The position numbers and the translations under genes were made by a program. A model generated the notes under the pieces. The model did not search any database. It was not told the DNA's origin and saw nothing but the letters and a program-made list of their open reading frames with translations. From a virus, in the IMG/VR virus record IMGVR_UViG_3300017989_000179, positions 1 through 44,431 of that record: a DNA stretch of 44,431 nucleotides, one strand, 5' to 3'. Of the stretch, positions 1 through 44,431 are shown piece after piece; positions within the stretch are counted from its first letter, which is position 1; each line of letters starts with the position of its first letter.

Positions 1-102
1 AACTCAAACATTAAATTAGTTGGTTCTCTAGAAGAAATTCAAAGAAAGATACGTTTAGAGAAGATCAAAGAAACTGTTTTGTTTGGAGTAGTGAATAAAT
101 AA
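1..102 (+). CDS. C-terminal end of an upstream gene (partial)
   Basis: An open frame enters from the left edge and gives about 33 residues ending VLFGVVNK before a TAA at 100-102. The visible part is helical and charged (LEEIQRKIRLEKIKE). The dUTPase follows after 14 nt on the same strand with its own Shine-Dalgarno (AAAAGGAG), so the two probably share a transcript. Too little is visible to assign a family. Confidence 0.6.
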   Translation, partial: NSNIKLVGSLEEIQRKIRLEKIKETVLFGVVNK

Positions 103-116
103 AAGGAGTAGTTTTA

Positions 117-557
117 ATGAAAATTAAAATAAAAAAAACAGAGAGTCGTGCTCAAATACCTTTCTATGCTACAAAAGGTTCAGCTGGATTTGATATTCAT
201 AGTATCGACAGTCTAACAGTCGCTGCTGGTAGTACGATGAAAATTAGAACTGGACTATCTTTTGAAATACCAGAAGGATATGAGCTTCAAATTCGACCCA
301 GAAGTGGTATGTCTGCAAAAACTAAAATTAGAATTTCTAATTCTCCTGGTACAATCGATCATGATTATCGAGGAGAAGTTATGATAATTGTGGATAATAT
401 TTCTCAAAATCAGGCAGATTCTTATAGAATTAATGAAGGCGATAGAATAGCTCAAGCTGTATTAAAGAAAGTTGAAAGAGCTGAATTTGAAATTGTGGAA
501 AAATTATCTAGTACTAATCGAGGTTCTAATGGTTTTGGAAGTACTGGATTTTTATGA
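117..557 (+). CDS. dut: dUTPase (trimeric dUTP diphosphatase)
   Basis: This enzyme hydrolyses dUTP to dUMP and pyrophosphate, keeping uracil out of phage DNA and supplying dUMP for dTMP synthesis. At 146 aa it is a normal single-domain trimeric dUTPase. All five classic motifs are visible in order: GSAGFDIHS near residue 21 (I), RPRSGMS (II, phosphate-binding Ser), GTIDHDYRGEV (III, uracil pocket and catalytic Asp), GDRIAQAVL (IV), and the glycine-rich C-terminal arm RGSNGFGSTG (V) that closes over the site. The ATG follows a good AAAAGGAG ribosome site. The stop overlaps the next small ORF (ATGA), which indicates translational coupling. It is the most certain metabolic assignment in the left arm. 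Confidence 0.97.
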   Translation: MKIKIKKTESRAQIPFYATKGSAGFDIHSIDSLTVAAGSTMKIRTGLSFEIPEGYELQIRPRSGMSAKTKIRISNSPGTIDHDYRGEVMIIVDNISQNQADSYRINEGDRIAQAVLKKVERAEFEIVEKLSSTNRGSNGFGSTGFL

Positions 558-694
558 TTTTTTTAAATTTTATCTATATATTGATTCTCACAACATTTGA
601 TTTTTATGAAAAATATTGGATTTTACTCTTGCCTTTTGCTTTAATTATGTATATAATTGTCAGAATAGACAAATCTTATAAAGGACCATTTTAA
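554..694 (+). CDS. small membrane protein, 46 aa
   Basis: This short ORF begins at an ATG overlapping the dUTPase stop codon (ATGA), so it is likely translated by coupling. The product is very hydrophobic. Residues about 1-14 (FLNFIYILILTT) and 22-37 (WILLLPFALIMYIIV) look like two membrane segments joined by a short polar turn (DFYEKY), and it ends in a basic polar tail (RIDKSYKGPF). No family was recognised. It could be a small inner-membrane protein of unknown role. Support comes from the start/stop overlap and the clean hydrophobic pattern, not from homology. Confidence 0.55.
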   Translation: MIFLNFIYILILTTFDFYEKYWILLLPFALIMYIIVRIDKSYKGPF

Positions 695-702
695 TCTTAT
701 TA

Positions 703-731
703 GTGAAAAAACTATGGAAACCACTTAATGA
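703..731 (+). other. orphan copy of the LWKxxN tag sequence before a start codon
   Basis: Read from a GTG at 703 this stretch encodes KKLWKPLND, matching the C-terminal tag of seven ORFs at 42.4-44.2 kb. Here the frame runs on only to a TGA near 772 (23 codons) and is not clearly a gene. As DNA it has CTATGGAAA followed by TTAATGA, and that ATG (728) starts the next gene, the same arrangement as at 42690-42715. It may be a remnant of a lost tagged ORF or a translation-initiation element. Confidence 0.4.
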
Positions 732-1051
732 CAAAATTAAAAAGACGCCAAACTTATCCAAAAGAAGATACTGAAACTTTAAGAGATACAATAAGAAAAC
801 TAAAAAGTCAAATTAGAAAATTACAAAAAACAATAAGAGAATTAAAAGCTGAAAATAAAACTTTATCAGAAGCTTGGTCAAAAACAGAAGAATTTTTAGG
901 AGAAATAACAGAAGGAAAACCTTTAAAAGAAATTTTAAAATATAAAACTTTACCAAAGAAGGTTTCTAGAAAAAACATAGAAACAAAAGAAGATAAAAAA
1001 CAAGAAATTTTAGAAAAATGGCAAAAATGGAACAAGGAAAATAAAAAATGA
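728..1051 (+). CDS. charged coiled-coil protein, 107 aa
   Basis: The product is dominated by Lys, Glu and Leu. Residues about 15-60 form a likely coiled coil with heptad-like spacing (LRDTIRKLKSQIRKLQKTIRELKAENKTL), followed by a second charged helical region and a basic tail. There is no signal peptide or membrane segment. The stop overlaps the exonuclease start (ATGA), so the two are probably co-translated and may work together, for example in DNA or RNA processing, but that is inferred from position only. The family was not recognised. The start is the ATG inside the orphan tag sequence, with only a weak GGA upstream. Confidence 0.7.
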   Translation: MTKLKRRQTYPKEDTETLRDTIRKLKSQIRKLQKTIRELKAENKTLSEAWSKTEEFLGEITEGKPLKEILKYKTLPKKVSRKNIETKEDKKQEILEKWQKWNKENKK

Positions 1052-2022
1052 AAGTGTATACACAAGTTATTTTAAATCGCATAAAAGAGCTTTATGAGGA
1101 ACATACTTGGGATCAAATAGCTAAAATATTAAAAAAAGAATTTAAACTAAATAAATCACCCGAATCAATCAGAAAAGCATTTCGAAGACATACAAAAAGT
1201 GATCAAAAAAGAAAACCTTCAGGATCAAACAAGGATCAACCAAAAATATTACTATTTGATATAGAAACCGCTCCCATGCTTGGTTATGTTTGGTCTTTGT
1301 GGGAAAATAATGTGGCTCTTAATCAGTTATATAGCGATTGGTATGTTCTTAGTTGGAGTGCCAAATGGCTCGGAGATCCAGAAGATAAAGTAATGTATAT
1401 GGATCAAAGAAATGAAAAAAACATTGAAAATGATAAAAAAATCCTAAAAGGCATTTGGAAACTTTTAAATGAAGCTGACATTGTTATTGGTCAAAATTCA
1501 AAAACATTTGATCATAAAAAATTAAATGCAAGATTTATTTTAAATGGTATAAAACCACCAAGTAGTTATAGACACATTGATACAAAAATTTTAGCTAAAA
1601 GACATTTTAGTTTTACAAGTAATAAACTTGAATATATGACTGATAAACTTTGTACAAAATTCAAAAAACTAAAGCACGCAAAATTTTCAGGTTTCTCTCT
1701 TTGGAGAGAATGTTTGAAAGGTAACATTGAAGCTTGGAAAGAAATGGAAGAATATAATAAATATGACGTACTTTCACTAGAAGAATTATATTATAAATTA
1801 ATACCTTGGGATAATAGTATTAATTTTAATGTTTATTCTAATTCTGTTGAAACAATTTGTACATGTGGAAATAAAAAATTTAAAGAAAATGGATTTGCTT
1901 ATACAAACTCTGGTAAATTTCAAAAATATACGTGCACAAATTGTGGATCTGAATTAAGATCAAAAATTAACTTACTATCAAAAGATAAAAGAAAAAACTT
2001 AAAAGCTGGAACTAGAAGATAA
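1048..2022 (+). CDS. DnaQ-like (DEDD) 3'-5' exonuclease with N-terminal helix-turn-helix-like region and C-terminal zinc ribbon
   Basis: Residues about 1-48 look like a small DNA-binding helical domain (TWDQIAKILKKEF, then PESIRKAFRRH). Residues 66-255 are a ribonuclease H-like exonuclease: Exo I FDIET with D71 and E73, Exo II GQNSKTFDHKKL with D155, Exo III EYNKYDVLSLEEL with Y236 and D240 (the Yx3D form of the DEDDy subfamily). A zinc ribbon follows (C271, C273, C296, C299). Proteins of this build are common in phage replication modules and are predicted to trim DNA 3' ends with two metal ions. The substrate here is unknown. The gene overlaps the coiled-coil ORF by 4 nt. The phrase IWKLLNE at 137-142 belongs to the exonuclease fold and is not counted as a tag copy. 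Confidence 0.88.
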   Translation: MKVYTQVILNRIKELYEEHTWDQIAKILKKEFKLNKSPESIRKAFRRHTKSDQKRKPSGSNKDQPKILLFDIETAPMLGYVWSLWENNVALNQLYSDWYVLSWSAKWLGDPEDKVMYMDQRNEKNIENDKKILKGIWKLLNEADIVIGQNSKTFDHKKLNARFILNGIKPPSSYRHIDTKILAKRHFSFTSNKLEYMTDKLCTKFKKLKHAKFSGFSLWRECLKGNIEAWKEMEEYNKYDVLSLEELYYKLIPWDNSINFNVYSNSVETICTCGNKKFKENGFAYTNSGKFQKYTCTNCGSELRSKINLLSKDKRKNLKAGTRR

Positions 2023-2050
2023 TATTCTTTAAAATTAAGGAGTCTTATAA

Positions 2051-2713
2051 ATGTCAGATAAAAATGATAAAATTTTTGATGATATTGATAAGTTTTTACA
2101 ACATGGATTATATTTAACAACAAGAACTATATTTATAGAACCAGAAGAAGATTCTGAAGACGGTGATGCTGAAATAACATCACAATCGGCTATTAATACA
2201 ATAAAAAAAATACATATATTAGATAATTATAGAGTTGAAGATTCAGAACATGCCGAACTGACAAATTTATCTCCAGAATCTAAAGATGGTATGATTAATA
2301 TTTTTCTTAATAGTCCTGGTGGTTCTGTTATTGATGGTTTAGCAATTTATGACGCTATAAAAGCTTGTAAAAATTATGTACGTTGTTATGTCTATGGTGC
2401 CGCTGATTCAATTGCTAGCATTATACTTCAAGCAGCTGATGATCGAGTGATCTCAGAAAATAGCAGAATTATGATTCATAATGGTCTTACTCATTATGGT
2501 AGTGATAATGTAAAAAATATCGATTTATGGCAATCTTATACAAAAAAACATGATGAAATTTGTTATGGAATTTATCTAAATAAAATTAAAGAAAAACATC
2601 CAAATTATCGAAAACAGGATCTAAAACGAAAAATGGAAAATGATATGATATTTCATGGACAAGAGGCTATAGATTTTGGTCTTGCTGATAGATTAGTAAA
2701 GCGAGGTGAATAG
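2051..2713 (+). CDS. ClpP-fold serine protease, cytoplasmic
   Basis: A 220-aa ClpP/SppA-superfamily peptidase. NSPGGSV (residues 87-93) is the oxyanion/strand motif. The expected triad is S120 (GAADSIAS), H143 (MIHNG) and D198 (MENDMIF), followed by the usual EAIDFGLADRL end. There is no signal peptide. Phage ClpP-like enzymes usually mature the prohead and sit beside portal and capsid genes; this one lies with early genes on the other strand, so prohead protease is possible but not shown by context. Residues 61-77 (RVEDSEHAELTNLSPES), between the first helix and the NSPGGSV strand, are encoded by DNA identical to a piece of the Hint domain gene near 11.6 kb and look like a recent in-frame insertion. 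AAGGAG precedes the ATG. Confidence 0.9.
   Translation: MSDKNDKIFDDIDKFLQHGLYLTTRTIFIEPEEDSEDGDAEITSQSAINTIKKIHILDNYRVEDSEHAELTNLSPESKDGMINIFLNSPGGSVIDGLAIYDAIKACKNYVRCYVYGAADSIASIILQAADDRVISENSRIMIHNGLTHYGSDNVKNIDLWQSYTKKHDEICYGIYLNKIKEKHPNYRKQDLKRKMENDMIFHGQEAIDFGLADRLVKRGE
2231..2282 (+). repeat. 52-bp perfect inverted duplication, copy 1 (inside the ClpP-like gene)
   Basis: These 52 bases are identical to the reverse complement of 11582-11633. Both copies are read in the same frame in their own genes, giving RVEDSEHAELTNLSPES. In ClpP-fold proteins this position is a variable loop before the NSPGGSV strand, so the Hint gene is the likelier original home. Confidence 0.97.
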
Positions 2714-3051
2714 TGAGTACTAAACCGCATATATCAAAAACAGGAAGTCTAAGATTAAATGAAGGTAAACTGCCCATGCATCTAGTTCCACCTTCTACAT
2801 TAAAAGCCTTGGCTTCTGTTCTTCAATATGGAGCCAACAAATATTCTGAAAGAAATTGGGAAAAAGGAGCAAATTATTCAGTCCCTTATGCTAGTTTAAT
2901 GCGCCATTTAATGGCATTTTGGTCTGGAGAAACATTTGATCCTGAGAGTAAATTACCTCATACTTATCACATACTAATGAATGCAGCTATGTTAGTAGAA
3001 TATGAGCAACAAAAAGAGAACTTTGATGACAGACCAACAAATAGAAAGTAG
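2713..3051 (+). CDS. DUF5664 / dATP-dGTP diphosphohydrolase N-terminal-type protein
   Basis: A 112-aa protein with the pattern of the DUF5664 family: basic N-terminus with LRLNEGKLPMHLVPP, then LQYGANKYSERNWEKG, then SLMRHLMAFWSGETFDPESKLPH and HILMNAAMLVEY. The E, H and D residues in the helical core match the metal-binding, MazG-like all-alpha scaffold. Family members include phage (d)NTP pyrophosphohydrolases, some linked to modified-base synthesis (MazZ-type). It probably acts on a purine dNTP, near the dUTPase in the same operon. It starts with GTG overlapping the upstream TAG by one base, with GAGGTG just upstream. Activity and substrate are inferred from family only. Confidence 0.78.
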   Translation: MSTKPHISKTGSLRLNEGKLPMHLVPPSTLKALASVLQYGANKYSERNWEKGANYSVPYASLMRHLMAFWSGETFDPESKLPHTYHILMNAAMLVEYEQQKENFDDRPTNRK

Positions 3052-3229
3052 ATTTGGATACATGTGTCGAGTTGATTTTCTTCATGAATTAGAATCAGCT
3101 TCTGGAGGTATCTATGTATATAAAAACATTAATGATGTGAAGAAACATAGAAAATGCACTAATGAGTGTGGTATTGTTAAAGTAAAAATAACAGAAATAA
3201 AAGAAGGTGATTTACATGAAAAAAAATAA
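3026..3229 (+). CDS. small phage protein, 67 aa
   Basis: The product (MTDQQIESRFGYMCRVDFLHEL...) has two CxxC-like cysteines far apart (YMCRV and KCTNECGIVKV) and a beta-rich C-terminal half (IVKVKITEIKEGDL). I chose ATG 3026, preceded by AGAGA, over the in-frame ATG at 3002; both lie inside the DUF5664 gene end. It overlaps the next gene by 14 nt, so the run is tightly coupled. The family was not recognised. Confidence 0.6.
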   Translation: MTDQQIESRFGYMCRVDFLHELESASGGIYVYKNINDVKKHRKCTNECGIVKVKITEIKEGDLHEKK

Positions 3230-3536
3230 ATTTAATGTTGAAGATGTTGTTTTAGTGTATAAAAACACTCCAACATTTAAAGATGGAGCTATTTGTCAGG
3301 TTATTGATCGAGATCCAAATGACGATAGTTATTCCGTGGCTGATTTAAGAGATATTGGGAAAGCTGATCGAGATATTGGTATTATCTTAAATAGATATGC
3401 AAAATGGGTAAAACCTGAGAATATGAAAAAACTATATTTTGAGCCTAAAAAAAATTATACTAGATACTTAATTGGACTATTAGCCATTGAGACTTTCTTA
3501 TTGTTTGGAATATCTATTGCTTTTTATGTACTATAA
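3216..3536 (+). CDS. single-span membrane protein with N-terminal beta-barrel-like domain, 106 aa
   Basis: Residues about 4-70 are beta-rich and resemble a small SH3-like barrel (EDVVLVYKNTPTFKDGAICQVIDRDPNDDSYSV read as separate strands). Residues about 84-106 (YLIGLLAIETFLLFGISIAF) form a C-terminal membrane anchor, so the soluble part is probably tail-anchored and cytoplasmic. ATG 3216 follows AAGGTG at a normal distance and is preferred to the ATG at 3207. No family function was recognised. Confidence 0.68.
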   Translation: MKKNKFNVEDVVLVYKNTPTFKDGAICQVIDRDPNDDSYSVADLRDIGKADRDIGIILNRYAKWVKPENMKKLYFEPKKNYTRYLIGLLAIETFLLFGISIAFYVL

Positions 3537-3545
3537 GAGAAAGAT

Positions 3546-3995
3546 ATGGATAAAAAATTTAAAGGAACCATCATTAATTCTCTTCGAAAACTATCTTATA
3601 GTTATCCTGCTCGAAATAATGCCAAAAAACAACAAAAGGTAGCCCCAGCCACTTTTGAATGTCAGCATTGTGGAATTTGGATTTATGAAGGTAGCAAAGA
3701 CTTAGAAAAACATAAGGAGTTAATTTCTTTAAAAAAGAAAATTCCTAAAAATGGGATAATCAAAGATAAGAGTAATATTGATCACATAGATCCAATTATT
3801 CCACTTGAAGGTTTTCAAAAGAAAACTTGGGATTGGCATGAGTATATAGAAAATATGTTTTGTAAAGAAGAAGGATTTCAAGTTTTATGCAAATCATGTC
3901 ATAAAAAGAAAACTGACAAAGAAAATCAAATACGTCTAAAAAATAGACAAAAAAACTTGACAAATACACAAAAAACAAGTAAAGTCAAAAAATAA
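3546..3995 (+). CDS. HNH endonuclease
   Basis: A 149-aa HNH nuclease. The zinc-binding and catalytic pattern is complete: C39-x2-C42 (CQHC), N78-I-D79-H80-I-D with catalytic H80, then C115-x2-C118-H119 (LCKSCHKKKT) and the Lys/Glu tail usual in phage HNH proteins. Lys-rich ends would help DNA binding. It may be a free-standing homing endonuclease, or an HNH protein working with the terminase; its distance from the terminase genes favours the former. It starts 9 nt after the previous stop with AGAGAAAG upstream. Confidence 0.85.
   Translation: MDKKFKGTIINSLRKLSYSYPARNNAKKQQKVAPATFECQHCGIWIYEGSKDLEKHKELISLKKKIPKNGIIKDKSNIDHIDPIIPLEGFQKKTWDWHEYIENMFCKEEGFQVLCKSCHKKKTDKENQIRLKNRQKNLTNTQKTSKVKK
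3957..3985 (+). promoter_or_regulatory. candidate sigma70 promoter for the secreted protease gene
   Basis: TTGACA at 3957-3962, a 17-bp spacer, then TAAAGT (4 of 6 matches) at 3980-3985, inside the HNH gene end and about 30 nt before the ATG at 4017. The -35 is perfect but the -10 is weak. Confidence 0.35.
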
Positions 3996-4016
3996 TACAA
4001 ACAGGAGACTCATTTT

Positions 4017-4778
4017 ATGAAGCTATTAGCAGTAATTATTTTTACATTTAGCATGTGTTTTGCCCATGCTAAAAGTATTACTTTAAGAAAAAATAACACA
4101 GTTGTAATGAATGAAGCATTTAATGCATCAAGTGTAGCCAAAGTTCAACAACAACTTTTATTTCTAGCATTGAAGACTAAAAAAGATATATACTTAGTTT
4201 TAAATACTCCTGGGGGATCAGTTTCAGCTGGACAAGAGTTGATTCATTTTGCAAATAATCTACCCAACAAAGTTCACACTATTACTGTTTTTGCTGCCAG
4301 TATGGGTTATCTAACTGCACAACACTTAGGTAAACGTTATATAGTTCCACATGGTGCTTTCATGTCTCATAGAGCTAGTATTTCGGGTTTATCTGGACAA
4401 GTTCCTGGAGAAGCTAATAGTAGGCTCAAATATATTAGTCAACAAGTTAAAGAGCTATCGATTAATACAGCCAAAAGAGTGGGTGTTTCATATAAATCAT
4501 ATATGTCTTCAATTTATAATGAACTTTGGTTAACAGCAAATGAAGCAGTTAGACTAAATCACGCAGATGAAGTTGTTAATGTTAAATGTGATAAATCTCT
4601 TTCAAAAACTCACATTAAAAATATTAGAACAGTTTTTGGAACATATAATGTAGAATTTTCTAATTGTCCAACTATAAGTGGACCAATAAAAATTCATGCC
4701 AAAGGTAGTAAGGTAAGGTTACATATCAAAAAGGCACTCAATAAAATGAATAGAAAAGCATTTGGTTTTACATACTAA
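4017..4778 (+). CDS. secreted ClpP/SppA-fold serine protease
   Basis: A 253-aa protein with a classic signal peptide: basic MK, hydrophobic LLAVIIFTFSMCF, then AHA-K giving a likely signal peptidase I cut after residue 18. The mature part is ClpP/SppA-like: NTPGGSV (63-69), nucleophile S95 in AASMGYL, and H118 in FMSHRA. Where ClpP carries its catalytic Asp, this protein has IYNELWL, so N168 may replace it, as in serine proteases that use a different third residue or a Ser-Lys type dyad. The C-terminus has a Cys pair and a basic tail. It would act in the periplasm or outside the cell. Good AGGAG site; the stop overlaps the next start (TAATG). Unusual in a phage. Confidence 0.85.
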   Translation: MKLLAVIIFTFSMCFAHAKSITLRKNNTVVMNEAFNASSVAKVQQQLLFLALKTKKDIYLVLNTPGGSVSAGQELIHFANNLPNKVHTITVFAASMGYLTAQHLGKRYIVPHGAFMSHRASISGLSGQVPGEANSRLKYISQQVKELSINTAKRVGVSYKSYMSSIYNELWLTANEAVRLNHADEVVNVKCDKSLSKTHIKNIRTVFGTYNVEFSNCPTISGPIKIHAKGSKVRLHIKKALNKMNRKAFGFTY

Positions 4779-5179
4779 TGATAGATTTAAAAGAACTAGA
4801 AAAAATAATTGAAATCGAGCAGGAGGCTCTTAAAAAGAAAGCTCAAAATGAGCAATCTGATAATCCTTCTGCTCCTATAAAACGTCAGAACAGGGAAGTT
4901 CTTTCGTTTATTAGAAAAACAGGTTTATCTCCAGGTGATAATAAAGTACCAAATTATGTATTATACTATCACTTTATGAAATGGTCTAATGCCAGAAGAT
5001 GGAATAGACTTTGGGGAAAAGAAGAATTTTTTCGAACCTTTAAACAACATTTTGAACAAAAAAGATCAGGAAATCAAAGATTTTATTTAATCAATGATGC
5101 TCTTGATTTATCTGATGAAATTTATGAAAAAGCAAAAAAATATGACCAAAAATATCAAAAAAGAAAACAAAAGATCTAG
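4778..5179 (+). CDS. conserved phage protein, possible winged-helix domain, 133 aa
   Basis: The N-terminal third is a charged helix (LKELEKIIEIEQEALKKKAQ). Residues about 45-105 carry VLYYHFMKWS, EEFFRTFKQHF and RFYLIND, which recalls the small winged-helix domain in D5-type primase/helicase C-termini (short LYxxFxxW signature, then a recognition helix and a beta hairpin). I infer nucleic-acid binding, at modest confidence. The ATG overlaps the upstream stop, and the end overlaps the next gene by 38 nt. Confidence 0.6.
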   Translation: MIDLKELEKIIEIEQEALKKKAQNEQSDNPSAPIKRQNREVLSFIRKTGLSPGDNKVPNYVLYYHFMKWSNARRWNRLWGKEEFFRTFKQHFEQKRSGNQRFYLINDALDLSDEIYEKAKKYDQKYQKRKQKI

Positions 5180-5870
5180 AACAAAATATCCAGCTTTAGA
5201 CAAAGGTGTAAATTTAAGTTCTCGAAAAGATTATATTGAACCGGATTATATTAATGGGGTTTATGATAAAGATGGTAATCAAGTTATTAGACCTATGACT
5301 GAAAAAGAAAAAGCGTGGTTAAATCAATATTATGAAGAAACAATTGTTACAAATTTTTATCATGATAAAGAATTAAAAAATTTAAATCAATTAAAAAAAT
5401 CAATTATTGAAGATGAAACTGTAAAATGGTTAATGGATGTAGTAAAAGTTTTAAAAAAGGATAACAACCCTGATAAAAAAAGAATTCGAGAATTAAAAGA
5501 AATAATTAAATTAACAAAAAAACAAAATGAAGAATTATACGCCGATGATCTATATTTAATTGAAGAAGAATTAAAAAAAGCTAGAAAAGAAAAACTTTTA
5601 TATCCAGATAAAGAAGATCATAAACAATTTTATACCGAAAATAATGCTAGAAATAATTGCATTTTTAATAAATCTAGAATTACTAATAGATTAATACACT
5701 TAGATATAGAAGATTATGATAATTTACTTTTAGATAAAATTAAACATCTTGATGTAGAAAATGCCATTATTCATGAAATAGAACATGAAATTCACGAGGA
5801 ACAAGAAAAAAGAATTGAAAACATTTTAAAAGATGTTAAAAAAATTATTAAAAAGAAATCCAAATCTTAA
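5142..5870 (+). CDS. conserved phage protein with Asn-rich NNARN motif, 242 aa
   Basis: The N-terminal half reads as a conserved phage pattern: KYPALDKGVN, RKDYIEPDYINGVYD, and EKEKAWLNQYYEET. The middle is a long charged helical region. The C-terminal part has TENNARNNCIFNKSR, where related phage proteins have a similar NNARNR segment, and ends in a basic helix. The role is unknown; it may be an early DNA-transaction protein, by position only. I chose ATG 5142 because the conserved pattern starts just after it; in-frame ATGs at 5094 and 5124 exist with no better ribosome site. It overlaps the convergent XhlA-like gene by 23 bp. Confidence 0.65.
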   Translation: MTKNIKKENKRSRTKYPALDKGVNLSSRKDYIEPDYINGVYDKDGNQVIRPMTEKEKAWLNQYYEETIVTNFYHDKELKNLNQLKKSIIEDETVKWLMDVVKVLKKDNNPDKKRIRELKEIIKLTKKQNEELYADDLYLIEEELKKARKEKLLYPDKEDHKQFYTENNARNNCIFNKSRITNRLIHLDIEDYDNLLLDKIKHLDVENAIIHEIEHEIHEEQEKRIENILKDVKKIIKKKSKS

Positions 5871-6180
5871 CAATCCCTCCAATAATACCCACAAGAATTG
5901 AAGGTATACCAAGTCTTATTCCCCATGCTTTTAAACTTTCAAGTCTTCTTCTTTTTCTTTCCTTTTCAAACTTAAACTCATCAATAATAGGCAACAATTG
6001 GGCTATAATTTTATCATCACCAGCTACATGATTTTTAACTGATTCAGTATGACTTATCATATGACTTTTTAGATCTTCGATATTATGGTTGGTAATCTTT
6101 TGTTCCGCCTTAACCTCAGATAGATCGTCTTTAATTTCATCAACTCTACTCTCTAATCGAGAATACCTAATCTCATCCAT
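5848..6180 (-). CDS. XhlA-like coiled-coil membrane protein (possible lysis accessory)
   Basis: A 110-aa protein: residues about 5-75 form an acidic/basic coiled coil (LESRVDEIKDDLSEVKAEQK), then a positive stretch (KERKRRRLESLKAW) and one C-terminal membrane helix (IPSILVGIIGGIVKIWISF). This order matches hemolysin XhlA/BhlA-type phage proteins that sit in the inner membrane near holin/endolysin functions. Positive charges before the helix predict an N-in topology. It is the last gene of the leftward module, 12 nt after the 664-aa protein gene. The lysis role is inferred. Confidence 0.6.
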   Translation of the reverse strand: MDEIRYSRLESRVDEIKDDLSEVKAEQKITNHNIEDLKSHMISHTESVKNHVAGDDKIIAQLLPIIDEFKFEKERKRRRLESLKAWGIRLGIPSILVGIIGGIVKIWISF

Positions 6181-6192
6181 TTCAACTCCTCC

Positions 6193-8187
6193 CTATTTTT
6201 TCTGCTTGATATCATCATACTCTTTCAATAATTGTCTAAATGCTGGTTGTTGAGATAAATTGTATTGTATTTGTGTTTTTTCTTGTTGATTATCAGTATT
6301 TTTATATTGTTCAAGTTGTTCTGCATATGCACTTGCACCTGGAATACCACTGTTTTCAAATTCTTGAATTAAATTTTCCATATATTTAGGATCATCAAAT
6401 TTATTTGAGGTTGTTACAGAGTCAACTGCAACTTTACCACTTTGAGTTCCTGCTTTACCTAAAGCAAATGGTGAGACAATTTCTCCAGCCTTATCAACAA
6501 ATCGACTTGCTTTTTCAGAAATCTTGGCTCTACCAAGAGGACCACTTCTTTTTAATAAAGCCCTTGATAAAGGTCTTGATGCTAGACCAGCAGCGGCTCC
6601 TACAACATTTCCAACTCCTGGTAATGCACTTCCAAGTAGTCCACCAGTTAAGGTTCGTGCGGCATAACTATACTCTCCAGCTCCTTTATCAAGTTCTCCC
6701 TGAAGTCTTCGAGCTTTTAGTAAGTCAGCCAAACTTTTATCATCTATTTTTTTTCCTCTAATTTCTTCTAGTTCATTTAGTAAATTTTCAACATCTACTT
6801 TTGATCTACCAGATAAATCTTCTTTACCAACTTCTTGAAGCTTTCTCATAAGTTTATCTTCACTTCCTTGAAGAACTTCATCATAATCAACTTGAATTCC
6901 TAGTTTTTTATCTAATTTATCAAGAAGATTATATCTATCTGATATTTCTTTAGCTGTTTTACGATAATTCTTTGGTGCAGCTTCCTTTAATATTTCAGAT
7001 AATTCATGATATGTTTCTCTTAATTGTTTTTTTACAGCACCTGGAGAATCCTTGGATATTCCTCTATATGCCCTTTTTCCTGTATCCTGAACAATTTTTT
7101 GAATATCTCTAAGAGATAAAAGTTCTCCTCCAAATTTATTCTGATCGTCAATAAGTTGTGTAATTTTTTGTAAGTGAGGGATTGCCGGATCATCAGCTGT
7201 ATTGACAATTTTTGCAATACGTTTTTCAAGACGATCTTTAATAGCCTCTTTTGCTATACTTTTTTCATCTGAAAGCATATCGGAAGCAGCTCTACCAAAT
7301 TTTTCAATATCTGATAAAACTTTTCTAGATTTATCCATAACAATTTCTTGAATTTCTGGATAATCTACAGCTTCTTTGATATCATCGGCTCTTTTAATTA
7401 TATCATCAATAGTTCCGCTTCTTAAACCAGAAAGAACTGATGCAACTTGTTTAGAGCCTTCTTTTAAACCTTGTCCTGCCTTTTTTAAAGCCTTTTTACT
7501 TAAATTAATACCAGAAGGTACAGCCAATGCTGTAGCAGCTCCCAGACCAGCTCCAACAGTTCCTTCCTTAGCTAATTCAATGGGATCTTCACTTTCTGAA
7601 TAACCAATAGCACTAGCTCCACCCATTTGTGCCCCAGATTTTGCTAATTCTTTTGCTTGTTCTTTTGCAGTTTTTTCTAATGTTTCTTGTGTTCCTTTTT
7701 TTAAAAACCTTTTAGCTATTTCTTTAGTACCTTTTGTAAGAAGACCTTTTGCTGCTGCCGCTCCTCCAGTTGCAACTGCCGGTCCTACCATTCCTGCTAT
7801 TTCTCCCGCTTGAAAAGCTCCTGGTTCATCTATTTTAGCTTGTTCAATGCGTTGTCTTTCTAAATCACGTCCTTGTTTATAAGCTTCACCAAGTTTATCA
7901 ACATCTAATCCAATAGGTTCTTGAAACTCTTGCTTTCCAAATTCTTGACCTAAGCCTTTTACACCAACTGCTTGACCTGCTGCCTCAAGTGCTCCTTTTA
8001 ATTCATCAGACAAACCAAGACTTAAATCTTGAAATCCACCAGCTAAAAATGCTTCTGTTGCAGAAGTTTTTTCATCCTCAGTGGGACTTTCAACTTGATC
8101 AAATTCAACACTTAAATCTACCTCTTGATCAAATGAATCACTTAAATCCTTTTCTTGATCGAAATCTTTGTCTAAATTATCAGCCAT
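6193..8187 (-). CDS. internal virion / DNA-ejection-type protein, 664 aa
   Basis: A long helical protein with an acidic N-terminus that repeats a short phrase (KDFDQEKDLSD, QEVDLSVEFDQ). Two Ala/Gly-rich hydrophobic segments follow, near residues 130-150 and 205-230, then a large helical core, and another hydrophobic Ala/Gly stretch around residue 530 (LLGSALPGVGNVVGAAAG). Such membrane-seeking segments in a large virion protein are typical of podovirus ejection proteins that form a channel across the cell envelope. It is the third of three large helical proteins at the end of the tail cluster, matching the usual place of internal core genes. The start overlaps the upstream stop (TAATG). Confidence 0.6.
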   Translation of the reverse strand: MADNLDKDFDQEKDLSDSFDQEVDLSVEFDQVESPTEDEKTSATEAFLAGGFQDLSLGLSDELKGALEAAGQAVGVKGLGQEFGKQEFQEPIGLDVDKLGEAYKQGRDLERQRIEQAKIDEPGAFQAGEIAGMVGPAVATGGAAAAKGLLTKGTKEIAKRFLKKGTQETLEKTAKEQAKELAKSGAQMGGASAIGYSESEDPIELAKEGTVGAGLGAATALAVPSGINLSKKALKKAGQGLKEGSKQVASVLSGLRSGTIDDIIKRADDIKEAVDYPEIQEIVMDKSRKVLSDIEKFGRAASDMLSDEKSIAKEAIKDRLEKRIAKIVNTADDPAIPHLQKITQLIDDQNKFGGELLSLRDIQKIVQDTGKRAYRGISKDSPGAVKKQLRETYHELSEILKEAAPKNYRKTAKEISDRYNLLDKLDKKLGIQVDYDEVLQGSEDKLMRKLQEVGKEDLSGRSKVDVENLLNELEEIRGKKIDDKSLADLLKARRLQGELDKGAGEYSYAARTLTGGLLGSALPGVGNVVGAAAGLASRPLSRALLKRSGPLGRAKISEKASRFVDKAGEIVSPFALGKAGTQSGKVAVDSVTTSNKFDDPKYMENLIQEFENSGIPGASAYAEQLEQYKNTDNQQEKTQIQYNLSQQPAFRQLLKEYDDIKQKK

Positions 8188-10649
8188 TATTGAACCCTTT
8201 CAAAGCGTGGATCACTTAGATATTTCTCAGCTTGTTCAACTGGAAGACTTTTAATCATTCCATCTTTTTTTCTTTTAACTTTTATTAACCTAGAATCAGA
8301 ACTAGCTTGTTTTTTTGTTTCATCTTCAGAGATAATAGTTTGTCCCAATAAGCCTCTAATTTTTTCATCAGCCATATTTGGAAAAGCTGTTTTCATACGA
8401 CCACTAGCATTATCATAAACTCTACTTGTATCATCTTTTAGTTTACCTCTTAAAAGTTTTAAGTTTGATTTAATGTCATTTAAAGTGTCTTTACTTAATT
8501 CACCTTTTGCACCTTTTGCATACCAATCTTTTAACTTTCTTCCCCAACTAGTTCCACCAACATAGCGAACAACATCAGTGTCTGTAAGAACTCCAACTTC
8601 TCCCATTGCCCTAGCAAGTTTTGTACCGAGTGCAGCAAGTGCAGCTTGATTGCCTTCACCAACTTGATCTAAAAGTCTATTAACACTTTCAAATTCCATT
8701 CCTTGTTCAACTGCTTTTTTATATCTAGGATCATCTTTTAGAAGATTTCGAGCGGCATTTAATTCATCTTTAGCTTGTAAACGAGCTTCTTTTCCTTTTC
8801 TTTCTTGTGCTCTAGCTTCTTGATCTTTTCTTTTTAAATCTTTTTCTTCTTTTGTGCGTTCCATTGATTGTTTTTGTAAGTCTAATTGTTCTTGTCTATA
8901 TTTAATCAATGCTTGTTCTTTATTTTTTGCTGAAGCCAATTGCCTAGCTTTCATTAATTTTTCTTCTAAATTACCTTGAAGAAGATCTCTTTTTATTGGC
9001 TGAAGAATGGCATTTTTGTTAGCAGCATCATAGTGTCCTAAAGAATCATCAATAACTCCAAGAAGATTAATAATCATATCTTTACGTCTTGCATCTTCAA
9101 GTTCTTCATCTCCAACTTGTTCTTCAACTTTAGGAGCATTAGGACTTTCAACTATTTCATTTGTTTTATCAACTTGTTGCGCCTCAATATCTCCTTTGAT
9201 ATCTTGAATTTCTTGTTTAGGAGATTGAATTTTCGTTGGTTCTCCAACACTCATCATTTGAGAATAATCTACTTCTTGTTGAGGAAAAGACATATTTACT
9301 TCGGGTTGATCTAAATTTGCAAGACTTTCAACAATATTATTTAAATCAAGTGGTTGGGCAATCCCTCCATCTTGATAATTTTGTAAGTTATTTAAAAGTC
9401 CTTCAAGATTTGAAGTATCCATAGGTAAACTAGCTTCTTGTGGAATTCTTTCAACGATCTGTTGATCTCCAAGATCTTCAGGTTGAGCCTCACCTCTGGC
9501 AATATCCATTAGTGTTTCTTGTTGCGCCTCATTTACTATAGCATTTCCATTGTCAACATTTTCATCTGCTCGACGTCTATCTGCTAATTCTTTTAACAAA
9601 TTATTAAACATATTTTGTTGATCAAGATTTAAAACCATTTCGCCATCATTGATTCTATCAGGTAATTCATCTCCAGCATAAGAATCAAGATTAGATTCGA
9701 TAATAGTACCTTGACCTCCAGCCTGATAATTCATTCCTTTCATTCCACCATCTCTAGCCATCATAGCAGCTCGAGCACCACCAATTAAAAGACCTCTAGT
9801 TCCAGCAGCTTCTTGCTGAGCTGCACTGGCTTGCTGAGCTGCACTTTGCATAGCTTGTTGTGCTTGATTACCAAGAGCACCAGTAACTCCCGTTGCTTTT
9901 GCTAATTGATTTTGAAAATTTTGTTGTAACAAACCTTTATTATACATTTCTTGTTGATTAGCAATACTTGCTCTTTGTTGAGCTTGTTGTTGTTTTGCAG
10001 CTGTATCTCTAGCGGCAACGGCAGCATTAAATTGTCTAATAGCATCACTAGCTTGTGCCTTTTGTGCATCTTGTGAAAATTGACGAGATCCCATTTGACT
10101 TGCCATTTGTCCTACTTGAGCCAATGCGTTCCTTCTTGCTGCAGCTTGCTGAGCTGCTAATTCTAAACCCTCTTGGGATGCACGTTGTGTTGCAGCTTGA
10201 GATGATCCAAGCTGAGCTGCTAATTGTGCTCCAGAATCTAATGCCCCTCTTTGAGCCATTTGTTGTAATATACTTGCTTGTCGAGCTTGTTCATCAGCCC
10301 CAATTTGACTTCTAAGAGCTTCAATTCTAGCTCTATCTTCAGCTGTAAATCCTTCTTCTCCAGCTTGTTGTAGAGCCGATAGAGCATCTAATTCTGCCTC
10401 TTGTAGTCTTGGATCTATTTGTATATCTTCAAATGCACTTGGTCCAAGTCTTTCTTCTAAAGATGAAAGAACTAATTCTGGTTGTTCTAAAACTATTTTT
10501 TGAGCTTCAACAGATGGAATTCCAAGTTTTTCTAACTCAAGAACCGCTCGTTGTTGTAAAGCATCAGCTTGTTGTCGTTCAGCAGCTCCTGCACTTGGAT
10601 CAGCGGTAAGTCCTAAAGAACCTGTTACCTTATTTACAATACTACCCAC
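8187..10649 (-). CDS. internal virion / ejection-type protein rich in Ala and Gln, 820 aa
   Basis: Residues about 20-290 are a Gln/Ala-rich helical, coiled-coil region with runs such as QQAAARR, AAQQASAAQQEAAG; at the DNA level this gives repeats of GCTGAGCTGC (for example near 9820-9850 and 10145-10215). A Gly-rich segment (RDGGMKGMNYQAGGQGT) and PDRINDGEMVLNLDQQN follow, a segment often seen in phage virion proteins. The middle is acidic and likely disordered; the C-terminal part returns to charged helices (KEEKDLKRKDQEARAQERK) and a compact domain with ARAMGEVGVLTDTDV. It probably travels in the capsid core. Assignment rests on size, composition and position, since no catalytic motif is seen. 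Confidence 0.6.
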   Translation of the reverse strand: MGSIVNKVTGSLGLTADPSAGAAERQQADALQQRAVLELEKLGIPSVEAQKIVLEQPELVLSSLEERLGPSAFEDIQIDPRLQEAELDALSALQQAGEEGFTAEDRARIEALRSQIGADEQARQASILQQMAQRGALDSGAQLAAQLGSSQAATQRASQEGLELAAQQAAARRNALAQVGQMASQMGSRQFSQDAQKAQASDAIRQFNAAVAARDTAAKQQQAQQRASIANQQEMYNKGLLQQNFQNQLAKATGVTGALGNQAQQAMQSAAQQASAAQQEAAGTRGLLIGGARAAMMARDGGMKGMNYQAGGQGTIIESNLDSYAGDELPDRINDGEMVLNLDQQNMFNNLLKELADRRRADENVDNGNAIVNEAQQETLMDIARGEAQPEDLGDQQIVERIPQEASLPMDTSNLEGLLNNLQNYQDGGIAQPLDLNNIVESLANLDQPEVNMSFPQQEVDYSQMMSVGEPTKIQSPKQEIQDIKGDIEAQQVDKTNEIVESPNAPKVEEQVGDEELEDARRKDMIINLLGVIDDSLGHYDAANKNAILQPIKRDLLQGNLEEKLMKARQLASAKNKEQALIKYRQEQLDLQKQSMERTKEEKDLKRKDQEARAQERKGKEARLQAKDELNAARNLLKDDPRYKKAVEQGMEFESVNRLLDQVGEGNQAALAALGTKLARAMGEVGVLTDTDVVRYVGGTSWGRKLKDWYAKGAKGELSKDTLNDIKSNLKLLRGKLKDDTSRVYDNASGRMKTAFPNMADEKIRGLLGQTIISEDETKKQASSDSRLIKVKRKKDGMIKSLPVEQAEKYLSDPRFERVQ

Positions 10650-10650
10650 T

Positions 10651-10980
10651 TTATAGCTCCTTTTGATAACAAATCATTGTATTCGTTTCTTTTATTTTTT
10701 TATAATCATTTAATAAAATATATTTATCACTTTGTTTCCAATTATTTGCATCTTTACAACTAAAACAAATAATTAGTTTACAACCAGAAAAATTAGCCAT
10801 TTCTTCAATTAATTTAGCATAGTTTTTACCAAATCCTAATTTTCTAAATTCTGGAAGAATAAATAAATCATTTACCTGAAAAATATCATCAGTAATTCTA
10901 TATGTAAAAAAGCCTACTTTATCTTCATATAATAATGCATCTTCTCTTTCAAGAATATATTGTTCATATTTATCCATCAC
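10651..10980 (-). CDS. GNAT-family acetyltransferase-like protein, 109 aa
   Basis: The central part carries a GNAT motif A: strand VNDLFILPEF, then RKLGFGKNYAKLIEEMA, where R-x-x-G-x-G/A binds the pyrophosphate of acetyl-CoA. The following strand (CKLIICFSC) and the last strand (TMICYQK) fit the rest of a minimal GNAT fold, though the N-terminal strands are short. Substrate unknown. It overlaps the next upstream GNAT-like gene by 11 bp, so they are expressed together, between two ejection-type protein genes. MMDKY offers two adjacent start ATGs. Confidence 0.72.
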   Translation of the reverse strand: MMDKYEQYILEREDALLYEDKVGFFTYRITDDIFQVNDLFILPEFRKLGFGKNYAKLIEEMANFSGCKLIICFSCKDANNWKQSDKYILLNDYKKIKETNTMICYQKEL

Positions 10981-11401
10981 TTAAAAACTCTGCTGTTTTA
11001 TTTCCAAAAGTTTTACAACAAATCCAGGCATCACCTGGATCAGTAATAATTGCACCTTTCTCTTGAAATCTTTTTGCCATTGTTTCAACATCTGTTGAAT
11101 AATATAAATATTTTATACCCACTTCATCACATTCTTTAAAAATAAAGTCTAAAATTAGATCTGTGGCTTTTCTTCTGTCTTCTTTATTTGAATTTATATC
11201 CCCAATTGTGAATCCCATTTTTGCCATATTTGTTCCAATGGTTCTATAATAACTACTAAATACAATTGGTTTATTATTTTTTTCTACTATATAACTAAAT
11301 GGCGAAATAGCATCTCTATCCCACATAGTCCAGTCCCACTCTTGAAACCATTTTGATAACAAATCGAAATCTTTTTTATCATCATATTTTCGAATATTCA
11401 A
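10970..11401 (-). CDS. GNAT-like acetyltransferase, 143 aa, TTG start
   Basis: The sequence begins NIRKYDDKKDFDLLSKWFQEW, a typical GNAT first strand and helix, followed by strands SYIVEKNNKPIVFSSYY and MAKMGFTIGD, then KATDLILDFIFKECDEVG and KYLYYSTD with MAKRFQEKGA, the usual helix of the last GNAT half. The canonical acetyl-CoA RxxGxG loop is degenerate (NKEDRRKA). An ATG exists at 11455, but that start would overlap the Hint gene by 53 bp and add residues that do not fit. TTG at 11401 lies 1 nt past the Hint stop with AGGGAG six bases upstream, so I prefer it. Confidence 0.66.
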   Translation of the reverse strand: MNIRKYDDKKDFDLLSKWFQEWDWTMWDRDAISPFSYIVEKNNKPIVFSSYYRTIGTNMAKMGFTIGDINSNKEDRRKATDLILDFIFKECDEVGIKYLYYSTDVETMAKRFQEKGAIITDPGDAWICCKTFGNKTAEFLSDG

Positions 11402-11402
11402 A

Positions 11403-13721
11403 CTACTCTCCCTGAAGTTTATATTCTTCTTCCAATAACCAATTATTACGATCAATATTTGAATTTAAATTTTCAATTTTTTGATCTTCAGAAATCCATT
11501 CATCATCTGTTTCTTGAAAATCTGCTGCAATAAAATTATTAACAACCATTAAATGATTTTCTGTATTAAGAGGATAAACTATAGATTCTGGAGATAAATT
11601 TGTCAGTTCGGCATGTTCTGAATCTTCAACTCTTAGCCATTTTCCATTTTCAAATACAGCATGATATGAAGTAACAAAAGATCCTTTATATTTATAAATT
11701 TCACCATAAGCAATGGCTTTTCCAGTAGCTGTTACTTTACCACCTAAATATAGTGATTCTCCCAAATCGATATCCTCAATGTTTTTGATTGAACCGTCTT
11801 CCATTTTTACAGAAGTACCTTTCATAAAACAAAAAATACTTTTAACTACATTTTTAGCTTTTTCAGCCGCTCGCTTAGCTTCAGATGCAATATTACTAGC
11901 CACATTAACCGCCTCAGTCATACCACCTGTTGCAAGTCCGGCAATAACTCGATCAATATTTTCATTTCCTGTAATATTACCACCAACTGCACTAGCTATT
12001 TGTTCAGCTGTTTTTATAATATTTTCACCACTTTTGATTGTGTTTCCAACTAAATTAAAAGGATTTACTGTAAAAAGACTTTCTCCAGCAGCACCTAGAT
12101 TTTGTAAATCACTTCCAACTGCTCCTTGTAAATCAGGAGTAAGAGCTTGTTCAGTTCCAGTTAGAGCATCATCTGCTGAACTTAGTAATGCTCCAGTTGG
12201 ACCTCCACTAATTAATAATTGTTCAGGACTTAAACCTTCTTTCATGGTATCAGGTAGATTTAAAATTTCTTGACCAATAGCAGCTTGAGCCCCACCCAGA
12301 TCGACACCTGTATTTTGAGCTAATTTATCTTGAAAGTCACTTACCCCAAAAAGAGTTGCTGCCATAAAAGGATTTGCAGCTAATAAAGCAGTTTGAAATG
12401 CATTAATTGCTTCTTGTTTACCCGTAATTCCTTGTTCAGTAACATTTAAATCACCTCGATTCATTCGATCCAAAACGTCTTTTATAGCCGTTTCAGCATT
12501 GAATCTAAGTGCAGCTTGTGCCGTTGAATCTCCCAAACCTTCTTGTCCTACAAGTTTACTTAAGGCATCAAATCTAGCTCGATCTTCGGCACTAGCAATT
12601 GTTTGTCTATTGAAATTCTTAGGATCAATAACATCTAAATATTGCGAAAAATCAACTTCTTTAGGTACGCCACCTGTTGCTGTCAAAAAACCTTGAAGAG
12701 TTCCTTGAAGTCCTTCAGCAACACCAAGTTCGTCAAATTCTTCTTTGGTTAAAAATTGTCGTTTTTGTAATTTATTTAAAAGTTCTTGTCTTCGATCAGT
12801 TAATTTTTGAAGCTCAGTAGCGGCTTGTTGATCTAATTCTTGTCCCAAAGTTGTTCTAGCACCTTGCTCACCTAAAATACTTTGAGCAGCTTCACCCTCT
12901 CGACCAGTAAATTCAGACACATCCTTTTTTAATCCATAAACATCTTGAATTGCTTTTTTACGAGCTTGAGTTATACTATCAGCTAAACCACCAAGTTGTT
13001 GTTGAGTTCCTTGAACCATTTGTTGTGTAGCAGTTGGATCAGCACTTAAAATCAAAGAATCAACTGCCCTTTGACCTCTTGTATATGGTCTTCCACGTCC
13101 AGAAAATGTTTGTCTTAATAATTCTTCTCTTCCTTGTGCTCGACCAGCTTGACTAGATAATCTTTCTAGTGCTTTAGCTCTTGATCTTTGTTGAAGTAGA
13201 TCTACTGGTTGGGCAACATCAAATTGAGAACCGTTAGTAATTAATCCTTGAAATCTTTGAAAATCTTCATCAGATAACTCTCCAGAACCAGCCTTTTGAA
13301 TAGCTTCTTGAGTAAATTCGCGAGATTCTTGAAGACGACTTTGAGTTTGATCTAGATTTTGTTGAAGTTTATCTTGTTGTTTTTGAATTTGATTTTTTAT
13401 ATCTTGAGCTTGTTGTCCTACTTTTCCCGTAACAGCTCCAGAAATTCTTTCAGCAGCTGGTTTATTTGCACTGATATATTTACGAATATCAGTAAACATT
13501 CCCGAACCTTTTTGTTTACGTGTTCCTGTGGCAGGAGTTGATTGTGGAGCTACTTGGGAACCAATTTGAGGTTGACCTGCACTAATAGATACAGGTGTAC
13601 CTTGTCCCACTTGTTGTTCTTGATCTTCTTGGGATTGTTGTTGATTCAATTGGTCTTGTGTGGCAAGAGTGTTCATTCCAACTTCTTGTGAACCCTCTTC
13701 CTCCTCAGGTATAAATGCCAT
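11403..13721 (-). CDS. large virion protein with C-terminal Hint (intein-like) domain
   Basis: A 772-aa protein. Residues 1-75 are Gln-rich and probably disordered; 75-300 are helical with many Gln/Arg/Glu; 300-620 are mixed with Ala/Gly-rich helices. From C631 (FCFMKGTSV) to the end is a Hint fold: MEDGSIKNIEDIDLGE (block A), FVTSYHAVFENGKW (block B with the conserved His), VYPLNTENHLMVVN and an acidic tail (DFQETDDEW). There is no C-terminal His-Asn plus nucleophile, so it should self-cleave or cross-link rather than splice. The block at 11582-11633 is duplicated in the ClpP-like gene. A GGAG site lies 6 nt before the ATG, and a phage promoter at 13739-13757 is just upstream. Likely an ejection or tail-core protein. 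Confidence 0.72.
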   Translation of the reverse strand: MAFIPEEEEGSQEVGMNTLATQDQLNQQQSQEDQEQQVGQGTPVSISAGQPQIGSQVAPQSTPATGTRKQKGSGMFTDIRKYISANKPAAERISGAVTGKVGQQAQDIKNQIQKQQDKLQQNLDQTQSRLQESREFTQEAIQKAGSGELSDEDFQRFQGLITNGSQFDVAQPVDLLQQRSRAKALERLSSQAGRAQGREELLRQTFSGRGRPYTRGQRAVDSLILSADPTATQQMVQGTQQQLGGLADSITQARKKAIQDVYGLKKDVSEFTGREGEAAQSILGEQGARTTLGQELDQQAATELQKLTDRRQELLNKLQKRQFLTKEEFDELGVAEGLQGTLQGFLTATGGVPKEVDFSQYLDVIDPKNFNRQTIASAEDRARFDALSKLVGQEGLGDSTAQAALRFNAETAIKDVLDRMNRGDLNVTEQGITGKQEAINAFQTALLAANPFMAATLFGVSDFQDKLAQNTGVDLGGAQAAIGQEILNLPDTMKEGLSPEQLLISGGPTGALLSSADDALTGTEQALTPDLQGAVGSDLQNLGAAGESLFTVNPFNLVGNTIKSGENIIKTAEQIASAVGGNITGNENIDRVIAGLATGGMTEAVNVASNIASEAKRAAEKAKNVVKSIFCFMKGTSVKMEDGSIKNIEDIDLGESLYLGGKVTATGKAIAYGEIYKYKGSFVTSYHAVFENGKWLRVEDSEHAELTNLSPESIVYPLNTENHLMVVNNFIAADFQETDDEWISEDQKIENLNSNIDRNNWLLEEEYKLQGE
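11582..11633 (-). repeat. 52-bp perfect inverted duplication, copy 2 (inside the Hint domain)
   Basis: Reverse complement of 2231-2282 with no mismatch. In this gene the encoded RVEDSEHAELTNLSPES follows ENGKWL and precedes IVYPLNTENH, which fits the Hint pattern, so this is the probable source copy. Confidence 0.97.
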
Positions 13722-13738
13722 TTTTTCTCCAGCTATCT

Positions 13739-13757
13739 CTATATATAGTTGTTAATA
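13739..13757 (-). promoter_or_regulatory. putative phage late promoter, copy 1
   Basis: Leftward sequence ATTAACAACTATATATAGAG. It shares the invariant AACAACTA core with five other leftward sites and is identical over 16 bases (ATTAACAACTATATAT) to the site at 32905-32924. It ends about 18 nt before the Hint-protein ATG. Confidence 0.65.
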
Positions 13758-14165
13758 CTAGAAAATTAGCTCTATTGTTAATCTATAAGTTTCTCCAACA
13801 TTTAGTCCCTTAATATTATCAATAGTATACATTCCTGTACCCTCTGATGTAAAGGAAATAAATGGAGTTGATTGTAAAAAATTTACTCTATTCGTTAAAT
13901 TTACAGCATTTACAACATTTGTTCCGCTTAACCCTATAGAATTATTGAATTGTGTTGATTGCAATGGGTTACCATTGGAGTCAACCACAACATCGATAGT
14001 TATTAGTGCTCTTTGTAAATTAGCAAAATCTACATTACCATTTAAAACATTAGTTACTTGTTCAGCAAAATAGTTATAAATATTGCCTATTCTTTCAGCA
14101 ACTTCTCGATCTTCTGGTTTAAATTCATCTGTTGTAATTCTTTTTACTGTATCTATAAAAGGCAT
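13758..14165 (-). CDS. virion-associated protein, 135 aa
   Basis: A small protein with an N-terminal helix (EFKPEDREVAERIGNIYNYF), a following helix (NLQRALITIDVVV) and a beta-rich C-terminus (FISFTSEGTGMYTIDNIKGL, YRLTIELIF). It sits 16 nt after the 1269-aa tail protein and before a promoter, so it closes a tail gene unit. Likely a minor tail component; no family recognised. Confidence 0.6.
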   Translation of the reverse strand: MPFIDTVKRITTDEFKPEDREVAERIGNIYNYFAEQVTNVLNGNVDFANLQRALITIDVVVDSNGNPLQSTQFNNSIGLSGTNVVNAVNLTNRVNFLQSTPFISFTSEGTGMYTIDNIKGLNVGETYRLTIELIF

Positions 14166-14181
14166 CTCAGAACTCCATATT

Positions 14182-17100
14182 CTATCTGTAAGCTCGTTTA
14201 CTAAGTGGTCTGGGCTCTAGGCTTATGCCAAGTACTCGAAAGATCTCACGGGCATTTATATGCTCAAATTTAACTCTTATATGTCTACATCTTTGTTTTT
14301 CTCTAGGAATTAAAGTTCTAACTGGTATCTCATTTCCTTCACCACCCCAGGTGCTTTCTCCCCAGATATTTCCACCCCAAAAACCCACTCCTCTAGCTAA
14401 AAACTCAATTTCCTCAAAATTAAAACTTCTATCTGAGGCATATGCAACCATTCCACTATAGAAATTATTTTGATCAAATATAATAGTTCCTTCTCGAACT
14501 TGTTTTAATAAATCAGAAGCACCAAAATGTTGTGGAACCCATTGAATTGCAGTTAAAATACCTAAAAATGCTTGTATTGGTCCTTCAATAAAAGGAAGAG
14601 AAGAAGATAAAGTTACTTGGTTTGACAAGTCGATTTTAGATAAAATAATAGACTCATATGGAACAATACCATCAGAATCTTGATAATCTTTAAAGTTAGT
14701 ATCACAAGCTACATCATTTAATTCAGACATTAAAACATTAAATTCACTCTGTAATGTAGCAAAATCCGTAGAATAAGTGGCTGGAGTTACAGTTCCACTC
14801 GAATCATCTGCCACTAATTTAATATTTAAACTATCCATTTTATTAGTTAAATTATCTCCAGATATCGCTTCAAGAGTTGCAAAGTAATCTGTATCATCTA
14901 ATCCAGAATCTAAATCTAATCGCCTTAGTAGTCTATTTAATTGAGAAATAGTTAAATATTGATTTTGAACAAGAACATCTCCTTTTTGAACATCAGTCGT
15001 GTTATTTAAATTTAACACATCATCATTAACACCAGATGCTGAAATTGTTAAAGTAAAATCTCGATCTGAATAATCTGTTCTATTGTCATTTTTTCTTTCT
15101 TGATCTAATACATTTCTGTCACCAGGACCAACATATAGAATATCATTTCCTGGATTCACAATACCACAAGTTGCAGATACCGTCCATCGAGTCCAAGTTC
15201 TTGTAAATGTATTATATCTATATGCTTGAGTTGCTAATGTGTCTGTTGATTCTGTTGGCATCCAAAGAATATAAGCACGATCTGATTCATATGAAACACC
15301 AAATGTACTTAATTCAAATTCAAATCTTGAATTTACAATTTCTAGAATTTTATTTTCAATTGGTCGAGAAATAATACTTACTCCACCTTCAGTTATTGTA
15401 ACAACCCCTTGGGTAGTAAGAGCATATATTTTATTATTTAAAACAACAGCAGAATCAGGTGCTACCAACTCTGTTGAACCATCTAATAATCTAGAACCAA
15501 AATTTGGAGCAGTTGTCCCTGTTACAATATACACACCATCTTCTTTTAACACAAATAAATTATCCCTAAGAGCTAAAATTCTTTGAATAGATTTATCTTT
15601 AGGACCAATATCAATAAAATTTACCAGAGGAACTGCTTCTGGTTGATTAACTTTAGAATAAAAAAGTCTATTTGAAGATTCTTCATTATCTGAAAAAACG
15701 GTTGTCTTATACCAAATTCCAGTAGTTCCAGCTACTGTAACATCAATTGGTATAGTAAATGTATTTATTCCCGTTACGGTAACTTCATATTCACCTTGAA
15801 TAGCTGGGGTACTATCTGTATTGTAAATATAAACAGTTTCACCCGAAATCAAACCGTGACCAGCTGAAGTTATTTCTGTAGGGTTAGTTGCAGAAATGGC
15901 AGTAATAGTTTCTGTAGTTGCCAATTCAGGATTCCATTGTGCAACAATAGCTGTATCACTTGTTGCTATAAAAAACGGATCATCTTCTAATGATCTTGAT
16001 TCAAATAAAATAATACCAGGAAGATCATTAACTCCAGATAAATAAAAAGCATTTACTGGAGAATTAGCATCTTGATTTATTACCTTTACTAAACTTCGAG
16101 CTGATTCATCAATTGCCAAACCAGCAGAAGCTTCGCTTGATAAAAGAACCTCATTACTAGCTGCATCTTCTCCATCGCCTTGTGTTGTAACAACAACTGC
16201 CCAAACTCCTCCAAGTGAAGAACCAATTGATAAATCAGTTGTATTACCATTTTTTGAATTAGTTACGGTCACAACAGCACCAGAGTCGCTAGCTGAAAAA
16301 TCATCCAAAAGATCAAGAATAGTTGCAGTTTTACTTGCCACATCTGAATCAGTATCTCCTGATTCAATTTCAACTCTAATTCCAATTCTATTGGCTACAC
16401 TTGGATCACTAGTCGCTCCTTTGTCAAACCACACATAATACTTTCTTTCATCTCTAGCTGAATTTAAAAGTATATAGCCAGTATCTGTTGTGTTTGCAAA
16501 AGAATCACAGGTTATGTCACTAACTTGCGCTTCTCCAATAAAAGTATATTCTGAAACTAATGAAGAATTTCCAATAATAATATCAGAAACATTTGATGTA
16601 AAAGCTGTTACAGATAATAAATTAATTGTAGCTCTATGTGTTGTTTTTGTATTAGAATAAAATACTGAATTGCGAAATAATTCAATATCTTGTGCAATAG
16701 GAGGGCGCTCATTCGCCTGAAGAATACCCTCTCCTGTATTAGGATTTGTATATAAAAAAGCACCTGAAGCTCTAAAAGATTCTGTTGTAATATCAGTAAA
16801 TGAAATTTCACCAGCTAATATTTCGGCATCAGTAATATTAGCTTCAAATGCCAAATTCATTTCATCGCCAGGATCTAGATCTTCTAGATTTGTTCCTGTT
16901 GTTGCTGTAATTGGAGCTGTTCGATATAATTGATAAAAATAATCAGTTGAATCAACATCAGATGGAACGATAGCAGTAATAGTTGCATTTGCAGAAGAAC
17001 CTTGAGATACCGAGCCTTGTTCTAAAACCGTTGTAGTTACTGCAGTTAAATTAGTACTCGAAGCTGCATCAGTTAAATCCGTTCCTGCTTCTAAACTTGT

Positions 17101-17991
17101 AATTGTAACAGTTGAGCCTATAACTTCTGAACTAAATTCACTAGATAATTGGCTAGAAATAGCACTTGCAGCAGCAACAGCAATATCACTTGAACTTGAT
17201 AAACCATCAATATCGGCTTCAATTCTCGTTCTTCCAACAGTTTCTGGAGCTTGTGGTGCATCTGGATTTGCTGATGTACTAAACCAAAGAAAATATTCTG
17301 AATTTACAGAACTAAATGTTACAAATCTATCAGCAACTGTTCCATCATAATCTGTTGCTAAATTGGATGTAAAAACTAGTTCAAATTGTTCTGCTGTATT
17401 TATATCACTACTTGTATTTGTTAAAATAGTTCTTGAACTTGGAGATCCTAAAATTAAATTATTGTTATTATCTCTGATTCCCCAAACTAGTCGATATGCA
17501 CATTTACTTTGAGGTGCTAAAAAACCACCACTAGTAAAAAGAAGTTCTGCACTAACATCTAAAGCTTTTACACCTCCAGCATCTGTGATACTTGATGTTG
17601 TAATTTGAGATGCATTTCGAGCTGATATTTTTTTAATGCCATCATTTGTTGTGAAAAAAAAGTTTCCATTAGCTTCTTGAGATTTAATTCTAAGTCCATC
17701 AAGAAGTTCTTCATATGTTCCCGAGAATGTATTAAAAGATCCACTACCAGAACTATCAAATTGCATAATATCATTATAATGTCTTAAAATTCGATCTTTA
17801 TAAACCATTAATTGATTTAATCGATCGTCTGTTGTTCCAAATGTATTACCAAATTCACCAAGACCTCGACGACTTTCAATAGTGTCTGGTGCGTCAATTA
17901 CAACATTATCTGCTATGTCTAAAGCGCCTTCTTTTTCATTTATCTCATTATTAAATGTATAAAGACCGGCAGCTTTTTTTAATACAGGCAC
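14182..17991 (-). CDS. large tail-tube / stabilization-type protein (T7 gp12-like in layout), 1269 aa
   Basis: The N-terminus (GALDIADNVVIDAPDTIESR, RGLGEF) is the pattern that opens podovirus tail-tube B and stabilization proteins. Around residues 740-960 it has beta-propeller-like strands: NRLFYSKVNQPEAVPLVNF, ILALRDNLFVLKEDGVYIVT, KIYALTTQGVVTI, RAYILWMPTES and AYRYNTFTRTWTRW. The C-terminus (RHIRVKFEHINAREIFRVLG, then SKRAYR) is also typical. Extra domains around residues 215-330 and 475-600 share a YxLWF / YYVWF pattern with the 322-aa protein at 24.6-25.5 kb and make this protein longer than the T7 counterpart. It overlaps the 327-aa gene by one base, a usual A/B tail pair. Likely part of the tail nozzle. 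Confidence 0.72.
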   Translation of the reverse strand: MPVLKKAAGLYTFNNEINEKEGALDIADNVVIDAPDTIESRRGLGEFGNTFGTTDDRLNQLMVYKDRILRHYNDIMQFDSSGSGSFNTFSGTYEELLDGLRIKSQEANGNFFFTTNDGIKKISARNASQITTSSITDAGGVKALDVSAELLFTSGGFLAPQSKCAYRLVWGIRDNNNNLILGSPSSRTILTNTSSDINTAEQFELVFTSNLATDYDGTVADRFVTFSSVNSEYFLWFSTSANPDAPQAPETVGRTRIEADIDGLSSSSDIAVAAASAISSQLSSEFSSEVIGSTVTITSLEAGTDLTDAASSTNLTAVTTTVLEQGSVSQGSSANATITAIVPSDVDSTDYFYQLYRTAPITATTGTNLEDLDPGDEMNLAFEANITDAEILAGEISFTDITTESFRASGAFLYTNPNTGEGILQANERPPIAQDIELFRNSVFYSNTKTTHRATINLLSVTAFTSNVSDIIIGNSSLVSEYTFIGEAQVSDITCDSFANTTDTGYILLNSARDERKYYVWFDKGATSDPSVANRIGIRVEIESGDTDSDVASKTATILDLLDDFSASDSGAVVTVTNSKNGNTTDLSIGSSLGGVWAVVVTTQGDGEDAASNEVLLSSEASAGLAIDESARSLVKVINQDANSPVNAFYLSGVNDLPGIILFESRSLEDDPFFIATSDTAIVAQWNPELATTETITAISATNPTEITSAGHGLISGETVYIYNTDSTPAIQGEYEVTVTGINTFTIPIDVTVAGTTGIWYKTTVFSDNEESSNRLFYSKVNQPEAVPLVNFIDIGPKDKSIQRILALRDNLFVLKEDGVYIVTGTTAPNFGSRLLDGSTELVAPDSAVVLNNKIYALTTQGVVTITEGGVSIISRPIENKILEIVNSRFEFELSTFGVSYESDRAYILWMPTESTDTLATQAYRYNTFTRTWTRWTVSATCGIVNPGNDILYVGPGDRNVLDQERKNDNRTDYSDRDFTLTISASGVNDDVLNLNNTTDVQKGDVLVQNQYLTISQLNRLLRRLDLDSGLDDTDYFATLEAISGDNLTNKMDSLNIKLVADDSSGTVTPATYSTDFATLQSEFNVLMSELNDVACDTNFKDYQDSDGIVPYESIILSKIDLSNQVTLSSSLPFIEGPIQAFLGILTAIQWVPQHFGASDLLKQVREGTIIFDQNNFYSGMVAYASDRSFNFEEIEFLARGVGFWGGNIWGESTWGGEGNEIPVRTLIPREKQRCRHIRVKFEHINAREIFRVLGISLEPRPLSKRAYR

Positions 17992-18974
17992 TAGGATCTC
18001 CTTCGACCAATTACATTACTTGAAATAACAGCCTCTCTTAAAGTTCCATGTCTATTATTAATCTTTTCTGGAGCACCCTCAACTCGATTATCAATAATAT
18101 CATTTGTTGCTCTTTCCATCATTTCTAGACGCCTCTGAGCCGCAGCAAGACCTTCTTGATCTCCCAATGCTTCTAGTGCCGCCACTGCAACTCTCTGAGC
18201 TAAAACTGCGTGTAATTCTACAGGTAATTGTGGTACAAATGTTTCTTGGGCAACATTTAAATAATCACCTACTATTAAATTTTGAGGAATATCACTAGGA
18301 CTAAAAGTAACTGTTCTTGTATTTGAATCAACAGTGGTTGGCGTTTTATCAAAATCTAAAATAATATTGGGACTTTGATGTTTTACAAAATCCATATCAG
18401 GAGATGAAGCAAATGCATTAGGAAAAGTCTCTAAAGTGATTACTCCAGTTGTTCGATCTATATTTTGAATTAATCCCACTCTATCTTCCAAAACAAAAGC
18501 ATTAGGTCTAAGATAAAAATGCATTCTTAAAACAGCATTAGTTATGGGCATTTCTCCAAGTAGTACAATTTTATTATTTTCAACATAAAATGCTTGTGTA
18601 TATCTAGTTGTTGCATAATTATTATAATCTGGCAAATCATCAACAGATATTCGACTCATTTCATAAACTTGTTCTGTTGTTGCTTGTCCAGTTAAACCAC
18701 TAACATTTGTAACATAACTTAATTCTCTAAGTTTATTTCCCAATGCTCTATATGGAATTTCATATTTTTGTTTATCTTCATCTAATTCGAAATCTAAAGA
18801 AACAAGGAGATATTCTTCATGTGTTCTAAGTAAATGAGGGATGCCAAAATATTGAATTTCTTCATTGAGCATTTCTAAGAAGTCTTCATCTGTAAATGTG
18901 TTTTGATCACTAGGAATCATTGCTCTACGTTTTATACTTCTTAATAACTCAGTAGAGGTTAGAACGCTACTCAT
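17991..18974 (-). CDS. tail-tube A / head-tail adaptor-type protein, 327 aa
   Basis: The N-terminus (STELLRSIKRRAMIPSDQNTF, then FLEMLNEEIQYF) and the C-terminal helix (LHAVLAQRVAVAALEALGD, AAAQRRLEMMERATNDI) fit the helical scaffold of podovirus adaptor/tail tube A proteins. A beta-rich insert with DIPQNLIVGDYLNV lies between. It forms an overlapping pair with the large tail-tube gene, the standard gp11-gp12 order. Function is by layout and context, as no single diagnostic motif exists. Confidence 0.62.
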   Translation of the reverse strand: MSSVLTSTELLRSIKRRAMIPSDQNTFTDEDFLEMLNEEIQYFGIPHLLRTHEEYLLVSLDFELDEDKQKYEIPYRALGNKLRELSYVTNVSGLTGQATTEQVYEMSRISVDDLPDYNNYATTRYTQAFYVENNKIVLLGEMPITNAVLRMHFYLRPNAFVLEDRVGLIQNIDRTTGVITLETFPNAFASSPDMDFVKHQSPNIILDFDKTPTTVDSNTRTVTFSPSDIPQNLIVGDYLNVAQETFVPQLPVELHAVLAQRVAVAALEALGDQEGLAAAQRRLEMMERATNDIIDNRVEGAPEKINNRHGTLREAVISSNVIGRRRS

Positions 18975-18989
18975 TCGTGGCTCCTATTT

Positions 18990-19436
18990 TTAGTATTTTT
19001 TTCTTTTTTTCATCAATTCTTTTATACGATCAGCTTTACTAGATTTTTTACAACCACCATCTTTATATTGATCTTTCATAAGTTTAGGAAATTCTTTTCT
19101 GTGATCTAAATATTTAGGTTTTTTCTTAGTAATAAAAGGATCTTCTTTATATCCTCTATATTCGCCTTCTCCTTTTCCAAAAGAATCAGGGACTTCTGTT
19201 GTTCTTTCTTTTACACCACCACCTGCATATTCTTCACCCTCAAGCATTTCTTTTCTTTTTTCAAGAATTTGTTGTGCTTTAGAAAGTCCTTCTTCTAGAC
19301 CTTCTTCAGAATCTGAAGCAACTGTAACTTTTTGTAAACCATCTTTCATTGGTCCATACATATCTTCTTTCATAGCCGATTTTAGCTCTTTTAGCATCTT
19401 TTTTCTAACATCTTTTTTCATTTTATCGTAAGACAT
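18990..19436 (-). CDS. Lys/Glu-rich small protein, 148 aa
   Basis: A charged, largely helical protein: MKKDVRKKMLKELKSAMKED at the start, a Gly-rich linker (YAGGGVKERTTEV), then a basic tail (KSSKADRIKELMKKRKKY) with a single GGCKK cysteine. First gene after the promoter at 19465-19484, leading the tail-tube genes. A basic, disordered protein of this type may bind DNA or act in assembly; the family was not recognised. Confidence 0.6.
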   Translation of the reverse strand: MSYDKMKKDVRKKMLKELKSAMKEDMYGPMKDGLQKVTVASDSEEGLEEGLSKAQQILEKRKEMLEGEEYAGGGVKERTTEVPDSFGKGEGEYRGYKEDPFITKKKPKYLDHRKEFPKLMKDQYKDGGCKKSSKADRIKELMKKRKKY

Positions 19437-19464
19437 TTTTTTCTCCTTGTTTTACATTATGTCT

Positions 19465-19484
19465 CATAATTAGTTGTTAATATT
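19465..19484 (-). promoter_or_regulatory. putative phage late promoter, copy 2
   Basis: Leftward ATTAACAACTAATTATGAGA, overlapping the stop codon of the 97-aa gene and about 30 nt before the 148-aa gene start. The core AACAACTA matches the other five leftward copies. Confidence 0.6.
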
Positions 19485-19776
19485 AGCATTTCCAGGCTTT
19501 TCTAGACCAGTAATTAGCTGATAATTTGTCCTTTAATTTGCCAATTCCTTTAGATCTGGCACAATAACTTTTGCGTCTTTTAGGGTTATGAGTTCCATCG
19601 GGCATTTTATGTCCAAATCGAACGATCTTTTCTTTACCATCTTGACAAGCCTTTACAACGTGAGTTTTTTCACCAGATGGTGATCTTTTTGGCTTATTAC
19701 AAGACATATTCTTTTTACTAATTCCACCTTTGGCAAACTTTTTTAAAATTTTCTTTTTTACTTTTAATTTATCCAT
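19483..19776 (-). CDS. conserved small phage protein with SANYWSRKAWKC tail
   Basis: A basic 97-aa protein. The centre reads SPSGEKTHVVKACQDGKEK and VRFGHKMPDG, then RRKSYCARSKGIGK, and it ends SANYWSRKAWKC. This Cys-containing pattern (FGH, KSYCAR, YWSRKxWxC) recurs in many phages and plasmids and I recognise it as a conserved family (DUF5872-like), of unknown function. Cysteines and His could bind zinc. It overlaps the NlpC/P60-type gene by 8 bp. Confidence 0.75.
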   Translation of the reverse strand: MDKLKVKKKILKKFAKGGISKKNMSCNKPKRSPSGEKTHVVKACQDGKEKIVRFGHKMPDGTHNPKRRKSYCARSKGIGKLKDKLSANYWSRKAWKC

Positions 19777-20263
19777 AATACTTCTCTAAAATATATTCAA
19801 TATGATCGGGTCTAACAAGATCTGGATCATATTCTAGTTCTGGATGTAACTTCTTGAAAATATGTAAATATAATAATTCCGAACAGTTACGACCTTCTTT
19901 CCAAGGATTTTTCATTTTTATATTAAAAAAACTCATTATATTAACGATAACAATTCCTAAATTTTGCATAAAGGCATATTTTTTACCAGCTTCTTTAAAA
20001 CATTCTTTTCTTATTTCCATTTCTAATTTTTCAGGAATAGAAATAGTATAACTTTTTATTATTTTATGTTTTTGATTAAAAACAGTATGATATTCATAAT
20101 TTACTTTTCCTTCACTAGCTTGATAGTAAGCATCTCCCCAATCACGTACTGATACTTTTCTAGCAACATGACTATATGGTTTATTAGTCCATAGTCTAAC
20201 TAACCAAGATATAATTGGAAATTTCTTTTTAGATTTTGTAAAAACAATTTGTATTTGTTTTAT
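19769..20263 (-). CDS. permuted NlpC/P60 (papain-like) enzyme, probable ATA start
   Basis: A 164-aa protein: MKQIQIVFTKSKKKFP, then WTNKPYSHVARKV with the conserved His (H32), and near the C-terminus GRNCSELLYLH with the conserved Cys (C127). His before Cys marks the circularly permuted NlpC/P60 (YiiX/LRAT-like) superfamily, which includes peptidoglycan amidases and peptidases, so cell-wall opening or lysis is plausible. The first ATG would be residue 82 and would remove the His half. Reading back, the frame is open to a TAA at 20269-20267. ATA at 20263 overlaps the upstream stop (ATAA) with GAGG seven bases upstream, exactly as an ATG would be placed. Confidence 0.72.
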   Translation of the reverse strand: MKQIQIVFTKSKKKFPIISWLVRLWTNKPYSHVARKVSVRDWGDAYYQASEGKVNYEYHTVFNQKHKIIKSYTISIPEKLEMEIRKECFKEAGKKYAFMQNLGIVIVNIMSFFNIKMKNPWKEGRNCSELLYLHIFKKLHPELEYDPDLVRPDHIEYILEKYYG

Positions 20264-20901
20264 GATTTATCCTCGTGTAAATTTAAATTAATTCCTATCA
20301 GTGTATCTGTATTTGAATTATTTGTATACTCAACAACAACCTGCATGTTTAAAAATAAATCAGCATCATACGGAAGTTCCTTTTGAGTGCCTTCTTGTTT
20401 TATATTCCAATTAAAACCAAATTGATTTAATAAATAATTAGGAATGGTGGTATAAGTTCCAGTAGTTGTATCAAGAATTTTAAAATTACAGGTATCACCA
20501 TTGTTTCCATATAAAACTTCAATTCCATTAATTTTACATTTTGTATAGGGTATGATATATATTATATCTTCAGTGCTATTAGCAGTTATTGTTTGTTGAA
20601 TACCCTGACCTCTAAAAAATAAATCTTGTTTATCAGCAAAAGGAGAAGCTTTTACCTTTTGTATTTCTTCCATTAGATGTTCAGTGGATTTATCTGAAAA
20701 ATCTAATGAGTATAGTGCTTGACAAATTTCATCTAAATTTTCTGTTTTAAAAGAATCTGTTATAGAATCATAATATTGTATTGATACATCTTTTTTATAA
20801 CCGTCAACATAAAACTTTAAATTATCTTCATAAAAAAAAGGTTTTCCAATTCTTGTTTCAATATCTGATCTAGTTGTTGAATCAACTTCATATCTATACA
20901 T
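20260..20901 (-). CDS. tail/fibre-associated protein, 213 aa
   Basis: Beta-rich with acidic surface; the middle has a helix (STEHLMEEIQKVKASPFAD) followed by IIYIIPYTKCKINGIEVLYG and strands ending MQVVVEYTNNSNTDTLIGIN. Both neighbours overlap it by a few bases, so it belongs to the adhesin gene run. No family recognised; likely a virion surface protein. Confidence 0.58.
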   Translation of the reverse strand: MYRYEVDSTTRSDIETRIGKPFFYEDNLKFYVDGYKKDVSIQYYDSITDSFKTENLDEICQALYSLDFSDKSTEHLMEEIQKVKASPFADKQDLFFRGQGIQQTITANSTEDIIYIIPYTKCKINGIEVLYGNNGDTCNFKILDTTTGTYTTIPNYLLNQFGFNWNIKQEGTQKELPYDADLFLNMQVVVEYTNNSNTDTLIGINLNLHEDKS

Positions 20902-21400
20902 TTACCAACCTCTCTAGTAATAATTGACTAGTACCAGCTGTATCCATTGTAATAGTTCCAGCTCCAGCCTCTCTTAGTGTTTCAACTGTAATAACATCAC
21001 CCGTTGTCATACTAACCCAAGTTGTTATGGTTATACTAGACTCATTATGTCCTGTTGCATTTCTTATATATCCTGATGCCCCAATAGGACCAAAAGCCAC
21101 ACCATTTAAGCGAAATCTAACAAGTAAATTTGCTCTATTAAATGCAGCTGTAATATGTAAATTAACTGTGCATTTTACAAAAGAATCTGAACCTGTTAAC
21201 TCTATTCCATTACCATTAATTGCCCATCCAGTTCCATTTGTAAGAATGGCTCCATCAATTGGAACTTCAGTTGGGGTTAAGTTATTTAAATTTGTTGAAA
21301 TATCTGTATTTACCCGTTGAGCAAATGCCCAAACAGAGTCTGAACCAGTAGAGGATGTTGAATTTTTTGTTGCTATTGTCCATGGAGTGGAAGAACTCAT
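20894..21400 (-). CDS. C1q/TNF-like fibre tip protein, 168 aa
   Basis: A compact beta protein (VPIDGAILTNGTGWAINGNG, FVKCTVNLHITAAFNRANLL, VRFRLNGVAFGPIGASGYIR, VSMTTGDVITVETLREAGAG). The alternating strands with TxGDxIxV near the end are usual for jelly-roll (C1q/TNF-like) tips on phage fibres. A related stretch occurs in the 940-aa fibre (RFTANVDCVVDVTIHTKM ... IKAGDYINILATGSG). It overlaps both neighbours. The role in receptor contact is inferred. Confidence 0.55.
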   Translation of the reverse strand: MSSSTPWTIATKNSTSSTGSDSVWAFAQRVNTDISTNLNNLTPTEVPIDGAILTNGTGWAINGNGIELTGSDSFVKCTVNLHITAAFNRANLLVRFRLNGVAFGPIGASGYIRNATGHNESSITITTWVSMTTGDVITVETLREAGAGTITMDTAGTSQLLLERLVNV

Positions 21401-22656
21401 GTTTCTCTCCTTTGAAAAGCAGCAGCAACAAGTGTGTGCCGATTTGATCCAATTAATGTAAAATTTACATTTTCAGGAGTAGCATCTGAAGATATAAGTT
21501 TATCATCTACAACCCCATCCGCTGAAGATATAGTTAAATTTAATTTTCGAGTCCATCCAGTTCCATTATTATTAAAAGTAACTCCACTATTTCCAGAACC
21601 TCCAACTGCTATTGCATATCCACCACTAATAGTGTTTACATCAGCATCCATAATATCCGGTGATCCTCTACCTGAGTCTGTATTAATAGCATTAAATGGT
21701 GTTGTTTGATCCACATATTCGAGAATTGCCCCAAATTCTTGAAAATCTATTGGAGTTCCCGAAGACCAAGTAACAGTTAAAGTGTTATTTATCATTAAAT
21801 CAATTTGCGAATCAGTCCAATAGTAAATTGATGTTGCTTGTTGGAATCCTGATATAATACTTTGTTCAACTACCAGTGTTCCAGATTCTCCACCAATTGA
21901 CATATCACTTACTAGTGTTCCTGTATTATCTTCCCAGACAACTCCAGCTAATAAAATTCTATCAGTTCCTGCTGTTAAAGTTGGCATAGAACCTTGAATC
22001 CAATCTTCTAAAATAGATATATCTTGTGGAATAAAAAAATCTCTAGTGTATATTGGTTCCATTCGGATAATAAGGTTATCCACATCTGAAACAAAGATTA
22101 AATATTGAACATTTACATTATTACCACTAAGAGTGGCATAATTAACTAATTCACCTGCTACTGTAGAACTTAAAACATACCAATTTCCAACTACTAAACC
22201 ATGTGCCGGACTAGCAATACTACCACCTTCTTGAATAACAAAATTATTTGAATCAATGATTTCAACAATCATTGCATCAGCTCCCGTGTTTATTGAATCT
22301 GAAATAGCTAATTGATATTCAGAAGCAACATTATTATAATAAACAGGAAGAACTCCAATACTTGGCAAAGTAAAACCATGAGACGGTTGATTAATTACAA
22401 ATCTATCTTTATAATCTCGAAATGTAAATATTGATACTTGTTCTATTCCTTCTTGTGGTTTTAAATCAACAAATCCATCATTTATAACTATATCTCCACT
22501 ATTAATCAATGTTGTCAATTCTGAAATTGATTCTTCATTTGCAGCTTCAATATAATCTTCTGTATTTAATTCAAACTGACCCGAAGCTGGTATAGTTATT
22601 CCCAATATTTCTAAGGAAATATCACTTAGTGTTGTATTTTTTAAAATTTTAACCAT
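21397..22656 (-). CDS. fibre/adhesin-like protein, 419 aa
   Basis: The N-terminal 80 residues (LKNTTLSDISLEILGITIPA, EEIS-like helix, GDIVINDGFVDL) resemble the attachment segment of small phage fibres. Several beta modules follow, with NFVIQEGGSIASPAHGLVVG and an immunoglobulin-like C-terminal half (ILLAGVVWEDNTGTLVSDMS, VAVGGS, HTLVAAAFQRRE). ATGA-type overlap on both sides. Probably part of the baseplate/fibre complex. Confidence 0.55.
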   Translation of the reverse strand: MVKILKNTTLSDISLEILGITIPASGQFELNTEDYIEAANEESISELTTLINSGDIVINDGFVDLKPQEGIEQVSIFTFRDYKDRFVINQPSHGFTLPSIGVLPVYYNNVASEYQLAISDSINTGADAMIVEIIDSNNFVIQEGGSIASPAHGLVVGNWYVLSSTVAGELVNYATLSGNNVNVQYLIFVSDVDNLIIRMEPIYTRDFFIPQDISILEDWIQGSMPTLTAGTDRILLAGVVWEDNTGTLVSDMSIGGESGTLVVEQSIISGFQQATSIYYWTDSQIDLMINNTLTVTWSSGTPIDFQEFGAILEYVDQTTPFNAINTDSGRGSPDIMDADVNTISGGYAIAVGGSGNSGVTFNNNGTGWTRKLNLTISSADGVVDDKLISSDATPENVNFTLIGSNRHTLVAAAFQRRET

Positions 22657-23141
22657 TAAGTGTCTCCTTTTAAAATTAAATCAACACCTAAATCTCTTAC
22701 ATTTCCACTAAAAGTTGTTCCTAATCTAACTGCTAGTTGTCTACCTTGAGTAACACTAACATTTAAAGAAAATGTTCCACCTCGCGCTGCTACAATACTT
22801 ACAGTTGTCAATAATGTTAAATTTACTTGATTTCCCTCATGTTCATAAACTTCAATATCATATGTTTCTATATTTCTATTAGAACAAGATAATTCAACAA
22901 TAACTGGATTACTAATTGAAACTGTTACACCAGCTCGATTAGAATTTACATTTCCCGGTCGTCTTAACCATGTATTTTGAGATAAATTACCAGAACGACC
23001 AAAGCTAAAACCAGGAGATGCTGAAGCTCCTATTTCTTCAATTGCTCCTTGAACGTTATCAGAAGTAAATCCATTTGTATCATTATCAAATGGAGTGCTT
23101 TCCGCAACTTGATTATAATTATCTCTACCTGTTCCTGACAT
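22656..23141 (-). CDS. fibre-associated protein with YDNxTSG-type repeat, 161 aa
   Basis: Residues about 17-40 read FDNDTNGFTSDNVQGAIEEI, a single copy of the repeat found four times in the 940-aa fibre and once in the 650-aa fibre. The rest is a beta domain (VTVSISNPVIVELSCSNRNI, YDIEVYEHEGNQVNLTLLTT). The shared repeat suggests all three assemble in the same fibre system by trimerisation. Confidence 0.58.
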   Translation of the reverse strand: MSGTGRDNYNQVAESTPFDNDTNGFTSDNVQGAIEEIGASASPGFSFGRSGNLSQNTWLRRPGNVNSNRAGVTVSISNPVIVELSCSNRNIETYDIEVYEHEGNQVNLTLLTTVSIVAARGGTFSLNVSVTQGRQLAVRLGTTFSGNVRDLGVDLILKGDT

Positions 23142-23449
23142 TAGGCTCTCTCAGCTATTTTTATATCCACTGTTCCTGTTACAGCTAAAACAAAAATTTG
23201 TTGTTGATTGGTTGCTTCATAACTAACTAATTGATTTCTAAAATTTAAAAATCCATTAGCCGAAACTGTTCCTGCAGAAGGAGTTGAGGTTCCATCTCCA
23301 AAATAAACATAATAACGACCATCTCCTTGTAATGTAATTACTTTTCGATCTTCTAGTGCACTAGCTCCAACTTTTACTTCAATTGGAGTAACTGTTCCCA
23401 CTGAACTTAAAGTACCTTGTGAGGATGGACCATCAAGAGGCTGTAACAT
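23141..23449 (-). CDS. small virion beta protein, 102 aa
   Basis: Reads VKVGASALEDRKVITLQGDG, RYYVYFGDG, then LVSYEATNQQQIFVLAVTG. The block LxDRKxxxxxxxxxRxYV matches the C-terminus of the 278-aa protein at 23.7-24.6 kb (SPLADRKYLYIYNNDNRRMY), so the two are paralogous domains. Domains of this kind are frequent in phage surface proteins. One-base overlap with both neighbours. Confidence 0.6.
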   Translation of the reverse strand: MLQPLDGPSSQGTLSSVGTVTPIEVKVGASALEDRKVITLQGDGRYYVYFGDGTSTPSAGTVSANGFLNFRNQLVSYEATNQQQIFVLAVTGTVDIKIAERA

Positions 23450-23661
23450 TATTCTTTTCCTTCTTCTGATTCAACAACTTTTACAACTTCTAAAATATTT
23501 GCATTAATTTTTGGTAAAATAGTTTGTTGCATATGAGCTAAGGCTTTAAAATATTTAATTAATTCTGAAGTTTCTAATTTAAATTTTGCATGTTTAGCAA
23601 CTAAATTTAAGAATTCTACAACTTTTTCTTTATCTTCTTCTGTAAATTTCATCTTATCCAT
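23449..23661 (-). CDS. small helical protein, 70 aa
   Basis: A single helical bundle candidate: MKFTEEDKEKVVEFLNLVAK, HAKFKLETSELIKYFKALAH, MQQTILPKINANILEVVKVV. No membrane segment. Follows the terminator at 23686-23707 by about 25 nt with a good AAGGAG site; it is the first gene of the following overlapping run. Chaperone-like or assembly role possible; not recognised. Confidence 0.58.
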   Translation of the reverse strand: MDKMKFTEEDKEKVVEFLNLVAKHAKFKLETSELIKYFKALAHMQQTILPKINANILEVVKVVESEEGKE

Positions 23662-23685
23662 GACTAATCTCCTTTTTAAATATAA

Positions 23686-23707
23686 AGAGGGAGAGAAATC
23701 TCCCTCT
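23686..23707 (-). terminator. intrinsic terminator after the 278-aa protein gene
   Basis: A perfect 9-bp stem (AGAGGGAGA with TCTCCCTCT) around a 4-base loop (TTTC on the leftward strand), followed leftward by TTATATTTAAAAA. It lies 10 bp past the 278-aa gene. The U tract is interrupted, so it may be leaky. Confidence 0.68.
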
Positions 23708-23716
23708 AAATTAAAA

Positions 23717-24553
23717 CTAACTTAACTCTAGTGTTCTCATATCATGTCCAACTTTTGGAGATACCCATTCAATATCAATGGCAGCTCCTGCTCTAAGTTC
23801 AAGATAAGATCTTGGTGATAGAGGAAAACCATCTGCTGAAGAAACACCAGAAGCTCCGACATACATTCTTCTATTATCGTTATTATAGATATAGAGATAT
23901 TTTCTATCAGCCAATGGCGAAGCAACAACATCTTCTGCCGTGTTAGCAGCAGCTAAAGTGTTTACAGCATTTGCAATAGAAGTATTTGCCAAAGCCGCAT
24001 CATTTACATCAACACTATTAACAACATGTACATTCAAACCACCAGACGTTCCATCTGTTGTTAGTAGTTCCGCATCTCCAGTTGTTCCATCTATTGCATA
24101 AGCAAAAGCGTTAACGTCTTGAGCGCTAATATTTGACAAAGAAGCAGATGCAACTGTAGCCAATGCTCCAGCTGTTGTTCTTTCAATTTGTTGCACATCG
24201 GTCAAAGAAGCCGCTCTAGTATGATGAATTACACCAACATTATCGGGATTAGTATTAGTTACTCCATCATAAACACCATCTAAATCAACTGTAATGTCAA
24301 TTTCAGAACTAGCAATATTTACATCAAGAGCGCCACCTGTAGCCTGTAGTCTGTCCCAATTATCTCCAGAAGAATCATATCCGAATAGGAAAGATCTCAT
24401 ATCTAACCCTTCAAATGTATTTGCAACATCATCTGCTGATCCATCACCCGATGTAATTAATGAGCCATCACCCGCAAGGGTATGCGCTCCAACGTGATCA
24501 CTTTCTGCAATAGTGTCCACATCAGTGGTGTCAAAAACTAAAGCATCTTTCAT
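23717..24553 (-). CDS. virion structural protein, 278 aa
   Basis: Acidic, low-complexity beta protein rich in Asp/Thr/Ala. The N-terminal half alternates short strands (HTLAGDGSLITSGDGSADDV, ALDVNIASSEIDITVDLDG), the middle has Ala-rich segments (ANTSIANAVNTLAAANTAED), and the last 70 residues (SPLADRKYLYIYNNDNRRMY ... LRAGAAIDIEWVSPK) form a domain shared with the 102-aa protein. Probably a fibre or decoration protein. Followed by an intrinsic terminator; an AGGAGG site lies just before the ATG. Confidence 0.6.
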   Translation of the reverse strand: MKDALVFDTTDVDTIAESDHVGAHTLAGDGSLITSGDGSADDVANTFEGLDMRSFLFGYDSSGDNWDRLQATGGALDVNIASSEIDITVDLDGVYDGVTNTNPDNVGVIHHTRAASLTDVQQIERTTAGALATVASASLSNISAQDVNAFAYAIDGTTGDAELLTTDGTSGGLNVHVVNSVDVNDAALANTSIANAVNTLAAANTAEDVVASPLADRKYLYIYNNDNRRMYVGASGVSSADGFPLSPRSYLELRAGAAIDIEWVSPKVGHDMRTLELS

Positions 24554-24580
24554 ATATACCTCCTAAAAGTTAAATGTGGA

Positions 24581-25549
24581 TTAAACTCTTCTCCACACCT
24601 CTATTTCTACTACTATATTATCTTGCGTTGATAATAAATATAAAGTTGTTCCATTAGCAATATCAATGTCTTCTGAATCCCAAATAAATCCTCGACTAAT
24701 GGTTCTATAATTAGTTGTTGTTTCTCCAACACCATATGCTAATCTCAATTTTGCCTTATAATCTCTTACTCTAATTCGAAAACGCTTTGTATCATTTGGT
24801 AAAATTTGTGTTGTTTCAACATTTTTTAAAGCTATGGATGTATTTATAATTTCAAGTGTATTTGGATTTTTTATATCCACTTCACCTGTAATTTCTACAT
24901 CAGCAATTGGAAATACTTCAAACTTTTTTTCTTGTGTGTTAAAAACATATTTACTACTTCCATCAAATGGAACGTCTATGTTTTTAATTAATTTTTCTTC
25001 TCCTTCTTGTACAGTTGTTATAATAAACCCTGTACCCACATCAATGCTATTTGTGGCTGTTCCTTTTCTGGCATTTTCAATTTTTAACTTATCTGGAGCT
25101 AGTTCTTGAACAACAAAATCATCAATAAATTGCTCTAAGCATCGTTCAGTTGCCAACTTAACGATTTCTGCAACATCATTAGTCTCAATTGGTATTTCTA
25201 TACCACAACTATTTGGAGGCGCAGGATCAATTCCTCCACCTGATACATTATACCAAACATGATATAAAGATTCATCTTGTTCGGCATATAATGTAAAATA
25301 TGTATTATTTAAGCTTCCACCAATGTCATCAACAAATGTTACATGACGAATTTCAGCTAAAGTTCCTTCATAAAATCTAGCATTTGTAACAGAGTCACTA
25401 GAATTATACGTTAAATCAACTCTAGAATAAGATGCAGGAACAGAAGTATTAGCACTTGTAGTTCTTAGCGCTTTATTTTTATCTTCATGTGCTGATCTTA
25501 GAACTCCACCAAAATCTAATTGAGAGAACTCTTTATTCTCTTCTGCCAT
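24581..25549 (-). CDS. tail-associated beta protein, 322 aa
   Basis: After a short polar N-terminus come strands with NARFYEGTLAEIRHVTFVDD and YFTLYAEQDESLYHVWYNVS, then GIEIPIETNDVAEIVKLATE and IENARKGTATNSIDVGTGFI. This module (YxVWY, later a V/I-E-x-x-D-x-x-E-I helix and a final NxxxG strand) recurs twice in the 1269-aa tail protein. The C-terminus (GTTLYLLSTQDNIVVEIEVW) is a separate beta module. Likely contacts the tail nozzle. Confidence 0.56.
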   Translation of the reverse strand: MAEENKEFSQLDFGGVLRSAHEDKNKALRTTSANTSVPASYSRVDLTYNSSDSVTNARFYEGTLAEIRHVTFVDDIGGSLNNTYFTLYAEQDESLYHVWYNVSGGGIDPAPPNSCGIEIPIETNDVAEIVKLATERCLEQFIDDFVVQELAPDKLKIENARKGTATNSIDVGTGFIITTVQEGEEKLIKNIDVPFDGSSKYVFNTQEKKFEVFPIADVEITGEVDIKNPNTLEIINTSIALKNVETTQILPNDTKRFRIRVRDYKAKLRLAYGVGETTTNYRTISRGFIWDSEDIDIANGTTLYLLSTQDNIVVEIEVWRRV

Positions 25550-25557
25550 AGAACTTC

Positions 25558-25707
25558 CTATTTCTTACCAAGTTTGTTCCTTAAACTTTTAAAGTATTGA
25601 ACTTGTCTCTCTCTTTTATTAATTCCTTTTTTAGACTTTGACTCTCCTAATTTTTTAGATCCATCTTTGGAGTATAAAACATATTTATCGCCTTCTTTTT
25701 TTATCAT
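25558..25707 (-). CDS. small basic phage protein, 49 aa
   Basis: A short ORF with good AAGGAG upstream: MIKKEGDKYVLYSKDGSKKL, GESKSKKGINKRERQVQYFK, then a basic tail. The pattern (KYVLYSKDGSKxLG ... KRxRQVxYFK) is a known small phage protein type often found between tail genes. One beta hairpin plus a helix is expected. It fills what would otherwise be a 170-bp gap between fibre genes. Function unknown. Confidence 0.7.
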   Translation of the reverse strand: MIKKEGDKYVLYSKDGSKKLGESKSKKGINKRERQVQYFKSLRNKLGKK

Positions 25708-25722
25708 AGATACTCCTTATTA

Positions 25723-27675
25723 TTAAACACTAGTTGTTATAGCTCTAAATTTAATCGTGGCATCAACAAATCCAGCATAATTGGGTGTAGTATATGTTAT
25801 TTGTCCAGCTGATGTTATATCAATATCAACTAAACTATTATCACCAACTGCACTTTGAGAGATTTCCCAATCAGCACCTTTTTGTATTCCTTGAATTTCT
25901 CTTTCTTCATATAAATCACTAGTAGCATCAACCAAAATGGAGACAACTGCTTGAAAACTTCTAACTGTTCCATTTGAAAATGTAAACCCAGAAATATTAG
26001 CTGGAGTTGTTTGATTATTTACAAGAGTAAAACTTAATTCAGATATGTCTCCAGTACTACTTAATGCAATTCCACTTAAAAAATCTGCACGATTCATACT
26101 TTTTAATTGACCAGCACTATCATCATGTATCAAAACTAGATCGGCATTATCAACGCTTGTTTCTGAAGTTGTACCAGTTATATCAACCGTTAGCGTTCGA
26201 CTCGTTGTAATATCACCACCACCACTTAAACCAGAATCCACATTTGTATTAATATTTACACTACTATGATCTATATGTTCATTTGTAACAAAATTTTCTA
26301 AACTATCATGATCAATTTTGGTTTCATCTATTTGAATTTGAAGATCCTCATCTCCACCATCATTTAAAGTTGTAACTTCTAAAATATCAGAAGTATTTAC
26401 TCCTTCTGAAACAACTAATGCATCTTCTAGAAATTTTTCAGTTGTATCATTTGAAGAAACTTTAACTCTTTCATCGGCTAAGTTTAATGTTTGCCAAGAT
26501 GCTGTTGTTCCATTTGATTGTAATACTTGATCTGATGATCCTATTGGTAAACGAGCTGCATCTCCTGATCCATTTCCTAAAACTAAATCTCCCTCAGTGG
26601 TTATTACATCATCTTGTTTTCCAGTTTCTACAGAATCAACTCTAGCTTCAACTTCATCAATAGCCGCTTGAACTTGTGTTGCAGCTAATCCTGAAGTAGA
26701 ATTATCATAGTCAATTTGATTGGCATCATAGTCACTAGCTTGAGCAACAACAACCCCCACTCGTCCAAAAACACTTGTAACAGCATCTGTATTATCAGAT
26801 TTTTCCCAAATTTTACTATCATTTAAGATTACATAGTCTCCAACACCAAATGTAATTGATCCTGAACCAAGATCTTGAGTTCCTGCCACACTTACTCGAT
26901 AAACGTCTCCAATATTCTCATCAGGATTTCCAGCTCCATCAACAAGAGTTGGAGTATTTGTTGAAGCATCCCAAGTTCCTTTATATTGAAGAATGGAATT
27001 TGGAAGTTGAGCAACTGGGACTTTTCCTCCACTATCTAATGATGCATATCCATTTGCAATTCCTTTATTTGCAGTATCTTCTTTTAAATCTAATTCTGTT
27101 TGAATTTTATCAGCAGACCATAGATTTGTCGTAGTAGTAAGTGCATCATCCAATTCGCGATGTATTGATAGATCAGCAATATGTGTATCAATTGCAGAGT
27201 GACTATTAGTTCCAATATTTTGAAGTTGAGTATGATCTAGTGCTTGGGCAATATTTCCAATATCCGCTCTTTTAATATTATTAGAATCTTCTGAATCAGA
27301 AATTAATATTTCATCTAGTGAAACAGGAGAAGCTTTATCGGTTTCTCCAGCTATATTCACATCAAGAGTTCTGGAAGTATTTATACTTCCCCCACCACTT
27401 AAACCATCTCCTGCAATCACATCAACTGTTGTGTGATCTATGTGTTCATTTGATTCATAATTTAAAAGTAAGTTGTGATCAATCTGTGTTTGATCTACAT
27501 CAATTTCTAATGTTTCATTTCCTCCAGGATTTGTAACAGTTTTTGTTATTTTAGTTGATCCTACTGTAAGTTTTTCGTCTAAAAAACCTCTAGTTGAATC
27601 CGCTAAGGTAACATTAACTTTACCATCTCCCCCACTTGTTGATGAGGCATTTACGAACACATAATGATTTGCCAT
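25723..27675 (-). CDS. tail fibre protein, 650 aa
   Basis: Repetitive trimeric-fibre-like sequence. A block near residues 40-150 (KLTVGSTKITKTV ... HIDHTTVDVIAGDGLSGGGS ... ISDSEDSNNIKRAD) recurs near 410-540 (HIDHSSVNINTN, SGLSGGGDITTSRTLTVDIT, HDDSAGQLKSMNRADF). The middle has one YDNSTSGLAATQVQAAIDEV repeat. The last 100 residues (LVNNQTTPANISGFTF ... ISSAGQ-like ITYTT ... FRAITTSV) match the C-terminus of the 156-aa protein at 32.4-32.9 kb. Receptor binding likely lies in such C-terminal domains. This is the second largest fibre of the cluster. Confidence 0.72.
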   Translation of the reverse strand: MANHYVFVNASSTSGGDGKVNVTLADSTRGFLDEKLTVGSTKITKTVTNPGGNETLEIDVDQTQIDHNLLLNYESNEHIDHTTVDVIAGDGLSGGGSINTSRTLDVNIAGETDKASPVSLDEILISDSEDSNNIKRADIGNIAQALDHTQLQNIGTNSHSAIDTHIADLSIHRELDDALTTTTNLWSADKIQTELDLKEDTANKGIANGYASLDSGGKVPVAQLPNSILQYKGTWDASTNTPTLVDGAGNPDENIGDVYRVSVAGTQDLGSGSITFGVGDYVILNDSKIWEKSDNTDAVTSVFGRVGVVVAQASDYDANQIDYDNSTSGLAATQVQAAIDEVEARVDSVETGKQDDVITTEGDLVLGNGSGDAARLPIGSSDQVLQSNGTTASWQTLNLADERVKVSSNDTTEKFLEDALVVSEGVNTSDILEVTTLNDGGDEDLQIQIDETKIDHDSLENFVTNEHIDHSSVNINTNVDSGLSGGGDITTSRTLTVDITGTTSETSVDNADLVLIHDDSAGQLKSMNRADFLSGIALSSTGDISELSFTLVNNQTTPANISGFTFSNGTVRSFQAVVSILVDATSDLYEEREIQGIQKGADWEISQSAVGDNSLVDIDITSAGQITYTTPNYAGFVDATIKFRAITTSV

Positions 27676-27690
27676 TTTATATCCTCAATC

Positions 27691-28065
27691 TTAATGTCTA
27701 CGTTTAGCTGAATATTGACCATAAATATCAACTGATCCAGAATTTACAGTCCAACCTATACGTACAAAATTTGAATTACTATCAATAACATCCCATGTAA
27801 TACTACCACTAGCATCTGTAATATTTTGTGTAGTATCTGGGATTGGAGCGTATGCCTGACCATCTAAAGATCCTTCTAAAAAGAAATCAATATCATTGCC
27901 TACACCATTTTCATATGTAATAGATAAAAGAAATCCACCTTCAGATTTACTAGAATCTGAAGAAATTGTATTTCCACTTATATTAATTGTTTCAAAAGTA
28001 GTTCCGCTTTCATCTCTAGAGCCAATTAAATCTTCTTTTAATATTGAATCTAAAACAAATCCCAT
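27691..28065 (-). CDS. virion beta protein, 124 aa
   Basis: A compact single beta domain: MGFVLDSILKEDLIGSRDES, INISGNTISSDSSKSEGGFL, LSITYENGVGNDIDFFLEGS, then VRIGWTVNSGSVDIYGQYSA. The FFLEGSLDGxxYxPI pattern is typical of small carbohydrate-binding-like discs on phage tails. Role as fibre or decoration inferred from place between two fibre genes. Confidence 0.55.
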   Translation of the reverse strand: MGFVLDSILKEDLIGSRDESGTTFETINISGNTISSDSSKSEGGFLLSITYENGVGNDIDFFLEGSLDGQAYAPIPDTTQNITDASGSITWDVIDSNSNFVRIGWTVNSGSVDIYGQYSAKRRH

Positions 28066-28066
28066 T

Positions 28067-28648
28067 CTATCTCTCCATTCTTTTTTTCAAAGCTTCAATT
28101 GCTTTTTTTCTTTCTTCTGGACTTGCTGACATATCTTCAAATACAGCTTCTGGTGATCCTCTTTCTGGTCCTATTTCATCAACATCACCTAGAATTGGAA
28201 TAGCTGCTGACGCATCTCCACTTGTTAAAGCTGATATAAGTCCTCCAACTAATGGAACTGCTTTTAAACCTTTACCTGCAACTTTTCCTGCAGATTTCAT
28301 AAGTTTTTTTAATTGCATTTTTCTAGCATTTTTTCTCATTGCATCACTAGCATCAGCTAATTGCATTGTTGCTTTTGATGTATCAATTTTTTTTGTTGTC
28401 CCAGGAACCGTTGCAATTTTTTCTTGAGTATTTATTTTATCAGTTACATTTTTTATTATTTTAGGTTCGGTTCTTTCTTCAACGGCTTTGTCTCTAATAG
28501 CATTTAAAAGTTGTTGTTCTTTTTCTTTAATTAGTCTCATTTCATCTTCTGGAATATCTTCAGATAAACTTTTAAGATATCTTTTTCTTGCTAATTTTTT
28601 ATATTGATTTCTTAATTGACTTGAACTAAGTTTTTTTTCTTCAGCCAT
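28067..28648 (-). CDS. helical protein next to the holin, 193 aa
   Basis: The N-terminal 120 residues are charged and helical (SQLRNQYKKLARKRYLKSLS); then comes a short hydrophobic Gly/Ala segment (VPLVGGLISALTSGDASAAI) that recurs in proteins beside phage holins, and an acidic-basic tail (SPEERKKAIEALKKRMER). It may be a lysis-associated or assembly protein. The start is one base from the holin-like gene stop. Confidence 0.55.
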   Translation of the reverse strand: MAEEKKLSSSQLRNQYKKLARKRYLKSLSEDIPEDEMRLIKEKEQQLLNAIRDKAVEERTEPKIIKNVTDKINTQEKIATVPGTTKKIDTSKATMQLADASDAMRKNARKMQLKKLMKSAGKVAGKGLKAVPLVGGLISALTSGDASAAIPILGDVDEIGPERGSPEAVFEDMSASPEERKKAIEALKKRMER

Positions 28649-28860
28649 TATTTTTCCTTATCTGTATGTTTTCGAAATCCATAAAGAGCACCAGCTGCCC
28701 CAACTGCTGTTGCAAAGTCAGCTCCACTAAAACTACTAATAGTAAAATCTTTATACTCTAATCCAGAAATTAAAAGCTTTACTAAACAAGCAGCAAAAGT
28801 AACCATTAAAATAGTTAAAGTTGCTGATTTTTCGTTAGTTTTTGGATCTTTTAGCCACAT
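28648..28860 (-). CDS. holin-like membrane protein, 70 aa
   Basis: Reads MWLKDPKTNEKSATLTILMV, TFAACLVKLLISGL, then FSGADFATAVGAAGALYGFR and a charged tail (KHTDKEK). Two membrane segments, short charged ends and a small size fit a holin, the pore that times lysis. The start was set at the ATG overlapping the upstream TAA (TAATG) rather than an upstream in-frame ATG at 28881 that would add only MESWSCI. The pairing with a helical protein on one side supports a lysis cassette inside the fibre cluster. Confidence 0.62.
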   Translation of the reverse strand: MWLKDPKTNEKSATLTILMVTFAACLVKLLISGLEYKDFTISSFSGADFATAVGAAGALYGFRKHTDKEK

Positions 28861-29552
28861 TATACAGCTCCAGCTTTCCATTCATCAAAAGTTGGTACAG
28901 AATAATCAAGTTTTTGTTGATCTTCAACTTTTTGAGGAAGATCTCTCAAGTGTTGTCTATATTGTCTATATTCTGCTTTTTCTTCAGAAGAAAGAGGAGC
29001 ATCTGCTAATTGTGTAAAATCTGTTTTCCACAATTTTTCATCTCTTTCTTTTTTCATAACATCCATTGGAAGTTGTTCTTGTTCGGCTTCATATTGAACT
29101 TTAAAAGCTTGACTTTTATTTTCACAATCTTGTAACCGTTGTTCAGCTAAATCCTTATCCTCATGTTTTAAAATTTCATCACGAAAATATGCATCAGGAT
29201 TAGCAATACTATTATCAACTGCCATTCTAGAATCAAAAAGTTGACTCCATCTTTCTTTTAAATTTTGAATACGAGCAACTTCAGCTAAACGAGCATCTTC
29301 AATGTCTCTTAGTTCTTGTTTATATATTTCTAATTCATCCGCCAAATCAACAGCAGATGGTTTTACTCCTTTATCTGGATTTAATTGAGCAACAGAATAA
29401 GATAGATCTTTAATAGGATTTCCATCTCCATCAAGTTCATTACCATCGGGATGAATCCAGTTATCTTTTTCTCCAACTATATCTAAAAGTCTTTCAGCGA
29501 GAAAATATTCTCGATCTTTTACTACCAGATTATCAATTTGTTCATATGTCAT
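28860..29552 (-). CDS. tail assembly chaperone-like protein, 230 aa
   Basis: The N-terminus (EQIDNLVVKDREYFLAERLL) is followed by a coiled-coil middle. The C-terminal part carries RDEKLWKTDFTQLADAPLSS, AEYRQYRQHLRDLPQKVED and VPTFDEW, the signature of the phage tail-assembly-chaperone-like (APC, DUF4376-like) C-terminus (RxxxLxxTDxxQLxDAPL ... YRQxLRDLP ... P). These usually sit next to fibre genes, as here. A cytoplasmic assembly helper is likely. It overlaps the holin-like start. Confidence 0.7.
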   Translation of the reverse strand: MTYEQIDNLVVKDREYFLAERLLDIVGEKDNWIHPDGNELDGDGNPIKDLSYSVAQLNPDKGVKPSAVDLADELEIYKQELRDIEDARLAEVARIQNLKERWSQLFDSRMAVDNSIANPDAYFRDEILKHEDKDLAEQRLQDCENKSQAFKVQYEAEQEQLPMDVMKKERDEKLWKTDFTQLADAPLSSEEKAEYRQYRQHLRDLPQKVEDQQKLDYSVPTFDEWKAGAV

Positions 29553-29563
29553 TTATAACTCCA

Positions 29564-32386
29564 TTATCTCAATTTAGTTACTGTTATTTGTGAATAAAGT
29601 TCATCCACACCATAGCTAATATTATCTCCAAGTCCATTTGTTGCTCTAGTTGTTGATACTCTATGTTGTAATTCAAAAGTTTTCGAAGATGTTATTATAA
29701 TTTCCCCTGAAACAAAAGAACGAGTTTGACTTAAGTCACTACTATTACATGATTCAGTAGTTCCAACTATTTCAGTTACACCATCAGTTATATTTTGAAT
29801 TCTTGCTTTATGTCCATTAATTCGAAAACCTGGAACTGTTCCTTCAATTCTATATTTACCCGGCTGTAGTGTAAATTGATTAGAACTTAGAGTGATAAAT
29901 GTTGTTGTTCCTTCTAGTGTATTTAGAGTTCGAGTATTAAAAGATCCTGAAACTGCACCTCCACCTGGCGTTCCTGAAGGTTTTAAATCTTTTAAATATG
30001 CAGTTGCTGGTAAAGCAGCGTTTACTGTATATTGTCTATCTGTGTATGTAAATTCAGCATAGTTTCTAGCATCATTTTGATCCAAAGCAATAGTATCACC
30101 CAAATCATTGCTCAAACGAATACTAATTGCTTCACCTTCTTGTATATAAAAAGTAGAAGTTATTTGCATATCTAGAGCAAAACTAGTATTATCACTTGAC
30201 ATAGTTTCATATCTTCTATCTGAAACTCTAACACCGTCAATCATAATTCCTAAATCAGCTGTTCCACCTAAACTAGGAGTTACACCACTATTTGATAAAA
30301 CTCCTGCTGTTACAGTAATATATCCAGCTCTTGGAGCAATATATCTAAATGTATTGGTATAAGTGGCATCATTTCCATTACCAGATCCGGTAACTAAACT
30401 ATCATCATCATGATCTAAAGTTGGGAAATCAAGAAAAACCGATGATCCATTTGTTATAGAAGCTGAATCAGAACTAGTATATCTAGTTGGAGCAAAATTT
30501 GTTGTACTTGTAATTAAAGAATCAGAATCAGCATATGCTGTAACATTTAAAGACAAAGCACCAGCATCATTTGGAACTCCCGATCCTGTTGCAAGAATAT
30601 TTATATAATCTCCTGCTTTTATTTTTAAAGATACTGTACCATCATTTTGAGTATTAGCTCCATATGCACCACCAGATCTTGCAACTTGTGAATCATTTAC
30701 TCTAAACGAATATTGTTCAGCTGCTGAAGTCATTTTTGTGTGTATTGTCACATCAACAACACAATCAACATTAGCCGTAAATCTTGTGTAGCTTGAAACG
30801 TTTGAAACTGTTAGAATATCATCTCCGGTTGATGTAAGATCAGATAAATCAAATTCAAGAGTTGTTCTGGTTAATAAATCAGCTCCTGTAGTTCCATCTG
30901 TACTTCTAATATCTTGAGATAATTGTGTTTTACTTAATTGAGTTACATCTGGAGTAATAACTATATCATCGACCAATAGTGTATCAGCTGCTGTTGACTC
31001 AAATTTCCAATATACTTGAGTTGTATTTGTTGGCAATCCAACAATGAATTCAAATGGTTTATAATCACCACTTCCTGAAATTGTTTCACTCATTAAATCT
31101 TGTGAATTAGTGACATCAAATAAACTAACTGTCCAATCTTCAGATATACTAGCTTGAAATTTAAAACCTAAAAATTGATTTCTTCTATATCCCAATGGAA
31201 CGTCTAAATTATCTCTTTGAACCGATTCAGAGGCTACAGTAGAGATAAATTTAAGAGCTTTATCTCCACGACCAACTTCTGAAGGAGTATCTGTAATTGA
31301 TAAAGTTCCACCAGAGGTTGAATAATCAGAAGTTTGAGCCGTTTCAAAACTTCCAAGAGGATCAAAATTAATCAACCCACCTTCACTTGAACCCAATGGA
31401 ACTAATTGCGTTCCATCATCAACCAATGCCTGTTGTTCATCTGTTGCATAAACAATTGTTGCTTCTTTTCTTGTAAGTGCATCTAAATTAGCTCTAGTAT
31501 CTTTTGGAATAGTAACTCTACTAGTATTTGAAGCGGTTCCTCCATCAATATCTTTATTCGTTAAAACTTGAGAATCTGAAGTACCAACTACATCTCCAGT
31601 TGTACCGTGAGCTGTAGTATCTGCAATGTGAACATCTAAATCTCCATCAACTTCATCAATAGCAGCTTGGACATCTGTAGCAGTTAATCCAGATGTTGCG
31701 TTATCATAGTCAACTTGATCGGCATCGTAATCTGAGGCAGCAGGAAGAACTGCACCCGTTCTACTATTAAAACTATTTACATATGTAGCACTTTCTATTG
31801 TATCAACTCTTCCTTCTACTTCATCTACAGCTCCTTGAACATCTGTGGCTGTAAGTCCTGATGTACTATTATCATAAGTAACTTGATCAGCATCATAATC
31901 CCCAGATTGAGCAGTTACAACTCCAGTACGACCTTCGAAGCTATTTACATATGTAGCACTTTCTATTGTATCAACTCTTCCTTCTACTTCATCAATTGCA
32001 TCTTGAACATTTGTAGCAGAAAGTCCTGAAGTAGAATTATCATAAGATATTTCAGATGCTTCATTTTGATTATCAGTAATTGTTTTTAATTCATCTAAGG
32101 CTGCTTGTGTATCTGTAGCAGTAAGTCCAGATGCACCATTATCATATTCAATGTCACTTGCATCGGCACTTATTGTATTATTTCCAGTGGCTGCTGTGGC
32201 ATCAATAGTTTTATTTTCGAGAGTTTGAGTACCATCCTCAGAGACAACTTCTCTCGTTGCGCTATCATCTTGATATTCAACTTTTTTAGAAGTATCATTG
32301 TATCTTACTTCACCTTCTTCAGTAATTGCACTTGTATCTGGATCAAGCTGAATTCCTTTTGGAAAGCGTCTACGTTTGGTTGTCAT
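29564..32386 (-). CDS. major tail fibre protein, 940 aa
   Basis: The N-terminus (MTTKRRRFPKGIQLDPDTSA, EEGEVRYNDTSKKVEYQDD) is the usual virion-attachment part of phage fibres. Residues about 78-240 hold four copies of a repeat, e.g. YDNSTSGLTATDVQGAVDEV, each followed by a helix (EGRVDTIESA) and, in two copies, TYVNSF plus a beta stretch; the unit is 56 residues. Later domains include a Gly-rich/jelly-roll-like stretch with ATGSGVPNDAGALSLNV and a C-terminal domain with KYRIEGTVPGFRINGHKA. Trimeric fibre is expected. The repeats make this gene a hot spot for copy-number change. Confidence 0.75.
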   Translation of the reverse strand: MTTKRRRFPKGIQLDPDTSAITEEGEVRYNDTSKKVEYQDDSATREVVSEDGTQTLENKTIDATAATGNNTISADASDIEYDNGASGLTATDTQAALDELKTITDNQNEASEISYDNSTSGLSATNVQDAIDEVEGRVDTIESATYVNSFEGRTGVVTAQSGDYDADQVTYDNSTSGLTATDVQGAVDEVEGRVDTIESATYVNSFNSRTGAVLPAASDYDADQVDYDNATSGLTATDVQAAIDEVDGDLDVHIADTTAHGTTGDVVGTSDSQVLTNKDIDGGTASNTSRVTIPKDTRANLDALTRKEATIVYATDEQQALVDDGTQLVPLGSSEGGLINFDPLGSFETAQTSDYSTSGGTLSITDTPSEVGRGDKALKFISTVASESVQRDNLDVPLGYRRNQFLGFKFQASISEDWTVSLFDVTNSQDLMSETISGSGDYKPFEFIVGLPTNTTQVYWKFESTAADTLLVDDIVITPDVTQLSKTQLSQDIRSTDGTTGADLLTRTTLEFDLSDLTSTGDDILTVSNVSSYTRFTANVDCVVDVTIHTKMTSAAEQYSFRVNDSQVARSGGAYGANTQNDGTVSLKIKAGDYINILATGSGVPNDAGALSLNVTAYADSDSLITSTTNFAPTRYTSSDSASITNGSSVFLDFPTLDHDDDSLVTGSGNGNDATYTNTFRYIAPRAGYITVTAGVLSNSGVTPSLGGTADLGIMIDGVRVSDRRYETMSSDNTSFALDMQITSTFYIQEGEAISIRLSNDLGDTIALDQNDARNYAEFTYTDRQYTVNAALPATAYLKDLKPSGTPGGGAVSGSFNTRTLNTLEGTTTFITLSSNQFTLQPGKYRIEGTVPGFRINGHKARIQNITDGVTEIVGTTESCNSSDLSQTRSFVSGEIIITSSKTFELQHRVSTTRATNGLGDNISYGVDELYSQITVTKLR
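31773..31825 (-). repeat. 53-bp direct repeat, copy 1, in the fibre gene
   Basis: The 53 bases at 31773-31825 are identical to 31941-31993, spaced 168 bp (56 codons), and encode the DEVEGRVDTIESATYVNS part of two adjacent repeats. The exact match in an otherwise diverged repeat set suggests recent duplication or gene conversion. Confidence 0.9.
31941..31993 (-). repeat. 53-bp direct repeat, copy 2, in the fibre gene
   Basis: Identical to 31773-31825 (see that entry). The two flank a 168-bp unit, so a recombination between them would remove or add exactly 56 codons in frame. Confidence 0.9.
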
Positions 32387-32414
32387 TATCTTCTCCTATA
32401 CAACAAATTCTATT

Positions 32415-32885
32415 TTAAGGTGTATCAATTGTTTGTGCTCTAAATCGAATAATGGATGATTGATGGTTTGTCAAATCACTTGTTGTATATTGAAATTGAC
32501 CTGAACTTAGAACACTGATCACAGTTCCTGAATCTCCCGTTGTTTCAATTGAAATACTGAAATCTGAACCATCATAATTTCCTAAAATTTTACCAGTTTC
32601 TACAATAGTAGATGCACCTGAATCAAAAATACGTTTTATAACATAGTCAATTTCAACAGATTCAACTTGTGCCACATTAAAGGTTAAACCAGGAATATTA
32701 GTTGCAATTGTTTGATTATTTGATAAAGTAGCTGATGTTATTAAAAGATCGTTTGGACCTTGAACATTTTTTAATGCTTCAGTTACCCCTTCTGCCCATG
32801 CGCTAGCATCTTCCCCCCATCCCGCTTTATCACCCTGTTCAGGATAATCATAAACAGTTGAGCCAATTTGTAGCTGTTTTGACAT
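32415..32885 (-). CDS. short tail fibre / adaptor, 156 aa
   Basis: The N-terminus (QLQIGSTVYDYPEQGDKAGW, GEDASAWAEGVTEALK) is a typical short attachment segment in phage fibres. The rest (LSNNQTIATNIPGLTFNVAQ ... FQYTTSDL ... IIRFRAQT) matches the last 100 residues of the 650-aa fibre, so the same domain is made twice. First gene after the promoter at 32905-32924. Confidence 0.66.
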   Translation of the reverse strand: MSKQLQIGSTVYDYPEQGDKAGWGEDASAWAEGVTEALKNVQGPNDLLITSATLSNNQTIATNIPGLTFNVAQVESVEIDYVIKRIFDSGASTIVETGKILGNYDGSDFSISIETTGDSGTVISVLSSGQFQYTTSDLTNHQSSIIRFRAQTIDTP

Positions 32886-32904
32886 TTGAACTCCTACGAT
32901 ATAC

Positions 32905-32924
32905 TCTATATATAGTTGTTAATC
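32905..32924 (-). promoter_or_regulatory. putative phage late promoter, copy 3
   Basis: Leftward ATTAACAACTATATATAGAG, 20 nt before the start of the 156-aa fibre gene and about 60 bp beyond the capsid terminator. It is the same as the copy at 13739-13757 from the first A through AGAG. It restarts transcription for the fibre cluster. Confidence 0.68.
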
Positions 32925-32986
32925 TCAAGAATTAAGACAAATCTTCATAGAAAAGAAGATGAAAAAAGAAATATGAATGAAAAAGA

Positions 32987-33007
32987 GGGGTGACATTGCG
33001 TCACCCC
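32987..33007 (-). terminator. intrinsic terminator of the major capsid unit
   Basis: A perfect 8-bp GC-rich stem (GGGGTGAC with GTCACCCC) around a 5-base loop (GCAAT on the leftward strand), then leftward CTCTTTTTCATTC. It lies 24 bp past the capsid gene stop. This is the strongest terminator in the window, as expected after a very highly expressed gene. Confidence 0.85.
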
Positions 33008-33030
33008 ATTGTTTGTCTAGAATAAGACTA

Positions 33031-34269
33031 TTAAGACTTAATAAAAGTCAATAGAGTTGATGTACCTGGTTGAGAACAGAACAATGCTTGATCTGTATAA
33101 GCTCTCATTTCATAAGCGTTAGCATTTTCAAGTAGTTTCAAGAACTTACCTTCAAATCCTGGCTGCTCAAGTGTAACATCAGAAGAACCAATACGAGTAT
33201 AGCAACTCATTGGAATTACATAAGCAAAACCTTCTTTACAGTAAATAGTTGAATGAATTTCAATCATACCATTTTGACCATAGAAAGTAAGAGCCTTTGC
33301 ACCATCTTCAAGTTTAGCATCAGAGTAAGAACTATCATAACGTCTCTTAGCTGTTTGCTCAGTAAGAAGGTTATTCCAAGACTTTGGATTACAAAGAACG
33401 TAAACGTCCTCATCAGCAAGTCCTTTTTCCATTGCAACAGCAATAGCTTCTTCTAGTTTAGCAAAAGAAAGAACTGCTTCACCACCAGAGAAGTTTGTAC
33501 CAACTTCAACAGTGTTACCATTCCAAAGAGAGAATGAAGAAGCATCAATGTTAAAAAGTACCCCAGTGTTGGTGATAATTTTATGAACACCAGCAAATTC
33601 TTTACCAAATGCACCAGCATAGAAAAGAACGTCAGTAGCTACAGAACCAGCAGGAACAGCGTCAACATCAATTTCTTTATCAGAAAGACGAACAGCAGTA
33701 ACTTCAGCTTCACCTCTAAGAGCACCAGCAGAACTTCTAATTTCGATAGGCATTTTTTCAGAACCAGACCAGATTCCAGGTGCCCATTCGTGGTCTTCAA
33801 TTTTAATTGTATTAGTTGCAATAGATTCGATTACACCAATACCACCATCAGCTTGTCCGTACATGAGTTGAACCTCAAGACGACGAGCGAAAGACTTAAG
33901 CATATTTTCAACGATAAGCTTAGAGGCTTGGATAAAAGAATTTTTACCACGAGAACGAGAAACAGCTCCTACAGAAAGATAAGAACGTAGAACCATTTCA
34001 TGTCCACGAATTTGAGCGTCTTCATGAGAAGATGCAACGCCATTTCGTAGAGCAAAAGCAGCACCACCAGTTCCACCATAAGTAAATCCGTGCTCAAGTC
34101 CAAGAGTAACAGGTTGATGATAAAGGTTACCAGGCTGTTTTTCAGCCGAAGTAAAGCTTATCATGTTTAAAAGTTTAACACCATCAGGAATAAGGTCTTT
34201 TACGCGATCAGCGTATGCTTCCTTAAAGATGGAGTTCATTGTTGTAAAATCATTATTAGTTTGTGCCAT
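33031..34269 (-). CDS. major capsid protein
   Basis: A 412-aa protein with position and pattern of an HK97-fold podovirus capsid: N-terminus MAQTNNDFTTMNSIFKEAYA, then EKQPGNLYHQPVTLGLEHGF, the long middle (SARSRGKNSF-like RSRGKNSFIQASKLIVENML) and C-terminal VYVLCNPKSWNNLL and LEQPGFEGKFLKLLENANAY. It has visibly more G/C and AAG/GTT codons than its neighbours, in keeping with high expression. AAGGAG seven bases upstream. It is preceded by a scaffold and a small virion protein gene and followed by a strong terminator. Confidence 0.86.
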   Translation of the reverse strand: MAQTNNDFTTMNSIFKEAYADRVKDLIPDGVKLLNMISFTSAEKQPGNLYHQPVTLGLEHGFTYGGTGGAAFALRNGVASSHEDAQIRGHEMVLRSYLSVGAVSRSRGKNSFIQASKLIVENMLKSFARRLEVQLMYGQADGGIGVIESIATNTIKIEDHEWAPGIWSGSEKMPIEIRSSAGALRGEAEVTAVRLSDKEIDVDAVPAGSVATDVLFYAGAFGKEFAGVHKIITNTGVLFNIDASSFSLWNGNTVEVGTNFSGGEAVLSFAKLEEAIAVAMEKGLADEDVYVLCNPKSWNNLLTEQTAKRRYDSSYSDAKLEDGAKALTFYGQNGMIEIHSTIYCKEGFAYVIPMSCYTRIGSSDVTLEQPGFEGKFLKLLENANAYEMRAYTDQALFCSQPGTSTLLTFIKS

Positions 34270-34293
34270 GATTTAACTCCTTCTTGTTTAAAA

Positions 34294-34578
34294 TTATATT
34301 GATTTAGGTGATCTAACAGAAACTTGAATTACATCAGAACTTGTAACAGCAGATGTAAAGTCAAGAGTTGCGACACCAGAAGCTTCACTTAATGTGGCAA
34401 CTTCAGTTCCAAAACGAGCCTCTACTACTTCAGCATCATCGCCAAATTCAGCAAGAACTAGTTCAACATTGTCAGAAACAATACTGGCACCAGGAATATC
34501 TTGAACTGCGGCAGCAAATGTGTAAGAAGTAAGAAGCAAATCAGCTAGACGTGGATTTCTAATGTTTTTGCTATTCAT
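34294..34578 (-). CDS. small virion protein before the capsid gene, 94 aa
   Basis: A short acidic protein: helix at NPRLADLLLTSYTFAAAVQD, then beta strands with SIVSDNVELVLAEFGDDAEV and GVATLDFTSAVTSSDVIQVS. The gene lies 24 nt before the capsid gene in the same unit, so it may be a decoration protein or a head assembly factor. Similarity not recognised. AAGGAGAAG site. Confidence 0.6.
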   Translation of the reverse strand: MNSKNIRNPRLADLLLTSYTFAAAVQDIPGASIVSDNVELVLAEFGDDAEVVEARFGTEVATLSEASGVATLDFTSAVTSSDVIQVSVRSPKSI

Positions 34579-34723
34579 TTTCTTCTCCTTTTTATAATAA
34601 ATACAAATACTTATAAAAGTACAATTACTAAAAATAGTAACTATATATCTATAATTCTCATTTGGTATCCTTCAATCCATAAGGGGTATGAAAGAGCCGC
34701 CTTTGATAAGACAATAGTTTCCT

Positions 34724-34742
34724 ACCTATAGTTGTTAAATTA
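34724..34742 (-). promoter_or_regulatory. putative phage late promoter, copy 4 (before capsid unit)
   Basis: Leftward TTTAACAACTATAGGTAGG: the core AACAACTA extended to ACTATAGG, which is like the initiation half of T7-type promoters. Arms CCTATA and TATAGG flank it. About 146 nt of leader follow before the 94-aa gene; no gene is seen in 34579-34723. Confidence 0.65.
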
Positions 34743-35777
34743 TAGGTTTCTAAAATAATCTTTCGATCTAACTTTCTTTTTTACTTTAGATTCTTCTTTT
34801 TTTTCAACACCTTGTGTTGTTGGTTTTACACTACTAACATTATTTGTTTTCATTGTGCTAAGTCTTTTCTTTCTCATTCTTTCCAGATTTTGCTGACCAA
34901 TATATTCTTCCATAGTTTCTTCTGGAAGTTGACCCATAAATTCTCTTAATTCTTCTCTAATTTCTTGTTCAACTGAAGGAATAACATCTTCAACTTGAAT
35001 TTCATTCGGATCATAACCAAGACTTTCAGCATTTTCAATTGCCCACAACATCGCATCAGCAATTCTTGCTACTGTTTTTTGAGATCTTGGAAGATTTTTA
35101 TGAGCATCTAGAGCTGCTTCAATTTCATTCTCTAATTTAGATGATTCTTGAGCCTCAAGTCTAGCCATTTTTTCATCTCTAGCTTCATCTTCTTTTCTTT
35201 TTAATTCCTCTCTGGCTTTAGCCAATTCTCGTTCAAGTTGTTCTTTTGCTCTTAATTCTGGAGATTTTTTTCTTTCTTCAACTTCATTTCGAATCCATTC
35301 TTCGCCCAACTTTAAAGGATCAAGTCCTAGTTCTTCCAAAACAGCTCTAGGATCTTGTAAAAGACTACGAACCTCTTCTTCATAAGCTTTTTCTAGTTCT
35401 TTTTGTTTTTGCATAGCACTTTGACCAGCTTCAGCTAATTGAAGTTTTCTTATAATATCTTGTTCATTTGCAAAATCTAGTTTTACTTTTTTTTCTTGAC
35501 CATTTACCTTAATAGTATATTCTTTGATCATATCTTGAATTTCTTCTTGTGTGGCACCATCTTCAATAGCTTCTTGAATTTCTTCTTTTAATTCTTCACT
35601 GTTTTCAGCCTGCACTCCTTCTGACTCAGAAACTTGTGATTCATTTTGAGCTTCTACAATCGATTCTGATGAATCAGCAGCTTGTTCAATCACTTGATCA
35701 CCAGCATTACTAGAAAATCCAGCATCATCTGAAGTAATTGCATCATTTACAATTGGTGTTTCTACATTTTCTGACAT
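34740..35777 (-). CDS. scaffolding-like protein, 345 aa
   Basis: An acidic N-terminus (Ser/Glu/Asp-rich to about residue 90) is followed by long charged helices (RKLQLAEAGQSAMQKQKELE, EQLERELAKAREELKRKEDE) and a Lys-rich basic tail (KKEESKVKKKVRSKDYF). Acidic head, coiled middle and basic helical end next to portal and capsid are the hallmarks of scaffolding proteins that guide capsid assembly. CAGGAG site. Separated from the portal stop by 77 nt. Confidence 0.72.
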   Translation of the reverse strand: MSENVETPIVNDAITSDDAGFSSNAGDQVIEQAADSSESIVEAQNESQVSESEGVQAENSEELKEEIQEAIEDGATQEEIQDMIKEYTIKVNGQEKKVKLDFANEQDIIRKLQLAEAGQSAMQKQKELEKAYEEEVRSLLQDPRAVLEELGLDPLKLGEEWIRNEVEERKKSPELRAKEQLERELAKAREELKRKEDEARDEKMARLEAQESSKLENEIEAALDAHKNLPRSQKTVARIADAMLWAIENAESLGYDPNEIQVEDVIPSVEQEIREELREFMGQLPEETMEEYIGQQNLERMRKKRLSTMKTNNVSSVKPTTQGVEKKEESKVKKKVRSKDYFRNL

Positions 35778-35854
35778 AATTTAACTCCTGTAATAGTCCC
35801 TTTTTTTTTGGGATATATTATTAAGTGACCATCCATAATGGGTAGGTCTTTTTT

Positions 35855-38800
35855 TTATTGTCCCTTAAATGGTAATCCAGTTGCAGGATCTATCGGTGGT
35901 TGAGCTGGTTCTGGAATAGAACCCTGAACCTGCGTACTTTCTGCAATTGGATTTTGAGTAACATTTGACATAGGTTGTAAAGATTGATTTGGTTGTTCAG
36001 GTTGTCCACTTTGAGGACCAATAGGTGTTCCTCCTGGAGGACTCAAAGGTTGTTCACCAATCAATGCTAGTAAATTTGGATCTGTTTGTTGTAATAAAAG
36101 TATATGCTCCTGTATATGAGATAACACTCTTTTTGTTAGTTCAGCATCCATTCTAAGATCAGGATCGGCAAGTACATTCATATGTTCACGAATATGCAGA
36201 GAATGTTTATCTACAGCAGTTGCCACAACATCAGTCTCGCCATCGGCTAATCTTTCATTTTCAGCTCGAATCAATAATGCTTGATTATTAGCACCTTCTG
36301 TCATTGATTCTAGTCTTCCCGAATTAATAACACTAAAATATTGTTCAGGATTAGTTACAACACCCATTTGAATTAAATTATCTGCCATCTGCACTCGACC
36401 AGCTGTAGTATTATGTGTTACAGAAAAATCACCAAGAAGAAAATGGGGCTCTTCTTTGAGTGTAAATCCATAATAAGTTCCCATACCAATTGAATTAACA
36501 TTAATAGCATAGTTATTCCAATTTTTTATTTTATCTTTTTTCTTAACTTGTTTTCTTGGTAATCTAGTTGGTATATCCCAAGTATTTCCACCAATATTAA
36601 GTTTATAGATATTAGCTTCTTTATCATTAAACTCTCTTTCAACTAGTTTTTTAGTAACTCTAAATCCCAAAGATTTAGCTAAATATTCAACTTGATCTAT
36701 GAGTTTTTTACTTTTTTGAGTAAAAACAAAAGTATTATCAACCAAACTTCCATCAGTGTCTATTAAACCAGCAAGTAGTTCTAATCTAGTTTTTCTATCA
36801 TTTTTTAGATAAATTTCTGGAATATGTTTATTTCCAATAATTTCCATAGATCTAAATTCATTCATTAATGGATTTCTATCATGTCCACCACTAGCTTGTC
36901 CTGAGGTAATAAAATATGTATTAGATTGATTTTTAGTTTCTTGTTTTCTAATTTGCATTCCAATACTAAATGCATAATTTGACCATTCAAGATAAATCTC
37001 ATCATCCATTGTTGTCAAAGCTGTTGTTTCTGAAGTTCCATCTCCCAACCAGGCTCCTAAAATATATGCAGGAACTTGTGTTTCTTTTTGTTCAAATTCC
37101 ACACTAGTTGTAAATCCTTGGAGTAATCTTCTGTGTCTTTCTGGTAATTCTAAGTATTCTCCAACAGATAGATCTAAAATGTCTCCTTTTTTTACATTAT
37201 ATCGATCATCATCCGAACAATATCTTAATGTTAAAATGTGACTTTTATTACAAGTATACTTTATATTACGATTAGCACATTTAGAAGTAATATCAAACAT
37301 TTCCTCTCTACCAGAATTCACATTTTCAACAGTTCTTGGTTTAGAATCTGGTCCCATTACTTTTTCACCAATTTTAATATCTTGAACCATCTTTATAGAT
37401 CCATCATACATTAATACTGGCGTGTCTTTAGCTAAACATTGCGCTAACGAATTACCTACATCCACAACAACTCGATTAATTGTATGAATATCTTTTGCTG
37501 AAAATTCCTGCATTTTTGTTTTATTTGATTTTCCTGCAATAGCAGCAATTCTTGGAACTTTAGCAAAATCTTGTAAAAGCTCAACAAGTCCTGTTCCAAT
37601 ATTTTCAATCATTGTTACATAAGATTGTTGTAATCCCGACATAAATTGTAATGCTTGAGATTGAACTAGCGCCAAAGCTGTTCCTGATTTTAACGAACTT
37701 TCTGGATTTCCTCTAGCAACTGAGTTTACTCCTGAAATTGTTTCCATATCACGAACAAGCATTTGTAAAAATTGATAAGTTTCTGGTGCAGTTCTTGTAA
37801 GTTGTAGTGCTTCTGGACGACCATCTGCCCCACCAGCAACTCTTGCGTTGTATTCAATAAAATTAAGTCCTTCTTCTACTTGATTTATGCGAATATCATT
37901 ACCTCTAGGACTCAGAATACTTTGAACACCGAATGCATTATTATTAGTTAAGATTGTTGAATATAAACTATTAACAGCATCTTGCATTGGCATTAAATCA
38001 AACATTGGAGTATAACCATATGGCGTTCCTAAATAATGACTTGGCATAATTGGATAAACTGGAAGACTTCTATATGGCATAATTGTATCCATTAGAATTG
38101 TATCTTCATCTAAGTAAAGTAAATATCGACCTTCTGGTAGACTTTCTGTTCTTTTATGATAAAACTCATAAACAGGAACATCAACAGTTTCATCAAGTGC
38201 AGTAAGGGACATTCGATAGTAATAATTATCACTTTTTGTTCTTATTTTTAAAATTTCTTCTCTAAGTTCTGGATATTTAGCAATAAGATCGTATTTATTT
38301 TTAAACGATCTACATAATACCCAATCATGATCCATTGGAGATTCTTTAGTGCTATCAAAAACAACATCAAATGGTGATAAATTTGTAAACTCTACATCTC
38401 CCTCATAAACAGGTGAAGGACTGAGTTTATTTCCTTGTTCATCAATTGGTTCACCTTTGTCATTATAATCATACAATTTATCCTCAGAAGGTTCTATATA
38501 ATCATATATTTTACCCGATGTTGCATTCCACTCCATTTTTACATATCCAGAACCTAAAACAATAGCATATTCAACTGCCGTTTTAAGAAATGTTTCCATC
38601 TTTTTTTCTCTAAGATAATACTCTAATAAGCCATTCGCTAAAGTGGTTTGAACTTGAGATTTATAGTCAGTATTAATAGAACGAGCTTGAAAACTAGGAC
38701 GACTAGATGTAATCATAGTATGCATATGCCTTGCTATATTTCTATAGTGATTAACTGCCATATTTGCAAGTTCTCCCGATTCTCCGCCAAAATTAATTGA

Positions 38801-39001
38801 GTGTGAATCAGTATAACTAGATGAATAATAAGAACCGTGATAAGCTTCCCAACTTTTAGTTAGTTTATCAAGATATCTATTAGAATTAAGTAAATTAAAC
38901 CAATAGTTACTTTTTTTCATTAGATAATCTACACATTTATCAGATTTATCTGCTGCAAAATAAGTATCACCACTTTGAGAAGGTCGATTGTAAATTGACA
39001 T
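35855..39001 (-). CDS. portal protein interrupted by a 343-aa intein
   Basis: A 1048-aa precursor; extein about 705 aa. The extein looks like a podovirus portal: MTDKLTK-like N-terminal helices (YLMKKSNYWFNLLNSNRYLD, KLTKSWEAYHGSYYSS), MDHDWVLCRSFKNKYDLIAK, PYRSLPVYPIMPSHYLGTPY, GYTPMFDLMPMQDAVNSLYS and MLVRDMETISGVNSVARGN. The C-terminal 80 residues are Pro/Gln/Ser-rich. The intein runs from C522 (AQ-CLAKDTPVL) to N864 (VTHN-TTAGRV), so splicing joins AQ to TTAGRVQMADNLIQMG. Portal forms the DNA entry ring. AGGA near the ATG. Confidence 0.9.
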   Translation of the reverse strand: MSIYNRPSQSGDTYFAADKSDKCVDYLMKKSNYWFNLLNSNRYLDKLTKSWEAYHGSYYSSSYTDSHSINFGGESGELANMAVNHYRNIARHMHTMITSSRPSFQARSINTDYKSQVQTTLANGLLEYYLREKKMETFLKTAVEYAIVLGSGYVKMEWNATSGKIYDYIEPSEDKLYDYNDKGEPIDEQGNKLSPSPVYEGDVEFTNLSPFDVVFDSTKESPMDHDWVLCRSFKNKYDLIAKYPELREEILKIRTKSDNYYYRMSLTALDETVDVPVYEFYHKRTESLPEGRYLLYLDEDTILMDTIMPYRSLPVYPIMPSHYLGTPYGYTPMFDLMPMQDAVNSLYSTILTNNNAFGVQSILSPRGNDIRINQVEEGLNFIEYNARVAGGADGRPEALQLTRTAPETYQFLQMLVRDMETISGVNSVARGNPESSLKSGTALALVQSQALQFMSGLQQSYVTMIENIGTGLVELLQDFAKVPRIAAIAGKSNKTKMQEFSAKDIHTINRVVVDVGNSLAQCLAKDTPVLMYDGSIKMVQDIKIGEKVMGPDSKPRTVENVNSGREEMFDITSKCANRNIKYTCNKSHILTLRYCSDDDRYNVKKGDILDLSVGEYLELPERHRRLLQGFTTSVEFEQKETQVPAYILGAWLGDGTSETTALTTMDDEIYLEWSNYAFSIGMQIRKQETKNQSNTYFITSGQASGGHDRNPLMNEFRSMEIIGNKHIPEIYLKNDRKTRLELLAGLIDTDGSLVDNTFVFTQKSKKLIDQVEYLAKSLGFRVTKKLVEREFNDKEANIYKLNIGGNTWDIPTRLPRKQVKKKDKIKNWNNYAINVNSIGMGTYYGFTLKEEPHFLLGDFSVTHNTTAGRVQMADNLIQMGVVTNPEQYFSVINSGRLESMTEGANNQALLIRAENERLADGETDVVATAVDKHSLHIREHMNVLADPDLRMDAELTKRVLSHIQEHILLLQQTDPNLLALIGEQPLSPPGGTPIGPQSGQPEQPNQSLQPMSNVTQNPIAESTQVQGSIPEPAQPPIDPATGLPFKGQ
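36410..37438 (-). other. intein with LAGLIDADG homing endonuclease, in the portal gene
   Basis: 343 codons from the Cys codon at 37438-37436 to the Asn codon at 36412-36410. Block A CLAKDTPVLMYDGSIKMVQD; block B NIKYTCNKSHILTL with T and H; homing endonuclease motifs YILGAWLGDGTS and LELLAGLIDTDGSL; block F/G YGFTLKEEPHFLLGDFSVTH then HN, with Thr as the +1 residue. All splice residues are intact, so it should splice. Confidence 0.94.
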
Positions 39002-39012
39002 AATATAATCCT

Positions 39013-39032
39013 ATTTTATATTTAGTTGTTAT
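39013..39032 (-). promoter_or_regulatory. putative phage late promoter, copy 5 (before portal)
   Basis: Leftward AATAACAACTAAATATAAAA in the 20-nt gap between terminase and portal, overlapping the terminase stop codon. It shares the core AACAACTA; the TATA part is a little different from copies 1 and 3. Confidence 0.58.
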
Positions 39033-40515
39033 TTCTTTTTTTACCACATATTCCATACATTATTGATTTAATATCAGAATCGATAGAATTTTCCATTCCA
39101 TTTGGATGATGAATATCTCCTCCAGTTAATTCAAAATAATTAGCTGGATATGGATTTTTATTAACATCAATATTTCGAACCATATATAATAATGCATCTA
39201 GTGCATCACAGTGATTGGCTTTTAGTCTTCCATCAGAAGTTGCCTTTACTCGTTGAAAACCTTTTCTATTACCATTTCGATCTGTTTGCCATCTAGCCAT
39301 TTTAATGTGATATTTTAAATTAACACATCTTGGATGAATAATTATTCGTCCTTGTTTAAGCCACATTCGAGTTTTATTAATTTGGGCTTCTTTATTATCT
39401 TTTGCTGTTGGAATAAAATGCAATCCGTGTTCTGTAAATAAATCATTTAAAAGAATAAGGTTGTTATTATCCATAATTCTTAAATATGCCTGCTGAACTT
39501 CTCCAGTTAATTTATTCGTAAATAGTAATTTTTCTTTTCTTTTAATACCATCAGCTATATCTTGTGTTGTAATATCTGTTCCTTCACCACCCAAAATTAA
39601 CTCATCTAATATAACTAATTGAGAATTCAAAAAATCATAGTAACCAAATAATAATGCCGTTAAATCTTTTGCAGCTGGATCTCCCGAAATATAAATATCA
39701 AAATGAGGAGGTAAATCAACAGATTTTAGAATATCATTTTGTAGTGCATCATTAAATTCTGGAATTACCATTATTTCTGAATCAATTGCACTCTCACATA
39801 GATATTCTCTCCTAAATTGTGGATCATCTTTTCCCATTGGATATTCATCAATGGTTTCTTTAATAATATCATCAGTAAACATAGGATTATCATAGATTGT
39901 ATACTTTATCAATTTATCTTCAGCATCAGCTGGGGCAACAAAATCTACCATAAATTCATGATCTGGTTCTCGACTTGGAGTAGATGCAAGAACTATTTTT
40001 CCACCAGTTGTTTTTGTTGTAGGTGATAAGACAGATAATACTGCGTAATTTAAATCATCAACAAAACCTGCTTCATCTACCAAACAAAGATGAGAGAATC
40101 CTCCTCTAATGTTTTCAATATTACCACTATCTGATCCAGCAAATTGAATTTCTGAACCATTTGGAAATCGATAAACCTTATCAGCTTCTTTATATTCTGG
40201 TTTTAAATCAATTGGACAATCTTCTAAAATAACTCTCATAATTGGATTTACAATAGTTTTCACCATTTTTTGCTTAGGACAAACATACTTAACAATACTG
40301 TTGGGAGTCTTAATGCATGTCTCAGTAGCCACTGCACACATCGTGAAAGACTTACCACTTCTTCGAGACACTAAAAATGTAGATCTTTTTCCTGGATTTT
40401 CGATAATCGATTTTCTCATTTCTTTTTGAATACCACGAAGTTTCCATTCAAGATTTCCTAATCTCCATAATTTATCAATTGCTTGTTTTTTAGTTAAATT
40501 ATTTTGTTTCATCAA
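39022..40515 (-). CDS. terL: terminase large subunit
   Basis: A 497-aa packaging motor. Walker A is the degenerate VSRRSGKS (residues 49-56), Walker B is LCLVDEAG with D147 and E148, the coupling motif is LASTP (176-180), and the C-terminal nuclease has ISGDPAAKD with D279 and a late acidic residue in NHCDALDALLYM (about 451-455). This matches the ATPase plus RNase H-like nuclease of terminases that cut and drive DNA into proheads. Length is normal. It overlaps the small-terminase gene by 17 nt, and the portal gene follows. Confidence 0.93.
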   Translation of the reverse strand: MMKQNNLTKKQAIDKLWRLGNLEWKLRGIQKEMRKSIIENPGKRSTFLVSRRSGKSFTMCAVATETCIKTPNSIVKYVCPKQKMVKTIVNPIMRVILEDCPIDLKPEYKEADKVYRFPNGSEIQFAGSDSGNIENIRGGFSHLCLVDEAGFVDDLNYAVLSVLSPTTKTTGGKIVLASTPSREPDHEFMVDFVAPADAEDKLIKYTIYDNPMFTDDIIKETIDEYPMGKDDPQFRREYLCESAIDSEIMVIPEFNDALQNDILKSVDLPPHFDIYISGDPAAKDLTALLFGYYDFLNSQLVILDELILGGEGTDITTQDIADGIKRKEKLLFTNKLTGEVQQAYLRIMDNNNLILLNDLFTEHGLHFIPTAKDNKEAQINKTRMWLKQGRIIIHPRCVNLKYHIKMARWQTDRNGNRKGFQRVKATSDGRLKANHCDALDALLYMVRNIDVNKNPYPANYFELTGGDIHHPNGMENSIDSDIKSIMYGICGKKRNNN

Positions 40516-40855
40516 CGATTCTCAATAATTCCTTCTCAGTAGTCTCTTTTGATGGTAAGTCTTTTTTCTTAATTTTACCTCTTACCATTCTAAGATTTTT
40601 ATGAAGTAGATCAAATACCTTAGCTTCATCTGAAGATAGACCTCCACCCATAGCTCTTTTTTTCAAATTATCTAATTCTTTTTGACATATAAATTCGATA
40701 TTAGTAACATGCATTTCTTCTCTAATTCCATAAGATTCTAGAGTTTTTCTTAAGCTGATAACTTCTTTTTGAAGTTCAGTAATTTCTTCAGCTAGTTCGA
40801 TATCTAAAGCTTTTTTTTCAAGTTCTTCTAGTAAGTTATCTATTTGTTTTGTCAT
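40499..40855 (-). CDS. terminase small subunit-like protein
   Basis: A 118-aa helical protein: coiled N-terminus (LEKKALDIELAEEITELQKE), then TLESYGIREEMHVTNIEFIC, KRAMGGGLSSDEAKVFDLLH and KNLRMVRGKI. The ...GLSxDExxxxDLLxKNLRxxRG pattern immediately before terL is usual for small terminases in marine T7-like phages. It would bind the packaging site and regulate the motor. It lacks a clear HTH, so the assignment is by position and pattern. Confidence 0.7.
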   Translation of the reverse strand: MTKQIDNLLEELEKKALDIELAEEITELQKEVISLRKTLESYGIREEMHVTNIEFICQKELDNLKKRAMGGGLSSDEAKVFDLLHKNLRMVRGKIKKKDLPSKETTEKELLRIVDETK

Positions 40856-40863
40856 AATAATTC

Positions 40864-41181
40864 CTAAAATTTGATATGCTTACCTTCACTATATCCCATA
40901 GCAGCAGTTCTCGAATCTCTAATAGATTTTTCTCTAAGATTATTTTCTTTTAACTGTTCAATACTTAATTTCATTCTTTCAATTTTCATTTCTTCTTCAA
41001 GTTTGGAAAGTTCTGACTGTTTAACTTGATCTGGATATTTTTTATCTAAATAAAGCATAGATACTAATCCTAATAAAAATGAAGCAATAATTAAAGAATC
41101 TGCAAAATTAGGAGTTTTATAGATCATAAATGAAGAATATACAAAAGAAATGCCAAAAAGGCAATATTTGAGGGTTTTCAT
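40864..41181 (-). CDS. membrane protein with C-terminal coiled coil, 105 aa
   Basis: Two membrane segments (YCLFGISFVYSSFMIY and SLIIASFLLGLVSMLYL) with a positively charged junction, then a charged coiled coil (LSKLEEEMKIERMKLSIEQL) and a short basic tail. It is the first gene of the leftward late module, just before small terminase. Possibly an anchor for packaging or a lysis accessory protein; not recognised. Confidence 0.6.
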   Translation of the reverse strand: MKTLKYCLFGISFVYSSFMIYKTPNFADSLIIASFLLGLVSMLYLDKKYPDQVKQSELSKLEEEMKIERMKLSIEQLKENNLREKSIRDSRTAAMGYSEGKHIKF

Positions 41182-41275
41182 ATAAATCCTTTGGTAAATA
41201 GTATTTATCTCGCCATAATAAAGTATTTAGGTAGAAATGTCAACTATTATCTCTAGATGGAAAAGTATCTAACCA

Positions 41276-41295
41276 TCATAATTAGTTGTTAATTA
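41276..41295 (-). promoter_or_regulatory. putative phage late promoter, copy 6 (head of the late module)
   Basis: Leftward ATTAACAACTAATTATGATG; nearly the same as copy 2 through AATTATGA. It lies about 95 nt before the first late gene. It sits back-to-back with the rightward sigma70 promoter at 41316-41344, so this intergenic region divides the late and accessory arms. Confidence 0.62.
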
Positions 41296-41315
41296 AGAAT
41301 ATTAGTATTTTTTAC

Positions 41316-41344
41316 TTGACATGACGCACCGTTCTTGGTATAAT
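41316..41344 (+). promoter_or_regulatory. perfect extended -10 sigma70 promoter
   Basis: TTGACA at 41316-41321, exactly 17 bp, then TATAAT at 41339-41344, with TGG immediately before it (TGnTATAAT). It is a full consensus, very strong host-type promoter pointing into the small accessory ORFs. It probably drives the earliest transcription after DNA entry. A TAACAACTA core lies 30 bp downstream on the same strand (41374-41382). Confidence 0.9.
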
Positions 41345-41391
41345 CTTAGGAAACCATGCCTAAGTTACTAACCAACTAACAACTAGAAGTG

Positions 41392-41529
41392 ATGGGAAAA
41401 ATAAGAGTAGAGTATATTATATTTGCATTTGGTTGTACAGAAGAAACTGTAGAATACTACATTGATGAACTTGAAAAAGCTATAATTCAAGAAGAAAGAC
41501 TCAAACAGTTGGGAATAAATCTACAGTAA
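41392..41529 (+). CDS. small early protein, 45 aa
   Basis: ORF of 45 residues beginning MGKIRVEYIIFAFGCTEETV, with a charged helix at the end (YYIDELEKAIIQEERLKQLG). The ATG lies 48 nt past the strong sigma70 promoter. The Shine-Dalgarno is weak (AGAAG), preceded by TAACAACTAG. It should be the first protein made from that promoter. Not recognised. Confidence 0.62.
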   Translation: MGKIRVEYIIFAFGCTEETVEYYIDELEKAIIQEERLKQLGINLQ

Positions 41530-41588
41530 TTTTACTACTTCAAAAAAAAGTGACACTTCTACAAGAAAAAAAGAGGAGTGACACATAT

Positions 41589-41645
41589 ATGAGATATACT
41601 GAAAACAACCATTGTATCTGTCATAGGATTTGTCATGAAACATGA
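41589..41645 (+). CDS. candidate 18-aa Cys/His-rich leader peptide
   Basis: MRYTENNHCICHRICHET, with a strong AGAGGAG site 8-9 nt before the ATG. It ends by overlapping the ATG of the next ORF by 11 bp. Three Cys and three His in 18 residues are unusual. It could be a leader that couples translation or a metal-binding peptide; it could also be a chance ORF. AGTGACAC occurs twice just upstream (41549 and 41577). Confidence 0.35.
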   Translation: MRYTENNHCICHRICHET

Positions 41646-41961
41646 TGCATTAATTGAATTAAAATTAATCATAAAAGAAACTGATATTAAAGTTCGCGAA
41701 GCTTTAGTTGAAGCTTGGGAAGAAAAGTGGATCTATTATACTAAAAATACTCAGTATGTTATTAATAGATCTGTATTAAATTCTGAAGAAATAGATTTTG
41801 TTTGGTATAAAGTTTCTCAAATGTGTGCTGAAGATATGATGGATAACAATGTTACTTTAAATAAAAGTACTAATAATTCATTTAGTTGCGAAACTTGGGC
41901 ACTTAGGAGTCCTTATGCAAAACTCGAAAAGAATACAAAATATTCTAAAAAAATTGGATAA
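41635..41961 (+). CDS. early accessory protein, 108 aa
   Basis: Mainly helical N-terminal part (LIELKLIIKETDIKVREALV, EAWEEKWIYYTKNTQ), then a middle with NSEEIDFVWYKVSQMCAEDM and a polar tail with one Cys. AGGA seven bases before the ATG. It overlaps the next ORF by 47 bp. Not recognised; typical of host-takeover proteins by size and place only. Confidence 0.6.
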   Translation: MKHDALIELKLIIKETDIKVREALVEAWEEKWIYYTKNTQYVINRSVLNSEEIDFVWYKVSQMCAEDMMDNNVTLNKSTNNSFSCETWALRSPYAKLEKNTKYSKKIG

Positions 41962-42136
41962 ATTAGAAGAAATGTTAAGTTTTTATATGAATGGAAATAC
42001 TGAATTTAAACAAGATCTTGTAGAAATTCGAAGTCTTATAGATGAACTTTCTCTTGAAAAAAAAGAAGATCATATAAGATTGGCAAAGAAATTGAAAAAT
42101 GTTTGGAAGATTAATACAAAAAATCAAGAATCTTAA
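41915..42136 (+). CDS. early coiled-coil protein, 73 aa
   Basis: A helical protein with heptad-like pattern (LKKLDKLEEMLSFYMNGN, VEIRSLIDELSLEKKE). AGGAG five bases upstream of the ATG. Its end, KNVWKINTKNQES, may be a degenerate relative of the LWKxxN tag (VWK-x-N with one residue fewer). Not recognised. Confidence 0.58.
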   Translation: MQNSKRIQNILKKLDKLEEMLSFYMNGNTEFKQDLVEIRSLIDELSLEKKEDHIRLAKKLKNVWKINTKNQES

Positions 42137-42202
42137 AACCTTTTGTTTTTTTGGTTTTCATAGTTTTTATAAGAAAAAACATATATTTATATGTAAAAGA
42201 TG

Positions 42203-42211
42203 TGGTAAAAT
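42203..42211 (+). promoter_or_regulatory. extended -10 element for a leaderless mRNA
   Basis: TGG then TAAAAT, with six bases between the hexamer and the ATG at 42218, so the start codon would sit at the transcript start. No clear -35 and no Shine-Dalgarno are visible. Confidence 0.45.
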
Positions 42212-42217
42212 AGTAAA

Positions 42218-42493
42218 ATGAAAAAAGATGGAATATATGAACATATAAGAAAAACTCTTGTAAAAAATGATGGGGATATACTAAATCCTATAACTTCCGA
42301 TATGTTTTCAGTTGAAGACATTACTAAAATTCAAAAACACAGAAGCGATCCACAGTTGATTTTTATACACTTTCGAGGTATAAATGGTAGTATTCCTTTG
42401 AGATTTTTTGATGAAGAGTCTCAAGAAATTATTAAAAACTTTATAAAATCAAGAAGTAGTAAACTTTGGAATGCAGTCAATGATGAATTTTAA
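42218..42493 (+). CDS. tagged accessory protein 1, 91 aa
   Basis: N-terminal helix and mixed middle (MFSVEDITKIQKHRSDPQLI, FIHFRGINGSIPLRFFDEES), then the shared C-terminal tag SRSSKLWNAVNDEF. The IHFRGINGSIPLRFFD strands suggest a small alpha/beta fold. The end overlaps the next ORF. No Shine-Dalgarno; -10 placement predicts a leaderless message. Family not recognised. Confidence 0.6.
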   Translation: MKKDGIYEHIRKTLVKNDGDILNPITSDMFSVEDITKIQKHRSDPQLIFIHFRGINGSIPLRFFDEESQEIIKNFIKSRSSKLWNAVNDEF

Positions 42494-42716
42494 ATTTAAA
42501 GAGTTAGATACTCTTGTAATTTTAGATAGATATTTACGAGAAACTGCACCAGTGGGAAGGAATAGACTTCAAATAAAAGCAATTAGACGTGATGGTTGGG
42601 TAGATATTAAATATGAAGACGGTACCCGAGATTCTTTAACTTATGGATTATTAGAAACACACTGGGGATATTCTCCTGGACAAAACACTAAATTGTGGAA
42701 ATTATTAAATGAGTAA
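42480..42716 (+). CDS. tagged accessory protein 2, SH3/Tudor-like, 78 aa
   Basis: Beta-barrel-like body (RLQIKAIRRDGWVDIKYEDG, TRDSLTYGLLETHW) resembling SH3/Tudor-type domains with IKYEDGT, followed by the tag NTKLWKLLNE. I prefer an ATG at 42480 (or 42483), nine to twelve bases after TTTGGA inside the upstream tag, over the ATG at 42471. The stop region overlaps the next ATG. Substrate unknown. Confidence 0.6.
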   Translation: MMNFKFKELDTLVILDRYLRETAPVGRNRLQIKAIRRDGWVDIKYEDGTRDSLTYGLLETHWGYSPGQNTKLWKLLNE

Positions 42717-42993
42717 TACTATATTTGAATTAGATACAATTATTCGTCATTTAAAAACAATATATCCAACACTTACAATAAGAACTGATTTATATCCATT
42801 TGATGGTTGTGTTTTTGGTTTTAATAATCAAGAATTAGAAATATCACGTAATTATATATTTTCAACAAATCCTTTAGAAATTGGATATGTAGTTGAAAAA
42901 TTCTGTAAGTGTGGAAAAAAACAAGCTCAACATGAGATGAAAAAAATAGAAGCTCAAAAACAGCCTTTATATAAAGTCTTAAACGAAATATAG
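42709..42993 (+). CDS. tagged accessory protein 3, 94 aa
   Basis: Body with IIRHLKTIYPTLTIRTDLYP, FNNQELEISRNYIFSTNPLE and a Cys pair FCKCGKKQAQHEMKK, which could be a zinc loop, then the tag QKQPLYKVLNEI. The ATG overlaps the previous tag DNA (TTAAATGAG), so initiation occurs within it. Not recognised. Confidence 0.6.
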   Translation: MSNTIFELDTIIRHLKTIYPTLTIRTDLYPFDGCVFGFNNQELEISRNYIFSTNPLEIGYVVEKFCKCGKKQAQHEMKKIEAQKQPLYKVLNEI

Positions 42994-43046
42994 AAGACAC
43001 TCTGAGGCTTTCAAAAATAGCCCTAGAATTGTTTCTAATAGAAAAC

Positions 43047-43361
43047 ATGAGTATAGGTATGGGTAAGCATTATAAACAGATAGAAAAAGAACTACAAGAG
43101 CTTAGAGACAGTAGTAAAGTTTCTCAAAAAATAAGAAGAAATGAATTAAAAGACAAGATATTAACTAGTTTTAAAAATTTACGAATTGTAAGTGATGAAA
43201 AAAACTTAGAAAAAGCTGAAAGATTTATCTTAAGTAATTTTCAATATGAAAGAAGTTTGAGTTTTAATCAACTATTTATTCAAGTGTTTATTGAAAAATA
43301 TATAGATCATTTTGATTTAATTATAGAACAAACACCACTTTGGAAAAAAATAAATCATTAA
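43047..43361 (+). CDS. tagged accessory protein 4, 104 aa
   Basis: Helical, charged (YKQIEKELQELRDSSKVSQK, RNELKDKILTSFKNLRIVSD) with the tag EQTPLWKKINH. The track-level start TTG at 43029 was rejected because TCTAAT lies at 43034-43039, seven bases before ATG 43047, predicting a leaderless message. The last 4 bp overlap the convergent tagged ORF. Not recognised. Confidence 0.6.
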   Translation: MSIGMGKHYKQIEKELQELRDSSKVSQKIRRNELKDKILTSFKNLRIVSDEKNLEKAERFILSNFQYERSLSFNQLFIQVFIEKYIDHFDLIIEQTPLWKKINH

Positions 43362-43630
43362 GAATTTAATAATTTCCATAGTTTACTATCATAACCATGC
43401 AATCTAACAACATTACGAAAATCAATTATTTTCCATAAACTTCCATAATTTTCAACATTTAAGTTTCCAATGCCCCAAAAATTATTAGGGTCACTTACAA
43501 CTTTATATCGAACTTCTAAAACTTCTGTATCTAAATTGGGAGCTAAATCAATAACTTCTAATATTTGAACCACATCTTTATCTATTGGATTGTAATAAAA
43601 ACCGGGATATATATCTTTTAATTCTAACAT
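43358..43630 (-). CDS. tagged accessory protein 5, 90 aa, leftward, leaderless
   Basis: Beta-rich body (MLELKDIYPGFYYNPIDKD, TEVLEVRYKVVSDPNNFWGI), an internal tag-like YGSLWKIID near residue 70 and the C-terminal tag YDSKLWKLLNS. ATG 43630 is 7 nt after TATTAT of the leftward promoter, so a leaderless message is expected; an upstream in-frame ATG at 43666 lies inside the -35 of that promoter. Convergent overlap of 4 bp with the previous gene. Not recognised. Confidence 0.62.
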   Translation of the reverse strand: MLELKDIYPGFYYNPIDKDVVQILEVIDLAPNLDTEVLEVRYKVVSDPNNFWGIGNLNVENYGSLWKIIDFRNVVRLHGYDSKLWKLLNS

Positions 43631-43637
43631 CAAAACT

Positions 43638-43666
43638 ATAATATCAAAACATTTGACTCTTTGCAA
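43638..43666 (-). promoter_or_regulatory. leftward sigma70 promoter with extended -10
   Basis: Leftward TTGCAA (43661-43666), 17 bp, TATTAT (43638-43643), preceded by TGA (TGnTATTAT). The start point would be at the ATG at 43630. It overlaps the rightward promoter 43653-43681 on the opposite strand. Confidence 0.65.
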
Positions 43667-43681
43667 ATTTTTCGATATAAT
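43653..43681 (+). promoter_or_regulatory. rightward sigma70 promoter
   Basis: TTGACT (43653-43658), 17 bp, TATAAT (43676-43681). A start point near 43688 means the ATG at 43713, not 43653, starts the next gene. The -35 lies in the spacer of the leftward promoter, so only one polymerase can bind at a time. Confidence 0.78.
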
Positions 43682-43712
43682 TTTTTTAGAAGCTAAATTA
43701 CAAACAAAAATT

Positions 43713-43931
43713 ATGAGAAAACGCTACTACAAACACAAATACAACCAAAGAATAATACAAGTTTGCTCAGTAATGAACGGGATAGTCCGCATAAAACTTG
43801 AAAAAATAGGCTCAGAAAGCATCAAATTTCCATACCTAAGCAACTATAATCTTAAAGAATTCTTTAAATTTTATAAAAAATTCTCAGCTTACGGTACGCC
43901 TTTATGGAAAACTATCAATGATTTTAAATAA
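43713..43931 (+). CDS. tagged accessory protein 6, 72 aa
   Basis: Basic N-terminus (MRKRYYKHKYNQRIIQ), beta strands (VCSVMNGIVRIKLEKIGSES), a helix (NYNLKEFFKFYKKF) and the tag YGTPLWKTINDFK. Start chosen by the promoter at 43653-43681. The tag DNA carries the next gene's ATG. The fold resembles a small barrel plus helix; family not recognised. Confidence 0.62.
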   Translation: MRKRYYKHKYNQRIIQVCSVMNGIVRIKLEKIGSESIKFPYLSNYNLKEFFKFYKKFSAYGTPLWKTINDFK

Positions 43932-44172
43932 AAACCATATTTTTCACGATAGAACTGAGTTTGAATTATACCTTAGACAGTGCTATGAACAAAACTTTGA
44001 TCCTAAAGACCTTCTTTTTGAGGTAAGTCCCGGATTTTTAGATAAGGTAATAGGATGGCAAGACCCCATAGAAGACCGCGTTTACCTAAGTCCACATCTC
44101 GGCTACGGTATTTATAAAGTTACCCTGGCTAGAAAATATCGCTCTAAGTTATATAAATTACTTAATAATTAA
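43918..44172 (+). CDS. tagged accessory protein 7, 84 aa
   Basis: Helical N-terminus (HIFHDRTEFELYLRQCYEQN), middle (DLLFEVSPGFLDKVIGWQDP) with a beta end (DRVYLSPHLGYGIYKVTLAR) and the tag YRSKLYKLLNN. The ATG lies in the upstream tag (CAATGATT) with GGAAAA about ten bases before. G/C content rises at 43980-44140 versus neighbours. Not recognised. Confidence 0.62.
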   Translation: MILNKNHIFHDRTEFELYLRQCYEQNFDPKDLLFEVSPGFLDKVIGWQDPIEDRVYLSPHLGYGIYKVTLARKYRSKLYKLLNN

Positions 44173-44424
44173 CTATTTTATACAAGGGGAACTATAAACC
44201 TTTACTTCCTCTAGAGAATTTAGAAATTCCCGATCTTTTTTAAATTTAAAAATTATTTTTAAAGTATCTTTACCTATTAAAAAAGGAAGAATAGACAGAA
44301 GAGAGGATTCGTTTGTTCCACATTTCAATATTTTGAGAAGAATATGCGAACTATTATCATCTAAACACATAAATAGCATATCTGTATTTTTTATTCTATA
44401 ATATCGGTCTTTTTGTATATTCAT
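44173..44424 (-). CDS. untagged accessory protein at the right edge, 83 aa
   Basis: Beta-rich N-terminal half (DRYYRIKNTDMLFMCLDDNS, SHILLKILKCGTN) similar in outline to the SH3-like proteins nearby, and a hydrophobic-charged C-terminal part (LLSILPFLIGKDTLKIIFKF). It ends VKVYSSPCIK, not the tag. It converges directly on the previous gene (stop codons adjacent). Its promoter would lie outside the window. Confidence 0.58.
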   Translation of the reverse strand: MNIQKDRYYRIKNTDMLFMCLDDNSSHILLKILKCGTNESSLLSILPFLIGKDTLKIIFKFKKDREFLNSLEEVKVYSSPCIK

Positions 44425-44431
44425 GTATTTA

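Follow-up and report, generated by a model that had tools for sequence, protein, structure and literature searches.

The stretch of DNA analysed here (the window) covers positions 1 to 44,431 (44,431 bases) of IMG/VR record IMGVR_UViG_3300017989_000179, which is classed as linear and has a GC content of 32%. Because it carries a terminase gene, a portal gene and genes for a major head protein, tail proteins, a dUTPase and a DNA polymerase exonuclease subunit, the window is, judged by its gene content, that of a tailed phage. IMG/VR has another contig, IMGVR_UViG_3300017971_000536 (G001, the sister contig), that matches window positions 9773-44431; it shows 12 differences over these 34,659 bases and extends 1,438 bases past this match. 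A relative, G004, is mostly about 70-78% identical to the window at the DNA level, in the structural genes that they share. On the minus strand, the P22-like portal gene (35855-39001) is split by a 342-aa intein (residues 522-863) with Cys1, HN at its end, Thr at +1 and matches to Hom_end_hint and LAGLIDADG; the portal site is uninterrupted in G004 (L022) and L135. Diverged repeats of ~70-140 nt, common to two tail or tail-fibre genes, lie at 26648-26782 and 31647-32165, with a spacing of 168 nt in the second.

The ClpP-like protease and the Hint protein

The gene at 2051-2713 (plus strand) encodes a ClpP-like serine protease of 220 aa (Pfam CLP_protease, 1.3e-28; PHROG head maturation protease, 5.6e-37; Foldseek match to ClpP structures, 4e-14). 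Ser120 and His143 are invariant in the 12/12 sequences of the alignment, and Asp198 is presumably the third catalytic residue. The protein thus resembles ClpP and the phage ClpP-like head maturation proteases in its fold, its Ser and His and its family models, but differs from them in having 17 extra residues after helix A and before the next strand, and its gene adjoins replication rather than capsid genes. A search for a near-identical ClpP found only distant relatives, the nearest (L001) being about 40% identical over residues 1-180, and records nearest the window may be absent from those searched. A second ClpP-like protein, with a signal-peptide-like N terminus (Pfam, 7.7e-21), is encoded at 4017-4778 (plus strand); similar secreted proteins occur in L053, L045 and G005 (L016), and both kinds are present in L053 and G005. 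Between the two ClpP-like genes lies an HNH-endonuclease-like gene (3546-3995, plus strand).

The second gene of interest (11403-13721, minus strand) encodes a 772-aa protein with a C-terminal Hint-like domain (about 11403-11831), and from its position among structural genes this protein is probably virion-associated. A PHROG search gave no significant match, and comparison of the whole protein with named phages found none. The Pfam match to Hom_end_hint (8.2e-5, residues 631-657) scores 23.1 bits, below the family cut-off of 32.1; the domain is therefore called Hint on the strength of its N-terminal block and its relatives: a CF block at the N terminus of the domain and an H-V-x-E block are common to the window and to eight IMG/VR relatives besides G001. 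L125, from the same phage, was excluded from these eight, and L127 and L128 are near-identical to each other. Two small genes, one of them for a GNAT-like acetyltransferase, follow the Hint gene (10651-11455, minus strand), and the one at 10970-11455 overlaps its end.

A 52-bp inverted repeat shared by the two genes

Positions 11582-11633 are the reverse complement of positions 2231-2282 in 52/52 bases, and both copies are translated to RVEDSEHAELTNLSPES, each in the frame of its own gene. An earlier note on this DNA had reported the perfect inverted match and the same-frame translation and had excluded chance, and all of this stands. Its wording that the repeat joins the Hint domain to the protease has to be dropped, since the copies lie 9,299 bp apart, in separate genes that are encoded on opposite strands. 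The match ends abruptly on both sides in unrelated flanks, and a looser alignment extends it to 70 nt at 89% through scattered matches only. The 70 inverted 18-mer matches in the window are the 35 positions of this one pair, each counted twice, and there is therefore no other exact inverted match of at least 18 bp in the window. In 20 dinucleotide-preserving shuffles, the maximum length of such a match was 15-19 bp, and a chance match of 52 bp was rejected on this comparison. A survey of 90 fetched phage loci (1.06 Mb; 80 brought in via the exonuclease gene of this phage, two being the sister contig) found three direct exact repeats of at least 30 bp lying at least 500 bp apart and no inverted one of that length and distance; the loci are at most ~20 kb long, so that longer-range pairs would be missed. 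Among IMG/VR records, the exact 50-mer of the repeat was found in one other than the window, the sister contig, on which ground another phage as the donor was rejected.

In the Hint domain, the segment (11582-11633, minus strand) directly follows a conserved HAVFENGKW motif and, by alignment, is native. The eight relatives all align through it, with a G-x-W-x-RV motif followed by a short variable stretch and another conserved block. RV and RVxxS are each found in 8/8 relatives, RVxDS in 7/8 and RVEDS in 5/8, so that the segment begins, on this alignment, with conserved Hint sequence. The Hint gene is intact and in place, as G001 confirms with an identical 52-mer; G001 has no ClpP gene, its match stopping at window position 9773. 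G001 runs continuously through the Hint copy and so gives no support to the idea that the stretch separating the two copies is in truth inverted.

In the protease gene, the repeat match and the alignment delimit a 51-bp insert of 17 codons (2231-2281, plus strand; residues 61-77). We compared it with 28 ClpP relatives, namely 29 ClpP-like proteins minus the secreted-class L053_5328, L016 and L045, plus L134 and L135. The span from Leu57 to Asn87 has 10-19 residues in these relatives (14 in 23/28), against 30 in the window, or 13 when the 17 inserted residues are removed and the flanks joined. The inserted segment is absent from 28/28 relatives, all of them distant (the nearest about 40% identical), and a diverged form of the loop, which the earlier note had raised as a sign of an older origin, was likewise seen in none of them. 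Since a search for a near-identical phage contig without the insert found none, we infer the empty site from relatives at ~40% identity or less. In both the window protein and L001, helix A ends in HILDN and is followed by a strand with NxPGG, and the window protein is 11 residues longer between them. The earlier note's description, with Hint patterns in one copy and a ClpP loop at the other, is thus borne out by the eight Hint relatives and by the ClpP spans.

Scored against a profile of the 28 ClpP sequences, the native protein reaches 133.6 bits and the protein with 17 residues deleted from position 61 reaches 140.6; the gain is highest at starts 59-65, with the best at 65 (143.5 bits). As 39 of the 204 sliding 17-residue deletions exceed the native score, this test is support rather than proof. 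MAFFT alignment of the uncut protein placed part of the insert (AELTNLSPES) on the relatives' helix A, as did phmmer and tblastn for some of them, because AELTNLSPESKD by chance resembles the end of helix A. The placement therefore depends on L001 and on the structure model. An AlphaFold2 model (pLDDT 82), built from the MAFFT alignment that put the insert on helix A, has helix A at 44-59, a strand at 82-88 and its lowest confidence within the insert, with pLDDT below 50 at 64-70; a second, two-sequence model is poor (pLDDT 50.5) and agrees on where the helix ends and the strand starts. On the best reading of the models, the insert would occupy the turn that connects helix A to the strand after it and would lie clear of the catalytic core. 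The event, as the alignments present it, is a clean insertion of 17 codons at one site with no loop sequence replaced; the change to the protease loop suggested in the earlier note is thus upheld as an insertion and not a replacement.

Base 2282 (A) is common to donor and target, and the 51-bp insert together with A2282 makes up the 52-bp match; the length of 51 bp assumes a target that was in frame. Junction microhomology is by inspection at most 1 bp, which is expected by chance too, and no longer homology was found at either edge. The segment is free of stop codons in 3/6 frame and strand placements. Sharing the Hint frame is therefore no evidence for a selected peptide, and the shared frame that the earlier note had pointed out is weak evidence of design. 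The note's argument from the lack of any diverged base to a very recent event is also weak, as 0/52 differences bound divergence only to below 5.6% (95%). Set against the 70-78% identity to G004, this bound makes the insertion fairly recent relative to the phage family.

Origin of the protease insert

We consider it very probable, from the sequence comparisons, that the segment is a templated insertion, copied from the Hint gene and pasted into the ClpP gene by either polymerase switching or fragment capture. This direction follows from the segment being native in Hint relatives and extra in ClpP relatives; the reverse, with ClpP as donor and Hint as recipient, was rejected on the same counts (8/8 and 28/28). 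The template switch or recombination proposed in the earlier note is thereby supported and given a direction. A nascent or broken DNA end in the ClpP gene, arising during phage replication or break repair, would have been extended for ~51 nt on the Hint gene, on the opposite strand, at a distance of 9.3 kb or in a sister genome, after which synthesis would have resumed in the ClpP gene, leaving the donor copy intact. The altered product would owe its survival to an insert length divisible by three, to the lack of stops and to a location away from the catalytic core, in the turn that leads from helix A to the strand. The identity of the copies, a donor and a recipient, a clean insertion at one site and the retained catalytic Ser and His are the observed basis of this account, from which we infer a polymerase switch, a single event and a protease that still works.

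Within templated insertion, a fragment copied from the Hint gene may instead have been captured at a double-strand break in the ClpP gene by end joining, without a polymerase switch at a fork. The junction homology of ~1 bp fits this route, yeast break ends having 0-4 bp (as described in PMC11724301), and the HNH endonuclease (3546-3995) and the LAGLIDADG intein could be sources of a break. Break ends usually lose bases, however, whereas a loop of this length points to few lost bases or none. Capture is a somewhat unlikely route, although the sequence fits both. More doubtful is an artefact of the library or the assembly. Inverted chimeras are common in amplified DNA, and the protease copy is known from one assembly because the sister contig stops, at window position 9773, before the ClpP gene. 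Yet such an artefact would need two switches, after which the ClpP halves would have to meet at a structural turn with frame and register preserved. One false join at the repeat would have exchanged the flanks, yet G001 confirms those of the Hint copy, and those of the ClpP copy come from the same protein family. The assembly error that the earlier note allowed for is thus improbable, with the Hint copy secured by the sister contig and the protease copy lying beyond its end.

An equally improbable view is that the insert is a functional ClpP loop under selection, for instance one that alters unfoldase docking. Eight residues after the insert comes Phe85, aligned with the Tyr in the IFFYINSPGG of NmClpP, a residue that we take to be the same as Tyr63 of S. 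aureus ClpP. Tyr63 is placed at the unfoldase-binding H site in the account of S. aureus ClpP in PMC9035409. An effect of the insert on docking is on this alignment possible, but the loop is shared by 0/28 relatives, there is no divergence showing selection, and half of the segment's placements (3/6) are open anyway. The repeat might also be read as a working switch, in which recombination between the copies would flip 2231-11633 and give two in-frame chimeras. The shared frame speaks for this and nothing further does, and we regard it as highly improbable; the same holds for the predicted products, ClpP residues 1-77 with the Hint C terminus and the 772-aa protein with the catalytic part of ClpP. 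If it were true, the phage could alternate between its normal genes and a virion protein tagged with a protease. Less probable still is a small mobile element that inserts in frame into genes, like the Rickettsia palindromic elements: the segment is short and in frame in two unrelated genes, and such elements are published (PMC10969869), but the window holds two copies only, one of them ancestral Hint sequence, and the exact 50-mer recurs in a single IMG/VR record, the sister contig of the same phage.

Precedents and significance

Copying accidents of this kind are known. The closest precedent is the templated mutations of phage T4, in which, as summarised in PMC3016281 (citing Schultz, Carver and Drake 2006), a strand switch copies sequence elsewhere in the phage genome and then returns to its place. 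The T4 switch is guided by an imperfect repeat, whereas the window has 51 bp from an unrelated gene and ~1 bp in common at the junction, and no imperfect donor-target repeat of the T4 type is evident in the flanks. The templated and inverted insertions described at yeast breaks (PMC11724301) are likewise copied and pasted from distant donors, with inverted orientation possible; these are, however, experimental breaks in a eukaryote, with many foldbacks and captured fragments, as opposed to a natural phage variant kept in frame. The Rickettsia elements share with the window a short segment inserted in frame into protein genes, but are described as multi-copy families of ~150 bp (PMC10969869), in contrast to a single copy of ordinary gene sequence.

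In the templated insertion proposed here, both the donor and the recipient, two unrelated phage genes, are still readable, and the case shows how a protein can gain 17 residues in a single step. If reads confirm the protease copy, it would offer a natural case for testing the rate of such copying in environmental phages, and a test of how far ClpP tolerates an insertion beside its likely unfoldase-docking face.

Follow-up and report, generated by a model that had tools for sequence, protein, structure and literature searches.

The 44,431 nt of virus DNA analysed here (IMG/VR virus record IMGVR_UViG_3300017989_000179, hereafter the window) carry, close to their right-hand end, an array of small ORFs that have different bodies and one C-terminal peptide in common, and versions of this peptide close genes spread over the genomes of related phages. 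The reading that we prefer, with a probability of roughly 0.55, is that the peptide is a docking tag that binds one common putative partner, a hub with which it would co-evolve. An earlier note on this DNA had proposed a docking or localisation tag for a common partner, a proposal now well supported by the enrichment of the motif in relatives, by its conservation at the protein level and by a concerted switch of the tag between lineages.

All seven consecutive small ORFs that had been noticed in positions 42218-44172 are present with the endings given for them (Table 1), three of these endings running 1-2 residues beyond the octamer first quoted (KLWNAVNDEF, PLYKVLNEI and PLWKTINDFK). The fuller motif is [S/T]-[P/K]-L-[W/Y]-[K/N]-x-[L/I/V]-N-x(1-3), frequently with x-Y-x before it. 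The pattern [KP]L[WY][KN]x[LIV]N occurs no more than three residues from the stop codon in 7 of the 174 window ORFs that are 40 aa or longer, is found at 0 of 17,318 internal positions of the window and is absent from all 300 residue shuffles; the number of tags expected by chance is nil. The likely starts of four of the ORFs lie inside the longest ORF, that is, at ATG 42480 or 42483 for ORF2, at 43047 or 43059 for ORF4, at 43630 for ORF5 and at 43713 for ORF6.

Table 1. The tag array and its surroundings (positions in the window)
Feature	Positions	Strand	Remarks
Sigma-70 promoter TTGACA-17-TATAAT, extended -10	41316..41344	+	12/12 consensus positions; a sequence match, not a measured promoter; upstream of the cluster
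acc108 (ortholog of p100)	41635..41961	+	untagged helical protein preceding the tag cluster
acc73	41915..42136	+	untagged conserved neighbour; homologs in G037, L021 and L023
40-aa Cys protein (CFFGFH...CKRCGK)	42099..42221	+	similar ORFs, judged by eye, beside the cluster in L023, L021 and G016
Tagged ORF1	42218..42493	+	ends SKLWNAVNDEF
Tagged ORF2	42480..42716	+	ends TKLWKLLNE; longest ORF from 42471
Tagged ORF3	42709..42993	+	Cys-bearing; ends PLYKVLNEI; no start codon overlaps the tag
Tagged ORF4	43047..43361	+	helical-looking body; ends TPLWKKINH; following gene convergent
Tagged ORF5	43358..43630	-	ends SKLWKLLNS; convergent with ORF4, divergent from ORF6
Sigma-70-like promoter TTGACT-17-TATAAT	43653..43681	+	11/12 consensus positions; precedes ORF6
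Tagged ORF6	43713..43931	+	ends TPLWKTINDFK
Tagged ORF7	43918..44172	+	ends SKLYKLLNN; following gene convergent
Tag-like peptide LYKIVNY-stop	44162..44185	-	in another frame at the 3' end of ORF8
ORF8	44173..44424	-	own frame ends SSPCIK, without a tag; between ORF7 and the tagged ORFs of L001

The array runs past the end of the window. A 36,097-base IMG/VR contig (L001), the only sequence recovered by a search for a continuation of the window's genome to the right, overlaps the window at 99.97% identity and supplies two further tagged ORFs on the minus strand (...TPLYNVINT and ...TPLYKTLNT), whose ends read ...KAYGTPLYNVINT and ...KSYKTPLYKTLNT. The intervening ORF8 is a paralog of the tagged ORF at L001:11951-12214 (30% identity over 80 residues, E about 1e-6), and the tag-like peptide that overlaps its 3' end out of frame is identical in both contigs. 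The array thus apparently comprises nine intact tags and one that is out of frame.

The bodies in front of the tag differ, as had been noticed from the letters. When the tags were trimmed off, BLASTP among the ten proteins of the array returned a single homologous pair (E about 1e-6), which rules out whole-protein paralogy in the window for all pairs but that one. None of the ten proteins reached the curated Pfam cut-off or had a significant match in PHROGs. For tagged proteins in general no match exceeded a Pfam cut-off either, and weak matches covered the untagged part of single proteins (DUF6745 at 24.1 bits with a cut-off of 27, and phrog_1987 at 1.5e-6). These results agree with the impression that no described family has this build, and such a tag was not described in the openly licensed literature that was searched. 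Among these phages the tag also closes helical-looking proteins, Cys-bearing proteins in the nearest sister phage, a protein that weakly resembles DUF6745 and contains NQLxNQL repeats, and a GTRALI domain of 143 aa, the Vibrio phage homolog of which has no tag.

Relatives were gathered with a terminase profile, which gave 31 loci, and with a capsid profile, which gave 80 loci on contigs of up to 90 kb. In one of these loci the terminase gene (L003:897-2366) has an apparent in-frame stop around 1338-1340, leaving two ORFs in one frame, and in two others (L095 and L045) the capsid-gene matches are interrupted by roughly 0.5-1.3 kb, which suggests inserted elements. The same scans were run on bacterial genomes in search of a host: the terminase scan gave no match, and the capsid scan gave one contig only (L106), placed in a beta-proteobacterial MAG, possibly through mis-binning.

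Several of these phages stood out in an unbiased comparison, made locus by locus, of the C-terminal 22 residues of small ORFs. A census of the longer contigs with the C-terminal pattern [TSPNC]-x-L-x-x-[EAQ]-[LIM]-x, in which internal positions gave an expectation of 0.12-0.41, found 34 of 161 genes tagged in G004 (0.25 expected; T-P-L-x-x-A-L-L version), 25 of 149 in G006 (0.37 expected; S-S-L-E-x-E-L-L version), 11 of 97 in G005 (0.21 expected) and 13 of 134 in G007 (0.41 expected), as well as 25 of 146 in G011, 21 of 94 in G012 and 9 of 72 in G009, these counts coming from a simple ORF caller, from regular expressions tuned after examples had been seen and from contigs several of which are fragments. 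The pair-similarity test depends less on tuned expressions. One of the G004 matches, which closes a protein of 1,357 aa, is probably due to chance. No tags were found in T4, SPO1 and a Vibrio T5-like phage (50 kb each) or in the untagged relatives CP017838 and G003. The earlier note had counted a lack of enrichment in related phages against a tag, and the census found the motif enriched. The cluster of G017 (loci L212-L216) was dropped from the tagged set, since it is one paralogous family throughout: it consists of 19 copies of a WYLNGxxHRVDGPA-repeat protein, nearly all ending TTLGKLIFNEHFKLE, an ordinary, if striking, paralog expansion. In G031 (loci L220-L223) about ten small proteins end near F-x-x-K-L-E-x-L-I-N-E and a few near F-E-L-V-T-x-I-F-R, possibly further types of tag.

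The nearest sister phage, G037, comes from the same sample as L001 and has nine tagged ORFs at the same locus, after acc108 and acc73 (TKLFKLLE, TPLGRLLQ, TPLWKTLS, TPLFKILE, TKLYKTLE, TPLFKALE, TPLYQVLE, TPLFEMLQ and TPLYKSLE; consensus T-[PK]-L-[FWYG]-K-x-L-[E/Q/S]). Their bodies show no BLASTP relation to those of the window.

In trains of overlapping genes the tag occupies the place where the ribosome-binding site of the next gene is expected, and an origin at the DNA level was therefore tested. The tags of window ORFs 3, 4, 5 and 7 have no start codon there, no start lies within 25 nt of the tag in 8 of 35 cases in G004 and 4 of 25 in G006, and overlap with the next gene is mostly absent in G037; tags that are kept without a downstream start codon cannot be merely ribosome-binding sites. 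At both invariant Leu residues codon choice is typical of the genome (Monte Carlo p 0.10-0.91). In the window and G037 set the first conserved Leu is encoded by every one of the six Leu codons, and one tag position in G006 uses Ser codons of both the AGY and the TCN type, a mixture indicating that no single DNA segment was copied recently to give these ends. The suggestion that the cause is a modular 3' end through which cassettes are exchanged by recombination finds no support in these codons. Moreover, 22 ortholog pairs from two close phages give a pN/pS of 0.064 for the tag but of 0.28 for the body, whereas pS is 0.116 in the tag and 0.086 in the body, meaning that the residues are constrained and the silent sites are free. 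It is the protein that is conserved here rather than the DNA. The outcome that the earlier note had set against its proposal, third positions as strongly conserved as first and second ones, did not occur. On the grounds of codon use, start-less tags and pN/pS together we reject a ribosome-binding-site or recombination origin. In two clades of relatives (the E and A clades defined below) codons -4 and -3 may double as a partial Shine-Dalgarno sequence, and some of the conservation there may be translational.

The tag changes in concert between lineages. Directly in front of the last conserved Leu, the tags of G005, G006, G007, G009 and G010 (the E clade) have Glu (or Gln), whereas those of the clade of G004 and G008 (the A clade) usually have Ala, otherwise Thr, Ser or Val. 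This contrast is seen in about ten orthologous gene families spread over the genome, for instance TELMKALL/SALIKELL, TPLEVALL/TPLEVELL, CPLRKALD/TGLGRELF, TELGRALL/TLLGKELN and SDLLKSLL/TGLLKELE (G004 and its E-clade ortholog), TSLGLALC/TSLGKELF and PSLIKVLL/PSLIKELL (G008 and its E-clade ortholog) and a further A-clade/E-clade pair, YPLLKALS/TPLLLELK. An exception is the A-type tag SSLENALN in G006, within the E clade. The residue after the last hydrophobic position, N in the window and mostly E in the sister G037, is likewise concerted. A single receptor that evolves together with the tag would be expected to bring about such parallel changes in genes that are not linked, and the switching may be regarded as natural evidence for such a receptor.

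Under the docking reading, the tag, in the window's own proteins as elsewhere, is probably a short amphipathic helix of the form [T/S]-x-L-x-[K/x]-x-[L/I], which would be appended to many small, fast-evolving and mostly early proteins of different folds. All tagged proteins would bind one hub in the infected cell, the variable bodies acting on different host targets and the tag delivering each of them to the same machine. Co-evolution of tag and partner would then yield the lineage-specific versions, namely L-[WY]-K-x-[LI]-N in the window, L-[FWY]-K-x-L-E in the sister, and L-x-x-E-L and L-x-x-A-L elsewhere. The promoter matches in Table 1 suggest early expression of the cluster; a weaker minus-strand match (43666-43638, 9 of 12 consensus positions) faces ORF5.

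As to the partner, acc108 is the best phage-encoded candidate, although we would put this identification forward only tentatively. Its profile HMM matches the window, G037, L023 and G004-G012, which are all the phages with the canonical tag for which this region was available, and gave no match in the untagged relatives searched; of the G006 genes that the window and L023 also have and that the untagged relatives lack, it is the sole non-structural one. Its structure model is poor (pLDDT 66), and L021 has a related motif and acc73, with acc108 not found. Co-occurrence of acc108 and the tag may reflect shared ancestry. Moreover, the sequences of the window, G037 and L023 lack the early half of each genome, which leaves acc108 no more than a candidate. 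A host protein is equally possible as the partner.

A close precedent for such a peptide is found in T4, where gp43, gp55 and gp33 carry sliding-clamp-binding C-termini, short hydrophobic/acidic epitopes that are interchangeable (PMC2988020); gp55 ends SPSLDFLYEAND and gp43 ends KASLDFLFG. The present tag is like these epitopes in being a shared hydrophobic/acidic C-terminal peptide on unrelated phage proteins, but it differs in its Leu spacing and in its reach, with three proteins in T4 and 9-35 here. A phage-encoded clamp was rejected as the partner, since no clamp family was found (PF02767 in none of 18 genomes; PF02916 in none of 13 family genomes, the T4 protein being detected); a host clamp is conceivable as the partner.

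A bolder version of the docking reading, which we consider unlikely, is that the tag is a lineage-specific code by which dozens of small adaptors in each genome, every one specific to its target, plug into a phage hub (possibly acc108) or into a host machine, e.g. a protease. If it were true, new anti-host functions could evolve simply by gaining the tag, and the system would be the phage counterpart of the poxviral ankyrin-repeat/F-box adaptors. Those proteins (PRANC) combine varied target-binding bodies with one C-terminal module for one host machine (PMC9414399). The PRANC proteins belong to eukaryotic viruses and have a folded domain with a known partner, whereas the tag is a peptide of 8 residues, and there is no homology between the two. 

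For most of the small proteins that phages make early, neither a function nor a homolog is known, and a shared tag would provide a handle on dozens of them together: one bait peptide could expose the partner, and hence the role of the whole tagged set. The tag could also help to tell genuine small genes from spurious ones in phage dark matter.

The alternative that survives best, although we think it improbable, is that the tag acts as a degron or serves an AAA+ protease as a handle, which would either make the early proteins short-lived or let their bodies deliver host targets to the protease. In line with this, the tags of the E and A clades are flush with the C-terminus, several of these phages encode ClpP-like proteins, and the A-clade endings KALA, KALS and EALL are loosely similar to ssrA-type ends. 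However, the motif is followed by 1-9 further residues in the window and G037, and the related motif of L021 stops 10-40 residues short of the C-terminal end, which means that the terminal carboxylate at which an ssrA-like degron is anchored is not part of the signal. The conserved features are instead internal Leu and aromatic residues. ClpP-like genes are also present in untagged relatives, and on this ground a ClpP-like protease was rejected as the specific partner. A degron, like the packaging signal considered next, would itself be a tag for one common partner.

Next in probability, and again improbable, is packaging into the virion, by which the proteins would enter the procapsid through the tag and be injected with the DNA. 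The capsid targeting sequence of T4 is N-terminal, is removed by the prohead protease and is found on few proteins; the element shared here is C-terminal and is carried by many. Encapsulin cargo peptides, like other sorting signals at the C-terminus, are short and bring unrelated proteins to one shell or machine; no encapsulin or secretion context was identified here. The logic would be that of the T4 internal proteins, which are diverse anti-restriction proteins retaining only a common targeting peptide (PMC3012670). Yet about 34 different cargo proteins seem too many for an 85-kb phage, the tagged genes follow an early-type promoter or are grouped with replication genes and not with late ones, and untagged relatives carry scaffold and capsid genes too.

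Less probable again is that the tag is the last helix of an SH3-like fold, packing on its own barrel in one diverging paralogous family. The AF2 model of an SH3-like tagged protein (pLDDT 79) does place the tag as a C-terminal helix after the last strand; the fold search with this model gave no match at E <= 0.001, and weak small-barrel resemblances only. Many tagged proteins of G004 look SH3-like, which indicates that part of the tagged set is a paralogous family, and the LxRWxLP mini-ORFs of L023 and L112 (see below) may be one family as well. Helical-looking and other bodies end in the tag too, however, the bodies in the window have no detectable homology except for one pair, and switching between E and A in concert across folds is not expected from packing within each protein.

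A DNA-level signal, i.e. a by-product of the next gene's conserved ribosome-binding site or start, or the end of a recombination cassette, has very little chance of being correct: many tagged ORFs do overlap the next start by ATGA, often with AAGG or GGAG in codons -4 and -3, but synonymous sites vary freely, Leu codon use is genome-typical, tags are kept where no start follows (as in most of G037), and Tyr-type tags (TATAAA) have no Shine-Dalgarno sequence, so that this signal is contradicted for the window tag and what doubt is left concerns the E and A clades, and there only some of the signal.

Other features of these genomes may be mentioned. Two phages have, on the minus strand, arrays of roughly 15 very small ORFs (38-66 aa) with the ending L-x-R-W-x-[LIM]-P, and the sites differ: the arrays lie in the early region of L023 (3694-6155) and, in L112 (3754-5883), between the capsid gene and the next structural gene, beside a probable homing endonuclease. 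Three more ORFs of L023 end L-x-I-[YW]-[KQ]-A-L-T, close to the window tag. Two distinct proteins of the ClpP family (PF00574) are encoded in the window (2051-2713 and 4017-4778). A 70-nt segment of the ClpP-like gene (2231-2300) recurs, inverted and 89% identical, at 11564-11633 in the 3' part of a gene for a 772-aa product that has a Hint-like start, both copies encoding VEDSEHAELTNLSPES. The P22-like portal gene of the window (35855-39001, minus strand) contains an intein with a LAGLIDADG homing endonuclease domain, whereas the portal gene of L003 is free of an intein.
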